From Phycisphaerales bacterium (GTDB taxonomy: Bacteria; Planctomycetota; Phycisphaerae; Phycisphaerales; SM1A02), in the NCBI GenBank assembly GCA_028278245.1, contig JANQEQ010000095.1:1-54518 (forward strand): 54,518 bases of DNA. The letters run 5' to 3'. Numbering within the stretch: the stretch's first letter is position 1; each line of letters starts with the position of its first letter. This document shows, in pieces, positions 1 through 54,518 of this stretch. The position numbers were made by a program, and so were the translations under genes. The notes below the pieces were generated by a model. The model had not been told where the DNA came from, made no database searches, and saw only the letters and a list, made by a program, of their open reading frames with translations.

Positions 1-1014
1 GTCAATGCGGCCACCCAGGCCCGCCCCGAAGCCACCATCGAAGGTGTCACCGTGCAGAAGATGTTCAATACGAACGACGGTGTGGAACTCATCCTCGGCG
101 CGAAAAAGGATCCTGTGTTCGGCTCGGTCATCATGGTTGGTTCCGGCGGCGTCACTGCTGAGCTGTACGAAGATCGCGCCTTGGGATTGCCACCCCTCAA
201 TGAACGCCTCGCGCGGCGCATGTTCGAGTCCCTGCAGATCTGCCCGCTACTCAAGGGCTTCCGGGGCAAGCCGGGTATGAACATCGACAAGCTCATCGAA
301 ATCCTCATGCGCCTGTCCTACCTCGTGGCGGATTACCCCGAGATCGAGGAGTTGGACATCAATCCACTGCTCGTGACGCCGGACGAAGTATGCGCCCTGG
401 ATGCGAGGGTGATTATCAACCGTGACATTGCCGAGCACGAGCACAAGCCGTTCTCGCACCTGGCGATTCCCCCGTATCCCGAGCACTACAAGCGGAAGGC
501 GAAGCTGCGCGACGGCAGTCCCGCCGTTCTTCGACCCATCAAGCCGGAAGACGAGCCGATGTGGCACGACCTGCTCGCGTCCTGCTCGCCAGAGTCCATC
601 CGCGGTCGATTCAGCCATCTCTTCAGTGGTACCACACACGCGATGGCGGCGCGTTACTGCTTCAACGACTACGATCGTGAGATGGGTATCGTCGCCGAAA
701 TTGGGGAGGATGATGACCGCAAACTCATCGGCGTAGGACGCCTCATTGCTGATGCCGACCACGATACAGCTGAATATGCCGTGCTCATCGGCGATCCCTG
801 GCAGAACCAGGGCGTCGGGCGTCTGCTCACCGAATATTGTGTCGAGATCGCCCGTGACTGGCAGCTCAACCGTATCGTCGCCATCACGACCCCACAAAAC
901 GCGCGCATGATTGCTATCTTTGAGGCTCTGGGTTTTGCGGTAGATCGCCAACTCGAGGACGACATCGTGACGGTGACGCGCGAAGTAGGGTCCACGGCTT
1001 CGCCGGTGTCTTGA
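1..1014 (+). CDS. Acyl-CoA synthetase (ADP-forming)/GNAT acetyltransferase fusion, 3' part
   Basis: The reading frame is open from base 1 with no start, so the gene begins upstream of the window; 337 residues remain. Residues about 15-140 are the end of an ATP-grasp acyl-CoA synthetase beta domain, with the glycine-rich VGSGGVTAELYED stretch and the ELDINPLL motif. From about residue 175 (LRPIKPEDEPM) to the end is a GNAT acetyltransferase fold, with the acetyl-CoA loop NQGVGRLLTEY. In related proteins (Pat/YfiQ type) this fusion acetylates lysines, often on acetyl-CoA synthetase, with the synthetase-like part acting as a regulatory or catalytic module. It is cytosolic. The codon use looks more GC-rich than in the following genes. 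It is not obviously linked to the carbohydrate genes downstream, which lie on the other strand beyond a terminator. Confidence 0.85.
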   Translation, partial: VNAATQARPEATIEGVTVQKMFNTNDGVELILGAKKDPVFGSVIMVGSGGVTAELYEDRALGLPPLNERLARRMFESLQICPLLKGFRGKPGMNIDKLIEILMRLSYLVADYPEIEELDINPLLVTPDEVCALDARVIINRDIAEHEHKPFSHLAIPPYPEHYKRKAKLRDGSPAVLRPIKPEDEPMWHDLLASCSPESIRGRFSHLFSGTTHAMAARYCFNDYDREMGIVAEIGEDDDRKLIGVGRLIADADHDTAEYAVLIGDPWQNQGVGRLLTEYCVEIARDWQLNRIVAITTPQNARMIAIFEALGFAVDRQLEDDIVTVTREVGSTASPVS

Positions 1015-1072
1015 GGCCATACGATCTCATTATTCAACGGTTCTCTAACTCATCGATAGATAAAACCACACA

Positions 1073-1111
1073 CGGGGTGAAGCCGGTTTCGACCTTTCGC
1101 CCCGGGTTTTT
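1073..1111 (+). terminator. Intrinsic terminator after the GNAT fusion gene
   Basis: A 9-bp stem (CGGGGTGAA at 1073-1081 against TTCGCCCCG at 1096-1104, one G-U pair) encloses an inner GGT-TTCG-ACC hairpin and is followed by GG and five T residues (1107-1111). This is a textbook rho-independent terminator, 58 bases after the stop codon. The T-run is on the plus-strand side only, so it serves the plus-strand gene. Confidence 0.85.
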
Positions 1112-1126
1112 GTAATGGATACGGAT

Positions 1127-1156
1127 TCATGACGAATGACATGAACCAATGGTTCA
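1127..1156. repeat. Inverted repeats at a convergent gene end
   Basis: TTCATG and CATGAA arms (about 1127-1146) lie next to a near-perfect palindrome TGAACCA-A-TGGTTCA (1142-1156), just beyond the stop of the minus-strand gene at 1160. They could slow or end minus-strand transcription, but there is no T-run on that side, so I do not call a terminator. Confidence 0.3.
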
Positions 1157-1159
1157 GCT

Positions 1160-2347
1160 TCATTCAGATGATTGGATCCGTACAGTGATCAATTGCGCTT
1201 CACCTTTTACCGTGAATGTCATAAACGACTTCTGTTCGTTGTAGCTGGCCTTGAGCCGTAGCCTTTCTCCCAAAGGCAATATTGCAGTCAAGTGATCATT
1301 GGTATCGAAACGTTCATCCTTTGAAGTCCCTTCAAAGAGTGTGCTCCCCGTATCGTCTAACACAGATACAGCTGCATTGCACCGCTTCCCGGTTGTTTCG
1401 TTGATCACACGGAATCGCACTCTGGCCATATTTAGAGGCAGTTGCTCAATGTTCGTGGTATAGCGATCAGTAATATCGACGGCGTAGGTGGAGCGATCAG
1501 CAGGTTGCCAACTCATGGGGAAAGTTATTGGTGTTTTCCTCCAGGTAACTGCATAGATCGCATGTTCAGGATCACTTCGGTATGCCCGTGCTGCGCGGTC
1601 GGTAAACCAGGCTTGGTTAAGTTCATCTCCAGTGGGTTCAGCTGCACCAGTGAAGTGCCAACCATCATCCCAGATTTCCACCCACGAATGGTTGCCGCTG
1701 CCATCTACCCACAAAGGTGTTCCTACAAACCTTGCGGGTACACCAACTGAACGACAGGCATTGATCAGCAGTATTGACAAACCGGTACAGGAAGCAAATC
1801 CCGAGTCGATGCTCTCGTAGGGGCTTTGATCTGCTCTTGCACACTGGGCAGAGTATTTCACGTTGATTAATGAGTAAATCTTACGATTCAGTATTACGGC
1901 TGCCTCACTGGGCGTTTTTGCATCAGCTACCAGTGGTGTGAATTTTCGGTGAAATTCAGCACGCCAACGGTCACGGCGCTCACTTACATTGGCATACGGT
2001 AATACGGAATCCAGGAATATATCCTCCGGTATACGGTTACCCCAAGGCGTGGCAAAGAACGCTTTGTACGCCAGTTCACAATTCTCCAGCAAATACTCAG
2101 AATTCAACGATTGAAGATCACGGTCAGGCATATGTGTAATGAGCCAACACATGCCCTTACGTTGATCCTCGGGCACACGATTGAGAGCGTCCTCGATCTG
2201 ATCGCGGTTAGAACCTGCTCGTGCAAGCACCATCTCAATAGAATTGTCTTTGTCGTTGCCTTTTGAATCGCATCCTTCGTTCGCCATAACAGATTTGGCT
2301 TGAACCAGGATGAGCAGAGTCATCAGAATTATGAAACGATGACGCAT
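1160..2347 (-). CDS. Exported transglutaminase-like protein
   Basis: The 395-residue product starts with a hydrophobic signal sequence (about residues 4-21, likely cleavage after SVMA). The middle contains a transglutaminase/cysteine-protease-type core: Cys187 in ASCTGL, followed by His220 in NHSWVEIWDDGW and an acidic residue (Glu237) where an Asp is usual. The last 120 residues look like a beta-rich domain. Such bacterial proteins are usually peptidases or amidases rather than cross-linking enzymes; the substrate cannot be read from the sequence. It is the last gene of the eight-gene minus-strand run, 34 bases after the propeller-cytochrome gene, so it may process or mature an exported partner. 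GGGAG stands 9 bases before the ATG. Confidence 0.75.
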   Translation of the reverse strand: MRHRFIILMTLLILVQAKSVMANEGCDSKGNDKDNSIEMVLARAGSNRDQIEDALNRVPEDQRKGMCWLITHMPDRDLQSLNSEYLLENCELAYKAFFATPWGNRIPEDIFLDSVLPYANVSERRDRWRAEFHRKFTPLVADAKTPSEAAVILNRKIYSLINVKYSAQCARADQSPYESIDSGFASCTGLSILLINACRSVGVPARFVGTPLWVDGSGNHSWVEIWDDGWHFTGAAEPTGDELNQAWFTDRAARAYRSDPEHAIYAVTWRKTPITFPMSWQPADRSTYAVDITDRYTTNIEQLPLNMARVRFRVINETTGKRCNAAVSVLDDTGSTLFEGTSKDERFDTNDHLTAILPLGERLRLKASYNEQKSFMTFTVKGEAQLITVRIQSSE

Positions 2348-2381
2348 TTGAATTTACTCCCAAAGCTATCTGTACTTTCAA

Positions 2382-4193
2382 TTAGAGCGAAAGCAGGTAT
2401 TCGATGAGATCTTCCAATTCTGATTCGCTCAATGTACTGGTGCCACCGTGCCAAATTTGAGAATTATGCTCGATTAATAAGGAACGCAGATCCGGTGCGC
2501 GTCCATCATAGAGGTAGGGTGCTGTCCGCCACACCTCAATCAGTGTGGGGGTATCCATTGGACGCGCTTTATCCTGCCCCTTTCCCAAACCCAGGTCATA
2601 CTGTTTGAGATCAGTGAAGTATGGACCATTGTGACACTTGGAGCACTGTGCTTTGTGAAAAATGTCCCGGCCACGTTGTGCTGCCGGACTGAGTTCCCCA
2701 TCAACGAGGTAAGGACTTGAAATCGGTTTGAGTGATCTCAGGTACTCATCGATCGCCTCCAGATCCACTTCGGGCCGAGTTGCAAATTGAATATGCCGGA
2801 CTCCCGCGCGTACCGCAACCTCAGCGCTCGCGCGCACTCCCGTGATCATGGCGGGCGGAGTTTCGTGGGACAGCAGCAGGCTTTTCGTGTTCTTTGGATT
2901 GCCGAATCCGTCATTAAGGAGATCCCAGTTCAGCGCATCGGCTCGTACATCCGGGTGACAGCTTGAACAGCTTTGCCACTTCTGAAAACAGAGCCTCGCG
3001 TCGTGGAAGTAGATTTCGCCCAGTCTGACAGGATCAGGCTGGAGTGATGAACCCAAGGTTATGGTTTGTATAGATCGGTTTGGCGATTCGACATTCTGGG
3101 CATTCACGACGGAAATACTGTTCGAGAAATACTCCGTAACGACAACATCTTCCCCGGCAAACACCATCGACCTTGGACCATTCCCCGGCAACGCAATGCG
3201 TTCTCGAAATTCGGTAAGAAAAGACAGATCGTTACTTACGTCCATTCGTGCCTTATGATCCAGCTGATGGAGCTTGTTCATGAGAACAGGCAAGTTGATA
3301 AGGCTCACTTCGTGAGTCCCCGAATGTGTTACCGCAAGTACCTTCCCATCCCTGCTGCACGCCACGCCCCAGGGATTTGCTGCACCGAGGTCGATGTCGT
3401 CCAGGAGCACGGTCGCAAAATGGCACTGGTTCTTCACATCAATGATGCTCAGAGCATTGGTGTTCATCCACCCCCGAATCAGTTGAGTTGTGGGATTGTT
3501 GTATCGTGCAAGAATGTGAGTGCAAAATGCGTATTTTCCATCGTGAGAAAGGCAGATCTCACGTACCGATGTCGAACCGTTGGGCAGTTGAACGGTGGCT
3601 GTCACTGCCCGTTGCATGGTATCGACGAAAGTAATCTCCGCTGCGATTGTGCGTACATTTGCAGGACCACTTGGAAGATGCTGTGCCACAACTAATGTGC
3701 TGCCATCAGGAGTCAGTACCGCATCGATTGGTTCACGTCCAACCTTCACACTGCACATGATCTCTCCGGACAGGCAATCCAAGATCCGTATGAGATTCTC
3801 AAAACGGTTCAACACAAAGAGAAATTTCCCGTCAACTGACAACAACGGAGAACGAGGCATGTGCCCAGCGTTCATTGTCTGGAGCACTTTTCCGTTTGCA
3901 GTTTCGATGACATAAACTTCGCCTGCAGCAGAAAGGCTGGTCACGAAAAGCAAGCCATTTTGCAACATCAGATCACTTGCCGGCTGGGGCAGTGGGATCA
4001 TACGGACAACCTGGCCGGAGCTTGTGTCAAGCACCACAATCTGTGCTGTTTGGTCCTGTGCCACGTAGACAGTTTTCCCATCACGATCAACGATCAGTGC
4101 TGTTGGCGAGGGATAGACCATCTCACCTGCAGAACATGCTGCGTGAGTAAAAACGAAAATGTTAACAAGAAGGCTGAGCAATGAACGGATCAT
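2382..4193 (-). CDS. Beta-propeller plus dihaem cytochrome c peroxidase/MauG-like fusion (HzsBC-like plan)
   Basis: The protein (603 residues) has a signal peptide (LLSLLVNIFVFTHAACSA). A YVTN-type beta-propeller occupies about residues 25-370. It is followed by a dihaem module like cytochrome c peroxidase/MauG, with haem motifs CSSCH (about residue 408) and CSKCH (about 516). Typical peroxidase-family phrases LGEIYFHDARL and APYLYDGRAPDL are present. It should sit in the periplasm and carry out electron transfer or haem oxidation. I chose the ATG at 4193 because it overlaps the upstream stop as ATGA and puts the signal peptide at the N terminus; an ATG 33 codons further upstream lies inside the upstream gene. 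Hydrazine synthase of anammox bacteria has a beta-propeller subunit (HzsB) and a MauG-like dihaem subunit (HzsC), so the fusion recalls HzsBC. Planctomycetes also have many unrelated propeller-cytochrome proteins. Confidence 0.8.
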   Translation of the reverse strand: MIRSLLSLLVNIFVFTHAACSAGEMVYPSPTALIVDRDGKTVYVAQDQTAQIVVLDTSSGQVVRMIPLPQPASDLMLQNGLLFVTSLSAAGEVYVIETANGKVLQTMNAGHMPRSPLLSVDGKFLFVLNRFENLIRILDCLSGEIMCSVKVGREPIDAVLTPDGSTLVVAQHLPSGPANVRTIAAEITFVDTMQRAVTATVQLPNGSTSVREICLSHDGKYAFCTHILARYNNPTTQLIRGWMNTNALSIIDVKNQCHFATVLLDDIDLGAANPWGVACSRDGKVLAVTHSGTHEVSLINLPVLMNKLHQLDHKARMDVSNDLSFLTEFRERIALPGNGPRSMVFAGEDVVVTEYFSNSISVVNAQNVESPNRSIQTITLGSSLQPDPVRLGEIYFHDARLCFQKWQSCSSCHPDVRADALNWDLLNDGFGNPKNTKSLLLSHETPPAMITGVRASAEVAVRAGVRHIQFATRPEVDLEAIDEYLRSLKPISSPYLVDGELSPAAQRGRDIFHKAQCSKCHNGPYFTDLKQYDLGLGKGQDKARPMDTPTLIEVWRTAPYLYDGRAPDLRSLLIEHNSQIWHGGTSTLSESELEDLIEYLLSL

Positions 4194-7100
4194 GGAAACA
4201 CCACCACGCGAAATCCTACGTTGTAGACCGGTTGATACTGACGATATCCCCACCGCCACGAGGAGCGCGCTATTTTTGGACGATCTCGCCATGAACCCCC
4301 GCGCACAACCTTAATTTCCGAATCGGCTGATGCGCTATCCCCGCTTGCAGGCATATACGGATAGGATTTGTAATCGGATTTCGTCCATTCACACACGTTC
4401 CCGTGCATGTCGTGGAGTCCCCATGGATTTGGTGCATACTGACCGACATCGCACATGAGGCGTTCACCGTCATCATAGCGAGCATCCTTGGGCAGATAAT
4501 CCTGATACTCGTTGGGATTCTCGATCGGATGCGGATCAACGCCGGTGACTGCCAGTCGTTTCGTACTTACATCTGCCAGGTTTGCAAACATCGAAAAGTC
4601 CGTATCAAGGTCACCATAGAATAATGGTGAATCGGTCCCGGCACGGCATGCCCACTCCCACTGGGCTTCTGTCGGCAGCTCGCAACGTAATCCCGTTTCC
4701 TGAGATAGCCACTCGCAAAATGCGGTTGCCTGCTCCCATGTGATTCGGATCACGGGACGTTGAGGACCATGAGCCGGATAACCGGGTTTGGTGTGATCCT
4801 TATGTCGTTGATCGTGGTAACCGTTGAAGTGCGTAGGATCAAAGCGGCTGTACTGTTCACACGTTACTTCAACCGTTCCCATGTAGAACGGCTTATCAAT
4901 ATGCACAACTGAGCGTGGAGATTCATCTGGGTATCCACATGGTGATCCCATGATGAACTCACCAGTCGGGATGAGGACGAGATCAAGCGTTACGCTTTCG
5001 CCAAGGTCAAATTCAAGCTGTTCGGGCATATTCAGCGATGCTCGACGAGCCGTTGCTTCTTTCGCATCGAATGGCCACCCAGCTACCTCAAACGGGAATT
5101 CTTCGACCGGTTCCAACTCCATTGGTTCGATAAACAGCACCGGCTCATCATCCGTTACGACAATTTCTTCCGGGTCATCAGTTATCCCGGCATAGCGTGC
5201 CAGCATCTCGCAACGCCTTACGTGACCTTCGTGCGGTATCTTAGCGTGCTCACCCCATGTTCCGTGGTCCGGCACGTTCAAGTCTATCCATGTCACCAAT
5301 CGGTCCCATGCTTCGTCATCAAGATCTACACCATGATGACCTTTACGGAGGATTTGAATCAACTCACTTGAATCTGCGTGAAATTCCATTGGCCTGAGCA
5401 GGTGATAGTCACTTTCCGGCCCGGGGCGACGAACATAGGGATGAAGCGCAAGATAGGACGGGGTGAAGTTCCTCCAGCCATTCTCCTCTTTGCGAGAGAG
5501 ATCAGGCAAAGCCTGAGTATCACCGGTATCGGCGTGACAGCCTACGCAGAATTTGTCGAGTACGGGTTGCACTTCACGAACAAAACTGAAACCACGAGTC
5601 GGCCCGTACCAGGATTTAATTTCAGCCGGCGCTTGTCGTGCGGCAAGGGTAATATCCACGGGAGCGGCCACGTTCTGCGGCTCATGACAACCAATGCAGG
5701 ACAGCACCTCGCCGGGCATTGCGGTAAACCAACTCCGCATGAGTTGAATCGCTTTCCCTTCCGCATCCAGTGGCTGAATCGCAATGGGTGTATTCGCCGG
5801 GACTTTAAAGCACGCTGAACCATCCTCATATACCGGTACAGTTCCAAGCAGGCGATGTATATCCCATGGACCTTCCACACCCACATGCACATGGCCACCC
5901 ATGTTGTTGTAACCGTAATGGAATGAATACACGCGCAGCTGTTTTACTGTTCCATGAGGTACACCTTTCAATCCTGGACCTGCGTAGATATCAGCCAGGA
6001 ATATAGTGGCTTCCTTATCGGCCAGTCGTACCTTGTCTGGAATCACGGGCGGCTTGGGCGTCGCGCGCAGAGGAACAGGCTCCAGTAGAGCGCAATCAGG
6101 TTCTTCGGCAATGAGCACCATGTTGTCGAATATGTCAACCAGGTAGATACCCCAGAGCGCCTCTGGGGTAGGTTTGCACGAGACGAGGAAGTACTTTTCG
6201 CTCAGGGGATATGGATGTAGGAATCGTGGCCAGCTTTGATCAACCAGTTGATCCACGATCACCGGCTCTACCGGTTTGCCATACCCGGGGATGCGCTGCA
6301 CAACGCCATCCGCTTCAAATCGACCCAGCGCAGGATCGAAGAGAATCAGTTCACCCATACGTGGTACACCGTGATGACCTGACACTATCGCAATGGTCTG
6401 GGTAGGATGATTGGGAATCGGTCGAGCGTAGAAGATGGAATTTGGCCAATACGAGTTGCTGCCGTAGTATTCCATCTGCCCGGTACCATCGGGATTCATG
6501 TGTATGAGCAATCGTGTGAAGTAGTGGGGGGTATCTGAATACTCCCAGCGTGTGAACAACACGCGGCCGTTGTTAAGAACCGATGGGCACCAATTATGGT
6601 CCTGGTCGAAACATAACTGGCGAACAGAGTCGGTTTCCTCATCCATCAAATAGAGATTCGCAACTGCGTCAGCGCCACCAACACAAGGGATACCTTGAAA
6701 ACATCGGGTGGAGTCGAAGATAATTCTCCCATCAGGCAGGTAACATGCATCGTAATTATCAACGTCATCAAATTCACCCGGTGTGACCTGACGCAGGGCG
6801 TACTTGTTGATATCAAATTCAAATATCTGCCAGCGATCGTGCGTGCCAATCATGGAGAATAACAGGCGGTTGCCATCCCAGTGCAGATCGATATCAGCAA
6901 TCATTCGCGGCAGGTTGGGCGTGAAGATCGTTTTCTGTGAGGAATCCGGATTTGTCAGACCGAGCGTGCACAGCGAATCGTTATATCCCCGGCGAGGTAA
7001 TGAGCAGTTGCCCTGCCAGTTCTGGGGGAGACCAAGGCTGGGGCTGTCCGTACGACGCCTGATATAAAGAAGCTGGTCGAAATCAAGCAGGGGATTTGCG

Positions 7101-8209
7101 AGTAATGCCTCTCTGCAGAACGCTTCGATATTATCGAGTTCCTCGTTTGCTCGAATCGTCCGATCGTGATCACCGGACTCTAAATCGGCCCGAACTTCTG
7201 GCAGGCGCTGTTCCAATGCCATAAGGTTTGCCAAACGATCCGTTCCGTAGCGAGTTGGATATTGCTTCGTCAAATCTTCAACACACCGGCGCAGAGAGAC
7301 AAGACTGAGCTGGTCGATGCGGTCCAGGTTTTTACGAACAATGCATAATTCAACGTATAACTCAAGCCATCGCGGATCATCATCGGCTACGGAACCATCG
7401 CGCAATGTCTCAAATGCAGCGTACATTTTCCCGTGCGATATGCCTGTTTCTATGATCACCGATTGAACAAGTTTTAAACTGGTACCTTCGTACTTACCTC
7501 CACGGAACCAGTTCAGATGCTGACCATTGGGCAGATCATCCATCATGTGATCACATTCAATAGGAAATTGGTCAATTAACGGTTCCCACAATGCGACGAG
7601 TGGGTCTTTTCTGAGGAGGAAATAGAATCCGTGCCCGCCGGTGATATTGTAGATTTTCATCAGTAGGTGATTCTCACCCGGCATGAGGTTCAACGTTACC
7701 CGATCCTGGTCCGGTGCGACGCCGCGTGGCACATCGCGCGAGAACACATTTGTTCCATTCAGCCGGACTTCGATACCATCATCGCTGCCAAGGCTCGCGG
7801 TGAGTGATACGGATTCTGTTGTGTAAATTGACCGAAAGAGGTACGTTGCAGCGTGATCTTTTGAGGGAAGTTTATGGACTGCACCGTCAATCCACTCACT
7901 GCGTTCGGTCCACAGCGCCGCGCCTGATTTATCCTCTGCCGAAAGATCGACAGCCTCTATTGGAAAGTGTACATCCGTGAAATGTGGTGTAGGCAGCGGT
8001 GCGGTAGCGTACCATGGGCCAAGTTCAACGTCATCATCACGGCGCAGTTCCTGGAATTGTGCCCGTGATGCGAGCATGGTATCGGCCCAGGTTGCGCGTT
8101 TGATAAAATAAGGTGAACCAGATTGAGGAGTGGGCTGATTTGCGATAGTCTGATCAGCGATGGTAGATATCGCGGTTAAGATGAAGGGTAATAAAATTCT
8201 TATACCCAT
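4190..8209 (-). CDS. HzsA-related dihaem propeller protein with C-terminal SUMF1 domain
   Basis: The 1339-residue exported protein contains, in order, a signal peptide and a small beta-sandwich (about 60-200, GSDDGIEVRLNG ... GENHLLMKIY). A helical stretch follows (about 200-390). Next comes a TolB/WD-like propeller (about 420-760) and a region typical of HzsA-related proteins (GHVHVGVEGPWDIHRLLG, MRSWFTAMPGEVLSC). Two c-type haem sites follow (CIGCH about 838, CVGCH about 888). The SUMF1/FGE-like domain runs from about 1073 to the end (IPTGEFIMGSP, GNVCEWT, VVRGGSW, NVGFR). The SUMF1 part lacks the paired cysteines of aerobic formylglycine-generating enzymes, so it is probably not a sulfatase maturase. 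Start: ATG at 8209 with AAGGAG seven bases upstream and the signal peptide directly after it. The stop overlaps the next gene as ATGA, which suggests equimolar production of a complex. Confidence 0.8.
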   Translation of the reverse strand: MGIRILLPFILTAISTIADQTIANQPTPQSGSPYFIKRATWADTMLASRAQFQELRRDDDVELGPWYATAPLPTPHFTDVHFPIEAVDLSAEDKSGAALWTERSEWIDGAVHKLPSKDHAATYLFRSIYTTESVSLTASLGSDDGIEVRLNGTNVFSRDVPRGVAPDQDRVTLNLMPGENHLLMKIYNITGGHGFYFLLRKDPLVALWEPLIDQFPIECDHMMDDLPNGQHLNWFRGGKYEGTSLKLVQSVIIETGISHGKMYAAFETLRDGSVADDDPRWLELYVELCIVRKNLDRIDQLSLVSLRRCVEDLTKQYPTRYGTDRLANLMALEQRLPEVRADLESGDHDRTIRANEELDNIEAFCREALLANPLLDFDQLLYIRRRTDSPSLGLPQNWQGNCSLPRRGYNDSLCTLGLTNPDSSQKTIFTPNLPRMIADIDLHWDGNRLLFSMIGTHDRWQIFEFDINKYALRQVTPGEFDDVDNYDACYLPDGRIIFDSTRCFQGIPCVGGADAVANLYLMDEETDSVRQLCFDQDHNWCPSVLNNGRVLFTRWEYSDTPHYFTRLLIHMNPDGTGQMEYYGSNSYWPNSIFYARPIPNHPTQTIAIVSGHHGVPRMGELILFDPALGRFEADGVVQRIPGYGKPVEPVIVDQLVDQSWPRFLHPYPLSEKYFLVSCKPTPEALWGIYLVDIFDNMVLIAEEPDCALLEPVPLRATPKPPVIPDKVRLADKEATIFLADIYAGPGLKGVPHGTVKQLRVYSFHYGYNNMGGHVHVGVEGPWDIHRLLGTVPVYEDGSACFKVPANTPIAIQPLDAEGKAIQLMRSWFTAMPGEVLSCIGCHEPQNVAAPVDITLAARQAPAEIKSWYGPTRGFSFVREVQPVLDKFCVGCHADTGDTQALPDLSRKEENGWRNFTPSYLALHPYVRRPGPESDYHLLRPMEFHADSSELIQILRKGHHGVDLDDEAWDRLVTWIDLNVPDHGTWGEHAKIPHEGHVRRCEMLARYAGITDDPEEIVVTDDEPVLFIEPMELEPVEEFPFEVAGWPFDAKEATARRASLNMPEQLEFDLGESVTLDLVLIPTGEFIMGSPCGYPDESPRSVVHIDKPFYMGTVEVTCEQYSRFDPTHFNGYHDQRHKDHTKPGYPAHGPQRPVIRITWEQATAFCEWLSQETGLRCELPTEAQWEWACRAGTDSPLFYGDLDTDFSMFANLADVSTKRLAVTGVDPHPIENPNEYQDYLPKDARYDDGERLMCDVGQYAPNPWGLHDMHGNVCEWTKSDYKSYPYMPASGDSASADSEIKVVRGGSWRDRPKIARSSWRWGYRQYQPVYNVGFRVVVFP

Positions 8210-8275
8210 CGCTCTGCTCCTTATTAACAAATCGGTTCGCTGCTTCCTCCGGGCATTCATCAGCAACCTGATGGA

Positions 8276-9154
8276 TCAGGTGTCCTTGAGATCGTTGTAC
8301 ATCTCGTAGGCAACGTCAACAGTCTGACTGTCATGGACGATGGCTCGAACAGCCTGGATCATTGCTTGTGGATGTTCTGCCTGAAAAATATTTCGCCCCA
8401 TATCAACACCCGCAGCCCCAAGGTCTATTGCTCGGTACGCCAGGTTCAGCGCATCCCGTTCGGGAATCTTCTTGCCTCCGGCAACCACAATCGGGACCGG
8501 ACAGCCAGCGGTGACCGTTTCAAATCCATCTTCACAATAGTAAGTCTTAACAACCTGAGCACCGTTTTCCGCAAGAACACGAGAAGCCATACCCAGGTAG
8601 CGTGCATCACGCGCCATATCACGACCAACCGCAGTCACACCAAGGGTGGGTACACCATATCGATAGCCGGTTTCAATCATGCGGCTGAGGTTGCGGATTG
8701 TTAAGGCTTCGTATTTTCCCCCGACCTCAACCATGACTGCCATCATTGAAGCGTTGAGTCTCAGGGCGTCCTCAATTTCGACGCCGATGCATTCATCATT
8801 GAGTTCCGTCAGTACCGTCGAACCGGCAGAGCACCGCAAAGCAATGGGCTTATTGTGAACGGGCGGTATGCAGCTGCGCAGAATGCCGCGTGTACACATG
8901 AGGCAATCGGCATGATTGACGAGCGGGAGGATGGAGAGATCAATACGCTCGAGGCCGGAGGTTGGACCCATGATGTAGCCATGATCAAACGCCAGCATAA
9001 CAGTGTGACCGGATGTCGGATTAAAGACCCGGGACAGCCTGTCCTTCATACCCCAGTCATAATTGTTTGAACCTTTCAGTTCATATACGGGATTACTTAC
9101 GGGGATGTCGATACCGAAGCTTGAGGCATCGATGTTACCAGTTGCTTCAGCCAT
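8276..9154 (-). CDS. LsrF/DhnA-family class I aldolase or thiolase
   Basis: A 292-residue (beta/alpha)8 enzyme. LAFDHGYIMGPTSGLE near residue 55 and the Schiff-base lysine context VVKTYYCED are those of LsrF (3-hydroxy-5-phosphonooxypentane-2,4-dione thiolase) and the DhnA class I fructose-bisphosphate aldolases. GVDMGRNIFQ near the C terminus is the phosphate-binding region. LsrF processes phosphorylated autoinducer-2, but here the gene follows DhaK and DhaL and there are no lsr transport genes. Cleavage of a phosphorylated ketose made by DhaKL is therefore more likely. The ATG at 9154 has GGAAGGA seven bases upstream and overlaps the end of dhaL by 8 bases; a longer in-frame extension into dhaL is rejected. 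Cytosolic. Confidence 0.75.
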   Translation of the reverse strand: MAEATGNIDASSFGIDIPVSNPVYELKGSNNYDWGMKDRLSRVFNPTSGHTVMLAFDHGYIMGPTSGLERIDLSILPLVNHADCLMCTRGILRSCIPPVHNKPIALRCSAGSTVLTELNDECIGVEIEDALRLNASMMAVMVEVGGKYEALTIRNLSRMIETGYRYGVPTLGVTAVGRDMARDARYLGMASRVLAENGAQVVKTYYCEDGFETVTAGCPVPIVVAGGKKIPERDALNLAYRAIDLGAAGVDMGRNIFQAEHPQAMIQAVRAIVHDSQTVDVAYEMYNDLKDT

Positions 9155-9788
9155 CAATAAATCCTTCCTTGAGCCCGGAAAAGATAATAGACATGGAGGC
9201 AGCGCCGGGATCGACATGTCCGATTGACCGCTCGCCGATATTTTTTGCTCGGCCAAAAGACGCCTGCATGTTTTTTGTTTGTTGAGCACCGTTTTCAGCG
9301 GCGTTCGCTGCGGAAATAAGGGTATCCTCTAATGATTTTTGTTCGTCAGCAGCCTTGCGCACGGCATCAATCGCGGGGCACAGAGCATCAATCATGGTCT
9401 TTCCGCCAGGTTGTGCATTCGTGTAGTTCCTCAGGTTTGACAAGCTATGCTCAATCATGACCGCGAATCCTGTAGTATCGAAGTCATCGCTGTTCGCGCA
9501 AGATTCGCTGAGACCGAGAAACCAGGATCCGTAGAGCGGCCCGGCTGAGCCTGAATCCGTACCCATAATCGACCATCCAATCGTTGAGAGTAGTGATTGA
9601 AGGTCATCGTTTGAGTTGCCATCAAGATGCTGAGCTATTGCATAGGCAATTTTACACATAGCGGTTCCGTGATCGCCATCGCCAGTTGCTGCATCAAGCG
9701 TGGAGAGTGTGTCCTTTGCTTCTCGTATTCTCCTGACCACGGCAGACAACATTCTGACCATGATGTCGTAATCAATTCGATCCGGCAC
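9147..9788 (-). CDS. dhaL: Dihydroxyacetone kinase subunit DhaL-like
   Basis: A 213-residue all-alpha nucleotide-binding subunit with the DhaL signature ATGDGDHGTAM (Mg-ADP/ATP-binding aspartates), GTDSGSAGPLYGSWF and GGKTMIDAL. It works with DhaK to phosphorylate dihydroxyacetone or a related short ketose such as erythrulose. No DhaM phosphotransfer protein is visible in the window, so ATP may be the direct donor. Start: a GTG at 9788 preceded by GAGGG gives the full N terminus; an ATG nine codons later is the alternative. The gene lies 16 bases after dhaK and overlaps the aldolase gene by 8 bases, so kinase and aldolase are probably made together. Confidence 0.85.
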   Translation of the reverse strand: MPDRIDYDIMVRMLSAVVRRIREAKDTLSTLDAATGDGDHGTAMCKIAYAIAQHLDGNSNDDLQSLLSTIGWSIMGTDSGSAGPLYGSWFLGLSESCANSDDFDTTGFAVMIEHSLSNLRNYTNAQPGGKTMIDALCPAIDAVRKAADEQKSLEDTLISAANAAENGAQQTKNMQASFGRAKNIGERSIGHVDPGAASMSIIFSGLKEGFIDG

Positions 9789-9804
9789 GGGCTAATTCCC
9801 TCGT

Positions 9805-10806
9805 CTAGGTAACGACCCAGTATGGAGCTTTCGAAGGAGCTTTCAGCATTTGTAACAACTCGTCATCGAGCTTGGCAACAAACATCTGAAATCCAGCCAT
9901 CTCCTGGACGGTCAGGTATTCACCGACCTTGGCATGTACGATATTGATACGCTTTTCCACAGCGAGTTGCTTGAGTTTACGAAACACAATGAAAAGTTCC
10001 ATTTGTGTCGTTGCACCAGCGCCGTTGAGAATGACGAGAATTTGATCATCGCTTCCTGCGTTGACAGCGGCAAGAAGTTGAGTGAACATTTTTTCGGCCG
10101 TCTCATCCGCCGAAAGCATCTTGGAATGTCCGGTACCGGCTTCGCCGTGCTGTCCCATGCCAATTTCCATCTCGTCGTCGGCAAGGGTGAAGATTTCCTG
10201 GCCGGACTGAGGATGGGTTGCAGGCTTCAGGGCTACGGCAAGAGTTGCCATATTCTCATTGAACCTATTTGCAATATCGTATACCTCATCAAGGGTTTTT
10301 CCCGCTTCGGCTGCTGCCCCGGCAACTTTGTAAAGAGGTAAACAACCGACCAAGCCTCGGCGGTCTTCTGCTGGAGCATCCGCCCCGGGAGCGATGTCCT
10401 CGTGGGTTATGAGCATCCGGACGTTGAGTCCTTCCTTTTCCGCCATTTGCATGGCAGCTTTGGCGCTTAAAATGTCACCGGCATGATTCAGTACCACAAA
10501 AAGAACACCAACATCGCGATGGTGGAGACGCAGTGCTTCGATCACCTTGGGAGGACCGGGAGCAGCGAAGATGTCACCGACGACTGATGCGTCCAACATG
10601 CCAGGGCCGACGAATCCACTCAACGCCGGTTCGTGTCCAGCTCCCCCCAATGTGACAAGGGCAACCTTGCTATTGTCCTTGGGCTCTGCTCTGAGAACGA
10701 TTTTTTCAGAGACTAGCTTTACGCGATCGGGGAATGCTGCGCAATAACCCTCGAGAAGTTCAGTAGTCAGATTGTCAGGATCATTGATGAATTTCTTCAT
10801 CGTCAT
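9805..10806 (-). CDS. dhaK: Dihydroxyacetone kinase subunit DhaK-like
   Basis: A 333-residue DhaK-type subunit that binds the ketose substrate covalently. It shows GGAGHEPALSGFVGPGMLD near residue 54, LNHAGDIL with the catalytic Asp near 107, and EMEIGMGQHGEAG, in which the His near residue 219 corresponds to the hemiaminal-forming histidine of DhaK. All key positions are therefore present. Together with the adjacent DhaL it makes a two-subunit kinase. In the family, substrates include dihydroxyacetone and D- or L-erythrulose, and sequence alone does not decide between them. The ATG at 10806 has AGGGAG eight bases upstream. It is preceded by a VOC gene (30-base gap) and followed by dhaL. Confidence 0.85.
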   Translation of the reverse strand: MTMKKFINDPDNLTTELLEGYCAAFPDRVKLVSEKIVLRAEPKDNSKVALVTLGGAGHEPALSGFVGPGMLDASVVGDIFAAPGPPKVIEALRLHHRDVGVLFVVLNHAGDILSAKAAMQMAEKEGLNVRMLITHEDIAPGADAPAEDRRGLVGCLPLYKVAGAAAEAGKTLDEVYDIANRFNENMATLAVALKPATHPQSGQEIFTLADDEMEIGMGQHGEAGTGHSKMLSADETAEKMFTQLLAAVNAGSDDQILVILNGAGATTQMELFIVFRKLKQLAVEKRINIVHAKVGEYLTVQEMAGFQMFVAKLDDELLQMLKAPSKAPYWVVT

Positions 10807-10836
10807 TGGTCATACTCCCTGAATCAATAGTTATGC

Positions 10837-11151
10837 CTATGCCATTTGCATCAACTCAATCGGTGCCCCTTCTTCAATGACGAAGGCGACAGTAACACCC
10901 TCAAGAGGGGAAAACGGCTCAAGGAGTATGTTCGCTCCTTCCATTTCGAGTTGAAGATTATCAACCGTGTATGCAATGTGTGGGATCGTCTTGAGCATAT
11001 CGGGCATTGGGCAGTCAGATTCAAAACGAAGCCACTCGATCTTGTTTGGACTGGCCTGAGGATCCGTTATGAACAACCGGGCTTCTTCGAGATACGTTTC
11101 ATTCTCGTGGGATTGATCAGAAGGGATACCAAAGTGATGAAAAGTACGCAT
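10837..11151 (-). CDS. Small VOC (glyoxalase-like) family protein
   Basis: A 104-residue protein with the two-repeat layout of a vicinal-oxygen-chelate domain: HHFGIP near the start, IEWLRFE, PHIAYTVDNL at the middle and PIELMQ at the end. His and Glu residues at domain-typical positions could bind a metal ion. It has no export signal. Genes of this kind next to sugar isomerases and aldolases could be epimerases, isomerases or detoxifiers of dicarbonyl by-products; I cannot choose between these. It lies between the exported cupin isomerase-like gene and dhaK in one transcription unit. Confidence 0.6.
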   Translation of the reverse strand: MRTFHHFGIPSDQSHENETYLEEARLFITDPQASPNKIEWLRFESDCPMPDMLKTIPHIAYTVDNLQLEMEGANILLEPFSPLEGVTVAFVIEEGAPIELMQMA

Positions 11152-11178
11152 GGTCTATATCCTGTTGAGAAGACCGGT

Positions 11179-11865
11179 TCAAAAGACTACCGTTTTATTC
11201 GTAAACTCTAATGCATCGGCATAGTGCGGTGTGCCATACTCGGTGACGATAGCGCCCTCAGGACCAGCGATCATGAAGTGGGGGGCGGTAATACGGTTCA
11301 GCGTACCGATTTCACCATCTTTGAGTGTTTTGCAACAGCGGACAGTGATGGCTTTAGCCTTGAGTTGACTCTCGGGCAATTTGCAGGGGAGATCTTTGGT
11401 TGGCTCGCCCTCACCGAAGGTATGGATCATGCCGTAGCGAACGTGCCACGATTCCATCTTCGCCGGTCCTTCAGAACTGACGTTGTGACGATGCTCGACG
11501 ATCATCTGTCCCGGCAGGAGGTAGATCTCATGCGCGAAATAGCGGTGCTCTTTGTTGTTCATCCAGAAGATCCCAGCCATGCCAACATTGATGAAATCAT
11601 TCTGAGCGAAGTCGCTGGTCCAAAACTCATCTGTTTTCAAGATAGATGGAATCGGGTAACCGAAGCGTTTCATCATTGCGTAGTAAGCGTCAAATGCCTT
11701 CTGCTTGTTGAAGACACCGTTATCGTAAAAATCGCTATTTTGCATGCTACCTTTCCTCTCTTTACCCAGAGACTGACCCATTGCGTTACCGGTTGCCAGT
11801 GTGATTCCCACCGCGGTCACCGATTGAATGGCGGCACGTCTCGTTATCAGGTGATTTTTCTGCAT
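11179..11865 (-). CDS. TAT-exported cupin-fold protein related to D-lyxose isomerase
   Basis: The 228-residue protein opens with a twin-arginine-type signal (TRRAAIQSVTAVGITLATG). The core is a cupin with a metal-site pattern VEHRHNVSSEGPAKMESWHVRYG, then TAPHFMIAGPEGAIVTEYGTPH. This resembles the D-lyxose ketol-isomerase family; the match is by eye and moderate. An exported sugar isomerase would be unusual, since the known enzymes act in the cytosol. It is the first gene of the eight-gene minus-strand run and has an excellent ribosome site (GGAGG close to the ATG at 11865). The operon's promoter should lie in the 266-base divergent region upstream. Confidence 0.6.
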   Translation of the reverse strand: MQKNHLITRRAAIQSVTAVGITLATGNAMGQSLGKERKGSMQNSDFYDNGVFNKQKAFDAYYAMMKRFGYPIPSILKTDEFWTSDFAQNDFINVGMAGIFWMNNKEHRYFAHEIYLLPGQMIVEHRHNVSSEGPAKMESWHVRYGMIHTFGEGEPTKDLPCKLPESQLKAKAITVRCCKTLKDGEIGTLNRITAPHFMIAGPEGAIVTEYGTPHYADALEFTNKTVVF

Positions 11866-12039
11866 TCAATCCTCCAATCTTCACTTCCTCAAGGGTCAAT
11901 ATTCGTTCCGGTAGAATACCAGTCTTCGCGTTGAACAGAAAGCCCACTTCAATAGAATCTTACTGATGCTGAGTAAATATTCACGGCCATGCAACTTCTG
12001 CGAACGAGCATAAAAGTGAGTGCCCGATTACAGCTTGCG

Positions 12040-12059
12040 ATTTTGAAAAGGCTCAAAAT
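12040..12059. promoter_or_regulatory. Inverted repeat in the divergent promoter region
   Basis: ATTTTGA at 12040-12046 and TCAAAAT at 12053-12059 are perfect 7-bp arms around a 6-base spacer. They sit in the 266-base gap between the two divergent operons, about 72 bases before the start at 12132. This has the geometry of a dimeric repressor site and could control both directions. No convincing -35/-10 pair was found nearby. Confidence 0.35.
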
Positions 12060-12131
12060 TCACGGCTTGGAGGAGTATTCCTGCTATGATCTTGACGCAT
12101 GGAACTCACAACATGATCCAGGAGGATCGCA

Positions 12132-13871
12132 ATGAGTCGAAGTCGGAAGAGGCTGGTCAGTATTTTAGTGTTCGTGTTGATGGGCGCTCTGGTCGAATAT
12201 GCACCTGCGTCATCACGGATTAGTACAGATAATGAGCACGGAATTGATACACACATCCGAGTGCTTCTGATAAGTGGTGCCAGCAACCATGACTGGGTAT
12301 CAACAACTCCCTATCTAAAACGGATTTTTGAAGACACGGGACGCTTCGCTGTCGACGTGCTGGAAGAGACGCATTCGATAACTGCGCAGTTACTGGATAA
12401 TTATGATGTCATTGTGAGTGATTTCAATACATTCACCTCGCGGAATAAGGCTCCGCGAGATCCAGGGTGGTCTGATGAGACCAGGCGGGCATACATCGAA
12501 TTTGTACGACGTGGCGGCGGTCATGTTGTCGTGCATGCTGGATCATCTTCATTTTACGATTGGAAGGAATACCAGGATCTGGTGATCAGTAGCTTTATTG
12601 TGGGCAAGACAGATCATGGCACTCGACACACGTTTCCCGTTGTGCTGAGCGAGGTAGACAACCCGATCACTGAAGGCATGGAGCCCTTCGAAACGTTTGA
12701 TGAACTGTGGCACAATGCACCGGTAGACAGTAAGGCCACTGTTCTGGCATCAGCATACTCGTCAACGGAATCCCGAGGCAGTGACCGGTATGAACCAGTC
12801 GCGATGGTGAAACAATACGGTGAGGGGCGGAGTTTCACGCTCATTTTGGGGCATGACACGAAGTCGATGAGCAACGTTGCACTTCAATCCCTGCTGGTCC
12901 GTGGAACGGAATGGGCTGCCACCGGTGAGGTGACGCTTCCGTTACCGATCGAGTGGCCGAGTATTGAATTGTCGGAGTTGCCGGAGGCCGATGAGTCACT
13001 GCGGTTTTTCAGTGAAGACGATACATTTGCGCTGGCTGACGGGGTAGATGTCATCTGGCAATTCAATCACGGACCCGATTCGGGCAAGCCGTATTTCCAT
13101 CCTCTGTCAATTCCTGCAGGCCCTACACTGACCTGGAAGAATCCTCCTGATCATCCCTGGCACTATGGTCTGTGGTTCAGTTGGAAATACATCAACCAAC
13201 TTAACTTTTGGGAAGAAGACCGTAAGACCGGACGCAGTGAAGGAAGTACAACGTGGTCCAATGTGCGCATCAAGAAGTATTCAGATCATACAGCGCAGAT
13301 CGAAATGGATGTGTCGTATGGCGTTGAGCACGACCAGCTTTTACTTACGGAATATCGAGTAATTGAAGTCTCTGCGCCAGCAGATGACGGGAGTTATTAT
13401 CTCGACTGGTCGATGCAATTCACTGCTCAAAGTGATATTGTTCTCGACCGCACACCATTGCCGGACGAGATTGGCGGAAAAGTTTATGGCGGCTATGCTG
13501 GTCTTTCAGCACGGCTAGCCTCTCAACTTGTTGAACGACGTGTGATTCTCAGTGAGGGAATGGTTTCTTTTCAAAATGATCGACATCGATCTCGCGCTCG
13601 GGCAGTAGAATATAGTGGCCTCATCTCGGGGAAGCCGGTGGGAATTACAATTGTGGCCCATCCGGATAACCTGAATGCGCCATCACCCTGGTATGTGATT
13701 CAAAGTGATGTGATGAGTTTCTTCAGCCCGGCAGTACTTTGTTACGGGCCGCATCAGATGGCTGCAGGTGAAAGTGTAATACTGCGATACCGCGTTATTG
13801 TGCATCCTGATCGATGGGATGCGGAGCGGTTAAGTACGGAATATGAAAGATATATTGGCAATCGAAAGTGA
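12132..13871 (+). CDS. Exported ThuA domain fused to DUF6807 (PmoA-like) domain
   Basis: The 579-residue protein has an N-terminal hydrophobic signal. Residues about 45-275 form a ThuA-like domain (VLLISGASNHDW, VVVHAGSSSFYDW, WHNAPVD). Residues about 310-575 form a DUF6807/PmoA-like domain (SIPAGPTLTWKNPPDHPWHYGLWFSW is split across its start, ending in ILRYRVIVHPDRWD). ThuA of rhizobia takes part in handling 3-keto-trehalose, and ThuA proteins often accompany Gfo/Idh oxidoreductases in PVC genomes. The reaction of the DUF6807 part is not known to me. AGGAGG stands six bases before the ATG at 12132. The next gene, an exported Gfo/Idh enzyme, starts 7 bases after the stop, so the two are co-expressed. 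The despite-its-name PmoA label has nothing to do with methane monooxygenase. Confidence 0.75.
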   Translation: MSRSRKRLVSILVFVLMGALVEYAPASSRISTDNEHGIDTHIRVLLISGASNHDWVSTTPYLKRIFEDTGRFAVDVLEETHSITAQLLDNYDVIVSDFNTFTSRNKAPRDPGWSDETRRAYIEFVRRGGGHVVVHAGSSSFYDWKEYQDLVISSFIVGKTDHGTRHTFPVVLSEVDNPITEGMEPFETFDELWHNAPVDSKATVLASAYSSTESRGSDRYEPVAMVKQYGEGRSFTLILGHDTKSMSNVALQSLLVRGTEWAATGEVTLPLPIEWPSIELSELPEADESLRFFSEDDTFALADGVDVIWQFNHGPDSGKPYFHPLSIPAGPTLTWKNPPDHPWHYGLWFSWKYINQLNFWEEDRKTGRSEGSTTWSNVRIKKYSDHTAQIEMDVSYGVEHDQLLLTEYRVIEVSAPADDGSYYLDWSMQFTAQSDIVLDRTPLPDEIGGKVYGGYAGLSARLASQLVERRVILSEGMVSFQNDRHRSRARAVEYSGLISGKPVGITIVAHPDNLNAPSPWYVIQSDVMSFFSPAVLCYGPHQMAAGESVILRYRVIVHPDRWDAERLSTEYERYIGNRK

Positions 13872-13878
13872 GGAAACG

Positions 13879-15231
13879 ATGAATGATATGAACACCAGCA
13901 GGAGAGATTTTCTCAAAACAACTGCTGCGGTAAGTGGCGCAATCGCTTTTCCAACAATCGTACCGTCTACGGTATTCGGTGCTGGTGCACCGTCCAATCG
14001 TATCAACATCGCCAGTTTGGGAGTTGGATCCCGGGGGAACGGAGTACTGAGTGATTTTATGCGACGGCATGATGACGTTCACGCGGTGGCGGTCTGTGAT
14101 CCATTCAGATCACGACAAATAAGAACGAAAGCGGCGGTGGATGAATACTACGGTAACACCGATTGTGCTGCGTACGAAAGACATGAAGAAGTACTGGCGC
14201 GCGACGATATTGATGCGGTGCTCATCTGTTCCAGCGATCACTGGCATGTTCATTTGGCAGCGGCGGCAGTACGTGCGGGCAAAGATGTCTATGTTGAAAA
14301 ACCACTCTGTCCGAGCATGGCCTGGTCGTGGAAATTGAGAGAACTTGTCGAACAGAAGAGCGCGGTGTTTCAGTACGGTACACAACAACGTTCAAATCCA
14401 ACCTTCCGCAAGGTGTGTGATCTTGTTCGCAACGGATATATCGGTGATGTCCAGCGAGTCGATGTCTGGTGTCCCGACGCATCGGACGATTGGGAATTCT
14501 TTTCTGTTAAACGCTACGGATCGACTGAGACTCAGCCGATTCCCAGGGATCTTGACTACGAACGCTGGACTGGTCCTGCTCCGATGAAACCTTACAACGA
14601 TGATCGTGTAAGGAGGGAGGGATCATTCCATATCTACGATTATTCGATTGGTTTTCTGGCAGGCTGGGGTGCTCATCCTCTTGATTTTGCGCAGTGGGGC
14701 ATGGATATGGATCATACCAGTCCAGTTTACTATGAAGGCACTGGTACTTTACCTGCGAAAGGATTGCTCAATACCGTTGAAGAATGGGATATCCATTGCA
14801 TGTACTCCAACGGTGTGAAGATGCACTTCATGTCGTACCGGTTGGCGAAAGACGAAGTTATGAAATATCGCCAACGCTGGTCGAACCACGGCACAACATT
14901 TTTTGGTTCCGAAGGTTGGATCAGTGTGGATCGGGGAGGGATCGAATACAGTAATTCCAGTCTCGCTGAAGTTAAGCTCGGACCAAATGATAAACCTGTA
15001 TATCAAAGTCCTGCTCATGACCGTAACTTTCTCGATTGTGTAAAAGATAGAAAAGTTACAATCAGCCCCCTCGAAGCGGCAATACGGTCTGATACGATCA
15101 GTCATCTTTCAGATATCTGCGTAAGATTGAATCGACCGATCAAGTGGGATCCTGAGAGCGAGAAAATTGTTGGTGATGATGAAGCAACCAGTATGCTGAA
15201 ACGTAAAATGAGAGAACCCTGGCGTATGTAG
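13879..15231 (+). CDS. TAT-exported Gfo/Idh/MocA oxidoreductase (first copy)
   Basis: A 450-residue protein with a classical twin-arginine leader (SRRDFLKTTAAVSGAIAF). A Rossmann domain follows (INIASLGVGSRGNG) with the family signature VYVEKPLCPS, and then the alpha/beta C-terminal domain. Export by TAT fits a protein that folds with its NAD(P) cofactor already bound. Family members oxidise or reduce sugars, often at C3, or cleave glycosides by an oxidation-elimination route. The ATG at 13879 is preferred: GAGG lies just upstream and the RR motif is close to the N terminus, whereas an ATG 12 codons earlier would overlap the ThuA gene. It is coupled tightly to that gene. Confidence 0.85.
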   Translation: MNDMNTSRRDFLKTTAAVSGAIAFPTIVPSTVFGAGAPSNRINIASLGVGSRGNGVLSDFMRRHDDVHAVAVCDPFRSRQIRTKAAVDEYYGNTDCAAYERHEEVLARDDIDAVLICSSDHWHVHLAAAAVRAGKDVYVEKPLCPSMAWSWKLRELVEQKSAVFQYGTQQRSNPTFRKVCDLVRNGYIGDVQRVDVWCPDASDDWEFFSVKRYGSTETQPIPRDLDYERWTGPAPMKPYNDDRVRREGSFHIYDYSIGFLAGWGAHPLDFAQWGMDMDHTSPVYYEGTGTLPAKGLLNTVEEWDIHCMYSNGVKMHFMSYRLAKDEVMKYRQRWSNHGTTFFGSEGWISVDRGGIEYSNSSLAEVKLGPNDKPVYQSPAHDRNFLDCVKDRKVTISPLEAAIRSDTISHLSDICVRLNRPIKWDPESEKIVGDDEATSMLKRKMREPWRM

Positions 15232-15544
15232 CGGTCTATGCCAAACAACTGAATTCCATAATATTTTATGATTGACGATAGTTTCAGGATAGCAGTTTAT
15301 TTGCTTTGTCGACTGTGTAACCTTCGTGCTGTTCCCTCCGCTTATCGACCAATGCAGTTTGAGGCTGTTTGGGCATTCTCACCTTGGTCAAGATCTTTAC
15401 CCAGCAGTATCTTCTTCTTGCCAAATAAATTAGTGCTGTCATACCACATTGCTTAAAATCTTATCCGAACCGAAATCGGTGTGAGGTAGTGACATTTAGC
15501 GATATACTGCACGATTATACTTCTCAGTTTCGAGTGGAGATGTC
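15232..15544. other. Non-coding gap of 313 bases
   Basis: No convincing gene or terminator is seen. Two motifs recur in the gap before the second Gfo/Idh gene: GGCATTCTCACCTTGGT near 15372-15388 and TAGTGACATTT at 15487-15497. A short palindrome ACCGA-AA-TCGGT lies at 15469-15480. The gap probably holds the promoter of the esterase gene, but no standard -35/-10 pair is clear. Confidence 0.4.
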
Positions 15545-17542
15545 ATGAATCGGGTATACGTACATATCATTTCGTTGGTGCGCGAAGCCATCATTCTCAT
15601 CACGATTCTTGGTTCAGTTATCGTGTCGGATTGCGTTATTGCCGATGTGAAACTGCCCGCGGTAATAAGCGATAACATGGTGTTGCAACAGGATACAGAG
15701 GTTGCTCTGTGGGGGTGGGCTTCACCGGGTGAGACCATCACCATCAAAGCTGAGTGGTCGAAAGAAGTAAAGGAAGCGATCGCCGATGAAACGGGGAGTT
15801 GGATTATTCATCTGGCAACGCCATCCGCCGGCGGGCCGTATTCGATTACTATTTCCGGTGCCACCTCTATTACTCTTGAGAATGTTTTGGTGGGTGAAGT
15901 GTGGACCTGCTCTGGGCAATCCAACATGGAAATGAGAGTTGGTAGTGGTGCAGGACTTGGGGGGGTCGTGAATGAAAAACAGGAACTTGCCGCCGCGGAT
16001 TATCCGAACATACGTCTCTTTACTGTGCCCAATACCGTGTCGGCTCATCGTCGGATCGATACGAATGGTTCGTGGGTCCAGTGCAGTCGCGAGACAGTTG
16101 CTGTTTTCAGTGCAACTGGTTACTTCTTTGGCCGTCATTTGCATCAGCATCTTGATGTACCTATCGGATTAATCGATGCCGATTGGGGCGGCACGGTGGC
16201 TCAGGCCTGGATGAGCCGAGAAGCAATATCGCGCTTCGACGAGTTTACAACAGAGCTACAATTTCTTGATGAAGTAAAGGATCCGAATCGTCGCGTCTCG
16301 ATTACACAACAACGCGCCAAGCAGTGGTGGGGCGGTCTCGATAAAACCTCCTCCATTGAGACTTATTGGATGAGCGTGGCGTTTGACGATTCAACCTGGG
16401 AGACGACGGAATTACCCTCGGATTTCGAGGCGCAGGGGATCAGTGGTTTTGATGGCATCGTTTACTACAGGCGCGCGATCGATTTGCCCGGATTACAACC
16501 TGATGTCAAGGCTCTAATCGAACTTGGACCCATTGATGATTACGACGATCTCTGGATCAATGGTGTTCACGTTGCCGCAACACATGAAGCTGGTCGCTGG
16601 AATGTACCGCGCAAGTACAGCGTTCCTCCACATATTCTGAAATCCAGCAACAATGTGATCGCATTGCGGGTATTGGATACTGGCGGCATCGGTGGCGCTA
16701 ATGGCCAACCGCATGAGATGAAACTCGGTGGCGGAGGTCTGCCGAAGCCGATCTCTCTTTCCGGATCATGGAAGTACAAACCGGGTGCTACTGTGAAGGA
16801 GTTACCACGAATGCCGGAGAGTGTGAGGATCAGTCAGAATACTGCTTCGGTACTGTTCAATGGCATGATCGCGCCGCTCATGCCCTACACCATTCGGGGA
16901 GTGATCTGGTACCAGGGTGAGGCCAATCGTTCCACTGCGGCTTTATACCGTACACTCTTTCCCGCCCTCATTCACGATTGGAGAGTGCAATGGGGAAATC
17001 CGAACTTGCCGTTCTACTTTGTTCAGATCGCACCATTTCGCTACGCCGGTAATAACGGTCAGACTGCCTTACTGCGTGAAGCGCAACTTATGGCTCTGTC
17101 TACTCCAAACACGGGCATGGTGGTGACGATGGATATCGGTAATCCGAATGATATTCATCCTCGCAACAAACAGGAGGTCGGCAGGAGATTGTCGCTGTGG
17201 GCAAGAGCGAAAACCTACGACGAGGATGAACTCACCGTCTCCGGACCAATCTATCGGTCGATGAAGATCGAGAACGATACGATCAGGATTCGATTTGACC
17301 ATATGAATGGTGGACTTATTTTGCGTGACTCAGATCGCAGTTACTTCATCATCGCTGGTGAAGATCGGAGATTTGTCCCCGCTAAGGCACTGGTTGAAGG
17401 TGACTCGATCGTTGTATCTAGTGAGCTCGTATCCCATCCGGTCGCGGTGCGTTATGCCTGGGAAGACGCACCCGATCCAAACCTCTTTAATGTCGATGGT
17501 TTACCTGCATCACCCTTCCGCACTGACAATTGGGAGAAGTAA
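15545..17542 (+). CDS. Sialate O-acetylesterase-like SGNH esterase
   Basis: A 665-residue exported protein. After the signal sequence comes the family opening LPAVISDNMVLQQDTEVALWG is represented by its core SDNMVLQQ. The nucleophile block EVWTCSGQSNMEM (Ser near residue 124), the block VIWYQGEANRS, and a late Asp-x-His (NDIHPRN) complete an SGNH-type triad. A jelly-roll galactose-binding-like insert (about residues 270-400) separates the halves, as is usual for the family. Such enzymes remove O-acetyl groups from sugars, and in environmental bacteria they mostly serve acetylated plant or algal glycans rather than sialic acid. In this locus it would deacetylate the glycan before or alongside desulfation. 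GGAGA lies shortly before the ATG. Confidence 0.8.
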   Translation: MNRVYVHIISLVREAIILITILGSVIVSDCVIADVKLPAVISDNMVLQQDTEVALWGWASPGETITIKAEWSKEVKEAIADETGSWIIHLATPSAGGPYSITISGATSITLENVLVGEVWTCSGQSNMEMRVGSGAGLGGVVNEKQELAAADYPNIRLFTVPNTVSAHRRIDTNGSWVQCSRETVAVFSATGYFFGRHLHQHLDVPIGLIDADWGGTVAQAWMSREAISRFDEFTTELQFLDEVKDPNRRVSITQQRAKQWWGGLDKTSSIETYWMSVAFDDSTWETTELPSDFEAQGISGFDGIVYYRRAIDLPGLQPDVKALIELGPIDDYDDLWINGVHVAATHEAGRWNVPRKYSVPPHILKSSNNVIALRVLDTGGIGGANGQPHEMKLGGGGLPKPISLSGSWKYKPGATVKELPRMPESVRISQNTASVLFNGMIAPLMPYTIRGVIWYQGEANRSTAALYRTLFPALIHDWRVQWGNPNLPFYFVQIAPFRYAGNNGQTALLREAQLMALSTPNTGMVVTMDIGNPNDIHPRNKQEVGRRLSLWARAKTYDEDELTVSGPIYRSMKIENDTIRIRFDHMNGGLILRDSDRSYFIIAGEDRRFVPAKALVEGDSIVVSSELVSHPVAVRYAWEDAPDPNLFNVDGLPASPFRTDNWEK

Positions 17543-17630
17543 TTTTGCCTCTCAAAGCATGATCCTCCATAAATGAATATACTCTATCGAAAACCTGCGC
17601 TATGTGATGAGGAACTGCTCCATATCATGC

Positions 17631-17705
17631 AGGCATATTCACCTTGGTTTGATTTTGTATCGTTCAAATTTAGAAATGATAGATTCGGTATAGTTAGTCA
17701 CATTT
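17631..17705 (+). promoter_or_regulatory. Upstream motif pair shared with the esterase gene
   Basis: AGGCATATTCACCTTGGT at 17631-17648 matches 15371-15388 at 15 of 18 positions. TAGTCACATTT at 17695-17705 matches TAGTGACATTT at 15487-15497 at 10 of 11. Order and strand are the same in both gaps, only the spacing differs. A common activator site or promoter element is possible. Confidence 0.35.
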
Positions 17706-17724
17706 TTATGATAGTAGATTTACG

Positions 17725-19035
17725 ATGAACAGAAAATATTCCATCTCTCGTCGTCGATTCGTAAAAAACACAATCCAGGCTACTATGGCAGCTCCGTTCA
17801 TTTTGCCGGCAGCAGTGCGCGATACGATGGGCATGCGTCGAGTTGAACCCAGCAATCGTATTACCATGGGTCTTATCGGTTGCGGCGGTATGGGAAGGGC
17901 AAACCTGCATGGTTTTCTACAGATGAATGATGTGCAGGTGTTGGCCGTTTGCGATCCCGATGTCGTCCAGCGAGATGCTGCAAAAAAGCAGGTCGAAGAA
18001 CATTACGCCGAGCAATCATCGAATGGTTCGTATGTCGGCTGCGATTCCTATAACGATTTTCGTGATTTACTTGCTCGAGATGACATTGATGCAATTATCC
18101 AGGCAACACCGGATCATTGGCATGCTCTGATTGTGACCAACGCTGCTCAAGCAGGAAAAGATATTTATGGTGAGAAGCCGTTGAGCCTTACGATAAAACA
18201 GGGTCGCGTCATGAGTGATGCGGTTCGTGGGTACGGTAGGGTGTTTCAAACGGGGAGCCAGCAGCGCAGCAGCGAACAGTTTCGGTTTGCCTGCGAACTC
18301 GTCCGTAATGGCCGAATTGGAAAAGTACACAAGGTGACCTGTGGATTGCCGACTACACCAACGACGGGAGAGAAACCACCAATTCCTGTCCCAGATGGTT
18401 TCGACTACAACCTTTGGCTGGGACCGGCTCCGTGGGCTCCCTATTGTGAAGGCCGTACCCATTGGACTTTTCGTTGGATTCTCGATTACAGTGGTGGGCA
18501 AGTCACTGATTGGGGCGCTCACCATATCGATATCGCGCACTGGGGATTGGGATTAACACGCACTGGCCCAGTTGAAGTCGAAGGAAAGGGTGAATTCCCG
18601 AAAACAGGTCTTTGGAACACCGCCACCAATTATAAGTTCACCTGTCGATACTCATCCGGCGTAGAGATTTTTGTGACGAATGATTACGAAAATGGTGTCA
18701 AGTGGGAGGGGGAGGATGGTTGGGTATTTGTTAATCGAGGTCGCATAGAGGCACATCCTCAATCCCTGCTTGAAGAAGTTGTACATCCGAGTGAAATACA
18801 CTTGCCTCGATCACCTGGACATCGACGTGATTTTCTGAATTGTGTAAGATCGAGGACTGAACCAATTGCACCCATTGAGGAAGCACATCGAACAATTTCC
18901 GTAGCACATCTGGGGAATATTGCGATGCAATTGGGACGTAAGATTCGCTGGGATCCGAACAGAGAACAATTCATAAACGATTTACAAGCTGATCGTATGC
19001 GAGATCGTGCCATGCGTGAACCATGGAGTTTATGA
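17725..19035 (+). CDS. TAT-exported Gfo/Idh/MocA oxidoreductase (second copy)
   Basis: A 436-residue protein with a twin-arginine leader (ISRRRFVKNTIQATMAAPF), a nucleotide-binding loop MGLIGCGGMGRAN and the family signature IYGEKPLSLT. The C-terminal half contains GGQVTDWGAHHIDIAHWG, which matches the WGAHPLDFAQWG region of the first copy, where the conserved His is a likely catalytic residue. The two proteins share layout but differ clearly, so they probably act on different sugars or bonds rather than being recent duplicates. A periplasmic location is expected. No strong Shine-Dalgarno sequence precedes the ATG. A ThuA-HEAT gene follows after 59 bases. Confidence 0.85.
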   Translation: MNRKYSISRRRFVKNTIQATMAAPFILPAAVRDTMGMRRVEPSNRITMGLIGCGGMGRANLHGFLQMNDVQVLAVCDPDVVQRDAAKKQVEEHYAEQSSNGSYVGCDSYNDFRDLLARDDIDAIIQATPDHWHALIVTNAAQAGKDIYGEKPLSLTIKQGRVMSDAVRGYGRVFQTGSQQRSSEQFRFACELVRNGRIGKVHKVTCGLPTTPTTGEKPPIPVPDGFDYNLWLGPAPWAPYCEGRTHWTFRWILDYSGGQVTDWGAHHIDIAHWGLGLTRTGPVEVEGKGEFPKTGLWNTATNYKFTCRYSSGVEIFVTNDYENGVKWEGEDGWVFVNRGRIEAHPQSLLEEVVHPSEIHLPRSPGHRRDFLNCVRSRTEPIAPIEEAHRTISVAHLGNIAMQLGRKIRWDPNREQFINDLQADRMRDRAMREPWSL

Positions 19036-19094
19036 TCACTTCGTGCGCAGTACGTACGTTTCGTATATGACATCAATCCTGTAAGGTTAGATTT

Positions 19095-22040
19095 ATGATT
19101 ACATTTGTTACCATAATAAGCTATACGACAAGAATTTTTATTGTGCTATGTATTACTCTCAATTGGGTATCATTTACATCAGCACAAGTCACGGATGAAC
19201 AAATACAGAAGATTCGTGATGCTCTTCCCGATGAACCAGTTATTGCACCGGATCAGCCGCGCAAGGTTCTGATATTCTCACTCTGCAAAGGTTTTCGACA
19301 TAGTTGCATTCCTGTTGGTAATGAAGCATTGGTTCTGTTGGGGGAAAATACTGGTGCCTATGAAGCGGTGGTGAGTGAAGATTCTTCTGTATTTCAACGT
19401 GAATCACTGGAAATTTTTGATGCAATCATAATTAATAATGCTACAGGTACATTGTTTGAAGATCGAAAATTGAAGGACAATCTACTTCAATTTGTGCGTT
19501 CGGGAAAAGGAATAGTGGGGATTCATGCCGCGACTGATTGTTTTTACGATTGGTCGGAATACGGTTTCATGATGGGCGCTTATTTTGATGGTCATCCCTG
19601 GCATGAAAAGGTTACGATAAAACTAGACGAGCCACTGCACCCAATCAATGCCATGTTTGGTGGATCACCACTGATTATCACTGACGAGATTTATCAATTT
19701 CAACAAGAACCCTATTCTCGTGATCTTTTACGTGTGCTATTGAGTCTCGATACTCAGCATACCGACATGAAAAAAACCGGAATCAAAAGAACCGATGACG
19801 ATTTTGCCGTAAGCTGGATTAGATCCTTCGGTAAAGGACGTGTATTCTATTGCTCGCTGGGGCACCGTGAGGAAATATTCTGGAATCCAACGATCCTTCA
19901 ACATTATTTGGCTGGCATTCAATACGCTACCGGTGATCTTCCAGCTGATAGTACCCCCAGTTCAGAATCATCAACTGTGATTCAGCAAGCAGTCAGTGCG
20001 GCATCATCATACCAATATGGAGATAGCCGCCTGCCACTGACAATTATTGCAGATCATGTACGGAACGCATTGAAGGATGATACCCAAACCGATCAAGCTG
20101 AATTGATGGTATTGGATTTGTTACGTGATTCTGATTCAACGACCGCGTGTCGTGAATTTGCCTGCCGTCAGTTATCGCTCATTGGAAGTAACGCTTCTGT
20201 TTCCACGTTGGCTGAGTTGCTCAGAAATAATGAACTCGCGCATATGGCTCGCTATGCGCTCCAACGTATTCCAGGAGATAAAGTCGATGATGCCTTAGTT
20301 GAGGCATTGAACAGACTTGAAGGTGAATTGTTGATTGGTGTTATTAATACTATCGGTGAACGAGGCCAAGCAGAATCAGTCTTGTCTATGCGGCAATTTA
20401 TGTCTGCCAACAACGGTGAGGAGGTTTCATTAGATGCAGTCAATGCGATCGGTAAAATCGGTGGACCCTCTGCCGAAAAGATACTCAGGACAGAATTGGA
20501 TCAATGTGGCAACACAGATGATGTATCCAGGATAGACGCTCTCGCCTGTTCCCTGCTAAGAATTGCCGATCAGTATGTTCAAGAGGATGATTATACATCT
20601 GCAGCAGAAATATACACAGATCTGTACGATAGCAAGTATGCATTGCATATAAGACAAAGTGCGCTGAGAGGAATTGTGCAATCCGATCCCCAGGCGGCAT
20701 TTCCATTGCTGATACAACGGCTTGATGATCCTGATTCTGTTTGGAGAGGTATGACTGCTTCTTTCCTTGTTGATCTCCCTGGTGAACATGTTACCAGAAA
20801 ATTATGCACATATATGTCTTCTGTAACATCATCAGAACATACACTCATGATCATTGATATCTTGAAACGCCGAGGTGATCGAGCTGCTGAAAATTCTATG
20901 CTTCAATTAATGGACAATAGTGATTTAGATATCAGATTAGCAGCAACTCTGGCACTGATACAACTGGGAGGAAATGATTGCATTGTACCTCTTGCGCAGC
21001 GTGCAGCGCAGGGAGATAGTACAGCTCAGAATGTACTCTGTGAAATGACATACCCTGAGCTTGATCAGAGTATATCAAATCTCCTTACTCATTCGTCACC
21101 AGAAATCCGCAGCGAACTGGCTCAAACGCTGGGTGCACGCCAAGCTGTACAGCATCGGAAAATACTGAATGAAATGGCACATCATGATCCGGCGACTTCC
21201 GTTCGGGTCGCGGCATTTCATTCATTAGCCATCCTGTCCGATCGTGATAATGCGGAGCATAAACTGACATTACTCCTGCAGGCATTAAAGATTGCAGATC
21301 AGACGGATCAACAACGTATGATTCTGCAAAGTATGAGATCAGTCCGGCACACTGACGTATTATTATTGATGAAACCATATCATTCAGTTATTGAACTTAA
21401 GGACACTGCAGTTAATACGACAATCAACGTTGCTCGATTAATTGGGGACGAACATCGAGATGAATCAATCAATGCAATACAGCATGTATTATCTAACCTG
21501 GATGAAAATGAAGCACTTTACGAAAAGGCGCTTGATGCATTAGATCATATTCAGCGGCATGAAGGATTTATTACCCAATGGATGTATGCAGGCCCCTATG
21601 TCAAAGATGGATATAAGGGCAACGAATTACTAGATATTGCATTTCCTCCAGAAATAGACACAGAGAATACGTGGCAAATACTCCCTGAGGATGCGCTGGT
21701 TGATAATCGTATTTGTGACCTGCGGATAATGACTCCTGGAAGTCACTGCTGTGGGTACCTCAAGACGGTTCTCGTATCTGATCAAGCTCGTTCAATTCGA
21801 ATGGAAATCGGGAGTGATGATGGAGTTAAGGTTTGGCTCAACGGTGAAATCGTTCATGCTAACGACGTGGAGCGAGGCTTGACAATTGGTCAGGATGTGA
21901 TAACCGTCACCCTCAAAGAAGGACATAATCACCTTATGCTGAAGATTACCCAGGGAGGGGGAGACTGGCAGGCATGTTGTCGCATACGGGATTCAAATGG
22001 TCTTACCCTTTCAGGTGTTGAGGATAAGCTCCCGGAGTAA
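19095..22040 (+). CDS. Exported ThuA domain with HEAT repeats and C-terminal beta-sandwich
   Basis: A 981-residue protein with an N-terminal signal (ends near FTSAQ). A ThuA-like domain spans about residues 45-280 (VLIFSLCKGFRHSCIP, GIVGIHAATDCFYDW, GRVFYCSLGHREE). A long stretch of HEAT-like repeats follows (about 310-810). A beta-sandwich closes the protein (about 825-980; GSDDGVKVWLNGE, GHNHLMLKI). That last domain matches the N-terminal sandwich of the HzsA-like protein in the minus-strand operon. The HEAT part suggests a scaffold or partner-binding role. The gene is visibly more AT-rich than its neighbours. It lies between an exported oxidoreductase and the xylose-isomerase-like gene, consistent with a role in sugar oxidation or 3-keto-sugar handling. 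Confidence 0.75.
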   Translation: MITFVTIISYTTRIFIVLCITLNWVSFTSAQVTDEQIQKIRDALPDEPVIAPDQPRKVLIFSLCKGFRHSCIPVGNEALVLLGENTGAYEAVVSEDSSVFQRESLEIFDAIIINNATGTLFEDRKLKDNLLQFVRSGKGIVGIHAATDCFYDWSEYGFMMGAYFDGHPWHEKVTIKLDEPLHPINAMFGGSPLIITDEIYQFQQEPYSRDLLRVLLSLDTQHTDMKKTGIKRTDDDFAVSWIRSFGKGRVFYCSLGHREEIFWNPTILQHYLAGIQYATGDLPADSTPSSESSTVIQQAVSAASSYQYGDSRLPLTIIADHVRNALKDDTQTDQAELMVLDLLRDSDSTTACREFACRQLSLIGSNASVSTLAELLRNNELAHMARYALQRIPGDKVDDALVEALNRLEGELLIGVINTIGERGQAESVLSMRQFMSANNGEEVSLDAVNAIGKIGGPSAEKILRTELDQCGNTDDVSRIDALACSLLRIADQYVQEDDYTSAAEIYTDLYDSKYALHIRQSALRGIVQSDPQAAFPLLIQRLDDPDSVWRGMTASFLVDLPGEHVTRKLCTYMSSVTSSEHTLMIIDILKRRGDRAAENSMLQLMDNSDLDIRLAATLALIQLGGNDCIVPLAQRAAQGDSTAQNVLCEMTYPELDQSISNLLTHSSPEIRSELAQTLGARQAVQHRKILNEMAHHDPATSVRVAAFHSLAILSDRDNAEHKLTLLLQALKIADQTDQQRMILQSMRSVRHTDVLLLMKPYHSVIELKDTAVNTTINVARLIGDEHRDESINAIQHVLSNLDENEALYEKALDALDHIQRHEGFITQWMYAGPYVKDGYKGNELLDIAFPPEIDTENTWQILPEDALVDNRICDLRIMTPGSHCCGYLKTVLVSDQARSIRMEIGSDDGVKVWLNGEIVHANDVERGLTIGQDVITVTLKEGHNHLMLKITQGGGDWQACCRIRDSNGLTLSGVEDKLPE

Positions 22041-22086
22041 TGACTTAGGAATTGTATCTGTTGAATTATGTATGGGAAATGTAAAC

Positions 22087-23235
22087 ATGACACTGGTCGA
22101 TTTACGAAACCAAGCAGAGAGACGAACATCCACTGAAATGCTCAGTCATTTGGAGTCATTTGATTTGGCTCTCCGATTTTCAGCAGGGATATGGTATTTC
22201 TCTCCTCCGAACAGTCGTTTTCATGAAAAATATAAACCAGATCTTGATATTGAACAACGTATGGAAATAGCGGCAAGTTTAGTGGATTATGGATTGCATG
22301 GAATTGAAGCGCACTACCCGAACGAAATCAATGAAGATAATCTTGATTTATGGAAGGAATTCACACAAGGAACCGGAATACGCCTCATCACAATTATCCC
22401 ATTGCTTTTCTGGGATGCACAATTTGAATGGGGATCTCTATCAAATCCAATAAAAAAGCATCGTGATGTTGCACTTGAGCGTACGAAGAGTGCATTGAGA
22501 TTGAATCGTGAATTGGGAACGGACTTTGCTGTCGTGTGGCCCGGCATTGACGGGTATGAAAATCCAATGGGTATAGATTTTCTTGCCATGCGTGATCGTT
22601 TTGCTGATGGCCTTGTTGAAGCGATGGATGAAGTTCCCGGAGTACGTATCGCTTTTGAACCAAAACCTTATGAACCGCGGGGCCGAATCCTCTACGGAAC
22701 AACTCCCGAGGGAATTCTGCTTGGACACCAGGTTGAATCGCGACTCACCGCTGAAGATAACCAACATTTGCTAAATGAAGGTCATAAGCTGTTATGCATG
22801 AATCCTGAAGCAGGACATGTATTGATGGGTTTTGAGGATTTGCCGTATGCTCTGAGTTGGCCACTTTCGGATGGGAGATTAGCCCACACCCACTGGAACA
22901 GCCAGCCATTGGGAAATTACGATCAGGATCTCAATGTTGGAACAATTGCACCAGAGCAACTTGAAGCAGCGTTACTGACGCTGAAAATGCACTCGTATAC
23001 AGGTTATTTTGGGATAGATATTAATCCTGAGCGAATGCCGGTGGATACGGCATTAAAGATATCGATGGATGCTATGCGCGCCGCCAATGATCGTATCAAT
23101 TCATTGGATTATGAATCGATACTCTTTAATCATGATCATCCTGATCAGACCCGAGGCTGGCTGGAAGCATACCTCGTAAGAGCTCGAGCAATACACCCGG
23201 AACAGCTGCCCACATTCCCTCGTCATCATAGTTAG
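22087..23235 (+). CDS. Xylose isomerase-like TIM-barrel protein
   Basis: A 382-residue (beta/alpha)8 protein resembling the actinobacterial type of xylose isomerase: FSAGIW near the start, IAFEPKPYEPRG (metal-binding Glu and the catalytic Lys), MNPEAGH (Glu and His), YDQDL (two Asp) and GIDINP (last Asp). Two changes stand out. LAHTHWNSQ has His where the family has the Asp metal ligand of its HIDLN motif. EAHYPNE keeps the His of the HD..D base pair but appears to have Asn for the partner Asp. Xylose isomerisation may therefore be altered or replaced by another aldose substrate. Start: the ATG at 22087 (GGGAAA upstream) is preferred to longer options that run into the preceding gene. A xylulokinase-like gene follows after 23 bases, as in a xylAB operon. 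Confidence 0.7.
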   Translation: MTLVDLRNQAERRTSTEMLSHLESFDLALRFSAGIWYFSPPNSRFHEKYKPDLDIEQRMEIAASLVDYGLHGIEAHYPNEINEDNLDLWKEFTQGTGIRLITIIPLLFWDAQFEWGSLSNPIKKHRDVALERTKSALRLNRELGTDFAVVWPGIDGYENPMGIDFLAMRDRFADGLVEAMDEVPGVRIAFEPKPYEPRGRILYGTTPEGILLGHQVESRLTAEDNQHLLNEGHKLLCMNPEAGHVLMGFEDLPYALSWPLSDGRLAHTHWNSQPLGNYDQDLNVGTIAPEQLEAALLTLKMHSYTGYFGIDINPERMPVDTALKISMDAMRAANDRINSLDYESILFNHDHPDQTRGWLEAYLVRARAIHPEQLPTFPRHHS

Positions 23236-23258
23236 CATCTCATGGTAAGGCAGGACGA

Positions 23259-24794
23259 ATGAGAGAAAGAACAATATTCCTGGGAATTGACGTTGGTACG
23301 AGTGGTAGCAAAGCAATACTTATCGATGCTACGGGATCAGTCTTAGCCAAGAGCCTCATTGAGTATCAGTTGCATACTCCGAAACCGCTATGGTCCGAGC
23401 AGAATCCTCATGATTGGTGGCAGGCAACAGTGCAAGCCATTCAAAACGTATTGACCATAAGTAAGACTGAAGCCAGTGATATTTCTTGTATTGGTTTGAC
23501 CGGACAAATGCATGGACTTGTTTTGTTGGATCAGGCAGGAGAGGTATTAAGACCGGCAATCCTTTGGAATGATCAGCGAACAGGGGCTCAGTGTGATAAA
23601 ATACACAACCGCGTAGGAATCCAACGAGTTATCGAAATTACCGGCAAGCCTGCCCTTACGGGTTTCACGGCTCCGAAAATACTCTGGGTACGGGAACACG
23701 AGCCGCACATTTACAAATCCATTCTCACTATTCTCTTGCCGAAGGACTATATTCGATATCGACTTACCGGATCGTTGCTCACAGATGTTGCTGATGCTTC
23801 AGGTACTTCATTGTTTGATGTAGGGCAGCGAACTTGGTCAGATGAGATGATTCAGTCTCTGGATATAACACATTCCTGGTTACCCGAAGCTCACGAATCT
23901 CCCGTGATCTCGGCTCGTGTTGATAACACGGGATCAAAGGTAACGGGCTTGCTTGAAGGAACCCCAGTCGTAGCGGGTGCTGGAGATCAAGCGGCAGAAG
24001 CGGTGGGGTGCGGTATCGTGAATCAGGATGTTATCTCAGTAACGGTGGGAACTTCGGGAGTAGTGTTTGCCGCCATGCCAACTTATGATCGTGAGAAGAT
24101 CGGGGAATTGCACGGTTATTGTCACGCGGTTCCGAATATGTGGCATGTCATGGGAGTGATGCTGTCAGCGGGGGGAAGTTTACGCTGGTATCGCGATAAT
24201 CTTGTGCGGGTCAAATCCAGGAATTCAGAAGAGCATGATATCAGTGATTATGATGCACTGATTAAAGAAACAGCGGCTATACCTCCGGGCTGTGAAGGTT
24301 TGTTATTCCTTCCATATTTAATGGGTGAACGTACTCCTTATGCTGATCCATTGGCGCGGGGAGCATTTATTGGTTTGACTATGCGTCATACTCGAGCGCA
24401 CCTGACCCGTGCTGTTTTAGAGGGCATTGCATTCGGCCTGAAGGATTCACTTGAGAGAGCGCGGAAACTCGGTATCAAATTTCAAAAAATACGGATTTCC
24501 GGTGGAGGTGCTCGAAGCAAGAGTTGGCGAGAAATAATGGCAAATGTATTTCAATCAGATGTCACTACAGTCAATGTTACGGAAGGCGCTGCTTACGGTG
24601 CTGCGTTACTCGCAGCAACAGGAGGAGGTGCTTTCGACTCGGTACCCGAAGCTGTCAACGCAATGGTTCTTGATGTAGATAATACAAAGCCTGGAGAATC
24701 ACAGGAAATCTACCAATCTTATTATCAGCAATACAGTGAACTTTATCCTGCATTATCACATTCATTTCATACTATAAGTGCGCTAGATGCTTAA
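23259..24794 (+). CDS. xylB: Xylulokinase-like FGGY sugar kinase
   Basis: A 511-residue cytosolic FGGY-family kinase. Its start FLGIDVGTSGSKAILID is the ATP-phosphate-binding loop. GLTGQMHGLVLLD and PAILWNDQRTG are the xylulokinase-type substrate motifs. AGAGDQAAEAVGCG holds the catalytic base Asp. ISGGGARSKSWREIMANVF is the adenosine-binding signature near residue 412. The product would phosphorylate D-xylulose, or whatever ketose the preceding isomerase-like protein makes, feeding the pentose phosphate pathway. It sits between the isomerase-like gene and a cytosolic Gfo/Idh gene, all within short gaps. Confidence 0.85.
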   Translation: MRERTIFLGIDVGTSGSKAILIDATGSVLAKSLIEYQLHTPKPLWSEQNPHDWWQATVQAIQNVLTISKTEASDISCIGLTGQMHGLVLLDQAGEVLRPAILWNDQRTGAQCDKIHNRVGIQRVIEITGKPALTGFTAPKILWVREHEPHIYKSILTILLPKDYIRYRLTGSLLTDVADASGTSLFDVGQRTWSDEMIQSLDITHSWLPEAHESPVISARVDNTGSKVTGLLEGTPVVAGAGDQAAEAVGCGIVNQDVISVTVGTSGVVFAAMPTYDREKIGELHGYCHAVPNMWHVMGVMLSAGGSLRWYRDNLVRVKSRNSEEHDISDYDALIKETAAIPPGCEGLLFLPYLMGERTPYADPLARGAFIGLTMRHTRAHLTRAVLEGIAFGLKDSLERARKLGIKFQKIRISGGGARSKSWREIMANVFQSDVTTVNVTEGAAYGAALLAATGGGAFDSVPEAVNAMVLDVDNTKPGESQEIYQSYYQQYSELYPALSHSFHTISALDA

Positions 24795-24832
24795 TAACTT
24801 ACTATCATCACATGACGGATGAGGAATAAACA

Positions 24833-26008
24833 ATGTCTCTACGTTCTCTTAATGTTGGACTCATTGGCGGTGGAGGGGGAGCGTTCATCGTTCATCCCCA
24901 CCAGAGGGCGATACACTTCGATGGGACGCGTCAAGTTACTGCGGCAGCATTGCATCCGGATCCGGATATTGCGCTGGTTGAGGCAAAGGAATGGCCATTC
25001 CCGATTCAGGGTTATCGCAGTTATGATGAAATGATTGAAAGCGAAGTCAGAAAACCCGCGGGGCAGCGCATTGATTATGCTCTGATCGTCACCCCGAATC
25101 ATGTCCACTACGATCCTGCCATGAAATGCATCGAAGCCGGTATTCCGGTATTCTGTGAAAAACCACTCACTGTAACATTGGATGAAGCAGCATCGCTGGT
25201 TGCCGCCGTTCATGAACATAAAATACCATTCGGAGTTGCCCACACTTATCTTGGTCATTGGTCGACTCGGTTTGCACGGTTCATTGTGCAATGCGGATTG
25301 ATCGGAGATATACGTTGGGTCGATTCCTTTTATCTCCAGGGATGGCTGGCAAATAGAACTGAAGATCAGGGAGTCATCCAGGCGGAATGGAGGGTTGATC
25401 CTACAAGTGCCGGAGCAAGCTGCTGTGGAGGCGATATCGGTACGCATGCGTTGATGCAATTGCGATACATTACCGGCTTGGAAATCTCACGGGTCAGCTG
25501 CCGAATGGAAACATTTGTGCAAGATCGCGCTCTTGATGATCACTTTACGACGTACTGTGAACTATCAAATGGTGGACGTGCTCTGGTGCGCGCCTCACAA
25601 ATCGCCATCGGTCATAAGAACGATTTGGGGATTGAAATTAATGGAACCAAGGGTTCACTTTCGTGGATTCAGGAAGAGCCTGAAAAAGTGATAGTTAGTT
25701 TACCAGAGCAGCCGGATCGTACGTATTGGCGTGCTGCAGTAACGGCCAATGATGGTTTCCTTGGTGATATACCATCAGAACTATTAGCTGAATCAACACT
25801 TCCTTCGGGCCATGGAGAGGCATTTCACGATGCGTTTGCCAGGCTGCACCGTTGTTTTGAGCAGGACGTAAGAGCGTACCTTGAGGGAATACCTTTTCAC
25901 TGCGATGGAAATCGTTACGCCAATGTTGAAGATGGTTACACCGGTATCAAGTTTATTGATGCAGCAGTGCAAAGCAATAACCAGGATGGTGCGTGGATTG
26001 ACATGTAA
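24833..26008 (+). CDS. Cytosolic Gfo/Idh/MocA oxidoreductase
   Basis: A 391-residue NAD(P)-dependent oxidoreductase without a signal peptide: VGLIGGGGGAFIV is the nucleotide-binding loop, LIVTPNHVHYD the second strand motif, and VFCEKPLTVT the EKP signature. The glycine-rich first loop followed by VHPHQRAIHFDG is like the sub-family often found with sugar epimerase or isomerase genes. It could reduce a 3-keto-sugar coming in from the periplasm, restoring a normal sugar for the kinase. It has GAGGAATAAACA just before the ATG and is the last gene of the plus-strand run; a sulfatase converges on it. Confidence 0.8.
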   Translation: MSLRSLNVGLIGGGGGAFIVHPHQRAIHFDGTRQVTAAALHPDPDIALVEAKEWPFPIQGYRSYDEMIESEVRKPAGQRIDYALIVTPNHVHYDPAMKCIEAGIPVFCEKPLTVTLDEAASLVAAVHEHKIPFGVAHTYLGHWSTRFARFIVQCGLIGDIRWVDSFYLQGWLANRTEDQGVIQAEWRVDPTSAGASCCGGDIGTHALMQLRYITGLEISRVSCRMETFVQDRALDDHFTTYCELSNGGRALVRASQIAIGHKNDLGIEINGTKGSLSWIQEEPEKVIVSLPEQPDRTYWRAAVTANDGFLGDIPSELLAESTLPSGHGEAFHDAFARLHRCFEQDVRAYLEGIPFHCDGNRYANVEDGYTGIKFIDAAVQSNNQDGAWIDM

Positions 26009-26077
26009 ATCAAAGAAACGCATTCATAACAACTGGTAACAGTCGAGTGTTGTCTGAACGCAAGCGATCCCGTTGTT

Positions 26078-27562
26078 CTATTTGATTGTGCCTGCTGGAC
26101 GACAATTCCTGCCCTTGCGATTTGTGAGTGAGTCACCCAGATCATCGCGTGCTCTTTCCGCAAGATCAAGCAGGCGTTTCACCACATCAGGATATTCCTC
26201 GGCGACATTGTGTTGTTCACCGATATCATCTTCAAGATCATAGAGTTCCAGTCCGCATTTGGGATGGGTGTACACTGCGGGCCGCCCATCCATCCCCGGA
26301 TCCTTGGTCAGGCTGCGATACTTATGTGGCAGAATGAGTTTCCACTTACCAGCGCGCAACGCTTCCAGGTCATTGCGATGGTAGTAGAAGTACAAGACTT
26401 CATGCGGGGATTTGGCACCGGGTTGGCTTGAGATGAGCGGCCAGATATCTTTCCCATCGATCTTGTGATCCGGCAATTCAGCGTCGATGAGTCGAGCAAC
26501 CGTCGGAAACACATCAATCGACATCGCCGGTTCACGGCACATGCTGCCGGGGGGAATTTGCCCAGGCCAGCGCATGATGCATGGTTGGCGAATGCCCCCT
26601 TCCCAGGTGGTTCCCTTTCCTTCACGAAGCGGCAAGGCAGAACCGGCATGGTTGCCATAGGAAAGCCACGGCCCGTTATCCGTAGTGAATATCACCAATG
26701 TATTGTCATCAAGACCGCATTCATTGAGTGTTTTAAGTATTTCACCCACTGACCAGTCGATCTCCATGATCACATCGCCGTACATACCTTGCCTGGATTT
26801 TCCTTGGAATTTTTCCGAGACAAACAAAGGAACGTGGGGCATTGGATGCGCGACATAAAGAAAAAAAGGATTTTCCTGATTGCGTTTGATAAAGTTCACC
26901 GCTCGATTGGTGAACAAAGTGGTGAACTGTTCTTGATCATCAGAGGTGACAATGGGGTTGATGATCTCATCACCCTCAAAGAGTGGAAGATCGGGGTATC
27001 CTTGTTTTCGCTTTTGTGCACTGGGGGGCAGGTCAGCATAATTCGGATGGAACGGCCACATGTCATTGGAATAGGGAATTCCAAAATATTCATCAAATCC
27101 ATGTCGGGTGGGGAGGAACGGTGGATGGTGTCCCAGGTGCCACTTCCCGAAGATAGCGGTGGCGTAACCTTTTGATTTGCACAATTCAGCCAGCGTCACT
27201 TCATTTTCATTGATGCCATGGTTGCTGTTTGGCCCGAGCGCACCGGCGATACCGATCCGATTCGGATAGCAGCCGGTGAGCAATGCGGCGCGGGAAGCGG
27301 AGCAGACAGGCTGGGCCACATAGAAAGCAGTGAAGCGAACGCCTTGCATTGCCATGCGGTCGAGATTGGGTGTCTGGAAATCTGTTGCGCCATACACGCC
27401 GACATCCGCATATCCCTGATCGTCAGTAAAAATGAGCACAATGTTGGGCGGTCGAGAATCTTCGACATTCTGGGAGTGGGGGAGTGTGGGAGTCGAGCTG
27501 CAACTGACCATCCCTGCGCTGAGTGTGCCCAGGAGGAATCTTTGTATCGATAGCGTTTTCAT
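26078..27562 (-). CDS. Sulfatase 1 (S1 family), possible lipoprotein
   Basis: A 494-residue type I sulfatase. The N terminus is a signal sequence ending in GMVSC, a possible lipobox, so the enzyme may be anchored in a membrane. [14 protein letters not shown] carries the two calcium-binding Asp residues, and [11 protein letters not shown] is the C-x-A-x-R variant of the formylglycine motif. The active-site Cys must be oxidised to formylglycine by a maturase. FGKWHLGH and FTTDNGPW complete the active site. It removes sulfate esters from a glycan; the sub-family and the position cleaved cannot be stated from sequence reading. It is divergent from sulfatase 2 across 144 bases. Confidence 0.85.
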
Positions 27563-27598
27563 CTTGGTGATCCTAGTTTCTGTTGTCGTGAATGTAAC

Positions 27599-27627
27599 TG
27601 AATTGATTGTGAGCTTCCATCAATTCA
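27599..27627. promoter_or_regulatory. 9-bp inverted repeat between divergent sulfatase genes
   Basis: TGAATTGAT (27599-27607) and ATCAATTCA (27619-27627) are perfect arms around an 11-base spacer. They are roughly 37 bases upstream of the minus-strand sulfatase start and 80 bases upstream of the plus-strand one. The geometry suits a dimeric regulator that could control both genes. Confidence 0.4.
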
Positions 27628-27706
27628 AGGGTTAAATTTGCGGTGTTATGGACAGTCGGAGATTCCCAAGACGCCACAGAGTGTGACTATCACGTATCAT
27701 GGATAT

Positions 27707-29209
27707 ATGTTGAATATCACCCTGCAACGATCGTTACTGGTTGCAACTCCACTGGTCGGATTCCTCAGTCTGCCAACAGACTCTCCTGCTGCGGATGATC
27801 ATCACAAACCACCCAATATCATTTATATCCTCGCCGATGATCTGGGTTACGCTGAACTTGGCTGCTACGGTCAGACGAAAATCAAAACGCCGAATATTGA
27901 TCGTATAGCGGCCGAGGGAATTCGTTTCACGCAACATTACTCAGGCAGCCCGGTTTGCGCCCCGTCACGCTGCATTTTGCTCACCGGATTGCATACCGGC
28001 CATGCCTACATCCGGGATAACAAGGAGATGGGGGGTTGGCAGAGGGACGCAAGAGAAGGGCAACTTCATATCCCTGAAGAGACCCTCACGATCTCAAAGT
28101 TATTGCAAGGGATAGGGTACGCCACAAGCGTTATCGGGAAGTGGGGATTAGGGGGACCAGATACGGTCGGGCATCCCAACCAGCAAGGATTCGATCATTT
28201 CTTCGGTTACCTGTGTCAACGCGTGGCGCATAACTACTATCCGACACATCTCTGGCGGAACAATGACAAAGTGATGCTGGAGGGAAATGAATGGTTCAGC
28301 GCGCACCAGCGCCTCGAGGAGCCGCCGAGTGACCCGGCACAGTATGATCAATACTCCGGCTCACAATATGCTCCGGACTTGATGATTGAGGAAGCGTTGC
28401 AGTTTGTTCGCGCGCACGAGGATGAACCATTCTTCCTGTACTATGCCACGCCGGTCCCTCATGCTGCGATTCAAGTTCCAGACGATTCAGTGGAGCCATA
28501 TGCAGAGCTGGGATGGGATAAGGAGCCGTATCTGGGACAGAAAGGGTATTTGCCTCACCCTTGTGTCCGCGCGGGGTATGCAGCAATGGTATCGCGCATG
28601 GATCGTGACATCGGCCGACTCCTTTCACTACTGGATGAGCTTGAACTGGCGGATAATACCATTGTCATGTTCACCAGTGATAACGGGCCGACCTTCAACG
28701 GTGGGACAGATTCGACATTCTTTGAAAGTGCAGGATCATTCCGGGGATTGAAGTGTTCATTGTATGAAGGTGGTATCAGAGTTCCCCTGGTGGCGCGCTG
28801 GCCGGGCCATATCCCTGCCGGAAAAGTCACCCACCATCTGTCAGCCTTTTGGGACGTCATGCCCACCCTGTGCGAGATGATCGACATAGAATCCACGCCA
28901 GATATTGATGGTATTTCGTTCCTGCCGGCATTGACCGGCCGTGGGGAAGACCAGCCACAGCACGAATATCTTTACTGGGAGTATCGCGGACACCAGGCAG
29001 TTCGGAAGGGGAAGTGGAAAGCGGTGTGGCGAAAAAATGCTGAATCGATTGAGTTATATGATCTGACTACGGATATCGGAGAGCAGCACAACGTCGCCGC
29101 GGAGCATGATGGTGTAGTGCAATCAATGATGAAGATCATGACCGAAGGACGAACTCCATCCGAACACTTTCCTCTCAAACGAAAACGAGAGGGAGATAAA
29201 GACAGTTAA
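27707..29209 (+). CDS. Sulfatase 2 (S1 family)
   Basis: A 500-residue exported sulfatase with signal peptide (LVATPLVGFLSLPTDSPA). IIYILADDLGYAELGCYG holds the calcium-binding Asp pair, and VCAPSRCILLTG is a canonical C-x-P-S-R formylglycine site. IGKWGLGG replaces the more usual GKWHLG, so the active-site His is exchanged for Gly here, which may affect specificity; FTSDNGPTF holds the late Asp-Asn pair. I take the ATG at 27707, which begins the signal peptide; a TTG 23 codons upstream gives an implausible leader. Gene order and direction suggest co-transcription with sulfatase 3 (42 bases downstream). Confidence 0.85.
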   Translation: MLNITLQRSLLVATPLVGFLSLPTDSPAADDHHKPPNIIYILADDLGYAELGCYGQTKIKTPNIDRIAAEGIRFTQHYSGSPVCAPSRCILLTGLHTGHAYIRDNKEMGGWQRDAREGQLHIPEETLTISKLLQGIGYATSVIGKWGLGGPDTVGHPNQQGFDHFFGYLCQRVAHNYYPTHLWRNNDKVMLEGNEWFSAHQRLEEPPSDPAQYDQYSGSQYAPDLMIEEALQFVRAHEDEPFFLYYATPVPHAAIQVPDDSVEPYAELGWDKEPYLGQKGYLPHPCVRAGYAAMVSRMDRDIGRLLSLLDELELADNTIVMFTSDNGPTFNGGTDSTFFESAGSFRGLKCSLYEGGIRVPLVARWPGHIPAGKVTHHLSAFWDVMPTLCEMIDIESTPDIDGISFLPALTGRGEDQPQHEYLYWEYRGHQAVRKGKWKAVWRKNAESIELYDLTTDIGEQHNVAAEHDGVVQSMMKIMTEGRTPSEHFPLKRKREGDKDS

Positions 29210-29251
29210 TTAGTACTTTGAGTTCGGTTTATTTGAGGAAGGATCAAGGTG

Positions 29252-30745
29252 ATGAGGAAAGGGCTGCAATTGTTTTCATCATTGCTGGCAGCCGGGGTGA
29301 CAACAGCGACCGCCTGGGCCCAGGAAATTCCGGCGGTAGAAACAATTCGACCGCCCAACATCATCCTGGTTCTCGTTGATGATCTGGGGTGGGCGGATCT
29401 TGGTTGCTACGGCAGTGAGTACTACGAAACCCCGCATCTCGATGCACTGGCATCTCAAGGCATGCGCTTCACCAATGCTTACGCAGCGTGCGCGGTCTGT
29501 TCACCGACACGGGCCGCAATTCTCACAGGGCGTTATCCTGCCCGGCTCGGTATCACCGATTGGATTCGTCCCCTGGCCGGCAAGGAATGGACGGAAACAG
29601 ATATTCGTGCTCAATCGGATTATGTCGGAAATCCCAAGCGTCAGTTCTTAACTCCGCGCAATCCCCGCTGGATGGAACATGATGAGATCACAATAGCGGA
29701 ACTGTTACAAGAACAAGGTTATATCAGCGGATTTGTGGGTAAGTGGCATCTGGGGCCGGAGGATTGGTATCCGGAGGATCAGGGATTCGATTTCAACGCC
29801 GGGGGATGCGATTACGGCCACCCGCCACATTTTTTTGATCCTTACCCGGCTAAACATCAGCCGACATCCATTCCCAATCTTCCCCCGCGCAAAGAAGGCG
29901 AGTACCTGACTGATCGGGAAGCTGACGAGGCGGTCAGTTTCATCAAGCGCAGTTCGGGTCAACCGTTCTTCCTCTACCTCTGTCATTATGCGGTTCACTC
30001 ACCGATCCAGGCCAAGCAAGATCTGATCGATTATTACCAGGAGAAGCCTACTGTAGAAGGTGATGGCCAGAGCTTTCCTGCGTACGCTGCGATGGTGCAC
30101 AGTGTGGATGATGCGATGGGTGCACTGTTGAAAACGATCAATGAATTGGACATCGCGGACAATACGTTGATTATCTTCACCAGTGATAATGGGGGCGCGA
30201 CGCATTTTCGCGCGACGGATAATCGACCATTACGATCGGGTAAGGGAAGACCGTACGAAGGCGGTATTCGTGAACCATTTATTGTATGTTGGCCCGGCCA
30301 GGTAAGCGAGGGATCAACGTGTGATACTCCGATATCATCCATTGATCTGTTGCCGACCGTTTGCGAAATTACAGGTGCGGCTCTCCCGACAGATCGTCCC
30401 CTTGATGGATCGAGTTTGATGCCCTTGTTCAAGGAGCGGGGTGAATGGGATCGCACTGCACTGTACTGGCACTTTCCCCATTACTGGGCTGGGAAATTGG
30501 TGGGGCCGTACAGTATTATTCGAGAGGGCGATTGGAAGCTGATCAGGTTTTACGAGCAGGATCGGATTGAGCTATATAATCTTACGCAGGATCTCAGTGA
30601 AAAACACGACCTGTCTTCTGCGCAACCGGAAAAGGTATACGAACTCAATATCCAACTTGAGAACTGGTTGACTGAAGTGGGAGCGAAATTGCCTATGGAG
30701 AATCCTGAGTATAAACCTCCAGTTAATAATGAACAGACGAAATGA
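29252..30745 (+). CDS. Sulfatase 3 (S1 family)
   Basis: A 497-residue exported sulfatase: signal peptide ending near TAWA, ILVLVDDLGWADLGCYG, formylglycine site VCSPTRAAILTG (C-x-P-T-R), GKWHLGPEDW, and FTSDNGGATHF. The length is normal for arylsulfatase-A-like enzymes. ATG at 29252 is preferred over the GTG just before it because GAAGGA ends eight bases upstream. The stop overlaps the start of the phosphatase gene as ATGA, so the two are translated together. Confidence 0.85.
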   Translation: MRKGLQLFSSLLAAGVTTATAWAQEIPAVETIRPPNIILVLVDDLGWADLGCYGSEYYETPHLDALASQGMRFTNAYAACAVCSPTRAAILTGRYPARLGITDWIRPLAGKEWTETDIRAQSDYVGNPKRQFLTPRNPRWMEHDEITIAELLQEQGYISGFVGKWHLGPEDWYPEDQGFDFNAGGCDYGHPPHFFDPYPAKHQPTSIPNLPPRKEGEYLTDREADEAVSFIKRSSGQPFFLYLCHYAVHSPIQAKQDLIDYYQEKPTVEGDGQSFPAYAAMVHSVDDAMGALLKTINELDIADNTLIIFTSDNGGATHFRATDNRPLRSGKGRPYEGGIREPFIVCWPGQVSEGSTCDTPISSIDLLPTVCEITGAALPTDRPLDGSSLMPLFKERGEWDRTALYWHFPHYWAGKLVGPYSIIREGDWKLIRFYEQDRIELYNLTQDLSEKHDLSSAQPEKVYELNIQLENWLTEVGAKLPMENPEYKPPVNNEQTK

Positions 30746-33441
30746 AGAATATACATTTTCGATTACTGCCCTTCTCAATAGTGTCTATCCTCTTGTTCAC
30801 CCGTCATCAAGTCAATGGTGATTCGTTTCGTTCTCAATGGTCGCAGGGAATCGAACGTACCTGGATCGGACCTGAGTATTTTGCCAATCGTTTGCAGGAT
30901 TGGCGTTTGAGTGATGGTCGGGTGGAATGTATTGAAGCCTCACTGGGGAGACCGATAAGGGTGCTGCACGTATTGCCCCTGGAGTTGAATGAAACACAAA
31001 CAGATTTTGAGATTGAGGTGCAGCTTGGGACTATCGAGTCTGCGAAAACAGGAACACCAGACTCCTGGGCCGGCTTCCTCATCGGCTCGGGCGGGAAGCA
31101 TGTTGACTATCGTCTCACAGCAATGGTGCACCATCGTCCAGCCCGTGATGGTGGACTCATTGCTGCGGTGGATGGCTCGGGGCGAGTTATGTTCCGGGAT
31201 AATGAAACGAATATTCACAAAGGAAATTCCTGGTCAATTACCGGGAAGCTGCGTGAAGGTGAGCTCAGCGAGATCCCAGCAGATTCACGCGAGGACTCAA
31301 ACTCAGTTGATGTCCTCCCAGGCAAAATCAAGCTTCGTTTACTAGGGGCAGCGAAGGGCCAGGATAATCAACTTACTTTAGTCGCGCAGAATGCAGAAAC
31401 CGGCAATGAGTTGAGCCGAGCAATATTGTTAGTTGATGATCCATCTCTCATCGAAGGGTGTATTGGCCTGGTGTCGCACTTGGGACCTCCGGAAAGTGAA
31501 TTGGGGTACTGGTTTTCTGACTTCAATGCTCAGGGCGGAAAGTTAACAAATTATCCGGAGCGCGCATTTGGGCCAATATTCTGTACCCAATACACGCTCA
31601 GCAATAATATTTTGAAGTTAACAGCCCAGATGCCACCCCTCAGCGAGGAAGATGATCAGGAAGTTATACTTGAAATTCAAGACAAGGATGGATCGTGGCG
31701 ACAGATTGCACAATCTCGAATCAATGATGATTGTCACACTGCACAATTCCGCATAGAAAACTGGAACCCCCAGTACGATATCCCTTATCGCGTTTCTTAC
31801 GATCTTAATCAGGGCAGTGAGTATGCAACAACCTACTACTGGACAGGAACCATTCGCGCTGAACCAGTTGAAAAAGAAGAAATCGTGGTAGCTGCATTCA
31901 CCGGTAACAAACATTTCACCGGAAATCTACAATGGAATCACAACAGTATATGGTTCCCGCATATTGATATTACCGAAGCGGTCGCTTATCACGATCCAGA
32001 TCTACTGTTCTTCTCCGGTGATCAGGTGTATGAGGGTGATATCACCGGCGCACAGCGTAGACCATTGGAGAAAGCAATCCTCGACTACCATGACAAGTGG
32101 TACCGCTGGTGCTGGACGTTCGGCGACCTGGCGCGTGATCGACCGTGCATCTGCATTCCCGATGATCACGATGTTTATCACGGTAATATCTGGGGTGCAG
32201 GAGGACGGGCAGCTCAACGTCAGGATGATGGGGGATATACCATGCCGCCAAGGTTCGTCAGGATGGTTGAACGAACACAAACGAGCCATCTGCCTGATCC
32301 ATACGATCCTACGCCCATCGAGCAGGACATTGGTGTTTATTACACGAGTATTGAATACGGTGGTGTCAGTTTCGCGGTGATCGAGGATCGCAAATTCAAA
32401 TCATCCCCGACCGTGATGGTACCCGATGGAAAAGTTGTTAACGGCTGGTTCCAATACGCTGACTTTGATCCTACTGATGCAGATGTCGCCGGTGCAACAT
32501 TGCTCGGCAATCGGCAGTTGGAGTTCCTTCGTCACTGGGGGCAGGACTGGAGCGGTAACACCTGGATGAAAGTTGTACTGTCACAAACGATATTCGCAAA
32601 CGTTGCGACGATTCCAAGGGATGCGACGAGTGGCAGTGTGCTACCAAGCCTTCCTATACCGTTACCAGATGAGTATCCGAGCGATTACAAACTTGCTGCA
32701 GATGCCGACTCCAATGGTTGGCCGCAATCCGGGCGCAACCGGGCATTGCAGGAAATAAGGCGCGCATTTGCTCTGCACATCGCTGGTGATCAGCACCTGG
32801 GAAGCTGTATTCAGTATGGCGTTGATAATTTCGACGATGCAGGGTACGCCTTTTGTGTGCCTTCAATAGCAAATACCTGGCCACGTCGATGGTTTCCTCC
32901 TCACCCGGGAGAAGGTCGCAGAAAGGACATGCCACGTTACACCGGACGATACCTGGATGGATTCGGAAATCACATGACAGTGCATGCAGTTTCGAATCCG
33001 GTCGCATCCAATCATGAACCTGCCGCACTACATGACAGGGCACCGGGTTACGGGATCGTTCGATTCAATCGTGCCGATCGATCGATCAATATCGAATGTT
33101 GGCCGCGATGGTCTGATCCATCAACGCCGGGGGCGAAACAATACGCGGGTTGGCCAATCACTATTGAGCAAACTGACAATTACGACCGGGAACCGATCGC
33201 CTTCCTGCCTATACTGAAAATCAGCGGGATAATAGACCCGGTTGTTCAAATTATCGATGAATCGCTCGATGAGATCGTGTATACGTTACGCATGAACGGC
33301 ACAGTTTTTCATCCGAAAGTATTTACTCGCAGCCCACATACAGTCATTGTTCATAATCCGGATACCGGGCAGATGCACACATTCAATGATGTTCAACCGG
33401 GATCATTCAATGATGAGCGAGTGATCATCGTGCCTTTCTGA
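30742..33441 (+). CDS. PhoD-like phosphatase/phosphodiesterase with N-terminal extension
   Basis: An 899-residue exported metallophosphatase. The signal sequence is followed by about 350 residues of beta-rich sequence that I cannot assign, perhaps a lectin-like or PhoD-N-like module. The PhoD-type core runs from about residue 375 to 800 with LFFSGDQVYEGD, CIPDDHDVYHGN and HIAGDQHLGS, the metal-binding motifs of the family. PhoD enzymes cleave phosphate mono- or diesters and use calcium and iron. In a sulfatase cluster it might remove phosphate groups from the same glycan. It overlaps sulfatase 3 by four bases and precedes sulfatase 4 by 55. Confidence 0.8.
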   Translation: MKNIHFRLLPFSIVSILLFTRHQVNGDSFRSQWSQGIERTWIGPEYFANRLQDWRLSDGRVECIEASLGRPIRVLHVLPLELNETQTDFEIEVQLGTIESAKTGTPDSWAGFLIGSGGKHVDYRLTAMVHHRPARDGGLIAAVDGSGRVMFRDNETNIHKGNSWSITGKLREGELSEIPADSREDSNSVDVLPGKIKLRLLGAAKGQDNQLTLVAQNAETGNELSRAILLVDDPSLIEGCIGLVSHLGPPESELGYWFSDFNAQGGKLTNYPERAFGPIFCTQYTLSNNILKLTAQMPPLSEEDDQEVILEIQDKDGSWRQIAQSRINDDCHTAQFRIENWNPQYDIPYRVSYDLNQGSEYATTYYWTGTIRAEPVEKEEIVVAAFTGNKHFTGNLQWNHNSIWFPHIDITEAVAYHDPDLLFFSGDQVYEGDITGAQRRPLEKAILDYHDKWYRWCWTFGDLARDRPCICIPDDHDVYHGNIWGAGGRAAQRQDDGGYTMPPRFVRMVERTQTSHLPDPYDPTPIEQDIGVYYTSIEYGGVSFAVIEDRKFKSSPTVMVPDGKVVNGWFQYADFDPTDADVAGATLLGNRQLEFLRHWGQDWSGNTWMKVVLSQTIFANVATIPRDATSGSVLPSLPIPLPDEYPSDYKLAADADSNGWPQSGRNRALQEIRRAFALHIAGDQHLGSCIQYGVDNFDDAGYAFCVPSIANTWPRRWFPPHPGEGRRKDMPRYTGRYLDGFGNHMTVHAVSNPVASNHEPAALHDRAPGYGIVRFNRADRSINIECWPRWSDPSTPGAKQYAGWPITIEQTDNYDREPIAFLPILKISGIIDPVVQIIDESLDEIVYTLRMNGTVFHPKVFTRSPHTVIVHNPDTGQMHTFNDVQPGSFNDERVIIVPF

Positions 33442-33496
33442 TAATATCATCACGTTGAGATCAATTTCGTAGTGAAGCTCAGGAAGGAGATACTCC

Positions 33497-35002
33497 ATGA
33501 AACGGTCATTGATCGCATGTTCGGTTCTGGTTTCGAGTCTGCAGTTTGAAAGTACAGCGCTGGCTTCAAACCAGCAGGTGAAAGACGAGCGACCAAATAT
33601 CATCTTCATCTTCGCCGATGATCATGCGACGCAGGCGGTAAGTGCCTATGGCTCCGAGATCGCTAATACACCGAATATTGATCGATTGGCTCAGGAAGGA
33701 GCGTTGTTTCGCAATTGCTTTGCCACCAATGCAATTTGTGCTCCGAGCCGTGCTGTCGTATTGACCGGTAAACACAGTCACATGAATGGTGTGATGACGA
33801 ATGCCGAAGTATTTGATGGTTCCCAACAGACATTCCCCAAATTGCTTCAACAAGTGGGTTACCAGACGGCGATGATCGGGAAGTGGCACCTCAAATCCGA
33901 TCCCACAGGCTTCCATCATTGGGAGGTTCTTCGGGGACAGGGGCCGTACTACAACCCGCAAATGATGACATCAGACGGTGTACATAAAATCACTGGTTAC
34001 ACGACTGACATTATCACGGATCTGTCCCTTGATTGGATGGAAGATCAGCGCGAGTCCGGTCAACCATTTCTGCTGATGTGCCAGCACAAGGCTCCACACC
34101 GAAATTGGCAACCCGGTCCCGAGCACCTCAATGATTTAGATGAGATGGAAATCCAGGAACCGCCGACTCTGTTCGATGATTATGCCGGACGCGCAAGTGG
34201 AGCAGCGAACCAGGAGATGACGATTGCTCGACACTTCTTCCCCAGCGATGTCAAACTTGAGCCACCCGGTAATTTGACTCCTGAGCAACTTGCGCGGTGG
34301 AACGAAGCATACGAATCCAAGAACGAAGCGTTCAGGCAGGCAGACCTGCAAGGCGATGATCTCACGCGTTGGCGCTACCAGAGATATCTCAAGGATTACC
34401 TGCGAACAGTTGCATCACTCGATGACAATGTTGGTCGGATACTCGAATATCTGGACAAAACCGGGCTAGCTGAGAAGACGGTGGTCATCTACTCATCGGA
34501 TCAGGGATTCTTCCTCGGTGAACATGGCTGGTATGACAAACGCTGGATGTACGAAGAATCAGCGCGTATGCCATTGCTTGTACGATGGCCGAGCAAGGTA
34601 CAACCGGGAAAGAAGTTCGACCACTTGGTACAGAATCTTGATTTCGCTCCAACCTTTCTTGAACTTGCGGGTGTAAGTATCCCTGCTGATATGCAGGGTG
34701 AAAGTCTGTTACCACTGTTGGCTGGCGAACAAACTGAAAGCTGGCGAAATTCAATCTACTATCATTACTATGAATTTCCGGGTGTTCACGCAGTTCCTCG
34801 TCACTTCGGGGTACGCACCGATCGTTATAAACTTATCCGATATTACCAACTGGATGAATGGGAATTTTTTGATCTCAAGAACGATCCCGATGAGTTGAAA
34901 AGTGTTTATGACGATTCTGAATACGCACCTGTTATTGAGGAACTCAAACACGAGTTAATCAGGTTGCAGGGATTGTATGTCGATCCACAGCCGAAAGAGT
35001 AA
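33497..35002 (+). CDS. Sulfatase 4 (S1 family)
   Basis: A 501-residue exported sulfatase with signal peptide (ends near TALAS), [18 protein letters not shown], formylglycine site [12 protein letters not shown] and GKWHLKSD. The metal-site start ADDHA instead of DDLG/DDQG marks a different sub-family from the other three; this type resembles N-acetylglucosamine-6-sulfatase- and iduronate-2-sulfatase-like enzymes, though without a search I only note the likeness. The strong ribosome site AAGGAG sits seven bases before the ATG. It is the last gene of the catabolic island; a recombinase fragment begins just past its stop. Confidence 0.85.
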
Positions 35003-35039
35003 ATCACGGGAAGATAGCGATCTTTGTTCTTTCAACAAA

Positions 35040-35285
35040 TGTGTGAAACAGGAAGGCTGTCAATCTTCCAGCGGAAAGCTTCGTCGTCGCTGTCTGCAAA
35101 CTGACTCCTACCAGATTGCGAAGGAGAAGCCAAGGCAGTTTGAATCTGCACGGCTGCGAGGTATCGAAAATCCACTCCTTACACGAACTCCTATCGCTGA
35201 CGTCGTCACTACCTATGTCGCTCACATGCGCCAGCACAAGACACCTAAGAACACTCCTGATCCCATGCGTCCAAAGGATCTTTAT
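35040..35285 (+). pseudogene. Tyrosine recombinase (integrase) N-terminal fragment
   Basis: This frame encodes sequence resembling the N-terminal arm and SAM-like core-binding start of planctomycete tyrosine recombinases: LRRRCLQTDSYQIAKEK, QFESARLRGIENPL, TPIADVVTTYVAHMRQHKT, then PKN. Intact relatives continue with several hundred residues including the catalytic Arg-His-Arg-Tyr set, none of which follows. There is also no proper start codon or ribosome site. The likeness is recalled, not searched. I read it as the decayed end of an integrase gene, cut off where the next minus-strand gene begins. Confidence 0.5.
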
Positions 35286-35313
35286 ACGACCGCACTAAAA
35301 TATAAGATGAATT

Positions 35314-36564
35314 TCACCCACTTGTTAGAAGCGATCTACGATTCAATCCCCTTCGTCCACAATCTTTCGCAGCCTTCATTACTAAATCAACAGCTAGAGT
35401 AGACTCTCGAGGTTGAACGCCTATTGCCTTTATTTTTTTCTTTTCTCTGAAACCCCCACCGTAATCTCTAATAACAACCACACTAATCGCTCGAGGATCT
35501 GGCTCGTACGATTCACGGTACTCCCATCCAGATTTTTGATCCACGCTCACTTTTGCTGGTAATCTGTTTATCACAGCCTGAATAAAATCTGGTTGAATAT
35601 ATGGACATAATTGAACTCTTTGCATCTTGTTCTGAATTTCGTGTTTGATTCTCTCGTGATCAAATTGGAAATTCTTTGCATCGATAAACTTTCCATACGT
35701 GAACCACTCAGACCAACTTGTCCAATCCATACCTAGTTGTTTGCATCCCCATACATTGAATCTCCCATCATCTACACCAAAACAATACTCTACTGGTTTG
35801 TATGATTTGTCTCTCTCATCAGCGCACCGAATATATCCAAACAATTCTTGCCAATCGCATAATTTACCGCACAGATATGATTCACTGTTACGTATCCCAG
35901 CTAGTGCTTTTGCAACGGGAAGTAAACTGGACATATCATCCATTCTTACTGTCACAGCATGCCACTGCTTACCACTTCTTTCTGCTTTTTGGTATGTCTC
36001 CAAGCTTTGAGCATGCTTCAGTGCCTTTGGAAATCCAGCTGCAGTAGAATCTGCAAACGCTATGGTTATCCCCCAGTCGGGCACTGCAAGATCGATCGCT
36101 TTCCCTTTGACCTCTGATTTTCCTGTAAGACTACTACCACATTCCGGACAAAACTTTGTACCTCCCTTTGCAGATGCTCCACAGTCTGGACATATTGGTA
36201 CCGATAATTTACGTCTTTGCTTTGCTTCCTTTAACAGCACATTTATTTGATTCTGCCCCATGCCACTTGCTTTCGCGGCATCCGTTAAGACTTTTTTCTC
36301 TTCCTCCTGCACAACCCCATCAACCAATGCCATTTCTATCATATCTTCAAGATTCCGTATTCTAAACGAATACCTATTCAGCAAGTCAAGATTTATTTCA
36401 TGCCCCTCGAGTTCTTTTCGTGCCTTTCGCAATTGTGTTTTTGTTGCACCAATAGAAAGCCGTATTTCTTCTATTTGCCGTTCCTCTTCAGCTGAAAGAA
36501 CATTATCAGCATGTGCAATTGCGAGTACGTTTTTAAGATATGCAATACGCTCTACATCGTTCAT
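35314..36564 (-). CDS. TerB-like/zinc-ribbon protein of unknown function
   Basis: A 416-residue cytosolic protein. Residues about 5-115 contain two similar helical halves with acidic loops (AHADNVLSAEEE, LVDGVVQEEEK), as in TerB-like domains that bind metal at membranes or serve as stress-response adaptors. A zinc ribbon follows with Cys125, Cys128, Cys139 and Cys142 (CPDCG-x10-CPECG). The remaining 270 residues are a region I do not recognise, rich in Trp, Tyr and Cys. The gene is clearly more AT-rich than its surroundings and is flanked by an integrase fragment and a tRNA-like fragment, so it was probably acquired horizontally. A defence or stress role would fit TerB proteins in mobile DNA but is not shown here. 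Its own promoter is likely (see 36601). Confidence 0.6.
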   Translation of the reverse strand: MNDVERIAYLKNVLAIAHADNVLSAEEERQIEEIRLSIGATKTQLRKARKELEGHEINLDLLNRYSFRIRNLEDMIEMALVDGVVQEEEKKVLTDAAKASGMGQNQINVLLKEAKQRRKLSVPICPDCGASAKGGTKFCPECGSSLTGKSEVKGKAIDLAVPDWGITIAFADSTAAGFPKALKHAQSLETYQKAERSGKQWHAVTVRMDDMSSLLPVAKALAGIRNSESYLCGKLCDWQELFGYIRCADERDKSYKPVEYCFGVDDGRFNVWGCKQLGMDWTSWSEWFTYGKFIDAKNFQFDHERIKHEIQNKMQRVQLCPYIQPDFIQAVINRLPAKVSVDQKSGWEYRESYEPDPRAISVVVIRDYGGGFREKKKIKAIGVQPRESTLAVDLVMKAAKDCGRRGLNRRSLLTSG

Positions 36565-36600
36565 TGATTACCCCCGATCAGCTGGGTTATGCTTTTCAGA

Positions 36601-36606
36601 ATTATA
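36601..36606 (-). promoter_or_regulatory. Candidate -10 box of the TerB/zinc-ribbon gene
   Basis: Read on the minus strand this is a perfect TATAAT, 37 bases upstream of the ATG at 36564. The -35 region is poor (ATGTAA at 17-base spacing). A GGGGGT ribosome site stands close to the ATG. Confidence 0.4.
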
Positions 36607-36735
36607 TACTGTCTCATACGATTTTACATTAAAGCATATTCTTTAAATGTCGTGGCAATTCCTCGGAGGTTGTACGATCCCCTTGTACATCACCACTTGA
36701 AAAGCATGGTCAAATCGGTCAAAATGGACTTCGAC

Positions 36736-36846
36736 TAGGGAGAACGTATATCCCTAACCCGCCGCTAGTTCACTGCGGCGCATGAAGTTGCAAATTTGCA
36801 CTCCGGACGCTCATAACCCGGATATCGTAGGTTTGAGGCCTACTAC
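36736..36846 (+). ncRNA. Row of five small hairpins, possible structured RNA or attachment site
   Basis: Five separate inverted repeats follow each other. They are TAGGGA/TCCCTA (36736-36756), CGCCGC/GCGGCG with a 9-base loop (36760-36780), the palindrome TGCAAATTTGCA (36789-36800), TCCGG/CCGGA (36802-36822) and GTAGG/CCTAC with a 7-base loop (36827-36843). Such dense pairing is not expected by chance in a gap. It might be a structured RNA, or the folded attachment site of a mobile element. The last two hairpins look like the anticodon and T arms of a tRNA. No known RNA class was recognised as a whole. Confidence 0.35.
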
Positions 36847-36850
36847 CACG
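36802..36850 (+). pseudogene. tRNA-Met(CAU)-like 3' half
   Basis: The stretch contains the sequence CTCATAA, the loop of a CAU anticodon, within arms TCCGG/CCGGA. Removing the two bases AC at 36807-36808 would give the perfect stem-loop TCCGGG-CTCATAA-CCCGGA. After four to five bases comes a T-arm-like hairpin with a 5-bp stem and a 7-base loop TTTGAGG, then TACCACGA as a possible acceptor strand. No matching 5' acceptor strand or D arm lies at the proper distance, so this is not a working tRNA. It could be a duplicated tRNA end left by integration. Confidence 0.4.
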
Positions 36851-36852
36851 AT

Positions 36853-37920
36853 CTACTTGGATTGGTCATTATACAAATACGGAATGTCTGCTTGTCGATG
36901 AAACCGAGCCATGGCCGCTGCGACAAGTTGACGTGCAAAACCCTCATGACCAATGGGATCGTGCAGTAGACAGATATCTGCGCTACCGGGATCTGTTGCT
37001 GGATAGAACACACCGCAGTTTGGATTGATCTCAAGCATGAAGGGAATTCCATCACGATCAACACGAATATCACAACGTGCAAAACCTGCGGCACCGAGTG
37101 CGACGAAGAAGCGAACCGCCTCGTCTCTCAGCCGTGCTGCAAGCTGATTATCTTGAACCGGGAATGACATGAGACTGTCATAGTCAACCCACTTCAGATT
37201 TTCATGTTTGAACGATTCACCCTTGGGGAATTGGTACTGTACAGGTGTATAGGAGATTGGTTTCTCGGGATCTTCTGGATTCTCCGCGACGAGCACGGTG
37301 CATTCCACCCCGTCGATGTACTCTTCGATCAGAGCTGCACCATGACGCGTTATCATCTTACGTGCCTGGATGTGTAATCCGGCGGGTGTCTGCACGCGCG
37401 ATCGACGACTCAGATCAACGCTTGCATAGCTGCTGTGGTGTTTGACAAAAAGCGGGAAGCGCAGTTCTTCGGCTGCCCGTTCAACATCATCAGTACATTT
37501 TGCGATGACATAGTTCGGTGTTGCGATGCCTACTTTGTGGGATGCTTCCTTCATTTGAACCCGTGATGGTTCATAGCACGATGATACTGCACCGGTAAAC
37601 GGAACCCCTGCCTTCTCCAACGTCTTGATGACCTCGATGCCTGGAAGATCCTGATCCGCTGCACCATCACATAGGTTGAAGAATAGATCAAAGCCCAAAT
37701 CAATCAACTGTTGGACGCGCGTAACTGATTCAACCTTACCGGCCAATACTGCGAGGTACCAATCATCATCCGGGAGATATGGCCGTGGATCACAGGGCCA
37801 ATCATCATCAGGAAACGGATCCGCATCGAGATTTTGAGTCGTCAACAAGCAAATTCGCACGAATGGATAGTAGCAGGATGTACACGCTTTGTGGTGGAAA
37901 TGCCATATCTCATCTTGCAT
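36853..37920 (-). CDS. D-Ala-D-Ala ligase-like ATP-grasp protein
   Basis: An ATP-grasp enzyme of about 355 residues. FDLFFNLCDGAADQDLPG, GVPFTGAVSSCYEPSRV, FPLFVKHHSSYASVD, EEYIDGVECTVLV and ARCDIRVDRDGIPFMLEINPNC are the D-Ala-D-Ala ligase-like blocks for the amino-acid site, the ATP-binding lysine and the magnesium-binding Asp/Glu/Asn. Family members join a carboxylate to an amine using ATP. The substrate is unknown; a small peptide or amino acid on a surface glycan is possible. The start is uncertain: ATG at 37920 is used here, GTG at 37977 would add 19 residues, and neither has a good ribosome site. The gene runs away from the polysaccharide genes. Confidence 0.7.
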   Translation of the reverse strand: MQDEIWHFHHKACTSCYYPFVRICLLTTQNLDADPFPDDDWPCDPRPYLPDDDWYLAVLAGKVESVTRVQQLIDLGFDLFFNLCDGAADQDLPGIEVIKTLEKAGVPFTGAVSSCYEPSRVQMKEASHKVGIATPNYVIAKCTDDVERAAEELRFPLFVKHHSSYASVDLSRRSRVQTPAGLHIQARKMITRHGAALIEEYIDGVECTVLVAENPEDPEKPISYTPVQYQFPKGESFKHENLKWVDYDSLMSFPVQDNQLAARLRDEAVRFFVALGAAGFARCDIRVDRDGIPFMLEINPNCGVFYPATDPGSADICLLHDPIGHEGFARQLVAAAMARFHRQADIPYLYNDQSK

Positions 37921-38230
37921 GCATAGGCCAATTGCCAGAAGTGGTGGCCTTAGAATAACGCACGAAGAACCATCCACACTTTATGACCGATTTTATTTTG
38001 AAAGAGCAAATCAGTTCGATTGTGACCACAAACCCGATGGCAGTCAGGATAGGGGTATCTGCTCAATCTGCGGTCTTGTGTCCGGCTACCACTCCGTTTG
38101 ATAAAGATGAAGACTGAGGGTACGGTACCGAATATGTAATTCACTCCTCGGCTCTCAATTGGGAGCGGTGTTTCCCACTCTTCCCCCGGTGTTCGGGATC
38201 TAATCGAGTTTGTTCAGACAGGAAATAATC
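37921..38230. other. Intergenic region before the lipoprotein gene
   Basis: About 310 bases without a convincing gene. A plus-strand frame ending at 38101 contains a Cys-rich CDHKPDGSQDRGICSICG stretch that could in principle be a tiny zinc-binding protein, but it lacks a ribosome site and overlaps the start of the ATP-grasp gene. A near-palindrome GCTCTCAATTGGGAGC lies at 38151-38166. The promoters of both flanking genes must lie here; none is clear. Confidence 0.35.
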
Positions 38231-38896
38231 ATGAAAACGCAAATTCAGTTCATGTTAGTCGTGATCATTGTTTTCGGTGTAGCTCTTGTTGGATGCACTT
38301 CTACCGAATCAACTACATCAACTGCTTCTTCCCAGCCGATGACGGATATTGCCACTACAACAGGTTTCCTATCGACCTATTCAAATTTGGAGCCTGCCGG
38401 CGAGAACAGTCTACGCTATCTGGAAGCGTCCAATCGTCTTGCACGTTACGACAAGTTTGTCATCTATCCGGTTGAGTTGCTGACTTACGAGGACTCTGAG
38501 GGCAATCAGATTTCAGTTGCTGATCGGAAGATGCTGCAGCAGTACATGCATGATGCACTGGTGAAAGCGCTGTCACAAGGCGATGGATACGAAGTCGTTG
38601 ATGCGCCTGCCTGGGATGTTGCAGACGTGCGTGTTGCCCTCACCGATGTCAAAAAATCAGCGTTACTGTTCAATGCGATCCCACGTCTCAAATTGATCGA
38701 TCTGGGGTTGGGTGGAATGTCAATGGAAGCTGAGATTATTGACTCAGTGTCTAATGTTCAGATTGCTGCTGCTGTTGAATCGAAGACCGGCCGAAACCTT
38801 TGGATTGACTTCAGCCAGTTCGATGATGCCAAGGGTGCTATGGACGAATGGGCGTACCGATTTCGTCGCATCATTGATGAGGCTCACGGGCGTTGA
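38231..38896 (+). CDS. DUF3313-like lipoprotein
   Basis: A 221-residue lipoprotein: hydrophobic leader ending in the lipobox ALVGC, then a low-complexity Ser/Thr linker, then a domain like DUF3313 (GFLSTYSNLEP, YDKFVIYPVELL, VALTDVKKS, GGMSMEAEIIDS, FDDAKGAMDEWA). Members are outer-membrane or periplasmic lipoproteins of unknown role in Gram-negative bacteria. The ATG at 38231 has AGGAAA just upstream. It could belong to the polysaccharide locus that follows, but a 178-base gap with its own regulatory signals separates them. Confidence 0.7.
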   Translation: MKTQIQFMLVVIIVFGVALVGCTSTESTTSTASSQPMTDIATTTGFLSTYSNLEPAGENSLRYLEASNRLARYDKFVIYPVELLTYEDSEGNQISVADRKMLQQYMHDALVKALSQGDGYEVVDAPAWDVADVRVALTDVKKSALLFNAIPRLKLIDLGLGGMSMEAEIIDSVSNVQIAAAVESKTGRNLWIDFSQFDDAKGAMDEWAYRFRRIIDEAHGR

Positions 38897-38984
38897 TTTT
38901 AACGGGCAGACTTTGATTCAATGACCGGGAAATATCGTTCACCGGTTCAAGAGATGCCGTATGGGGGGGTGATTGTTGATTTCA

Positions 38985-39036
38985 CCTGCCAACCTTTTCA
39001 TCCATTATTGACATGAAGTTTGGCAGGCGATGATGG
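38985..39036 (+). promoter_or_regulatory. Candidate promoter with overlapping inverted repeat
   Basis: A perfect -35 hexamer TTGACA (39008-39013) is followed after 17 bases by TGATGG, a weak -10. The perfect 8-bp inverted repeat CCTGCCAA (38985-38992) and TTGGCAGG (39020-39027) surrounds the -35 box and covers part of the spacer, as expected for a repressor operator. The polysaccharide operon starts at 39075. Confidence 0.3.
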
Positions 39037-39074
39037 TGTTCAATGTTGCTGTTTGATGCTTTGGCCTACGGACA

Positions 39075-40577
39075 ATGACTGCATTTTTCATCCTGACATG
39101 TGCTCGTTCCGGTTCGACATCCCTGGCACGGATCCTGGATACTGCCACCAACGGTACCTGCGCGGTCGAACCTATGCCAAATCTGAATTTCGAGACGCGA
39201 TTAGCGATGGAGGGGCGACTGGAAAATCCACAGAAAGTGGTTGAAGAAATCGTGGTTCCACGAGTACGCGAGGGTCTATCTCGAAAGGAAGTTTACGGCG
39301 AGAAGAATGTCACCTATGGCCCTTTTATTCAGCATCTCTATGAATTAACTGATTGTAAATTCGTGTTCCTTAAACGGGATGGGCGAGATGTAGTGCGGTC
39401 ACTTTTGGATTGGCACGATCAGATGTTCGGAAACATTTATCGTGAGTGTGTCGATCCGGGAGATTTATCGCAGCAGGCGGTGAATGCTGTCGTAGCACTT
39501 CCGATCCACAAGGATACGTCCGATTTTGCTCGCCCTCGGCCGCAAATAGGATCGAAATGGTACGAGCGCTGGGAAACGATGAGCCGTTTTGAGATGTGTT
39601 CGTACTACTGGTCAACGATCAACGATCTTTATCGTAATGCTCTTGAAGTATTGCCCTCGGACGCCTGGATCGAATTGGACTACACCACACCGCAAGGTGA
39701 AGATATTTTACGGGTGGCAGAGTTCTGCGGCTTGAAGGATCTGGGATACGACCAGGTGCAGGAGATGCTGGATGCGGGTATCAATTCCCTGAAAGATCGC
39801 GGTGCAGGTGAGAAGATTCACGAAAAATGGATGAATTGGGACGGTGGCAAACGGAGATCTTTTGACGCCATTGCGGGGAATACCATGAGACGCCTGGGAT
39901 ACTACGATGATGACATTGCGCGTTGGTGTCCCCCTGATTATGGTCGTTGCTGGGAGGATCACGGTGCCGACGAGGAGTGGTACAAGTGGATGTACGATAC
40001 GAGACTTGTCATGCACGAGGAGGCAATTAAATGGATCCGCAGCCACGATGCAACGGAGCAGCCTGTCACTTCCATCGCTGATTTCGGATGTGGGCTTGGA
40101 GTCGGCTATCACGAAGCACTCGCCGACAGAAAATATGTAGGCATCGATCTCATAAGCAGCACGATTGACTGGTGTAAAAGGAATCGCACAAATCCGCAGC
40201 ACGAGTACCATCAAATTGATTTTATCAAAGAGGCAACACCCGAAAAATATGACCTGGTGATGTCAAGCGGAACGATTGATAATGCCTACGATGTTGAAGC
40301 GTATCTTGATGCGATGCTGCGTGCATCCCGACGGTTCATCTACCTTACGTGTTATCGTGGGTGGTTTCCCGATCTTGCCGAGCATAACTACCATTGGGTA
40401 GATAAGGACAAGTGTTTCTATACCGATATCTCCGCGCGGCGCGTACGAGAATACCTAGAATCGCTTGGGTGCAGAGACATTCAAATCGAACCGCGATCTA
40501 CAGGACGCAGTGACATCCCATACGAGACGCGTATTATGGCCAGCATACCTAATCCGGAGGCGGGTCATATATTATGA
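39075..40577 (+). CDS. Sulfotransferase-methyltransferase fusion
   Basis: A 500-residue cytosolic protein of two enzymes. Residues 1-300 are a sulfotransferase: ARSGSTSLARIL (residues 10-21) is the 5'-phosphosulfate loop for PAPS, and FLKRDGRDVVRSLLDW (near 98) the 3'-phosphate motif. Residues about 330-490 are a class I SAM-dependent methyltransferase: IADFGCGLGVGYHEA is motif I, KYVGIDLISSTIDW the acidic second strand, YDLVMSSGTIDNAYD motif II. The fusion could sulfate and methylate the same glycan or lipid. It heads the run of genes to 54518 and overlaps the next gene as ATGA. Confidence 0.85.
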   Translation: MTAFFILTCARSGSTSLARILDTATNGTCAVEPMPNLNFETRLAMEGRLENPQKVVEEIVVPRVREGLSRKEVYGEKNVTYGPFIQHLYELTDCKFVFLKRDGRDVVRSLLDWHDQMFGNIYRECVDPGDLSQQAVNAVVALPIHKDTSDFARPRPQIGSKWYERWETMSRFEMCSYYWSTINDLYRNALEVLPSDAWIELDYTTPQGEDILRVAEFCGLKDLGYDQVQEMLDAGINSLKDRGAGEKIHEKWMNWDGGKRRSFDAIAGNTMRRLGYYDDDIARWCPPDYGRCWEDHGADEEWYKWMYDTRLVMHEEAIKWIRSHDATEQPVTSIADFGCGLGVGYHEALADRKYVGIDLISSTIDWCKRNRTNPQHEYHQIDFIKEATPEKYDLVMSSGTIDNAYDVEAYLDAMLRASRRFIYLTCYRGWFPDLAEHNYHWVDKDKCFYTDISARRVREYLESLGCRDIQIEPRSTGRSDIPYETRIMASIPNPEAGHIL

Positions 40578-41803
40578 ATGAGTCCGGATCCCAATCTGAT
40601 CTTTCATCCAGTCAGCAATCCGCCAGTCTCTCCCGCCGCCTGATCAGTTTCGTAGCGAAGAGTTGGCCCGTGCGGTCTTTTCGTCGTTTTCTCGTTCAAT
40701 TGACTGATTTTGGACTCAGGGACACAGTGGAATGCCTCGAGACTCGGATTACCGATATTGAAACACAGATTGATGTAGTGAATAACCGCCTTTCTAGTGT
40801 CAAGGAGACAGTCTGGAAGTTGAATATAGTCCCTATTGGGAAGCAGGCCGTAGTAAGTAGCAACATGTTGAATTACGAACAGCAGGTTGCTGAAAACTAC
40901 GCAGATCTTTCTGACAAGTTTGATTCCTACCGACGTCTTGTTGATGGGCTGATCGCAATAGACCAGAACATGGTAGTACCAGCATGCGAATTGGCTGAGG
41001 AGATGGAATCCGAATTGAACCTGGTGACGTTGCGTCATGACATTGACGCCGATCCTGTCACTGCAGTACGTATGGCAAGGTACCTTGCCAGCAAAGGTGT
41101 GGCGGGCACGTTTTACCTTTTGCATACTGCTATATATTACGGTGAATTCCATAATCACCTCTTTGTGAGAAATCCTCAGCTTGTGGATTGGGTACGAGCA
41201 TTTATCGTCGCCGGCTGCGAACTCGGTCTTCACAATGACGCGTTTGGTGCATCACAAATACCCGGAATCAATGGTGCAATGTGTCTAAAAGAGGAAATCA
41301 ATTGGCTCAGATCACATGGGGTGAATCTAAAAGGAACGGCTGGTCACAATTCGCTGCCCAGCTACGGAGCTGAGAATTCAGAAGTATTTCTTGGCCGCAG
41401 GTTGTGGTCTCGACAGCCGGTGACAATCACCGGTGTGCCCTTGCCGATGGAAGCGTTGAATGAACAGGAGCTTGGACTAACCTATGAAGGCACTTTCGCT
41501 GTGCCGCAGGAAGATATTGATGTCGAGCTTGCTGAAGCATTTGCTCACAATCAAGCTGGTGCCAGCATCCGCAATGAACAGTGGATGAAACAGTACCTGA
41601 CAGAAAACCCTTACTGCCAGTGGGCAGTCGATGTGCAAATTTGGATCGTAGACTGTAATAAGTGGGTCATCGGAGGTCGCATTGATGACCGTCCAGTATT
41701 TCATTGGGACATTACACTGGGCGATGTCCTGGAGTACATCAGCACTATGCCCAGGGGGACACGGGCGCTCTTTGTATTACATCCGGAGTACATGCGACAA
41801 TGA
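40574..41803 (+). CDS. Coiled-coil protein with polysaccharide deacetylase-like domain
   Basis: A 409-residue protein. Residues about 45-80 (VECLETRITDIETQIDVVNN) are a coiled coil. From about residue 150 (TLRHDIDADP) a NodB-like deacetylase fold begins; the RHDID motif supplies the catalytic and metal-binding Asp pair, ELGLHNDAFG holds a His, and GTAGHNSLPSYG the next His. No signal peptide. In related loci such proteins deacetylate an amino sugar on a polysaccharide intermediate. It overlaps the sulfotransferase-methyltransferase gene by four bases and so is co-translated. Confidence 0.7.
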   Translation: MNESGSQSDLSSSQQSASLSRRLISFVAKSWPVRSFRRFLVQLTDFGLRDTVECLETRITDIETQIDVVNNRLSSVKETVWKLNIVPIGKQAVVSSNMLNYEQQVAENYADLSDKFDSYRRLVDGLIAIDQNMVVPACELAEEMESELNLVTLRHDIDADPVTAVRMARYLASKGVAGTFYLLHTAIYYGEFHNHLFVRNPQLVDWVRAFIVAGCELGLHNDAFGASQIPGINGAMCLKEEINWLRSHGVNLKGTAGHNSLPSYGAENSEVFLGRRLWSRQPVTITGVPLPMEALNEQELGLTYEGTFAVPQEDIDVELAEAFAHNQAGASIRNEQWMKQYLTENPYCQWAVDVQIWIVDCNKWVIGGRIDDRPVFHWDITLGDVLEYISTMPRGTRALFVLHPEYMRQ

Positions 41804-41883
41804 AGTCTGAAAGATCCTATCCATGGCAGCATAGGTTCGATCCCATTGCCGATCCAACTTTGGTGGCTGCGGTATGGCAATAA
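41800..41883 (+). CDS. Possible 27-residue coupling ORF
   Basis: The tiny frame starts with an ATGA overlap at the stop of the deacetylase-like gene and ends TAA ten bases inside the next gene. It fills the 70-base gap between two genes of an otherwise tightly packed operon, so it may pass ribosomes on. The peptide (start MKSERSYPWQHRFDP) has no recognisable domain. Whether it is a real product is open. Confidence 0.25.
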   Translation: MKSERSYPWQHRFDPIADPTLVAAVWQ

Positions 41884-43856
41884 CGCAGAAACTTACTGAT
41901 CATCGTGCTAATAAGGTGAATGAAGATCAACCTGCAATTGATCCGATACGCATGCTACAGGCTTTCATTGCATCTCATAGACGTGCTCCGCGCGTTCTGC
42001 ATATTGGTAACATCGCCAATAATGCATACCTCAATGCTCAGATTCTCAATGATACTGGCTTCAATTGCGACGTGATCTGTTACGATTATTATCACATCAT
42101 GGGATGTCCTGAGTGGGAAGATGCATATTTTGAAAAGGAAATTGAAAACCATTTTAATCCCGACTGGTCTGCTGTGAATCTACATGGGTATAAGCGACCA
42201 CACTGGTTTGCACAAGGGCCATTCGAAGAGTGTATTACTTATTTACATGCTCTACATGACGGCAATGACGATTCCGCACTGGAACAGTGGAATATTCTTG
42301 GTAAAGCTTCCACGATTGCTGGACGACCTCTCAATTACTTTCATCGTGCAAAAAGGAAATTTGCTTCATTAAGAACAAAGTTTGTTGCTAGAACTAAACC
42401 TTTCTACGATATCTATCTCCGCAAGCTATGTGCGTTCATTCACTATCTTTTTTTCCCATTGATTCACCCAGTGGTCACATGTCGTTGCTTCAGATGGTTA
42501 CTTTATAAATTATTATCCTGGGGAAACAAGAACATCTTACGTATTGCATACATCATTGGAATCCCACAAGCGTATGGTTATATAAGAAGACGCATCACAT
42601 CGTTATCAATGATCAAGCATAATGCATCCGATATCAGATCAGTTTTACAATACCTGTTGCTTCTTATTCCATTTATTGTATTAGTCGGTGTTCGAAGGAT
42701 TTGGCTCTCACTTCAGTATATTATCTCATTGCTGGAAATACATAAGATAATAACCGAAACCAATCATAAACAATCGGCAAAAATATTATCAGAGACAACA
42801 CACAAACCAACCATTCATCCCAAAGATATCTTATCGAAACACCACATCGAAAATTTGCAATTGAATTTCAGAAGGTCATTTCCTGAACGAAAGGATCAAT
42901 TGTTAGCAAGCGATGTTACTGCCTATGCTTCGGTTCTTCCCAAATGGGAAGAACTCTTTAGATATTATGATGCTGTAGTTGGATACGCGACTGATGGTTT
43001 ATTGCCATTTCTTTGTGGTAAACGGCCTTATCTTGCCTATGAACATGGTACAATACGGAATATCCCTTTTGAAGAAACTTCTCAGGGTCGTTTATGCGCA
43101 TTGACTTATCGTCGGGCTGATAAATCATTCATAACGAACTGCGATAACATTAAAGCAGCAGGTGAATTACAACTCGACAACTATTGTTTCGTTCCCCATC
43201 CCGTGAATGAACGGCATAGTAAGTCTGGGAACGCGACAGAATTGCGAGAATCTCTGAAGCGAGAATTAAATTGTGACTTCATCATCTTTCACCCATCCCG
43301 TCAACATTGGGAAACTTGCCGACACCCCGATTGGGAAAAAGGTAATGACATTCTAATCAGAGGTATGGCGGAGTTCATCAAGAAAGCCGCGCCACGGGCA
43401 GGTGCGGTATTTGTTGACTGGGGGAAAAAAGTAGACGAATCGAAGAAACTACTCGAAGATCTCGAAATAGAGAGTCGTGTGAAATGGGTTGCACCTCTGC
43501 CTAACCGGAGGATGATCAGTTACATCAGAGCATCTGATGTAGTAGCGGATCAGTTTTATCTTGGCGCTTTCGGGAGCCTGACACCCAAGGCTCTGTTGCA
43601 TGAATGTCCGGTCATGTTGCACCTTGATGAAGATCGCCACCGATGGTGTTTCCCCGAGATGCCTCCTGTCATTAATGTGAATACACCAGAGGGTGTATGC
43701 GCAGGATTATCACGGCTGTACGAGGAGGAGGATTATCGACAAACTCTCATTTCCCGGGGTTTATCCTGGTATAAACGATATCATTCAAACAAAATGATTT
43801 CCGCTACGTTGACCCGAGAGATTATGAAAAGCATCAAAGAACATTCGGCTTGCTAA
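41874..43856 (+). CDS. GT-B glycosyltransferase with internal hydrophobic insert
   Basis: A 660-residue protein. The N-terminal Rossmann part (VLHIGNIANNAYLNAQIL, CDVICYDYY) and the C-terminal part (FIIFHPSRQHWETC, KWVAPLPNRRMISYIRASDVVADQF) are those of a GT4-like retaining glycosyltransferase. Between them, residues about 170-300 form an insert with several hydrophobic stretches (LLLLIPFIVLVGVRRIW), which could pin the enzyme to the inner membrane near a lipid-linked acceptor. The base composition is more AT-rich than the earlier operon genes. It ends 7 bases inside the following glycosyltransferase gene. Donor and acceptor sugars are unknown. Confidence 0.7.
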   Translation: MAITQKLTDHRANKVNEDQPAIDPIRMLQAFIASHRRAPRVLHIGNIANNAYLNAQILNDTGFNCDVICYDYYHIMGCPEWEDAYFEKEIENHFNPDWSAVNLHGYKRPHWFAQGPFEECITYLHALHDGNDDSALEQWNILGKASTIAGRPLNYFHRAKRKFASLRTKFVARTKPFYDIYLRKLCAFIHYLFFPLIHPVVTCRCFRWLLYKLLSWGNKNILRIAYIIGIPQAYGYIRRRITSLSMIKHNASDIRSVLQYLLLLIPFIVLVGVRRIWLSLQYIISLLEIHKIITETNHKQSAKILSETTHKPTIHPKDILSKHHIENLQLNFRRSFPERKDQLLASDVTAYASVLPKWEELFRYYDAVVGYATDGLLPFLCGKRPYLAYEHGTIRNIPFEETSQGRLCALTYRRADKSFITNCDNIKAAGELQLDNYCFVPHPVNERHSKSGNATELRESLKRELNCDFIIFHPSRQHWETCRHPDWEKGNDILIRGMAEFIKKAAPRAGAVFVDWGKKVDESKKLLEDLEIESRVKWVAPLPNRRMISYIRASDVVADQFYLGAFGSLTPKALLHECPVMLHLDEDRHRWCFPEMPPVINVNTPEGVCAGLSRLYEEEDYRQTLISRGLSWYKRYHSNKMISATLTREIMKSIKEHSAC

Positions 43857-45028
43857 AAATGCTAAAAGCTTTGACCAAATGGGTGATGCTGCGTTGTGTG
43901 TCAATAACCGTGCTCATTGTTCACCCAATATTGATGATGTTTCGATCCAAAGGACGTATCCGAAGCCTATGGACGGGATCACCAATAATTAATATGGCTA
44001 TAAATGCTAAGGCAGAACGTCTGCTCGGAGCAAATTCCGACTCACTGGTGTTTGAGACATATTACATTACCAACGCATTCACCTACGATTTATCCCGTTG
44101 GAGAAAACTACCAGTATTTGGTATCCTCCTACCATATATTATCTTACTGTGGGCATGTTTAAGATATGACCGTTTTCACTTTTACTGCGATCGAGGTATG
44201 CTCGTCTCCCCCGAAAAATATCGTTTTGACGAAGGAGAATTTAAGCTCCTCAAAAAAATAGGCAAACAGATTATATTCTGGACGTACGGATCAGATGTCC
44301 GTACGAGGCATCGTACGATGATGCTGGGAAAATATAACTGTTGCCTGCATTGTCCATCACCCAAAAATCATTGCATCTGTAACGATGAGGATGGTCAGGA
44401 GGTACATTCCTTGATTGCAGAGTATGGGCTGGCTGTGTTTTCAATGGGTGACATGACAGAATATACTCCTGACAGTATTAAAGATGTTTACTTCTGGCCT
44501 GTGGACCTTGATGCCGATGATGGCAGGCGCTATACCCCAGCATTTCCCAACGCAGATGCTGACCGACCTCTTGTTGTCGTACATGCTCCGAATCACCGCC
44601 ATTTCAAAGGTACGGACTACCTGATCGAAACGATTCGCAAATTGCAGGGGGAAGGATTACCCATCGAACTTGAACTCGTGGAGAGAAAATCCAACCTCGA
44701 GGCACTTCAAATTTATCGACGGGCGGATGTCATCTTTGATCAATGCCTGATCGGCTTTCACGGGTACCTGGCTCAGGAAGCGATGGCATTGGGTAAGCCC
44801 GTCATGTGTTTCATTCGTAAACCTGACGAGTACCTGTTGCACCCGAAGGAATGTCCCATACTGAACACACCACCGGATCGTATTGAAGATGTATTACGTG
44901 ATTTGCAGGAGAATCGCACCAGGCTCGGTGAACTTGGCCGACAAGGTCGTAAATACATAGAGCGCTACCATACACTTGAGATGTTCGCTCTCCGCCTCAA
45001 AGAGCAGTATCTTCAACTGGGAGTATAA
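43850..45028 (+). CDS. GT4-like glycosyltransferase with Cys cluster (1)
   Basis: A 392-residue GT-B glycosyltransferase. Two N-terminal hydrophobic stretches suggest membrane association. After FWTYGSDVRTRHR comes a Cys-rich insert CCLHCPSPKNHCICND, then the nucleotide-sugar-binding domain (VVVHAPNHRHFKGTDYLI, YRRADVIFDQCLIGFHG, EAMALGKPVMCF). It is clearly related to the gene at 45929. The Cys cluster could hold a zinc ion. It overlaps the preceding glycosyltransferase gene by 7 bases. Confidence 0.75.
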   Translation: MLKMLKALTKWVMLRCVSITVLIVHPILMMFRSKGRIRSLWTGSPIINMAINAKAERLLGANSDSLVFETYYITNAFTYDLSRWRKLPVFGILLPYIILLWACLRYDRFHFYCDRGMLVSPEKYRFDEGEFKLLKKIGKQIIFWTYGSDVRTRHRTMMLGKYNCCLHCPSPKNHCICNDEDGQEVHSLIAEYGLAVFSMGDMTEYTPDSIKDVYFWPVDLDADDGRRYTPAFPNADADRPLVVVHAPNHRHFKGTDYLIETIRKLQGEGLPIELELVERKSNLEALQIYRRADVIFDQCLIGFHGYLAQEAMALGKPVMCFIRKPDEYLLHPKECPILNTPPDRIEDVLRDLQENRTRLGELGRQGRKYIERYHTLEMFALRLKEQYLQLGV

Positions 45029-45033
45029 TTATC

Positions 45034-45936
45034 GTGAAGTGTGTCATCATAGGAGCGGCGGGCTTCATCGGCAGGTATCTCGGGCTTACTCATCACCAGC
45101 GTGGTGATGAAGTATCAGGAATCGATGTTGAACAGAATATGGAGGATTGTGAGGTTCCATATTCAATCGATTTATGTGATCTTACGGTTTCCAATATCGT
45201 CATACCCCCCGGTACCGATGTCGTTTACTACCTCGCGCAGTCGCCTTATTTCCGCCAATTCCCTGAGCGCGGCGATCATCTCTTTGTGGTTAATACCGCT
45301 GGGGCACTTCGTGTAGCTGAAGCAGCAACAAAAGCTGGAGTTAGCACTTTCCTTTATGCTTCAACAGGAACCGTTTACGCTCCTTCTTTCAGTTCCATGT
45401 CAGAAAGCGACTCAGTCCGTCGCGATCAGGCTTATGCATTGAGCAAATTATGCGCAGAAGAAGCACTGGCGTTGATTGGTGGATCAATAAACGTGTTGTG
45501 CCCGAGATTCTTCGGCGTATATGGCCCACATCAACAAAAAGGTACACTCGTTCAGGCAATTACGAATCGCATTCGACAGAGTAAACCAGTTACCGTTGAT
45601 GGCAATCCCGAAGATCCTGATGACAAAAACGGTTTACGGATGTCATTTACGTATGTTGAGGATCTCGTACGTAATTTAATTGAACTTACTGATGTGATGA
45701 CAACGGGCCGGAATCTGAATGGTCCAATCAACGTTGCGGCTCCTGAGCCGATCAGTATCAGACGACTGGCCGAGGAGATCGGTTCTGTTATTGGCATCGA
45801 ACCGATTTTCGAGATCACAGATAAGTACCGTGAATCAGACTATATCGCCGACGTTTCACTGCTCCGGTCAGTGATTGATCCTGCATTCACGGAATTGAGT
45901 GAATCGATCAGGAGGACGCTGGTGGCCGATGTGTGA
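45034..45936 (+). CDS. NAD-dependent epimerase/dehydratase (1)
   Basis: A 300-residue extended short-chain dehydrogenase: IIGAAGFIGRYLG is the GxxGxxG NAD loop, STGTVYAPS the Ser/Thr site and YALSK the catalytic Tyr-x3-Lys. Family members interconvert nucleotide sugars, for example UDP-glucose and UDP-galactose types. It begins with GTG at 45034, five bases after the glycosyltransferase stop, and overlaps the next gene by 8 bases. Confidence 0.8.
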   Translation: MKCVIIGAAGFIGRYLGLTHHQRGDEVSGIDVEQNMEDCEVPYSIDLCDLTVSNIVIPPGTDVVYYLAQSPYFRQFPERGDHLFVVNTAGALRVAEAATKAGVSTFLYASTGTVYAPSFSSMSESDSVRRDQAYALSKLCAEEALALIGGSINVLCPRFFGVYGPHQQKGTLVQAITNRIRQSKPVTVDGNPEDPDDKNGLRMSFTYVEDLVRNLIELTDVMTTGRNLNGPINVAAPEPISIRRLAEEIGSVIGIEPIFEITDKYRESDYIADVSLLRSVIDPAFTELSESIRRTLVADV

Positions 45937-47035
45937 ATCCGAGTCACGATCGATCAGAATTCTGCATTATCCTACAGATGTAGGTGGTAATCCGACCGGT
46001 CTGGCTCAGGCTGAACGTAGGTATGGTGCTTCTAGCACCGTGGCTGTCATCACACAATCCTCATTGGGTTACGATGTAGATATCAACCTGGATCTGAGTC
46101 GCAAGAGTCGGTTAAATCGCCTTGCCCATCGCGTGTTTTTCGCCGCACGCAGTATTCGAAATTACGACGTTTTCCACTTCAATTTTGCTCAGACATTCCT
46201 GCCCCGGCTGGGTTCACATGGTATCGACCTGCAATTGCTTCGCGCTATGGGCAAGCGCATCTTCATGACCTTTCAGGGTTGCGATGTTCGACTGGCACAA
46301 AATTGTCGTGTTAATGACCGAATCAATAGTCCCGATGCTGATCATTCCAATTTACATTGTTGCGGGGGAAATGACATTGATAAAGCGCGAGCCGTGTCCT
46401 ACATCCGTAAACATGCTCATAGGACGTTCTGCCTGAATCCTGATCTAATGCGCTATGTTCCCGATGCAGAGTTTGTTCCTTATGCAGCTGTTGATCCAGC
46501 ACTCGTCACACCAACTACTGATCAAAAAAGTAAGGGGAAATTGACAATTCTCCATGCGCCGACGAATCGACTTATCAAAGGTACCCAGCACGTTCTCGAC
46601 ATCGCTGAAAAAATCGGCAACGACAACATTGAATGGATGTTCGTTGAGAATGTACCTCATGAGGAAGCGATTCGTCGCTACCGCCAGGCAGATCTGGTAA
46701 TCGATCAACTGAGACTCGGCTGGTACGGTGCCTTTGCGGTAGAAATGATGGCCATGAGTAAACCGGTGATCTGCTACATAGCCGAAGAAGATCTTCGTTT
46801 TATACCCCAGAGGATGGCAGAGGAATTACCGATTATCGACGCCACTCCAGATACACTTCAAGATGTGCTTCAAAATCTCATCAATGCGCCGGCACGTCTG
46901 ACAGAGATCGGTGTCCGATCACGGGAATTTGTTGAAAACTGGCACGATCCGGATCGTATTGCCCGCCGCTTTCTTGAGATGTACCGCGATCCCACTATCC
47001 CATTCTGGCCGGAATCAGGACGACTTCCCGATTGA
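45929..47035 (+). CDS. GT4-like glycosyltransferase with Cys cluster (2)
   Basis: A 368-residue GT-B glycosyltransferase (IRILHYPTDVGGNPTGLAQA; LHAPTNRLIKGTQHVL; YRQADLVIDQLRLGWYG; EMMAMSKPVICY). After FQGCDVRLAQNC follows a second Cys-rich loop ending NLHCCGGND, in the same place as in the protein from 43850, so both belong to one sub-family. ATG at 45929 is chosen since it starts the natural N terminus within the end of the epimerase gene; AGGAGG lies 13 bases upstream. Substrates are unknown. Confidence 0.75.
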   Translation: MCESESRSIRILHYPTDVGGNPTGLAQAERRYGASSTVAVITQSSLGYDVDINLDLSRKSRLNRLAHRVFFAARSIRNYDVFHFNFAQTFLPRLGSHGIDLQLLRAMGKRIFMTFQGCDVRLAQNCRVNDRINSPDADHSNLHCCGGNDIDKARAVSYIRKHAHRTFCLNPDLMRYVPDAEFVPYAAVDPALVTPTTDQKSKGKLTILHAPTNRLIKGTQHVLDIAEKIGNDNIEWMFVENVPHEEAIRRYRQADLVIDQLRLGWYGAFAVEMMAMSKPVICYIAEEDLRFIPQRMAEELPIIDATPDTLQDVLQNLINAPARLTEIGVRSREFVENWHDPDRIARRFLEMYRDPTIPFWPESGRLPD

Positions 47036-47095
47036 GTCGGTATTCCTTTCGGGTAGTCGACGAAGCCGACTGAGCGTGTTACGGTGGCAGTCGCT

Positions 47096-49003
47096 TTGTG
47101 CGGAATCGCTGCCATTTTGTCTCCTACCCGATCAGACGTACTCTATCGTCATGCATCTGAAATGATCAGGCTGTTGCATCATCGCGGACCGGATGATGAG
47201 CAGGTAGTGACTTTTGACAGGGGAAGAGAAGTTCATGCACATGAGCCGGCTTCCATTGCATTAGCTCATAGTCGCTTGTCGATTCTGGATCTATCCAGCG
47301 CAGGACGTCAGCCGATGGCGGATCCCTCTGGAAGGTTCCACCTGATATTCAACGGCGAGATCTACAACTACCTCGAATTACGAGAGGATCTTGAACAGCA
47401 GGGCGAGCTATTCCAATCGAGTGGAGACACGGAAGTGCTGCTGCGACTGTTGGCGCGTGAGGGCAAAATGGCGCTGGCAAAGCTGGACGGAATGTTTGCA
47501 TTCCTGCTTCTTGATGTGATTGGTCAGAAAGTTCTGGCGGTTCGGGATCGCTTTGGGATCAAGCCGCTGTATTACTGGATTGCGCCTGATGGCAACCTTG
47601 TGATGTCCTCTGAGATCAAGGCGTTTACGGTATATCCCGGCTGGCGAGCTGAGTTGAATCGCCAACGAGCGTATGACTATCTGGCACGAGGTTTGATAGA
47701 CCACACTGCGGAGACGATGTTCAAAGACGTCTTTCAGATTCCAGCGGGACACTTGGTTGAGATCGATCTCCAAGATTCATTCGCGCGAATTTCACCTCAA
47801 CGGTGGTACAGATTATGCGCAGCATCAATCGAGATGAATCCTGATGAATGTGTGGAGCATTGTGGAGAATTACTTGGAAATTCTGTCAAACAGCACCTGA
47901 GAGCGGATGTGACGGTCGGTTCATGCCTGTCGGGGGGTTTGGATTCTTCATCGATCGTATGTCTGGCAGCAGAAGCACTTCGTGAACAAGGCATTAAAGG
48001 CGGTCAATTCACCTTTACGTCGAGGCATCCGGATGAGCTGATGGATGAATGGGAGTACGCCCAAGTTGTAGCAAGACGAACAGGAGCGAATCCCGTTGAG
48101 GTTCACCCCGAGCCGGGAGAATTTTTCAATTTGATAAGCGATCTGGTGTGGATACAGGATGAACCCTTCGGATCGGCTTCGATATTCGCTCAGTACAAAG
48201 TGTTTGAATCTGCAGCGGCACACCATGTCAAAGTTATGTTGGATGGTCAGGGTGCGGATGAGCAGCTTGCGGGGTATCACGCATTTTTCAAGGTCTACCT
48301 GCTGGAACTGATCAGGCAAGGCAAGTTGAGAACTGCCGTCAATGTGATGCGAGGACTGAAGCAAACCCATGGCCTCGGGCTTATCCGATTGCTGACTCAG
48401 GCGTTGGGCACGGCACTACCCGAGGGCATTACCAGATATTTCAATTGGCGGGGGTGTATATCACAAGTGATCGACATCAAGCGTCTTGGTCCAGAACCAG
48501 TGGATCCCTTCCATGCGATGAATGGTCAACGTCGTGGTGTACAAGCTTTCTCGATGGATCAACTTTCGGCCGGGAGTCTTCCGATGCTTCTGCACTGGGA
48601 AGATCGGAACTCAATGGCGCACAGTGTCGAGGCAAGAGTACCATTCCTGGCTTCTTCATTCGTTGAATTTGTGCTGGGTTTGCCGGCGCATGAGAAACTT
48701 GATGGTCATTGGACTAAGAAAATACTGCGTGAGGCGATGAGGAGTCTTGTTCCGGAGCAAGTTCTCCAAAGGACCGACAAGATCGCCTTTGCCACACCTG
48801 ATAGGCAATGGTTTCTTCAGAGTCATCGAGATGAAGCGGAAAGAGTACTGATGGATGCCCTGGACGCTGGTGGATCGTTGGTTCACACAAGAGGATGTGA
48901 GGTTTTGGGTTCAATACTGGACAGTCGCAGGCCCTATGATGACATTCTCTGGCGTGTGATGTGCTTTGGGGTGTGGATCAGGCGGTTTGACATTGGGGTA
49001 TGA
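47096..49003 (+). CDS. Asparagine synthase-type amidotransferase (1), TTG start
   Basis: A 635-residue glutamine-dependent AsnB-type enzyme. The N-terminal glutaminase domain needs Cys as residue 2; a TTG codon at 47096 directly followed by TGC-GGA-ATC gives Met-Cys-Gly-Ile, so I place the start there and not at the GTG four codons earlier. LLHHRGPDDE, FNGEIYNY and SGDTEVLL are glutaminase motifs. SCLSGGLDSSSIVC near residue 280 is the ATP pyrophosphatase loop of the synthase domain. In surface-glycan loci such enzymes amidate carboxyl groups, for instance of uronic acids. A second copy lies at 50142. Confidence 0.85.
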   Translation: MCGIAAILSPTRSDVLYRHASEMIRLLHHRGPDDEQVVTFDRGREVHAHEPASIALAHSRLSILDLSSAGRQPMADPSGRFHLIFNGEIYNYLELREDLEQQGELFQSSGDTEVLLRLLAREGKMALAKLDGMFAFLLLDVIGQKVLAVRDRFGIKPLYYWIAPDGNLVMSSEIKAFTVYPGWRAELNRQRAYDYLARGLIDHTAETMFKDVFQIPAGHLVEIDLQDSFARISPQRWYRLCAASIEMNPDECVEHCGELLGNSVKQHLRADVTVGSCLSGGLDSSSIVCLAAEALREQGIKGGQFTFTSRHPDELMDEWEYAQVVARRTGANPVEVHPEPGEFFNLISDLVWIQDEPFGSASIFAQYKVFESAAAHHVKVMLDGQGADEQLAGYHAFFKVYLLELIRQGKLRTAVNVMRGLKQTHGLGLIRLLTQALGTALPEGITRYFNWRGCISQVIDIKRLGPEPVDPFHAMNGQRRGVQAFSMDQLSAGSLPMLLHWEDRNSMAHSVEARVPFLASSFVEFVLGLPAHEKLDGHWTKKILREAMRSLVPEQVLQRTDKIAFATPDRQWFLQSHRDEAERVLMDALDAGGSLVHTRGCEVLGSILDSRRPYDDILWRVMCFGVWIRRFDIGV

Positions 49004-49135
49004 TCTGAGAACAAGCTACGTGGCTTCCAGAGTGTCCGCTGGTGTTGCATTTGATTGACAGTGCATAGGGGCGGCTCTAGGATTCGTGTCGATATTCGTG
49101 ATAGGAATTAGGTCAGCGAGGGGTGGAGATCCACG

Positions 49136-50140
49136 ATGGAATTAGCAGGAAAAAAGTTGCTTGTAGTTGGCGGGGCAGGTCTGATTGGAAGTCACATCGT
49201 CGATGAGCTGTTGAAGACGGATGTCGGAGAGATCGTCATCTACGACAACTTCTTCAGGGGATCGATGGACAACCTGAAAAATGCGATGGAAGACCCGAGA
49301 GTCTCGATATTCCCTCATGGTGGAGATATCCTGCAACGGGACATACTCGATAAGGCGATGGAGGGTGTGGATGGAGTGTTTCATCTTGCAGCGCTATGGA
49401 TTCTGCAATGTCACGAGTACCCAGAAAGCGCGTTTGATGTGAATGTACGCGGAACGTTCAACGTGGTTATGGCAGCCATCAAGAATAAGGTGAAGCGGGT
49501 CGTCTATTCATCCTCGGCGTCGGTGTATGGCGATGCGGTGGATATCCCGATGACGGAGGATCATCCTTACAACAACTTCACGTTCTACGGGGCGGGCAAG
49601 ATCGCAGGTGAGCACTTTTTCAAGAGCCTCGGCGCTCGGTATGGACTGGATTGGGTCGGATTGCGATACATGAACGTGTACGGTCCTCGGCAGGACTACA
49701 AAGGCGCTTACATCGCCGTGATGCATAAAATTCTGGACCGGATCGAGAGCGGTAAATCACCACTTGTGTTTGGTGACGGCTCACAGCAATACGATTTCGT
49801 ACATGTGTCAGATGTGGCACGGTCGAATGTTTTAGCGATGGAAGCGGAAGTGAGTGGGAAGTGCTACAACGTTGGAAGAGGGATCGGAACATCAATTCGT
49901 GATCTGACCGAGTTGCTTTTGCGCCTGACGGATTGTGATCTTCCGATCGAGTACCGTGAGGCGGGGCTTACATTTGTGACCAATCGGATCGGGTGTCCAA
50001 AATCAGCAGAGGAAGATCTGGGATTCAAGTGGACCATTGATCTCGAAGAGGGCATGCGGAGTCTGATCGAGTGGCGTCAAGAGGATTCCGCGGCACTGGA
50101 GACAAAACAGATGGCCGTGGGCGGAATTGGTTCAATTTAG
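49136..50140 (+). CDS. NAD-dependent epimerase/dehydratase (2), UDP-glucose 4-epimerase-like
   Basis: A 334-residue extended SDR: VVGGAGLIGSHIVDELL is the NAD loop, YSSSASVYGDAVDIP the Ser site, FYGAGK the Tyr-x3-Lys, and GLRYMNVYGPRQDYKG the substrate loop. It probably makes a nucleotide-sugar donor, possibly UDP-galactose or a uronic acid form. The gene is followed directly by the second amidotransferase gene (1-base gap). The 132-base gap before it contains nothing recognisable. Confidence 0.85.
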   Translation: MELAGKKLLVVGGAGLIGSHIVDELLKTDVGEIVIYDNFFRGSMDNLKNAMEDPRVSIFPHGGDILQRDILDKAMEGVDGVFHLAALWILQCHEYPESAFDVNVRGTFNVVMAAIKNKVKRVVYSSSASVYGDAVDIPMTEDHPYNNFTFYGAGKIAGEHFFKSLGARYGLDWVGLRYMNVYGPRQDYKGAYIAVMHKILDRIESGKSPLVFGDGSQQYDFVHVSDVARSNVLAMEAEVSGKCYNVGRGIGTSIRDLTELLLRLTDCDLPIEYREAGLTFVTNRIGCPKSAEEDLGFKWTIDLEEGMRSLIEWRQEDSAALETKQMAVGGIGSI

Positions 50141-50141
50141 A

Positions 50142-52199
50142 ATGTGTGGGCTTGCCGGCATCATTAGCCTGGGGGAGCGGCCAATCGAGCCGAAGGTCGT
50201 GAAGTCGATGTGCGATGTGATTGCACACCGTGGGCCAGACGATGCAGGATTTGCTTTTTTCGAACCGGGGGAGAGATCACTAGGCTGGGGTGGATCCTGG
50301 TCATGCTTTACCGACCCGGAGTTTCGGCACCACAATGAACATTTACCTGTCTTCGGTGGGACATATTGTCAACAACAACTGGAACGGGCTCATTTTTCAG
50401 TAGGACTGGGACATCGGCGGTTGTCGATCCTGGATCTTTCGCATTGGGGTCATCAGCCGATGGCGGGATCGGATCAACGGTATTGGATCATCTTCAATGG
50501 AGAGATCTACAACTACCGTGAGTTGCGTGAAGACCTCGAACAGAGGGGGCGTGTGTTCCGTACCCGGACCGATACCGAGGTGATCCTGAACCTCTGGGAG
50601 GAGCATGGCCTCAACTGCCTGACGATGCTTGATGGCATGTTCGCGCTGGCGATATACGACCGGCTGAAGAACTCGCTGACGCTGGCAAGGGATCGGTTTG
50701 GCGTTAAACCACTGTACTTTGCGCGAACCCGAAATTTCCTCGTCTTTGCATCTGAAATCAAAGCGATCCTCGCGAGTGGGGAGGTACCCGCAAAACTGGA
50801 TTCAGCCGGCCTCATCGAATACATGACCTTCCAGAACATGTTCCGAAGCGAAACCATCTGGCAGGATATTCAGGTGCTGGAGCCGGGTGAATATCTGACG
50901 ATAGAACCGGGCAACGTGAAACAGATTGCAACAAGAAAATATCACACGGGATTTCCCCTATTTGATCGTTCACTGGCGGACGATAACGCAGCGGCGGAAG
51001 AGGTCGCAGATGCGTTTGCCGCAGCGGTAAAACGTCAACTCGTCAGCGATGTGCCGGTGGGATCGTACCTCTCAGGTGGAATGGACAGCGGTTCGATTGT
51101 CGCTCTTGCTGGACGAAGTATTCCACGCCTTCACACATTCACGGGGGGATTCGATCTCACGAATGTGAATGGAATCGAGTCTGGTTTTGACGAACGGAAG
51201 ATGGCGGAGCAGTTGTCGTACCTGTTGCAGACAGAGCATTATGCTGTGGTGCTGCACGCGGGAGATATGCCGGCTGCAATGAACAAACTGACGTGGCACA
51301 TGGATGATCCACGGGTGGGGATGTGCCATCAGAACTGGTATACCGCAAAACTCGCCAGCAAATTTGTGAAGGTTTGCCTGGCAGGTACGGGAGGTGACGA
51401 ACTGTTTGCTGGTTATCCGTGGCGGTATCGAACGGGATTGGTGGCCGATGATATCGAGGGCTTCGATCAACGTTATTTCGAGCACTGGCATCGGTTACTG
51501 CCGCCGGATGAGTTACCGAGCCTGTTTGCAGATGAAATTCGTCCATTGAGCGATTCTGTTTGGGCAAGCTTCCAGAATATTTTACAGGATGCGCCTCCAT
51601 GGCAGCCTGATGCAACGGCGCATGAAAATCTGTTGCACCGGGCTTTGTATTTTGAGTTCAAAACATTCCTTCATGGTTTGCTGATTACGGATGATCATAT
51701 TTCGATGGCGCATAGTCTGGAGACGCGCGTTCCGTTTCTCGACAATCGCCTGGCGGATCTGGCGTGGCGACTGCCTCCATCAGTGAAGACACGCCCGGAG
51801 GCGTTGCTGGCTAACGGCACGACTGGAATGCTGGATTCAGCCGACGGGAAGCGTGTATTGAGAACCGCAATGGAGAATTACCTGCCGAAGGAATTTCTTT
51901 ACCAGCAAAAGCAGGGATTCTCTCCTCCTGACGAGAACTGGTATCGTGGCCCATCCATGGATTACATCAAATCGATTCTCCTGGACAAATGCACACTGGA
52001 ACGCCCTTGGTTTGACCAGGAATTTGTGAAAAAGAAGCTCGCTGAACATTTCGAGGGCCGACGCAACCACCGATTGCTGATATGGTCTCTCTTGAGCGTG
52101 GAGTGGATACAACGCCATTTTGCTGATAAGAGTCAAAAGAGTGGCAAAGCCCCGTCATGTCCGACACCGGCGAGCGAAACGATACTCTCGATAGACTGA
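50142..52199 (+). CDS. Asparagine synthase-type amidotransferase (2)
   Basis: A 685-residue AsnB-type enzyme starting MCGLAGIISLG, with nucleophile Cys2. I chose ATG at 50142 over one five codons earlier for that reason. IAHRGPDDAG, FNGEIYNYREL and TDTEVIL belong to the glutaminase domain; SYLSGGMDSGSIVAL near residue 309 is the pyrophosphatase loop. It differs strongly from the first copy, with an extra segment near residues 50-85, so it is probably not a recent duplicate and may have another acceptor. The transglutaminase-like gene follows after three bases. Confidence 0.85.
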   Translation: MCGLAGIISLGERPIEPKVVKSMCDVIAHRGPDDAGFAFFEPGERSLGWGGSWSCFTDPEFRHHNEHLPVFGGTYCQQQLERAHFSVGLGHRRLSILDLSHWGHQPMAGSDQRYWIIFNGEIYNYRELREDLEQRGRVFRTRTDTEVILNLWEEHGLNCLTMLDGMFALAIYDRLKNSLTLARDRFGVKPLYFARTRNFLVFASEIKAILASGEVPAKLDSAGLIEYMTFQNMFRSETIWQDIQVLEPGEYLTIEPGNVKQIATRKYHTGFPLFDRSLADDNAAAEEVADAFAAAVKRQLVSDVPVGSYLSGGMDSGSIVALAGRSIPRLHTFTGGFDLTNVNGIESGFDERKMAEQLSYLLQTEHYAVVLHAGDMPAAMNKLTWHMDDPRVGMCHQNWYTAKLASKFVKVCLAGTGGDELFAGYPWRYRTGLVADDIEGFDQRYFEHWHRLLPPDELPSLFADEIRPLSDSVWASFQNILQDAPPWQPDATAHENLLHRALYFEFKTFLHGLLITDDHISMAHSLETRVPFLDNRLADLAWRLPPSVKTRPEALLANGTTGMLDSADGKRVLRTAMENYLPKEFLYQQKQGFSPPDENWYRGPSMDYIKSILLDKCTLERPWFDQEFVKKKLAEHFEGRRNHRLLIWSLLSVEWIQRHFADKSQKSGKAPSCPTPASETILSID

Positions 52200-52202
52200 A
52201 GG

Positions 52203-53468
52203 ATGTGCGTTGGATCAATGGTAGTACCGATTATGCAGGATCGTTGCACGGCAACTTATCTCCGCGAACTCGACGTACATGCGATAGAACAGCGCGGGTG
52301 TGATTTTCTCAGCCCGCAATTTTCTCCAGAGCGTCTTGGCAAACCCCTCGAGGAAATCGACCGGGTGCGTGATTATGACTTTGAGCACTTGGCGCGTGTG
52401 GAACGACGCTTGCAAGGTGTCAATCGTCGCGTTGCTCTGGGACACATCTTTGAGGAGATTACGCACAAATGTCAAACAAATACCGAAAAGCACATCGCGG
52501 TCGCGAGGTTTCTACATAAAGCGGGTCACCACGGGATACTTCAGCCGGTCTACCCCGATGGCAGCATGGTGCATGATCCATTGGTGTTACTGGAACTGGG
52601 TGAGATGAAGTGTGGCCACGTCGCGACTGTGGCTGTGGATTTGTTTGAAGCTGCAGGTATGGAAGGCCGGTGCGTGGCACTCGGTGGGCACGTCATTACA
52701 GAGATTCACTACGATGGCGCCTGGCATTATCTCGATGCAAATCTGTTCGGGAATGGCGAAACTGTATTCAATGCAGATGGTTGTATCCCCTCCGTCAGGG
52801 AACTGAGTCATCAACCGGAGTCGCTTGATGCATTGGCAAGTCATTTTGCCCTCGTGAATGCGCCACGCATGTCAGCAGGGCCATGTCCATCAGAAGCATA
52901 CTTTACGAAGCCGGATGAAGTGCAGAGATTTTATTATCGTAAGGCTCCTCCGAATGCAGGGGAACCGATACCATCGAGCCAGTTTTATGGATGGGACAGG
53001 TTGCAGAATGATCCTGCAGATTGGGAAATAAACGATTACGATTCACGCTGTCAGCCCAGCGCTGTCAAAATACTCGAAGTAAAATCCCTGCCGCCCGAAC
53101 GTGAGGGAAAGAAACGATTAAACCTCAGGTGGTCCCAAGCGAAAACCAAGAACAACCCCGTTCTCGGTTATCGAGTGTTTCTCTCCGATCAGAGCCGAGG
53201 CTGGAACTATGGTACCTTTGCCGGATCAAAAGACGCTGAGGCATATTGGAGTAGCCGCCAGGGTTGGAAGTGTGAAATGTATGATGCACTCTACTGCGTT
53301 CCACCACATGAAATCGCGTTGATTGAAATACCCGAAACACAGGTTGAACTCGAATTAGATGCTGGTGCAACGTACTTCGTTTCGATCATGCCCTTTGCAG
53401 TTCATCATGAGAAAGTCGGGAAAAAGCTATACTACTTGTCAAACGAGTTGAAGATCACCGCTCATTGA
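52203..53468 (+). CDS. Transglutaminase-like protein with C-terminal Fn3-like domain
   Basis: A 421-residue protein with a papain-like/transglutaminase core: Cys137 in GEMKCGHVATV, His163 in LGGHVITEI and Asp178 in YLDANLF, a full catalytic triad. The last 120 residues (VKILEVKSLPP to LSNELKI) resemble a fibronectin type III domain. No signal peptide is visible. The gene directly follows an amidotransferase gene, so it may act on the amide or amine groups of the same product, but this is inference. Start ATG at 52203 or 52218; neither has a strong ribosome site. Confidence 0.65.
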   Translation: MCVGSMVVPIMQDRCTATYLRELDVHAIEQRGCDFLSPQFSPERLGKPLEEIDRVRDYDFEHLARVERRLQGVNRRVALGHIFEEITHKCQTNTEKHIAVARFLHKAGHHGILQPVYPDGSMVHDPLVLLELGEMKCGHVATVAVDLFEAAGMEGRCVALGGHVITEIHYDGAWHYLDANLFGNGETVFNADGCIPSVRELSHQPESLDALASHFALVNAPRMSAGPCPSEAYFTKPDEVQRFYYRKAPPNAGEPIPSSQFYGWDRLQNDPADWEINDYDSRCQPSAVKILEVKSLPPEREGKKRLNLRWSQAKTKNNPVLGYRVFLSDQSRGWNYGTFAGSKDAEAYWSSRQGWKCEMYDALYCVPPHEIALIEIPETQVELELDAGATYFVSIMPFAVHHEKVGKKLYYLSNELKITAH

Positions 53469-53611
53469 TCGAGTTGATTATCTGCTCCTAAATCGAGTAA
53501 ACCCTATTTTCTGATTGACTTTGACTGTTGCAACTTACGGTGGTGAATAGGTTACTGATTCAGAGTATGATGAATGTCATGTTTTTGACCTGCGAATGGA
53601 CAAGCTAACGT

Positions 53612-54518
53612 ATGCCGCTGAAATCATTTCGTGATCGAGTCGACCGATTCGCTCGAGTCTATCTCTGGCTGGCGCGAGAATATGTGTTCAGCAAGAAAGT
53701 CAGATTTATAGTGATCGTTGCACTGATGGCTGGTGGAGCGATCGCTCAGGGGGGCACAATCGCATTTGTAGCATTTGCGGTTAACCAACTTCAGAATCCA
53801 CAGAAACTTGGTGTGAATTTTCTGGACCGGATGTTGTCGAACACAATCATGATGCTCGTGATGTTTGGGACATGCCTCTTGATGATATCGCTCCTGGGAG
53901 CATGTGCGACCTACGCCGCATCTATCAAATCGCGCGCCATGGCACGATCTTGTCATGAAAGATGTGCGGTTTTGGCTCTCCGCACGATGAATGACAGCAG
54001 CAGTTTGAACCGGGCAGGACTTCCTGAGTCCGAGTCTGACCTGCGTCGACTTGTTGTTCGAAATACGAATCACATGGGGAAAGCCGTCGAGAGTTTGATC
54101 AGTCTGGCAGCACCAGCCTGGAGGATGCTGGTAGCAGCAATCATCTTGTTCTCGATTGATTTCAAATTAAGTTTGATGAGCGCTCCTCTCTTTCTGTTTC
54201 TCCTCCCAATGGTTTACAAGCTCAGTTCGGGCGTGCAGAAGAACGCTAAGAGTTTCTATGAAGACTCGGTATTGGGCTTATCAAGACGTGTGGGCGCAAT
54301 CGTACGATTAATATCGGGGCAAAACGCACTCGCTGGTCCGAGATGGACGAAACACTTCACGGAACTCTACGAGAAAGATAAGGAGGTACTCACCTATTTC
54401 GAGGAGTATGATAAACTACAACTTGCCCAAGATCGCGTTCAATTTGCCACTTCCGCGGCCACTTCCGCACTCATTGTATTTGCCATGATGGTGGGGGGGT
54501 ACATGGCTGTGGTCAGCG
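53612..54518 (+). CDS. Membrane protein resembling an ABC exporter, 5' part
   Basis: An open frame from ATG 53612 to the end of the window (302 residues, no stop), so the gene continues beyond. It has four or more hydrophobic helices (FIVIVALMAGGAIAQGG; TIMMLVMFGTCLLMISLLG; AAIILFSIDFKLSLMSAPLF; ALIVFAMMVGGYMAVV) with long polar loops, as in ABC-type exporter membrane domains (about 300 residues before an ATPase domain). The ATPase part would lie outside the window, so the call is provisional. It could export the product of this locus. The 143 bases before it hold a weak TTGACT/TGAATA promoter candidate and nothing else. Confidence 0.6.
   Translation, partial: MPLKSFRDRVDRFARVYLWLAREYVFSKKVRFIVIVALMAGGAIAQGGTIAFVAFAVNQLQNPQKLGVNFLDRMLSNTIMMLVMFGTCLLMISLLGACATYAASIKSRAMARSCHERCAVLALRTMNDSSSLNRAGLPESESDLRRLVVRNTNHMGKAVESLISLAAPAWRMLVAAIILFSIDFKLSLMSAPLFLFLLPMVYKLSSGVQKNAKSFYEDSVLGLSRRVGAIVRLISGQNALAGPRWTKHFTELYEKDKEVLTYFEEYDKLQLAQDRVQFATSAATSALIVFAMMVGGYMAVVS

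Follow-up and report, generated by a model that had tools for sequence, protein, structure and literature searches.

A pair of adjacent genes from a Phycisphaerales bacterium encodes relatives of all three subunits of hydrazine synthase, the hallmark enzyme of anammox bacteria, and carries four haem motifs. The pair lacks residues of the hydrazine synthase active sites and stands in a cluster of sugar-type genes that recurs beside homologous genes in other genomes. We interpret it as a predicted periplasmic complex that would supply the pathway of its operon by oxidising a sugar-derived compound, a reading to which we give a probability of about 0.45. Both genes belong to the 54,518-nucleotide stretch that was analysed as a whole (the window), and all features located below are on its minus (-) strand.

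A gene pair related to HzsA, HzsB and HzsC

The HzsA-like gene (4190..8209, ATG at 8209) encodes a protein of 1339 aa whose hydrophobic N-terminus resembles a signal peptide, as judged by eye. Its HZS_alpha middle domain (PF18582, 5681..5953) scores 111 bits against a cut-off of 26.6 and is the sole match to this model found in the genome. The first haem site, CIGCH followed by EPQN (5684..5698), is equivalent to alpha-I of HzsA, and the second, CVGCH (5534..5548), to alpha-II. Structure comparison gave 5c2v_A as the best fold, the predicted structure matching solved HzsA over 555 residues, a likeness that exceeds a generic propeller; sequence comparison with the same chain gave a profile E-value of 8.4e-11 and an hhalign probability of 99.3. 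The exported-looking, HzsA-related protein with two CxxCH motifs described in the first-pass annotation is thus borne out.

The next gene (2382..4193, 603 aa) is joined to it by an ATGA overlap. Residues 27-364 (3102..4115) form an HzsB-type propeller, matched to 5c2v_B by sequence and also best by fold. Residues 384-602 (2388..3044) form an HzsC-type di-haem domain, recognised by sequence only (5c2v_C, E 1.4e-21, hhalign 99.9), with haem sites CSSCH (2955..2969) and CSKCH (2631..2645) equivalent to gamma-I and gamma-II. A CCP_MauG domain is also detected in this protein (38.9 bits, cut-off 25.6). The fusion of a beta-propeller to a di-haem MauG-like module, read earlier from the letters, is confirmed by the matches to 5c2v_B, 5c2v_C and CCP_MauG.

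Residues of both hydrazine synthase active sites are replaced. The place of Tyr591, the alpha-I haem ligand of HzsA, is occupied by Asn in the window's protein, as the earlier reading of the letters had it. Asn occurs there in 113 of the 120 listed relatives and Tyr in none (0/120), whereas all 26 HzsA proteins scoring over the curated cut-off have Tyr (26/26). The place of gamma-His144 is Ile450 in the fusion protein, and neither His nor Trp is found there in any of the 118 readable rows of the 120 relatives; the predicted structure has a pLDDT <50 in this gamma-I distal loop. The place of gamma-Cys165, which provides the third thioether in hydrazine synthase, is Gly464 in one alignment and a gap in a second (hhalign) alignment, and a conserved Cys looked for at this place in alignment A2 was not found. 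In hydrazine synthase, zinc is held by alpha-His587 and Cys303. Other positions are kept: a Glu directly after the first haem site of the HzsA-like proteins, a His near the second haems of both the HzsA-like and the fusion proteins, and, in the window's fusion protein, the gamma-II distal His (residue 582). Scores against the curated NCBIfam hydrazine synthase models fall short of their cut-offs (34.7 vs 800 bits and 149 vs 1250 bits). With these low family scores and with Tyr591, gamma-His144 and gamma-Cys165 absent, a strict hydrazine synthase was rejected. The changed active-site residues make another substrate likely. The earlier proposal of a same-plan complex with a different substrate holds as to the HzsA/B/C parts, the four CxxCH motifs and the changed residues; its suggestion of an amine found no support.

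The HzsA-like protein ends in a SUMF1/FGE-like tail (PF03781, 4202..4984), whose nearest solved fold is PvdO. The tail had been put forward as a novelty of this genome; this was rejected, since it is present in 119 of the 120 listed relatives, the window's own protein included. The segment contains no Cys, and so lacks the Cys pair of the copper site of formylglycine-generating enzyme at what we take to be its place in the tail. Among the 102 readable tails of the 120 listed relatives, 93 have no Cys and nine have one. The window holds four sulfatases. A role of the tail as formylglycine-generating enzyme for these was rejected, the Cys pair being absent.

A recurrent cluster of sugar-type genes

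Alongside the pair, in a predicted operon that is new, lie genes for an LsrF-type aldolase/thiolase, the kinase subunits DhaL and DhaK, a VOC protein and a cupin. The LsrF-type class I aldolase/thiolase (8276..9154, overlapping DhaL by 8 bases) scores 449.7 bits against a curated LsrF cut-off of 297, and LsrF residues Asp57, His58, Lys203, Asp251 and Arg254 are all kept, with identical numbering, in 17/17 LsrF-type proteins. Next come the kinase subunits DhaL (9147..9788) and DhaK (9805..10806); His220 of DhaK, which we take to be the substrate-binding His, is conserved in 15/15. A small VOC (glyoxalase-like) protein of 104 aa (10837..11151) has an invariant His/Glu/His/Glu set. The cupin (11179..11865) is related to D-lyxose ketol-isomerase (7nzo, E 4.2e-12), and its His125, His127, Glu138 and His196, presumably the metal ligands of the isomerase cupin, are invariant in 15 sequences. 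Its N-terminus is Tat-like by eye; Tat-, Sec- or lipoprotein-like N-termini were likewise seen by eye in 20/20 loci, in some of them upstream of the start chosen by the gene caller. On the other side of the pair, 34 bp downstream and on the same strand, a transglutaminase-like gene (1160..2347) is perhaps cotranscribed with it; no match to this gene was found among 80 related loci. No transporter for the proposed sugar was identified.

The recurrence of this arrangement was surveyed in 80 genome loci with an HzsA-like gene, taking cupin, DhaK, DhaL and LsrF as module genes. At least two of them flank the HzsA-like gene in 18/80 loci, which belong to four phyla as named in the records and are spread over four distinct positions of the HzsA-like tree. 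The other 62/80 loci do not reach two module genes, and the fusion gene is likewise missing from 62/80, many of these being on short contigs; among the 32 loci with enough flank, the module is present in only 8 and the fusion in 10. LsrF occurs in 16/80 loci, on the same strand in all, with a chance expectation of ~0.3 loci per gene copy per 4 Mb. A chance neighbourhood of the pair and the sugar genes was rejected on the strength of these counts. The phylum yielded 33 cupin matches; the stretches around the 19 weak ones (71-88 bits), used as controls, are free of module genes and of HzsA-like matches reaching 60 bits. Ten neighbour genes from seven module-less loci gave mixed Pfam matches, and only genes of the GFO/IDH/MocA type were more widely recurrent, 22 of them in 17/80 loci.

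The pairing of the two genes also recurs among the 80 loci and is not confined to this genome. Of the points first claimed as new, the pairing is already in print in the main texts of PMC10732223 and PMC12758564, and a SUMF1 tail is usual in the family. This leaves the sugar operon as the new point, and its recurrence elsewhere makes it the better supported one.

Proposed function and alternative readings

With residues of both hydrazine synthase active sites missing and a sugar cluster alongside, the pair likely oxidises a sugar-derived compound and does not make hydrazine. We consider it likely to be a periplasmic four-haem oxidoreductase, as predicted from its parts, that supplies a carbonyl compound of sugar origin to a route resembling autoinducer-2 degradation. 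Both proteins would be exported, the substrate site would lie at the first haem of the HzsA-like subunit, and the haems of the HzsC-like part would pass electrons on to a soluble cytochrome c. After oxidation, the exported-looking cupin may rearrange the product, which would then enter the cell and be phosphorylated by DhaK-DhaL. A second rearrangement, by the VOC protein, would precede cleavage by the LsrF-type enzyme, giving dihydroxyacetone phosphate and a two-carbon unit. Points against this reading are the many loci that lack the module or the fusion gene, the contigs on which module and pair genes occur apart, the low pLDDT of the gamma-I distal loop, the lack of an identified sugar transporter, and the cytochrome c assembly protein PF01578, which was not found in this 88.8% complete genome.

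The alternative that survives best, which we nevertheless hold to be unlikely, is an extracellular electron-transfer or binding module without substrate chemistry of its own, its propellers and SUMF1 tail binding glycans or partners. Six-coordinate haems would fit the Met directly before the gamma-His144 place (117/118 readable rows of 120) and the conserved His of the second haems, and the tail lacks the FGE-type Cys pair. However, the HzsA-like core is highly conserved for a scaffold, with 69% mean column identity in an alignment of ten rows (alignment A3 of HzsA-like loci was built with nine loci), and the Glu directly after the first haem site is conserved as well.

It is rather improbable that the pair and the sugar genes adjoin only through shared regulation or horizontal transfer, the pair serving general respiration or detoxification. 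The genes are sporadic in the lineage, HZS_alpha being found in 4/101 genomes including this one, and they also occur apart: on two contigs (L154 and L155) the cupin-kinase-LsrF module stands without either pair gene over 5 to 9 kb beyond the module, and one contig (L153) has the fusion gene without an HzsA-like gene. Against this stands a linkage that is repeated in four phyla as named in the records, nearly always on one strand and in differing gene orders.

We think it doubtful that the HzsC-like part acts in the manner of MauG, modifying a residue of its HzsA-like partner, for example in the SUMF1 tail, so that the mature HzsA-like protein is the enzyme. The over-cut-off CCP_MauG match, the gene overlap here, the pairing elsewhere and the PvdO-like tail (the NCBIfam model of PvdO bears the name dihydropyoverdine dehydrogenase) are in its favour. 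The distal Trp, a feature of cytochrome c peroxidase and MauG according to the main text of PMC12758564, is nevertheless absent from the corresponding stretch in 113/113 readable rows of 120, and none of the genes scanned was seen to encode a quinone-cofactor protein. It is very improbable that the organism is a hidden anammox bacterium and the pair its overlooked hydrazine synthase or N-N bond enzyme: the subunit plan with four haem motifs and an octahaem HAO-like protein in the genome would suit it, but the three active-site residues and the family scores speak against it, as do the sugar-type neighbours and the presence of COX1, and the main text of PMC12758564 likewise dismisses such a role for the homologues it describes.

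We thus retain a predicted periplasmic oxidase of a sugar-derived compound. A bolder version, for which the odds are low, is a widespread sister of hydrazine synthase acting as a four-haem periplasmic carbohydrate oxidase; it would convert 1-deoxyketoses or related sugars to autoinducer-2-like dicarbonyls, which the Dak-type kinase, VOC isomerase and LsrF would turn into dihydroxyacetone phosphate and acetyl-CoA. If this were true, the anammox enzyme would have arisen from sugar catabolism via a few residue swaps in the haem pocket. The recurrent operon provides a pathway context for non-anammox relatives of hydrazine synthase, for which we know of none earlier. It points to a testable class of substrates, sugar-derived and LsrF-cleavable, and is a place to seek the ancestral chemistry of anammox.

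Comparison with known systems

The pair resembles hydrazine synthase HzsABC (5c2v) in its HzsA, HzsB and HzsC parts, recognised by sequence or fold, in its two plus two CxxCH motifs and in a candidate distal His at the second haem of each subunit. It differs in the Asn that replaces the alpha-I Tyr ligand, in lacking gamma-His144 and gamma-Cys165, in CxxCH spacing (50 here vs 102), in the fusion of B and C, as in Scalindua, and in the SUMF1 tail and sugar-type operon. The tail itself is PvdO-like, without the Cys pair of the formylglycine-generating enzyme copper site.

A non-anammox HzsA-like gene paired with a fused HzsB-HzsC-like gene was published by Suarez 2023 (PMC10732223; UBA1845), whose main text puts forward a broad family of enzymes acting on other substrates. 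The main text of Hagglund 2025 (PMC12758564) gives the same alpha plus fused beta-gamma pairing for clades I-IV and traces the origin of hydrazine synthase to haem proteins that already existed. These homologues share with the window's pair the pairing, the fused beta-gamma and the absence of Tyr591. Clades I-III are described there as having Trp in the position of gamma-His144 and a neighbouring FG-GAP gene; in contrast, the window's group lacks this Trp, and an FG-GAP gene was not seen next to the pair in the window. Clade IV may include the window's group. SUMF1, aldolase, dihydroxyacetone and isomerase are not mentioned in the main texts of PMC10732223 and PMC12758564. We recognised no description of an HzsA/LsrF or DhaK/LsrF/lyxose-isomerase cluster in the literature searched, which did not extend to preprints or most subscription papers.

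The operon is also similar to the LsrK-LsrG-LsrF system of autoinducer-2 degradation: the gene for an LsrF-type enzyme with its catalytic residues kept lies beside a kinase gene and a gene for a small isomerase-like protein. It differs in that LuxS was not found in this genome, a Dak-type kinase stands for LsrK, a VOC protein and a cupin stand for LsrG, and haem proteins are added.

The predicted operon and its recurrence around HzsA-like genes

Seven minus-strand genes run in series from 11865 to 2382; neighbours either overlap slightly or are no more than 66 bases apart, and from this spacing we infer a single operon. They encode a cupin (11179–11865), a VOC protein of 104 aa (10837–11151), DhaK (9805–10806), DhaL (9147–9788), an LsrF-type aldolase (8276–9154), the HzsA-like protein (4190–8209) and the fused HzsB-HzsC-like protein (2382–4193). 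The ATGA overlap reported between the last two genes is present in the sequence. A transglutaminase-like gene (1160–2347, minus strand) lies 34 bases after the fusion gene. HZS_alpha and the fusion each have one match in the window's genome, a 3.28-Mb assembly that is 88.8% complete; HzsA exceeds the curated cut-off in 27 genomes of the phylum sample, which points to Planctomycetota as the phylum. The HzsA-like protein begins with 200 residues (7598–8209) that lie outside the HzsA match and are apparently missing from shorter relatives; their GSDDG motif does not vary among 20 relatives.

Gene neighbourhoods were surveyed at the best 80 of 223 confirmed HzsA-like genome loci. In this set, at the thresholds applied, the fusion gene occurs at 18 loci, always on the same strand as the HzsA-like gene (15 downstream, 3 upstream), at least two of the cupin, DhaK, DhaL and LsrF genes (hereafter the module) occur at 18, and module and fusion occur together at nine. 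The same strand is used by LsrF at all 16 loci that have it, by DhaK in 13 of 14 cases and by DhaL in 16 of 17. On a simple length ratio, each gene copy per 4 Mb would be expected by chance at about 0.3 loci. Of the 32 loci in which the HzsA-like gene is preceded by at least 4.5 kb and followed by at least 2.5 kb, eight have the module, ten the fusion and seven both. The 18 module loci are labelled by record title as Planctomycetota, Hydrogenedentota, Verrucomicrobia and, in one case, Nitrospiraceae; they come from metagenome bins, which may contain mis-binned contigs. When 81 HzsA-like proteins were placed on a quick tree (SH-aLRT support, no bootstrap), 15 of the 19 module-bearing sequences, including that of the window, fell within one clade of 33 (SH-aLRT 99). 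The other four occupy three further places and have different gene orders; the linkage therefore seems to have arisen or moved on more than one occasion. The sugar operon, put forward as a new point in the first-pass annotation, thus recurs, and this recurrent LsrF-type operon is the new finding.

Two further genes recur downstream of the fusion in the same 80 loci: one (10 loci) encodes a chorismatase/RidA-like protein with FkbO/Hyg5-chorismatase and RidA-type matches, the other (7 loci) a small propeller-like protein, about 300 aa long, that looks exported. Examples of these downstream genes, on stretches of surveyed genomes, are L041:15755–16873, L043:15974–17101 and L046:17377–18273; neither gene is present in the window. 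Four or five HzsA-like genes are clustered in single loci at G080:C1:4591831–4599250 and on stretches L088 and L106.

The module and its surroundings

A search starting from the cupin covered 392 genomes of the phylum and gave 33 matches in 27 of these; 14 matches, from eight genomes, were strong. The eight strongest stretches, including the window and the L041 contig, all contain DhaK and DhaL, and seven contain LsrF. Four have an HzsA-like or fusion gene, and the contig of another stops there. Since L154 and L155, also among these eight, have a full or near-full module and 5 to 9 kb more contig with neither gene, the module can occur without the haem pair. On L153 (G364:C514:1–13000), DhaK, DhaL, LsrF and cupin genes are followed by the fusion gene, and no HzsA-like match was found on that stretch. 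Six weaker cupin matches (175–225 bits), mostly on short contigs, lack the kinase and LsrF genes, one having an HzsA-like match; the stretches of the other 19 have no module gene and no HzsA-like match of at least 60 bits.

A second carbohydrate region adjoins the operon at 12132–35002, with ThuA, GFO/IDH/MocA, SASA esterase, xylose-isomerase-like and FGGY kinase genes (12132–26008), after which come four genes for sulfatases and one for a PhoD-like phosphatase (26078–35002). Two asparagine synthase/GATase genes, ATP-grasp-type and methyltransferase-type proteins and several proteins lacking a Pfam match are found at 36853–53468. Elsewhere in the window's genome, stretch L183 (G000:C92:52500–59500) encodes an octahaem HAO-like protein with eight CxxCH (2528–4123, minus strand), adjoining a frame with four CxxCH and two more frames; neither a PF01578 cytochrome c assembly match nor LuxS was found in that genome.

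Haem-site residues and relation to known homologues

According to two papers on hydrazine synthase (PMC12758564, PMC12607021), Tyr591 holds haem alpha-I, His587 binds zinc, His772 is the distal ligand of alpha-II, and gamma-I has a third cysteine bond (Cys165) with His144 close by. The window protein has Asn at the Tyr591 place, as first noticed. HzsA has Tyr there in 26 of 26 sequences, and the 120 relatives listed, window included, have Asn (113), Ser (5) or Gly (2); the 81 genome copies, again with the window, have Asn (69), Ser (8) or others (4). A [KQR]GH motif, aligned at or adjoining the His772 place, is found in 117 of the 120 listed relatives, 62–68 residues from the haem site versus 83 in HzsA, which has His at that distance in 25 of 26 sequences. 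At the His144 place, readable by pattern in 118 of 120 listed fusions, Ile, Val, Ser, Met, Ala, Gly, Asn or Gln occurs and never His or Trp; Met directly precedes it in 117 of the 118, and Trp is absent from the whole stretch in all 113 readable rows of the 120. In the window fusion the Cys165 place is Gly464 in one alignment and a gap in another, the Asp168 place is His467, and the gamma-II His332 place is kept in the alignment, its pattern being found in 115 of the 120 listed rows. On this residue comparison, both hydrazine-synthase active sites lack named residues, and each subunit appears to keep its second haem. Cys402 of the fusion (2988–2990), seven residues ahead of the first CxxCH (LCFQxWQSCxSCH), is nearly invariant in alignments of 24 and 72 rows. 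We are aware of no equivalent cysteine in hydrazine synthase.

Relatives number at least 5379 and at least 7584 from about 8000 candidates scored per search, and true totals are likely higher. Two features proposed as new proved otherwise: the SUMF1 tail is present in 119 of the 120 HzsA-like rows listed, and the gene pairing is already described in Suarez 2023 (PMC10732223) and Hagglund 2025 (PMC12758564). The latter describes four clades in which the alpha gene lies together with a fused beta-gamma gene, clades I–III having Trp at the His144 place. The window's group, in contrast, lacks this Trp and, judged by that feature, belongs to none of clades I, II and III as described there; it may fall in clade IV. 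The pair adds a new variant to a group of hydrazine-synthase relatives that is already known, though unexplained.

Comparison with the autoinducer-2 route

The LsrF-type enzyme matches E. coli LsrF with 375 bits. The VOC protein, linked weakly by a PDB match (E 2e-4) to glyoxalase-I-like proteins, carries an invariant His/Glu/His/Glu set, presumably metal-related. The cupin is a relative of D-lyxose isomerase; because its N-termini look export-like by eye in 20 of 20 loci, one isomerase-like step may take place beyond the cytoplasm, alongside the haem pair. The oxidative role of the pair, its electron direction and its substrate are putative. LuxS was not found in the window's genome; as far as its 88.8% complete assembly allows, the compound of the pathway is therefore more likely a food molecule than a signal made by the cell itself. 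Asp57, His58, Lys203, Tyr205, Asp251 and Arg254 of the LsrF-type enzyme are kept in 17 of 17 sequences, whereas the comparison aldolases in PMC2728841 have Ser or Ala at the Asp251 place. In the autoinducer-2 route, as outlined in PMC8016206, phosphorylation by LsrK and isomerisation by LsrG precede LsrF, which yields dihydroxyacetone phosphate and acetyl-CoA; the window cluster has instead a Dak-type kinase and the VOC protein in the places of LsrK and LsrG.
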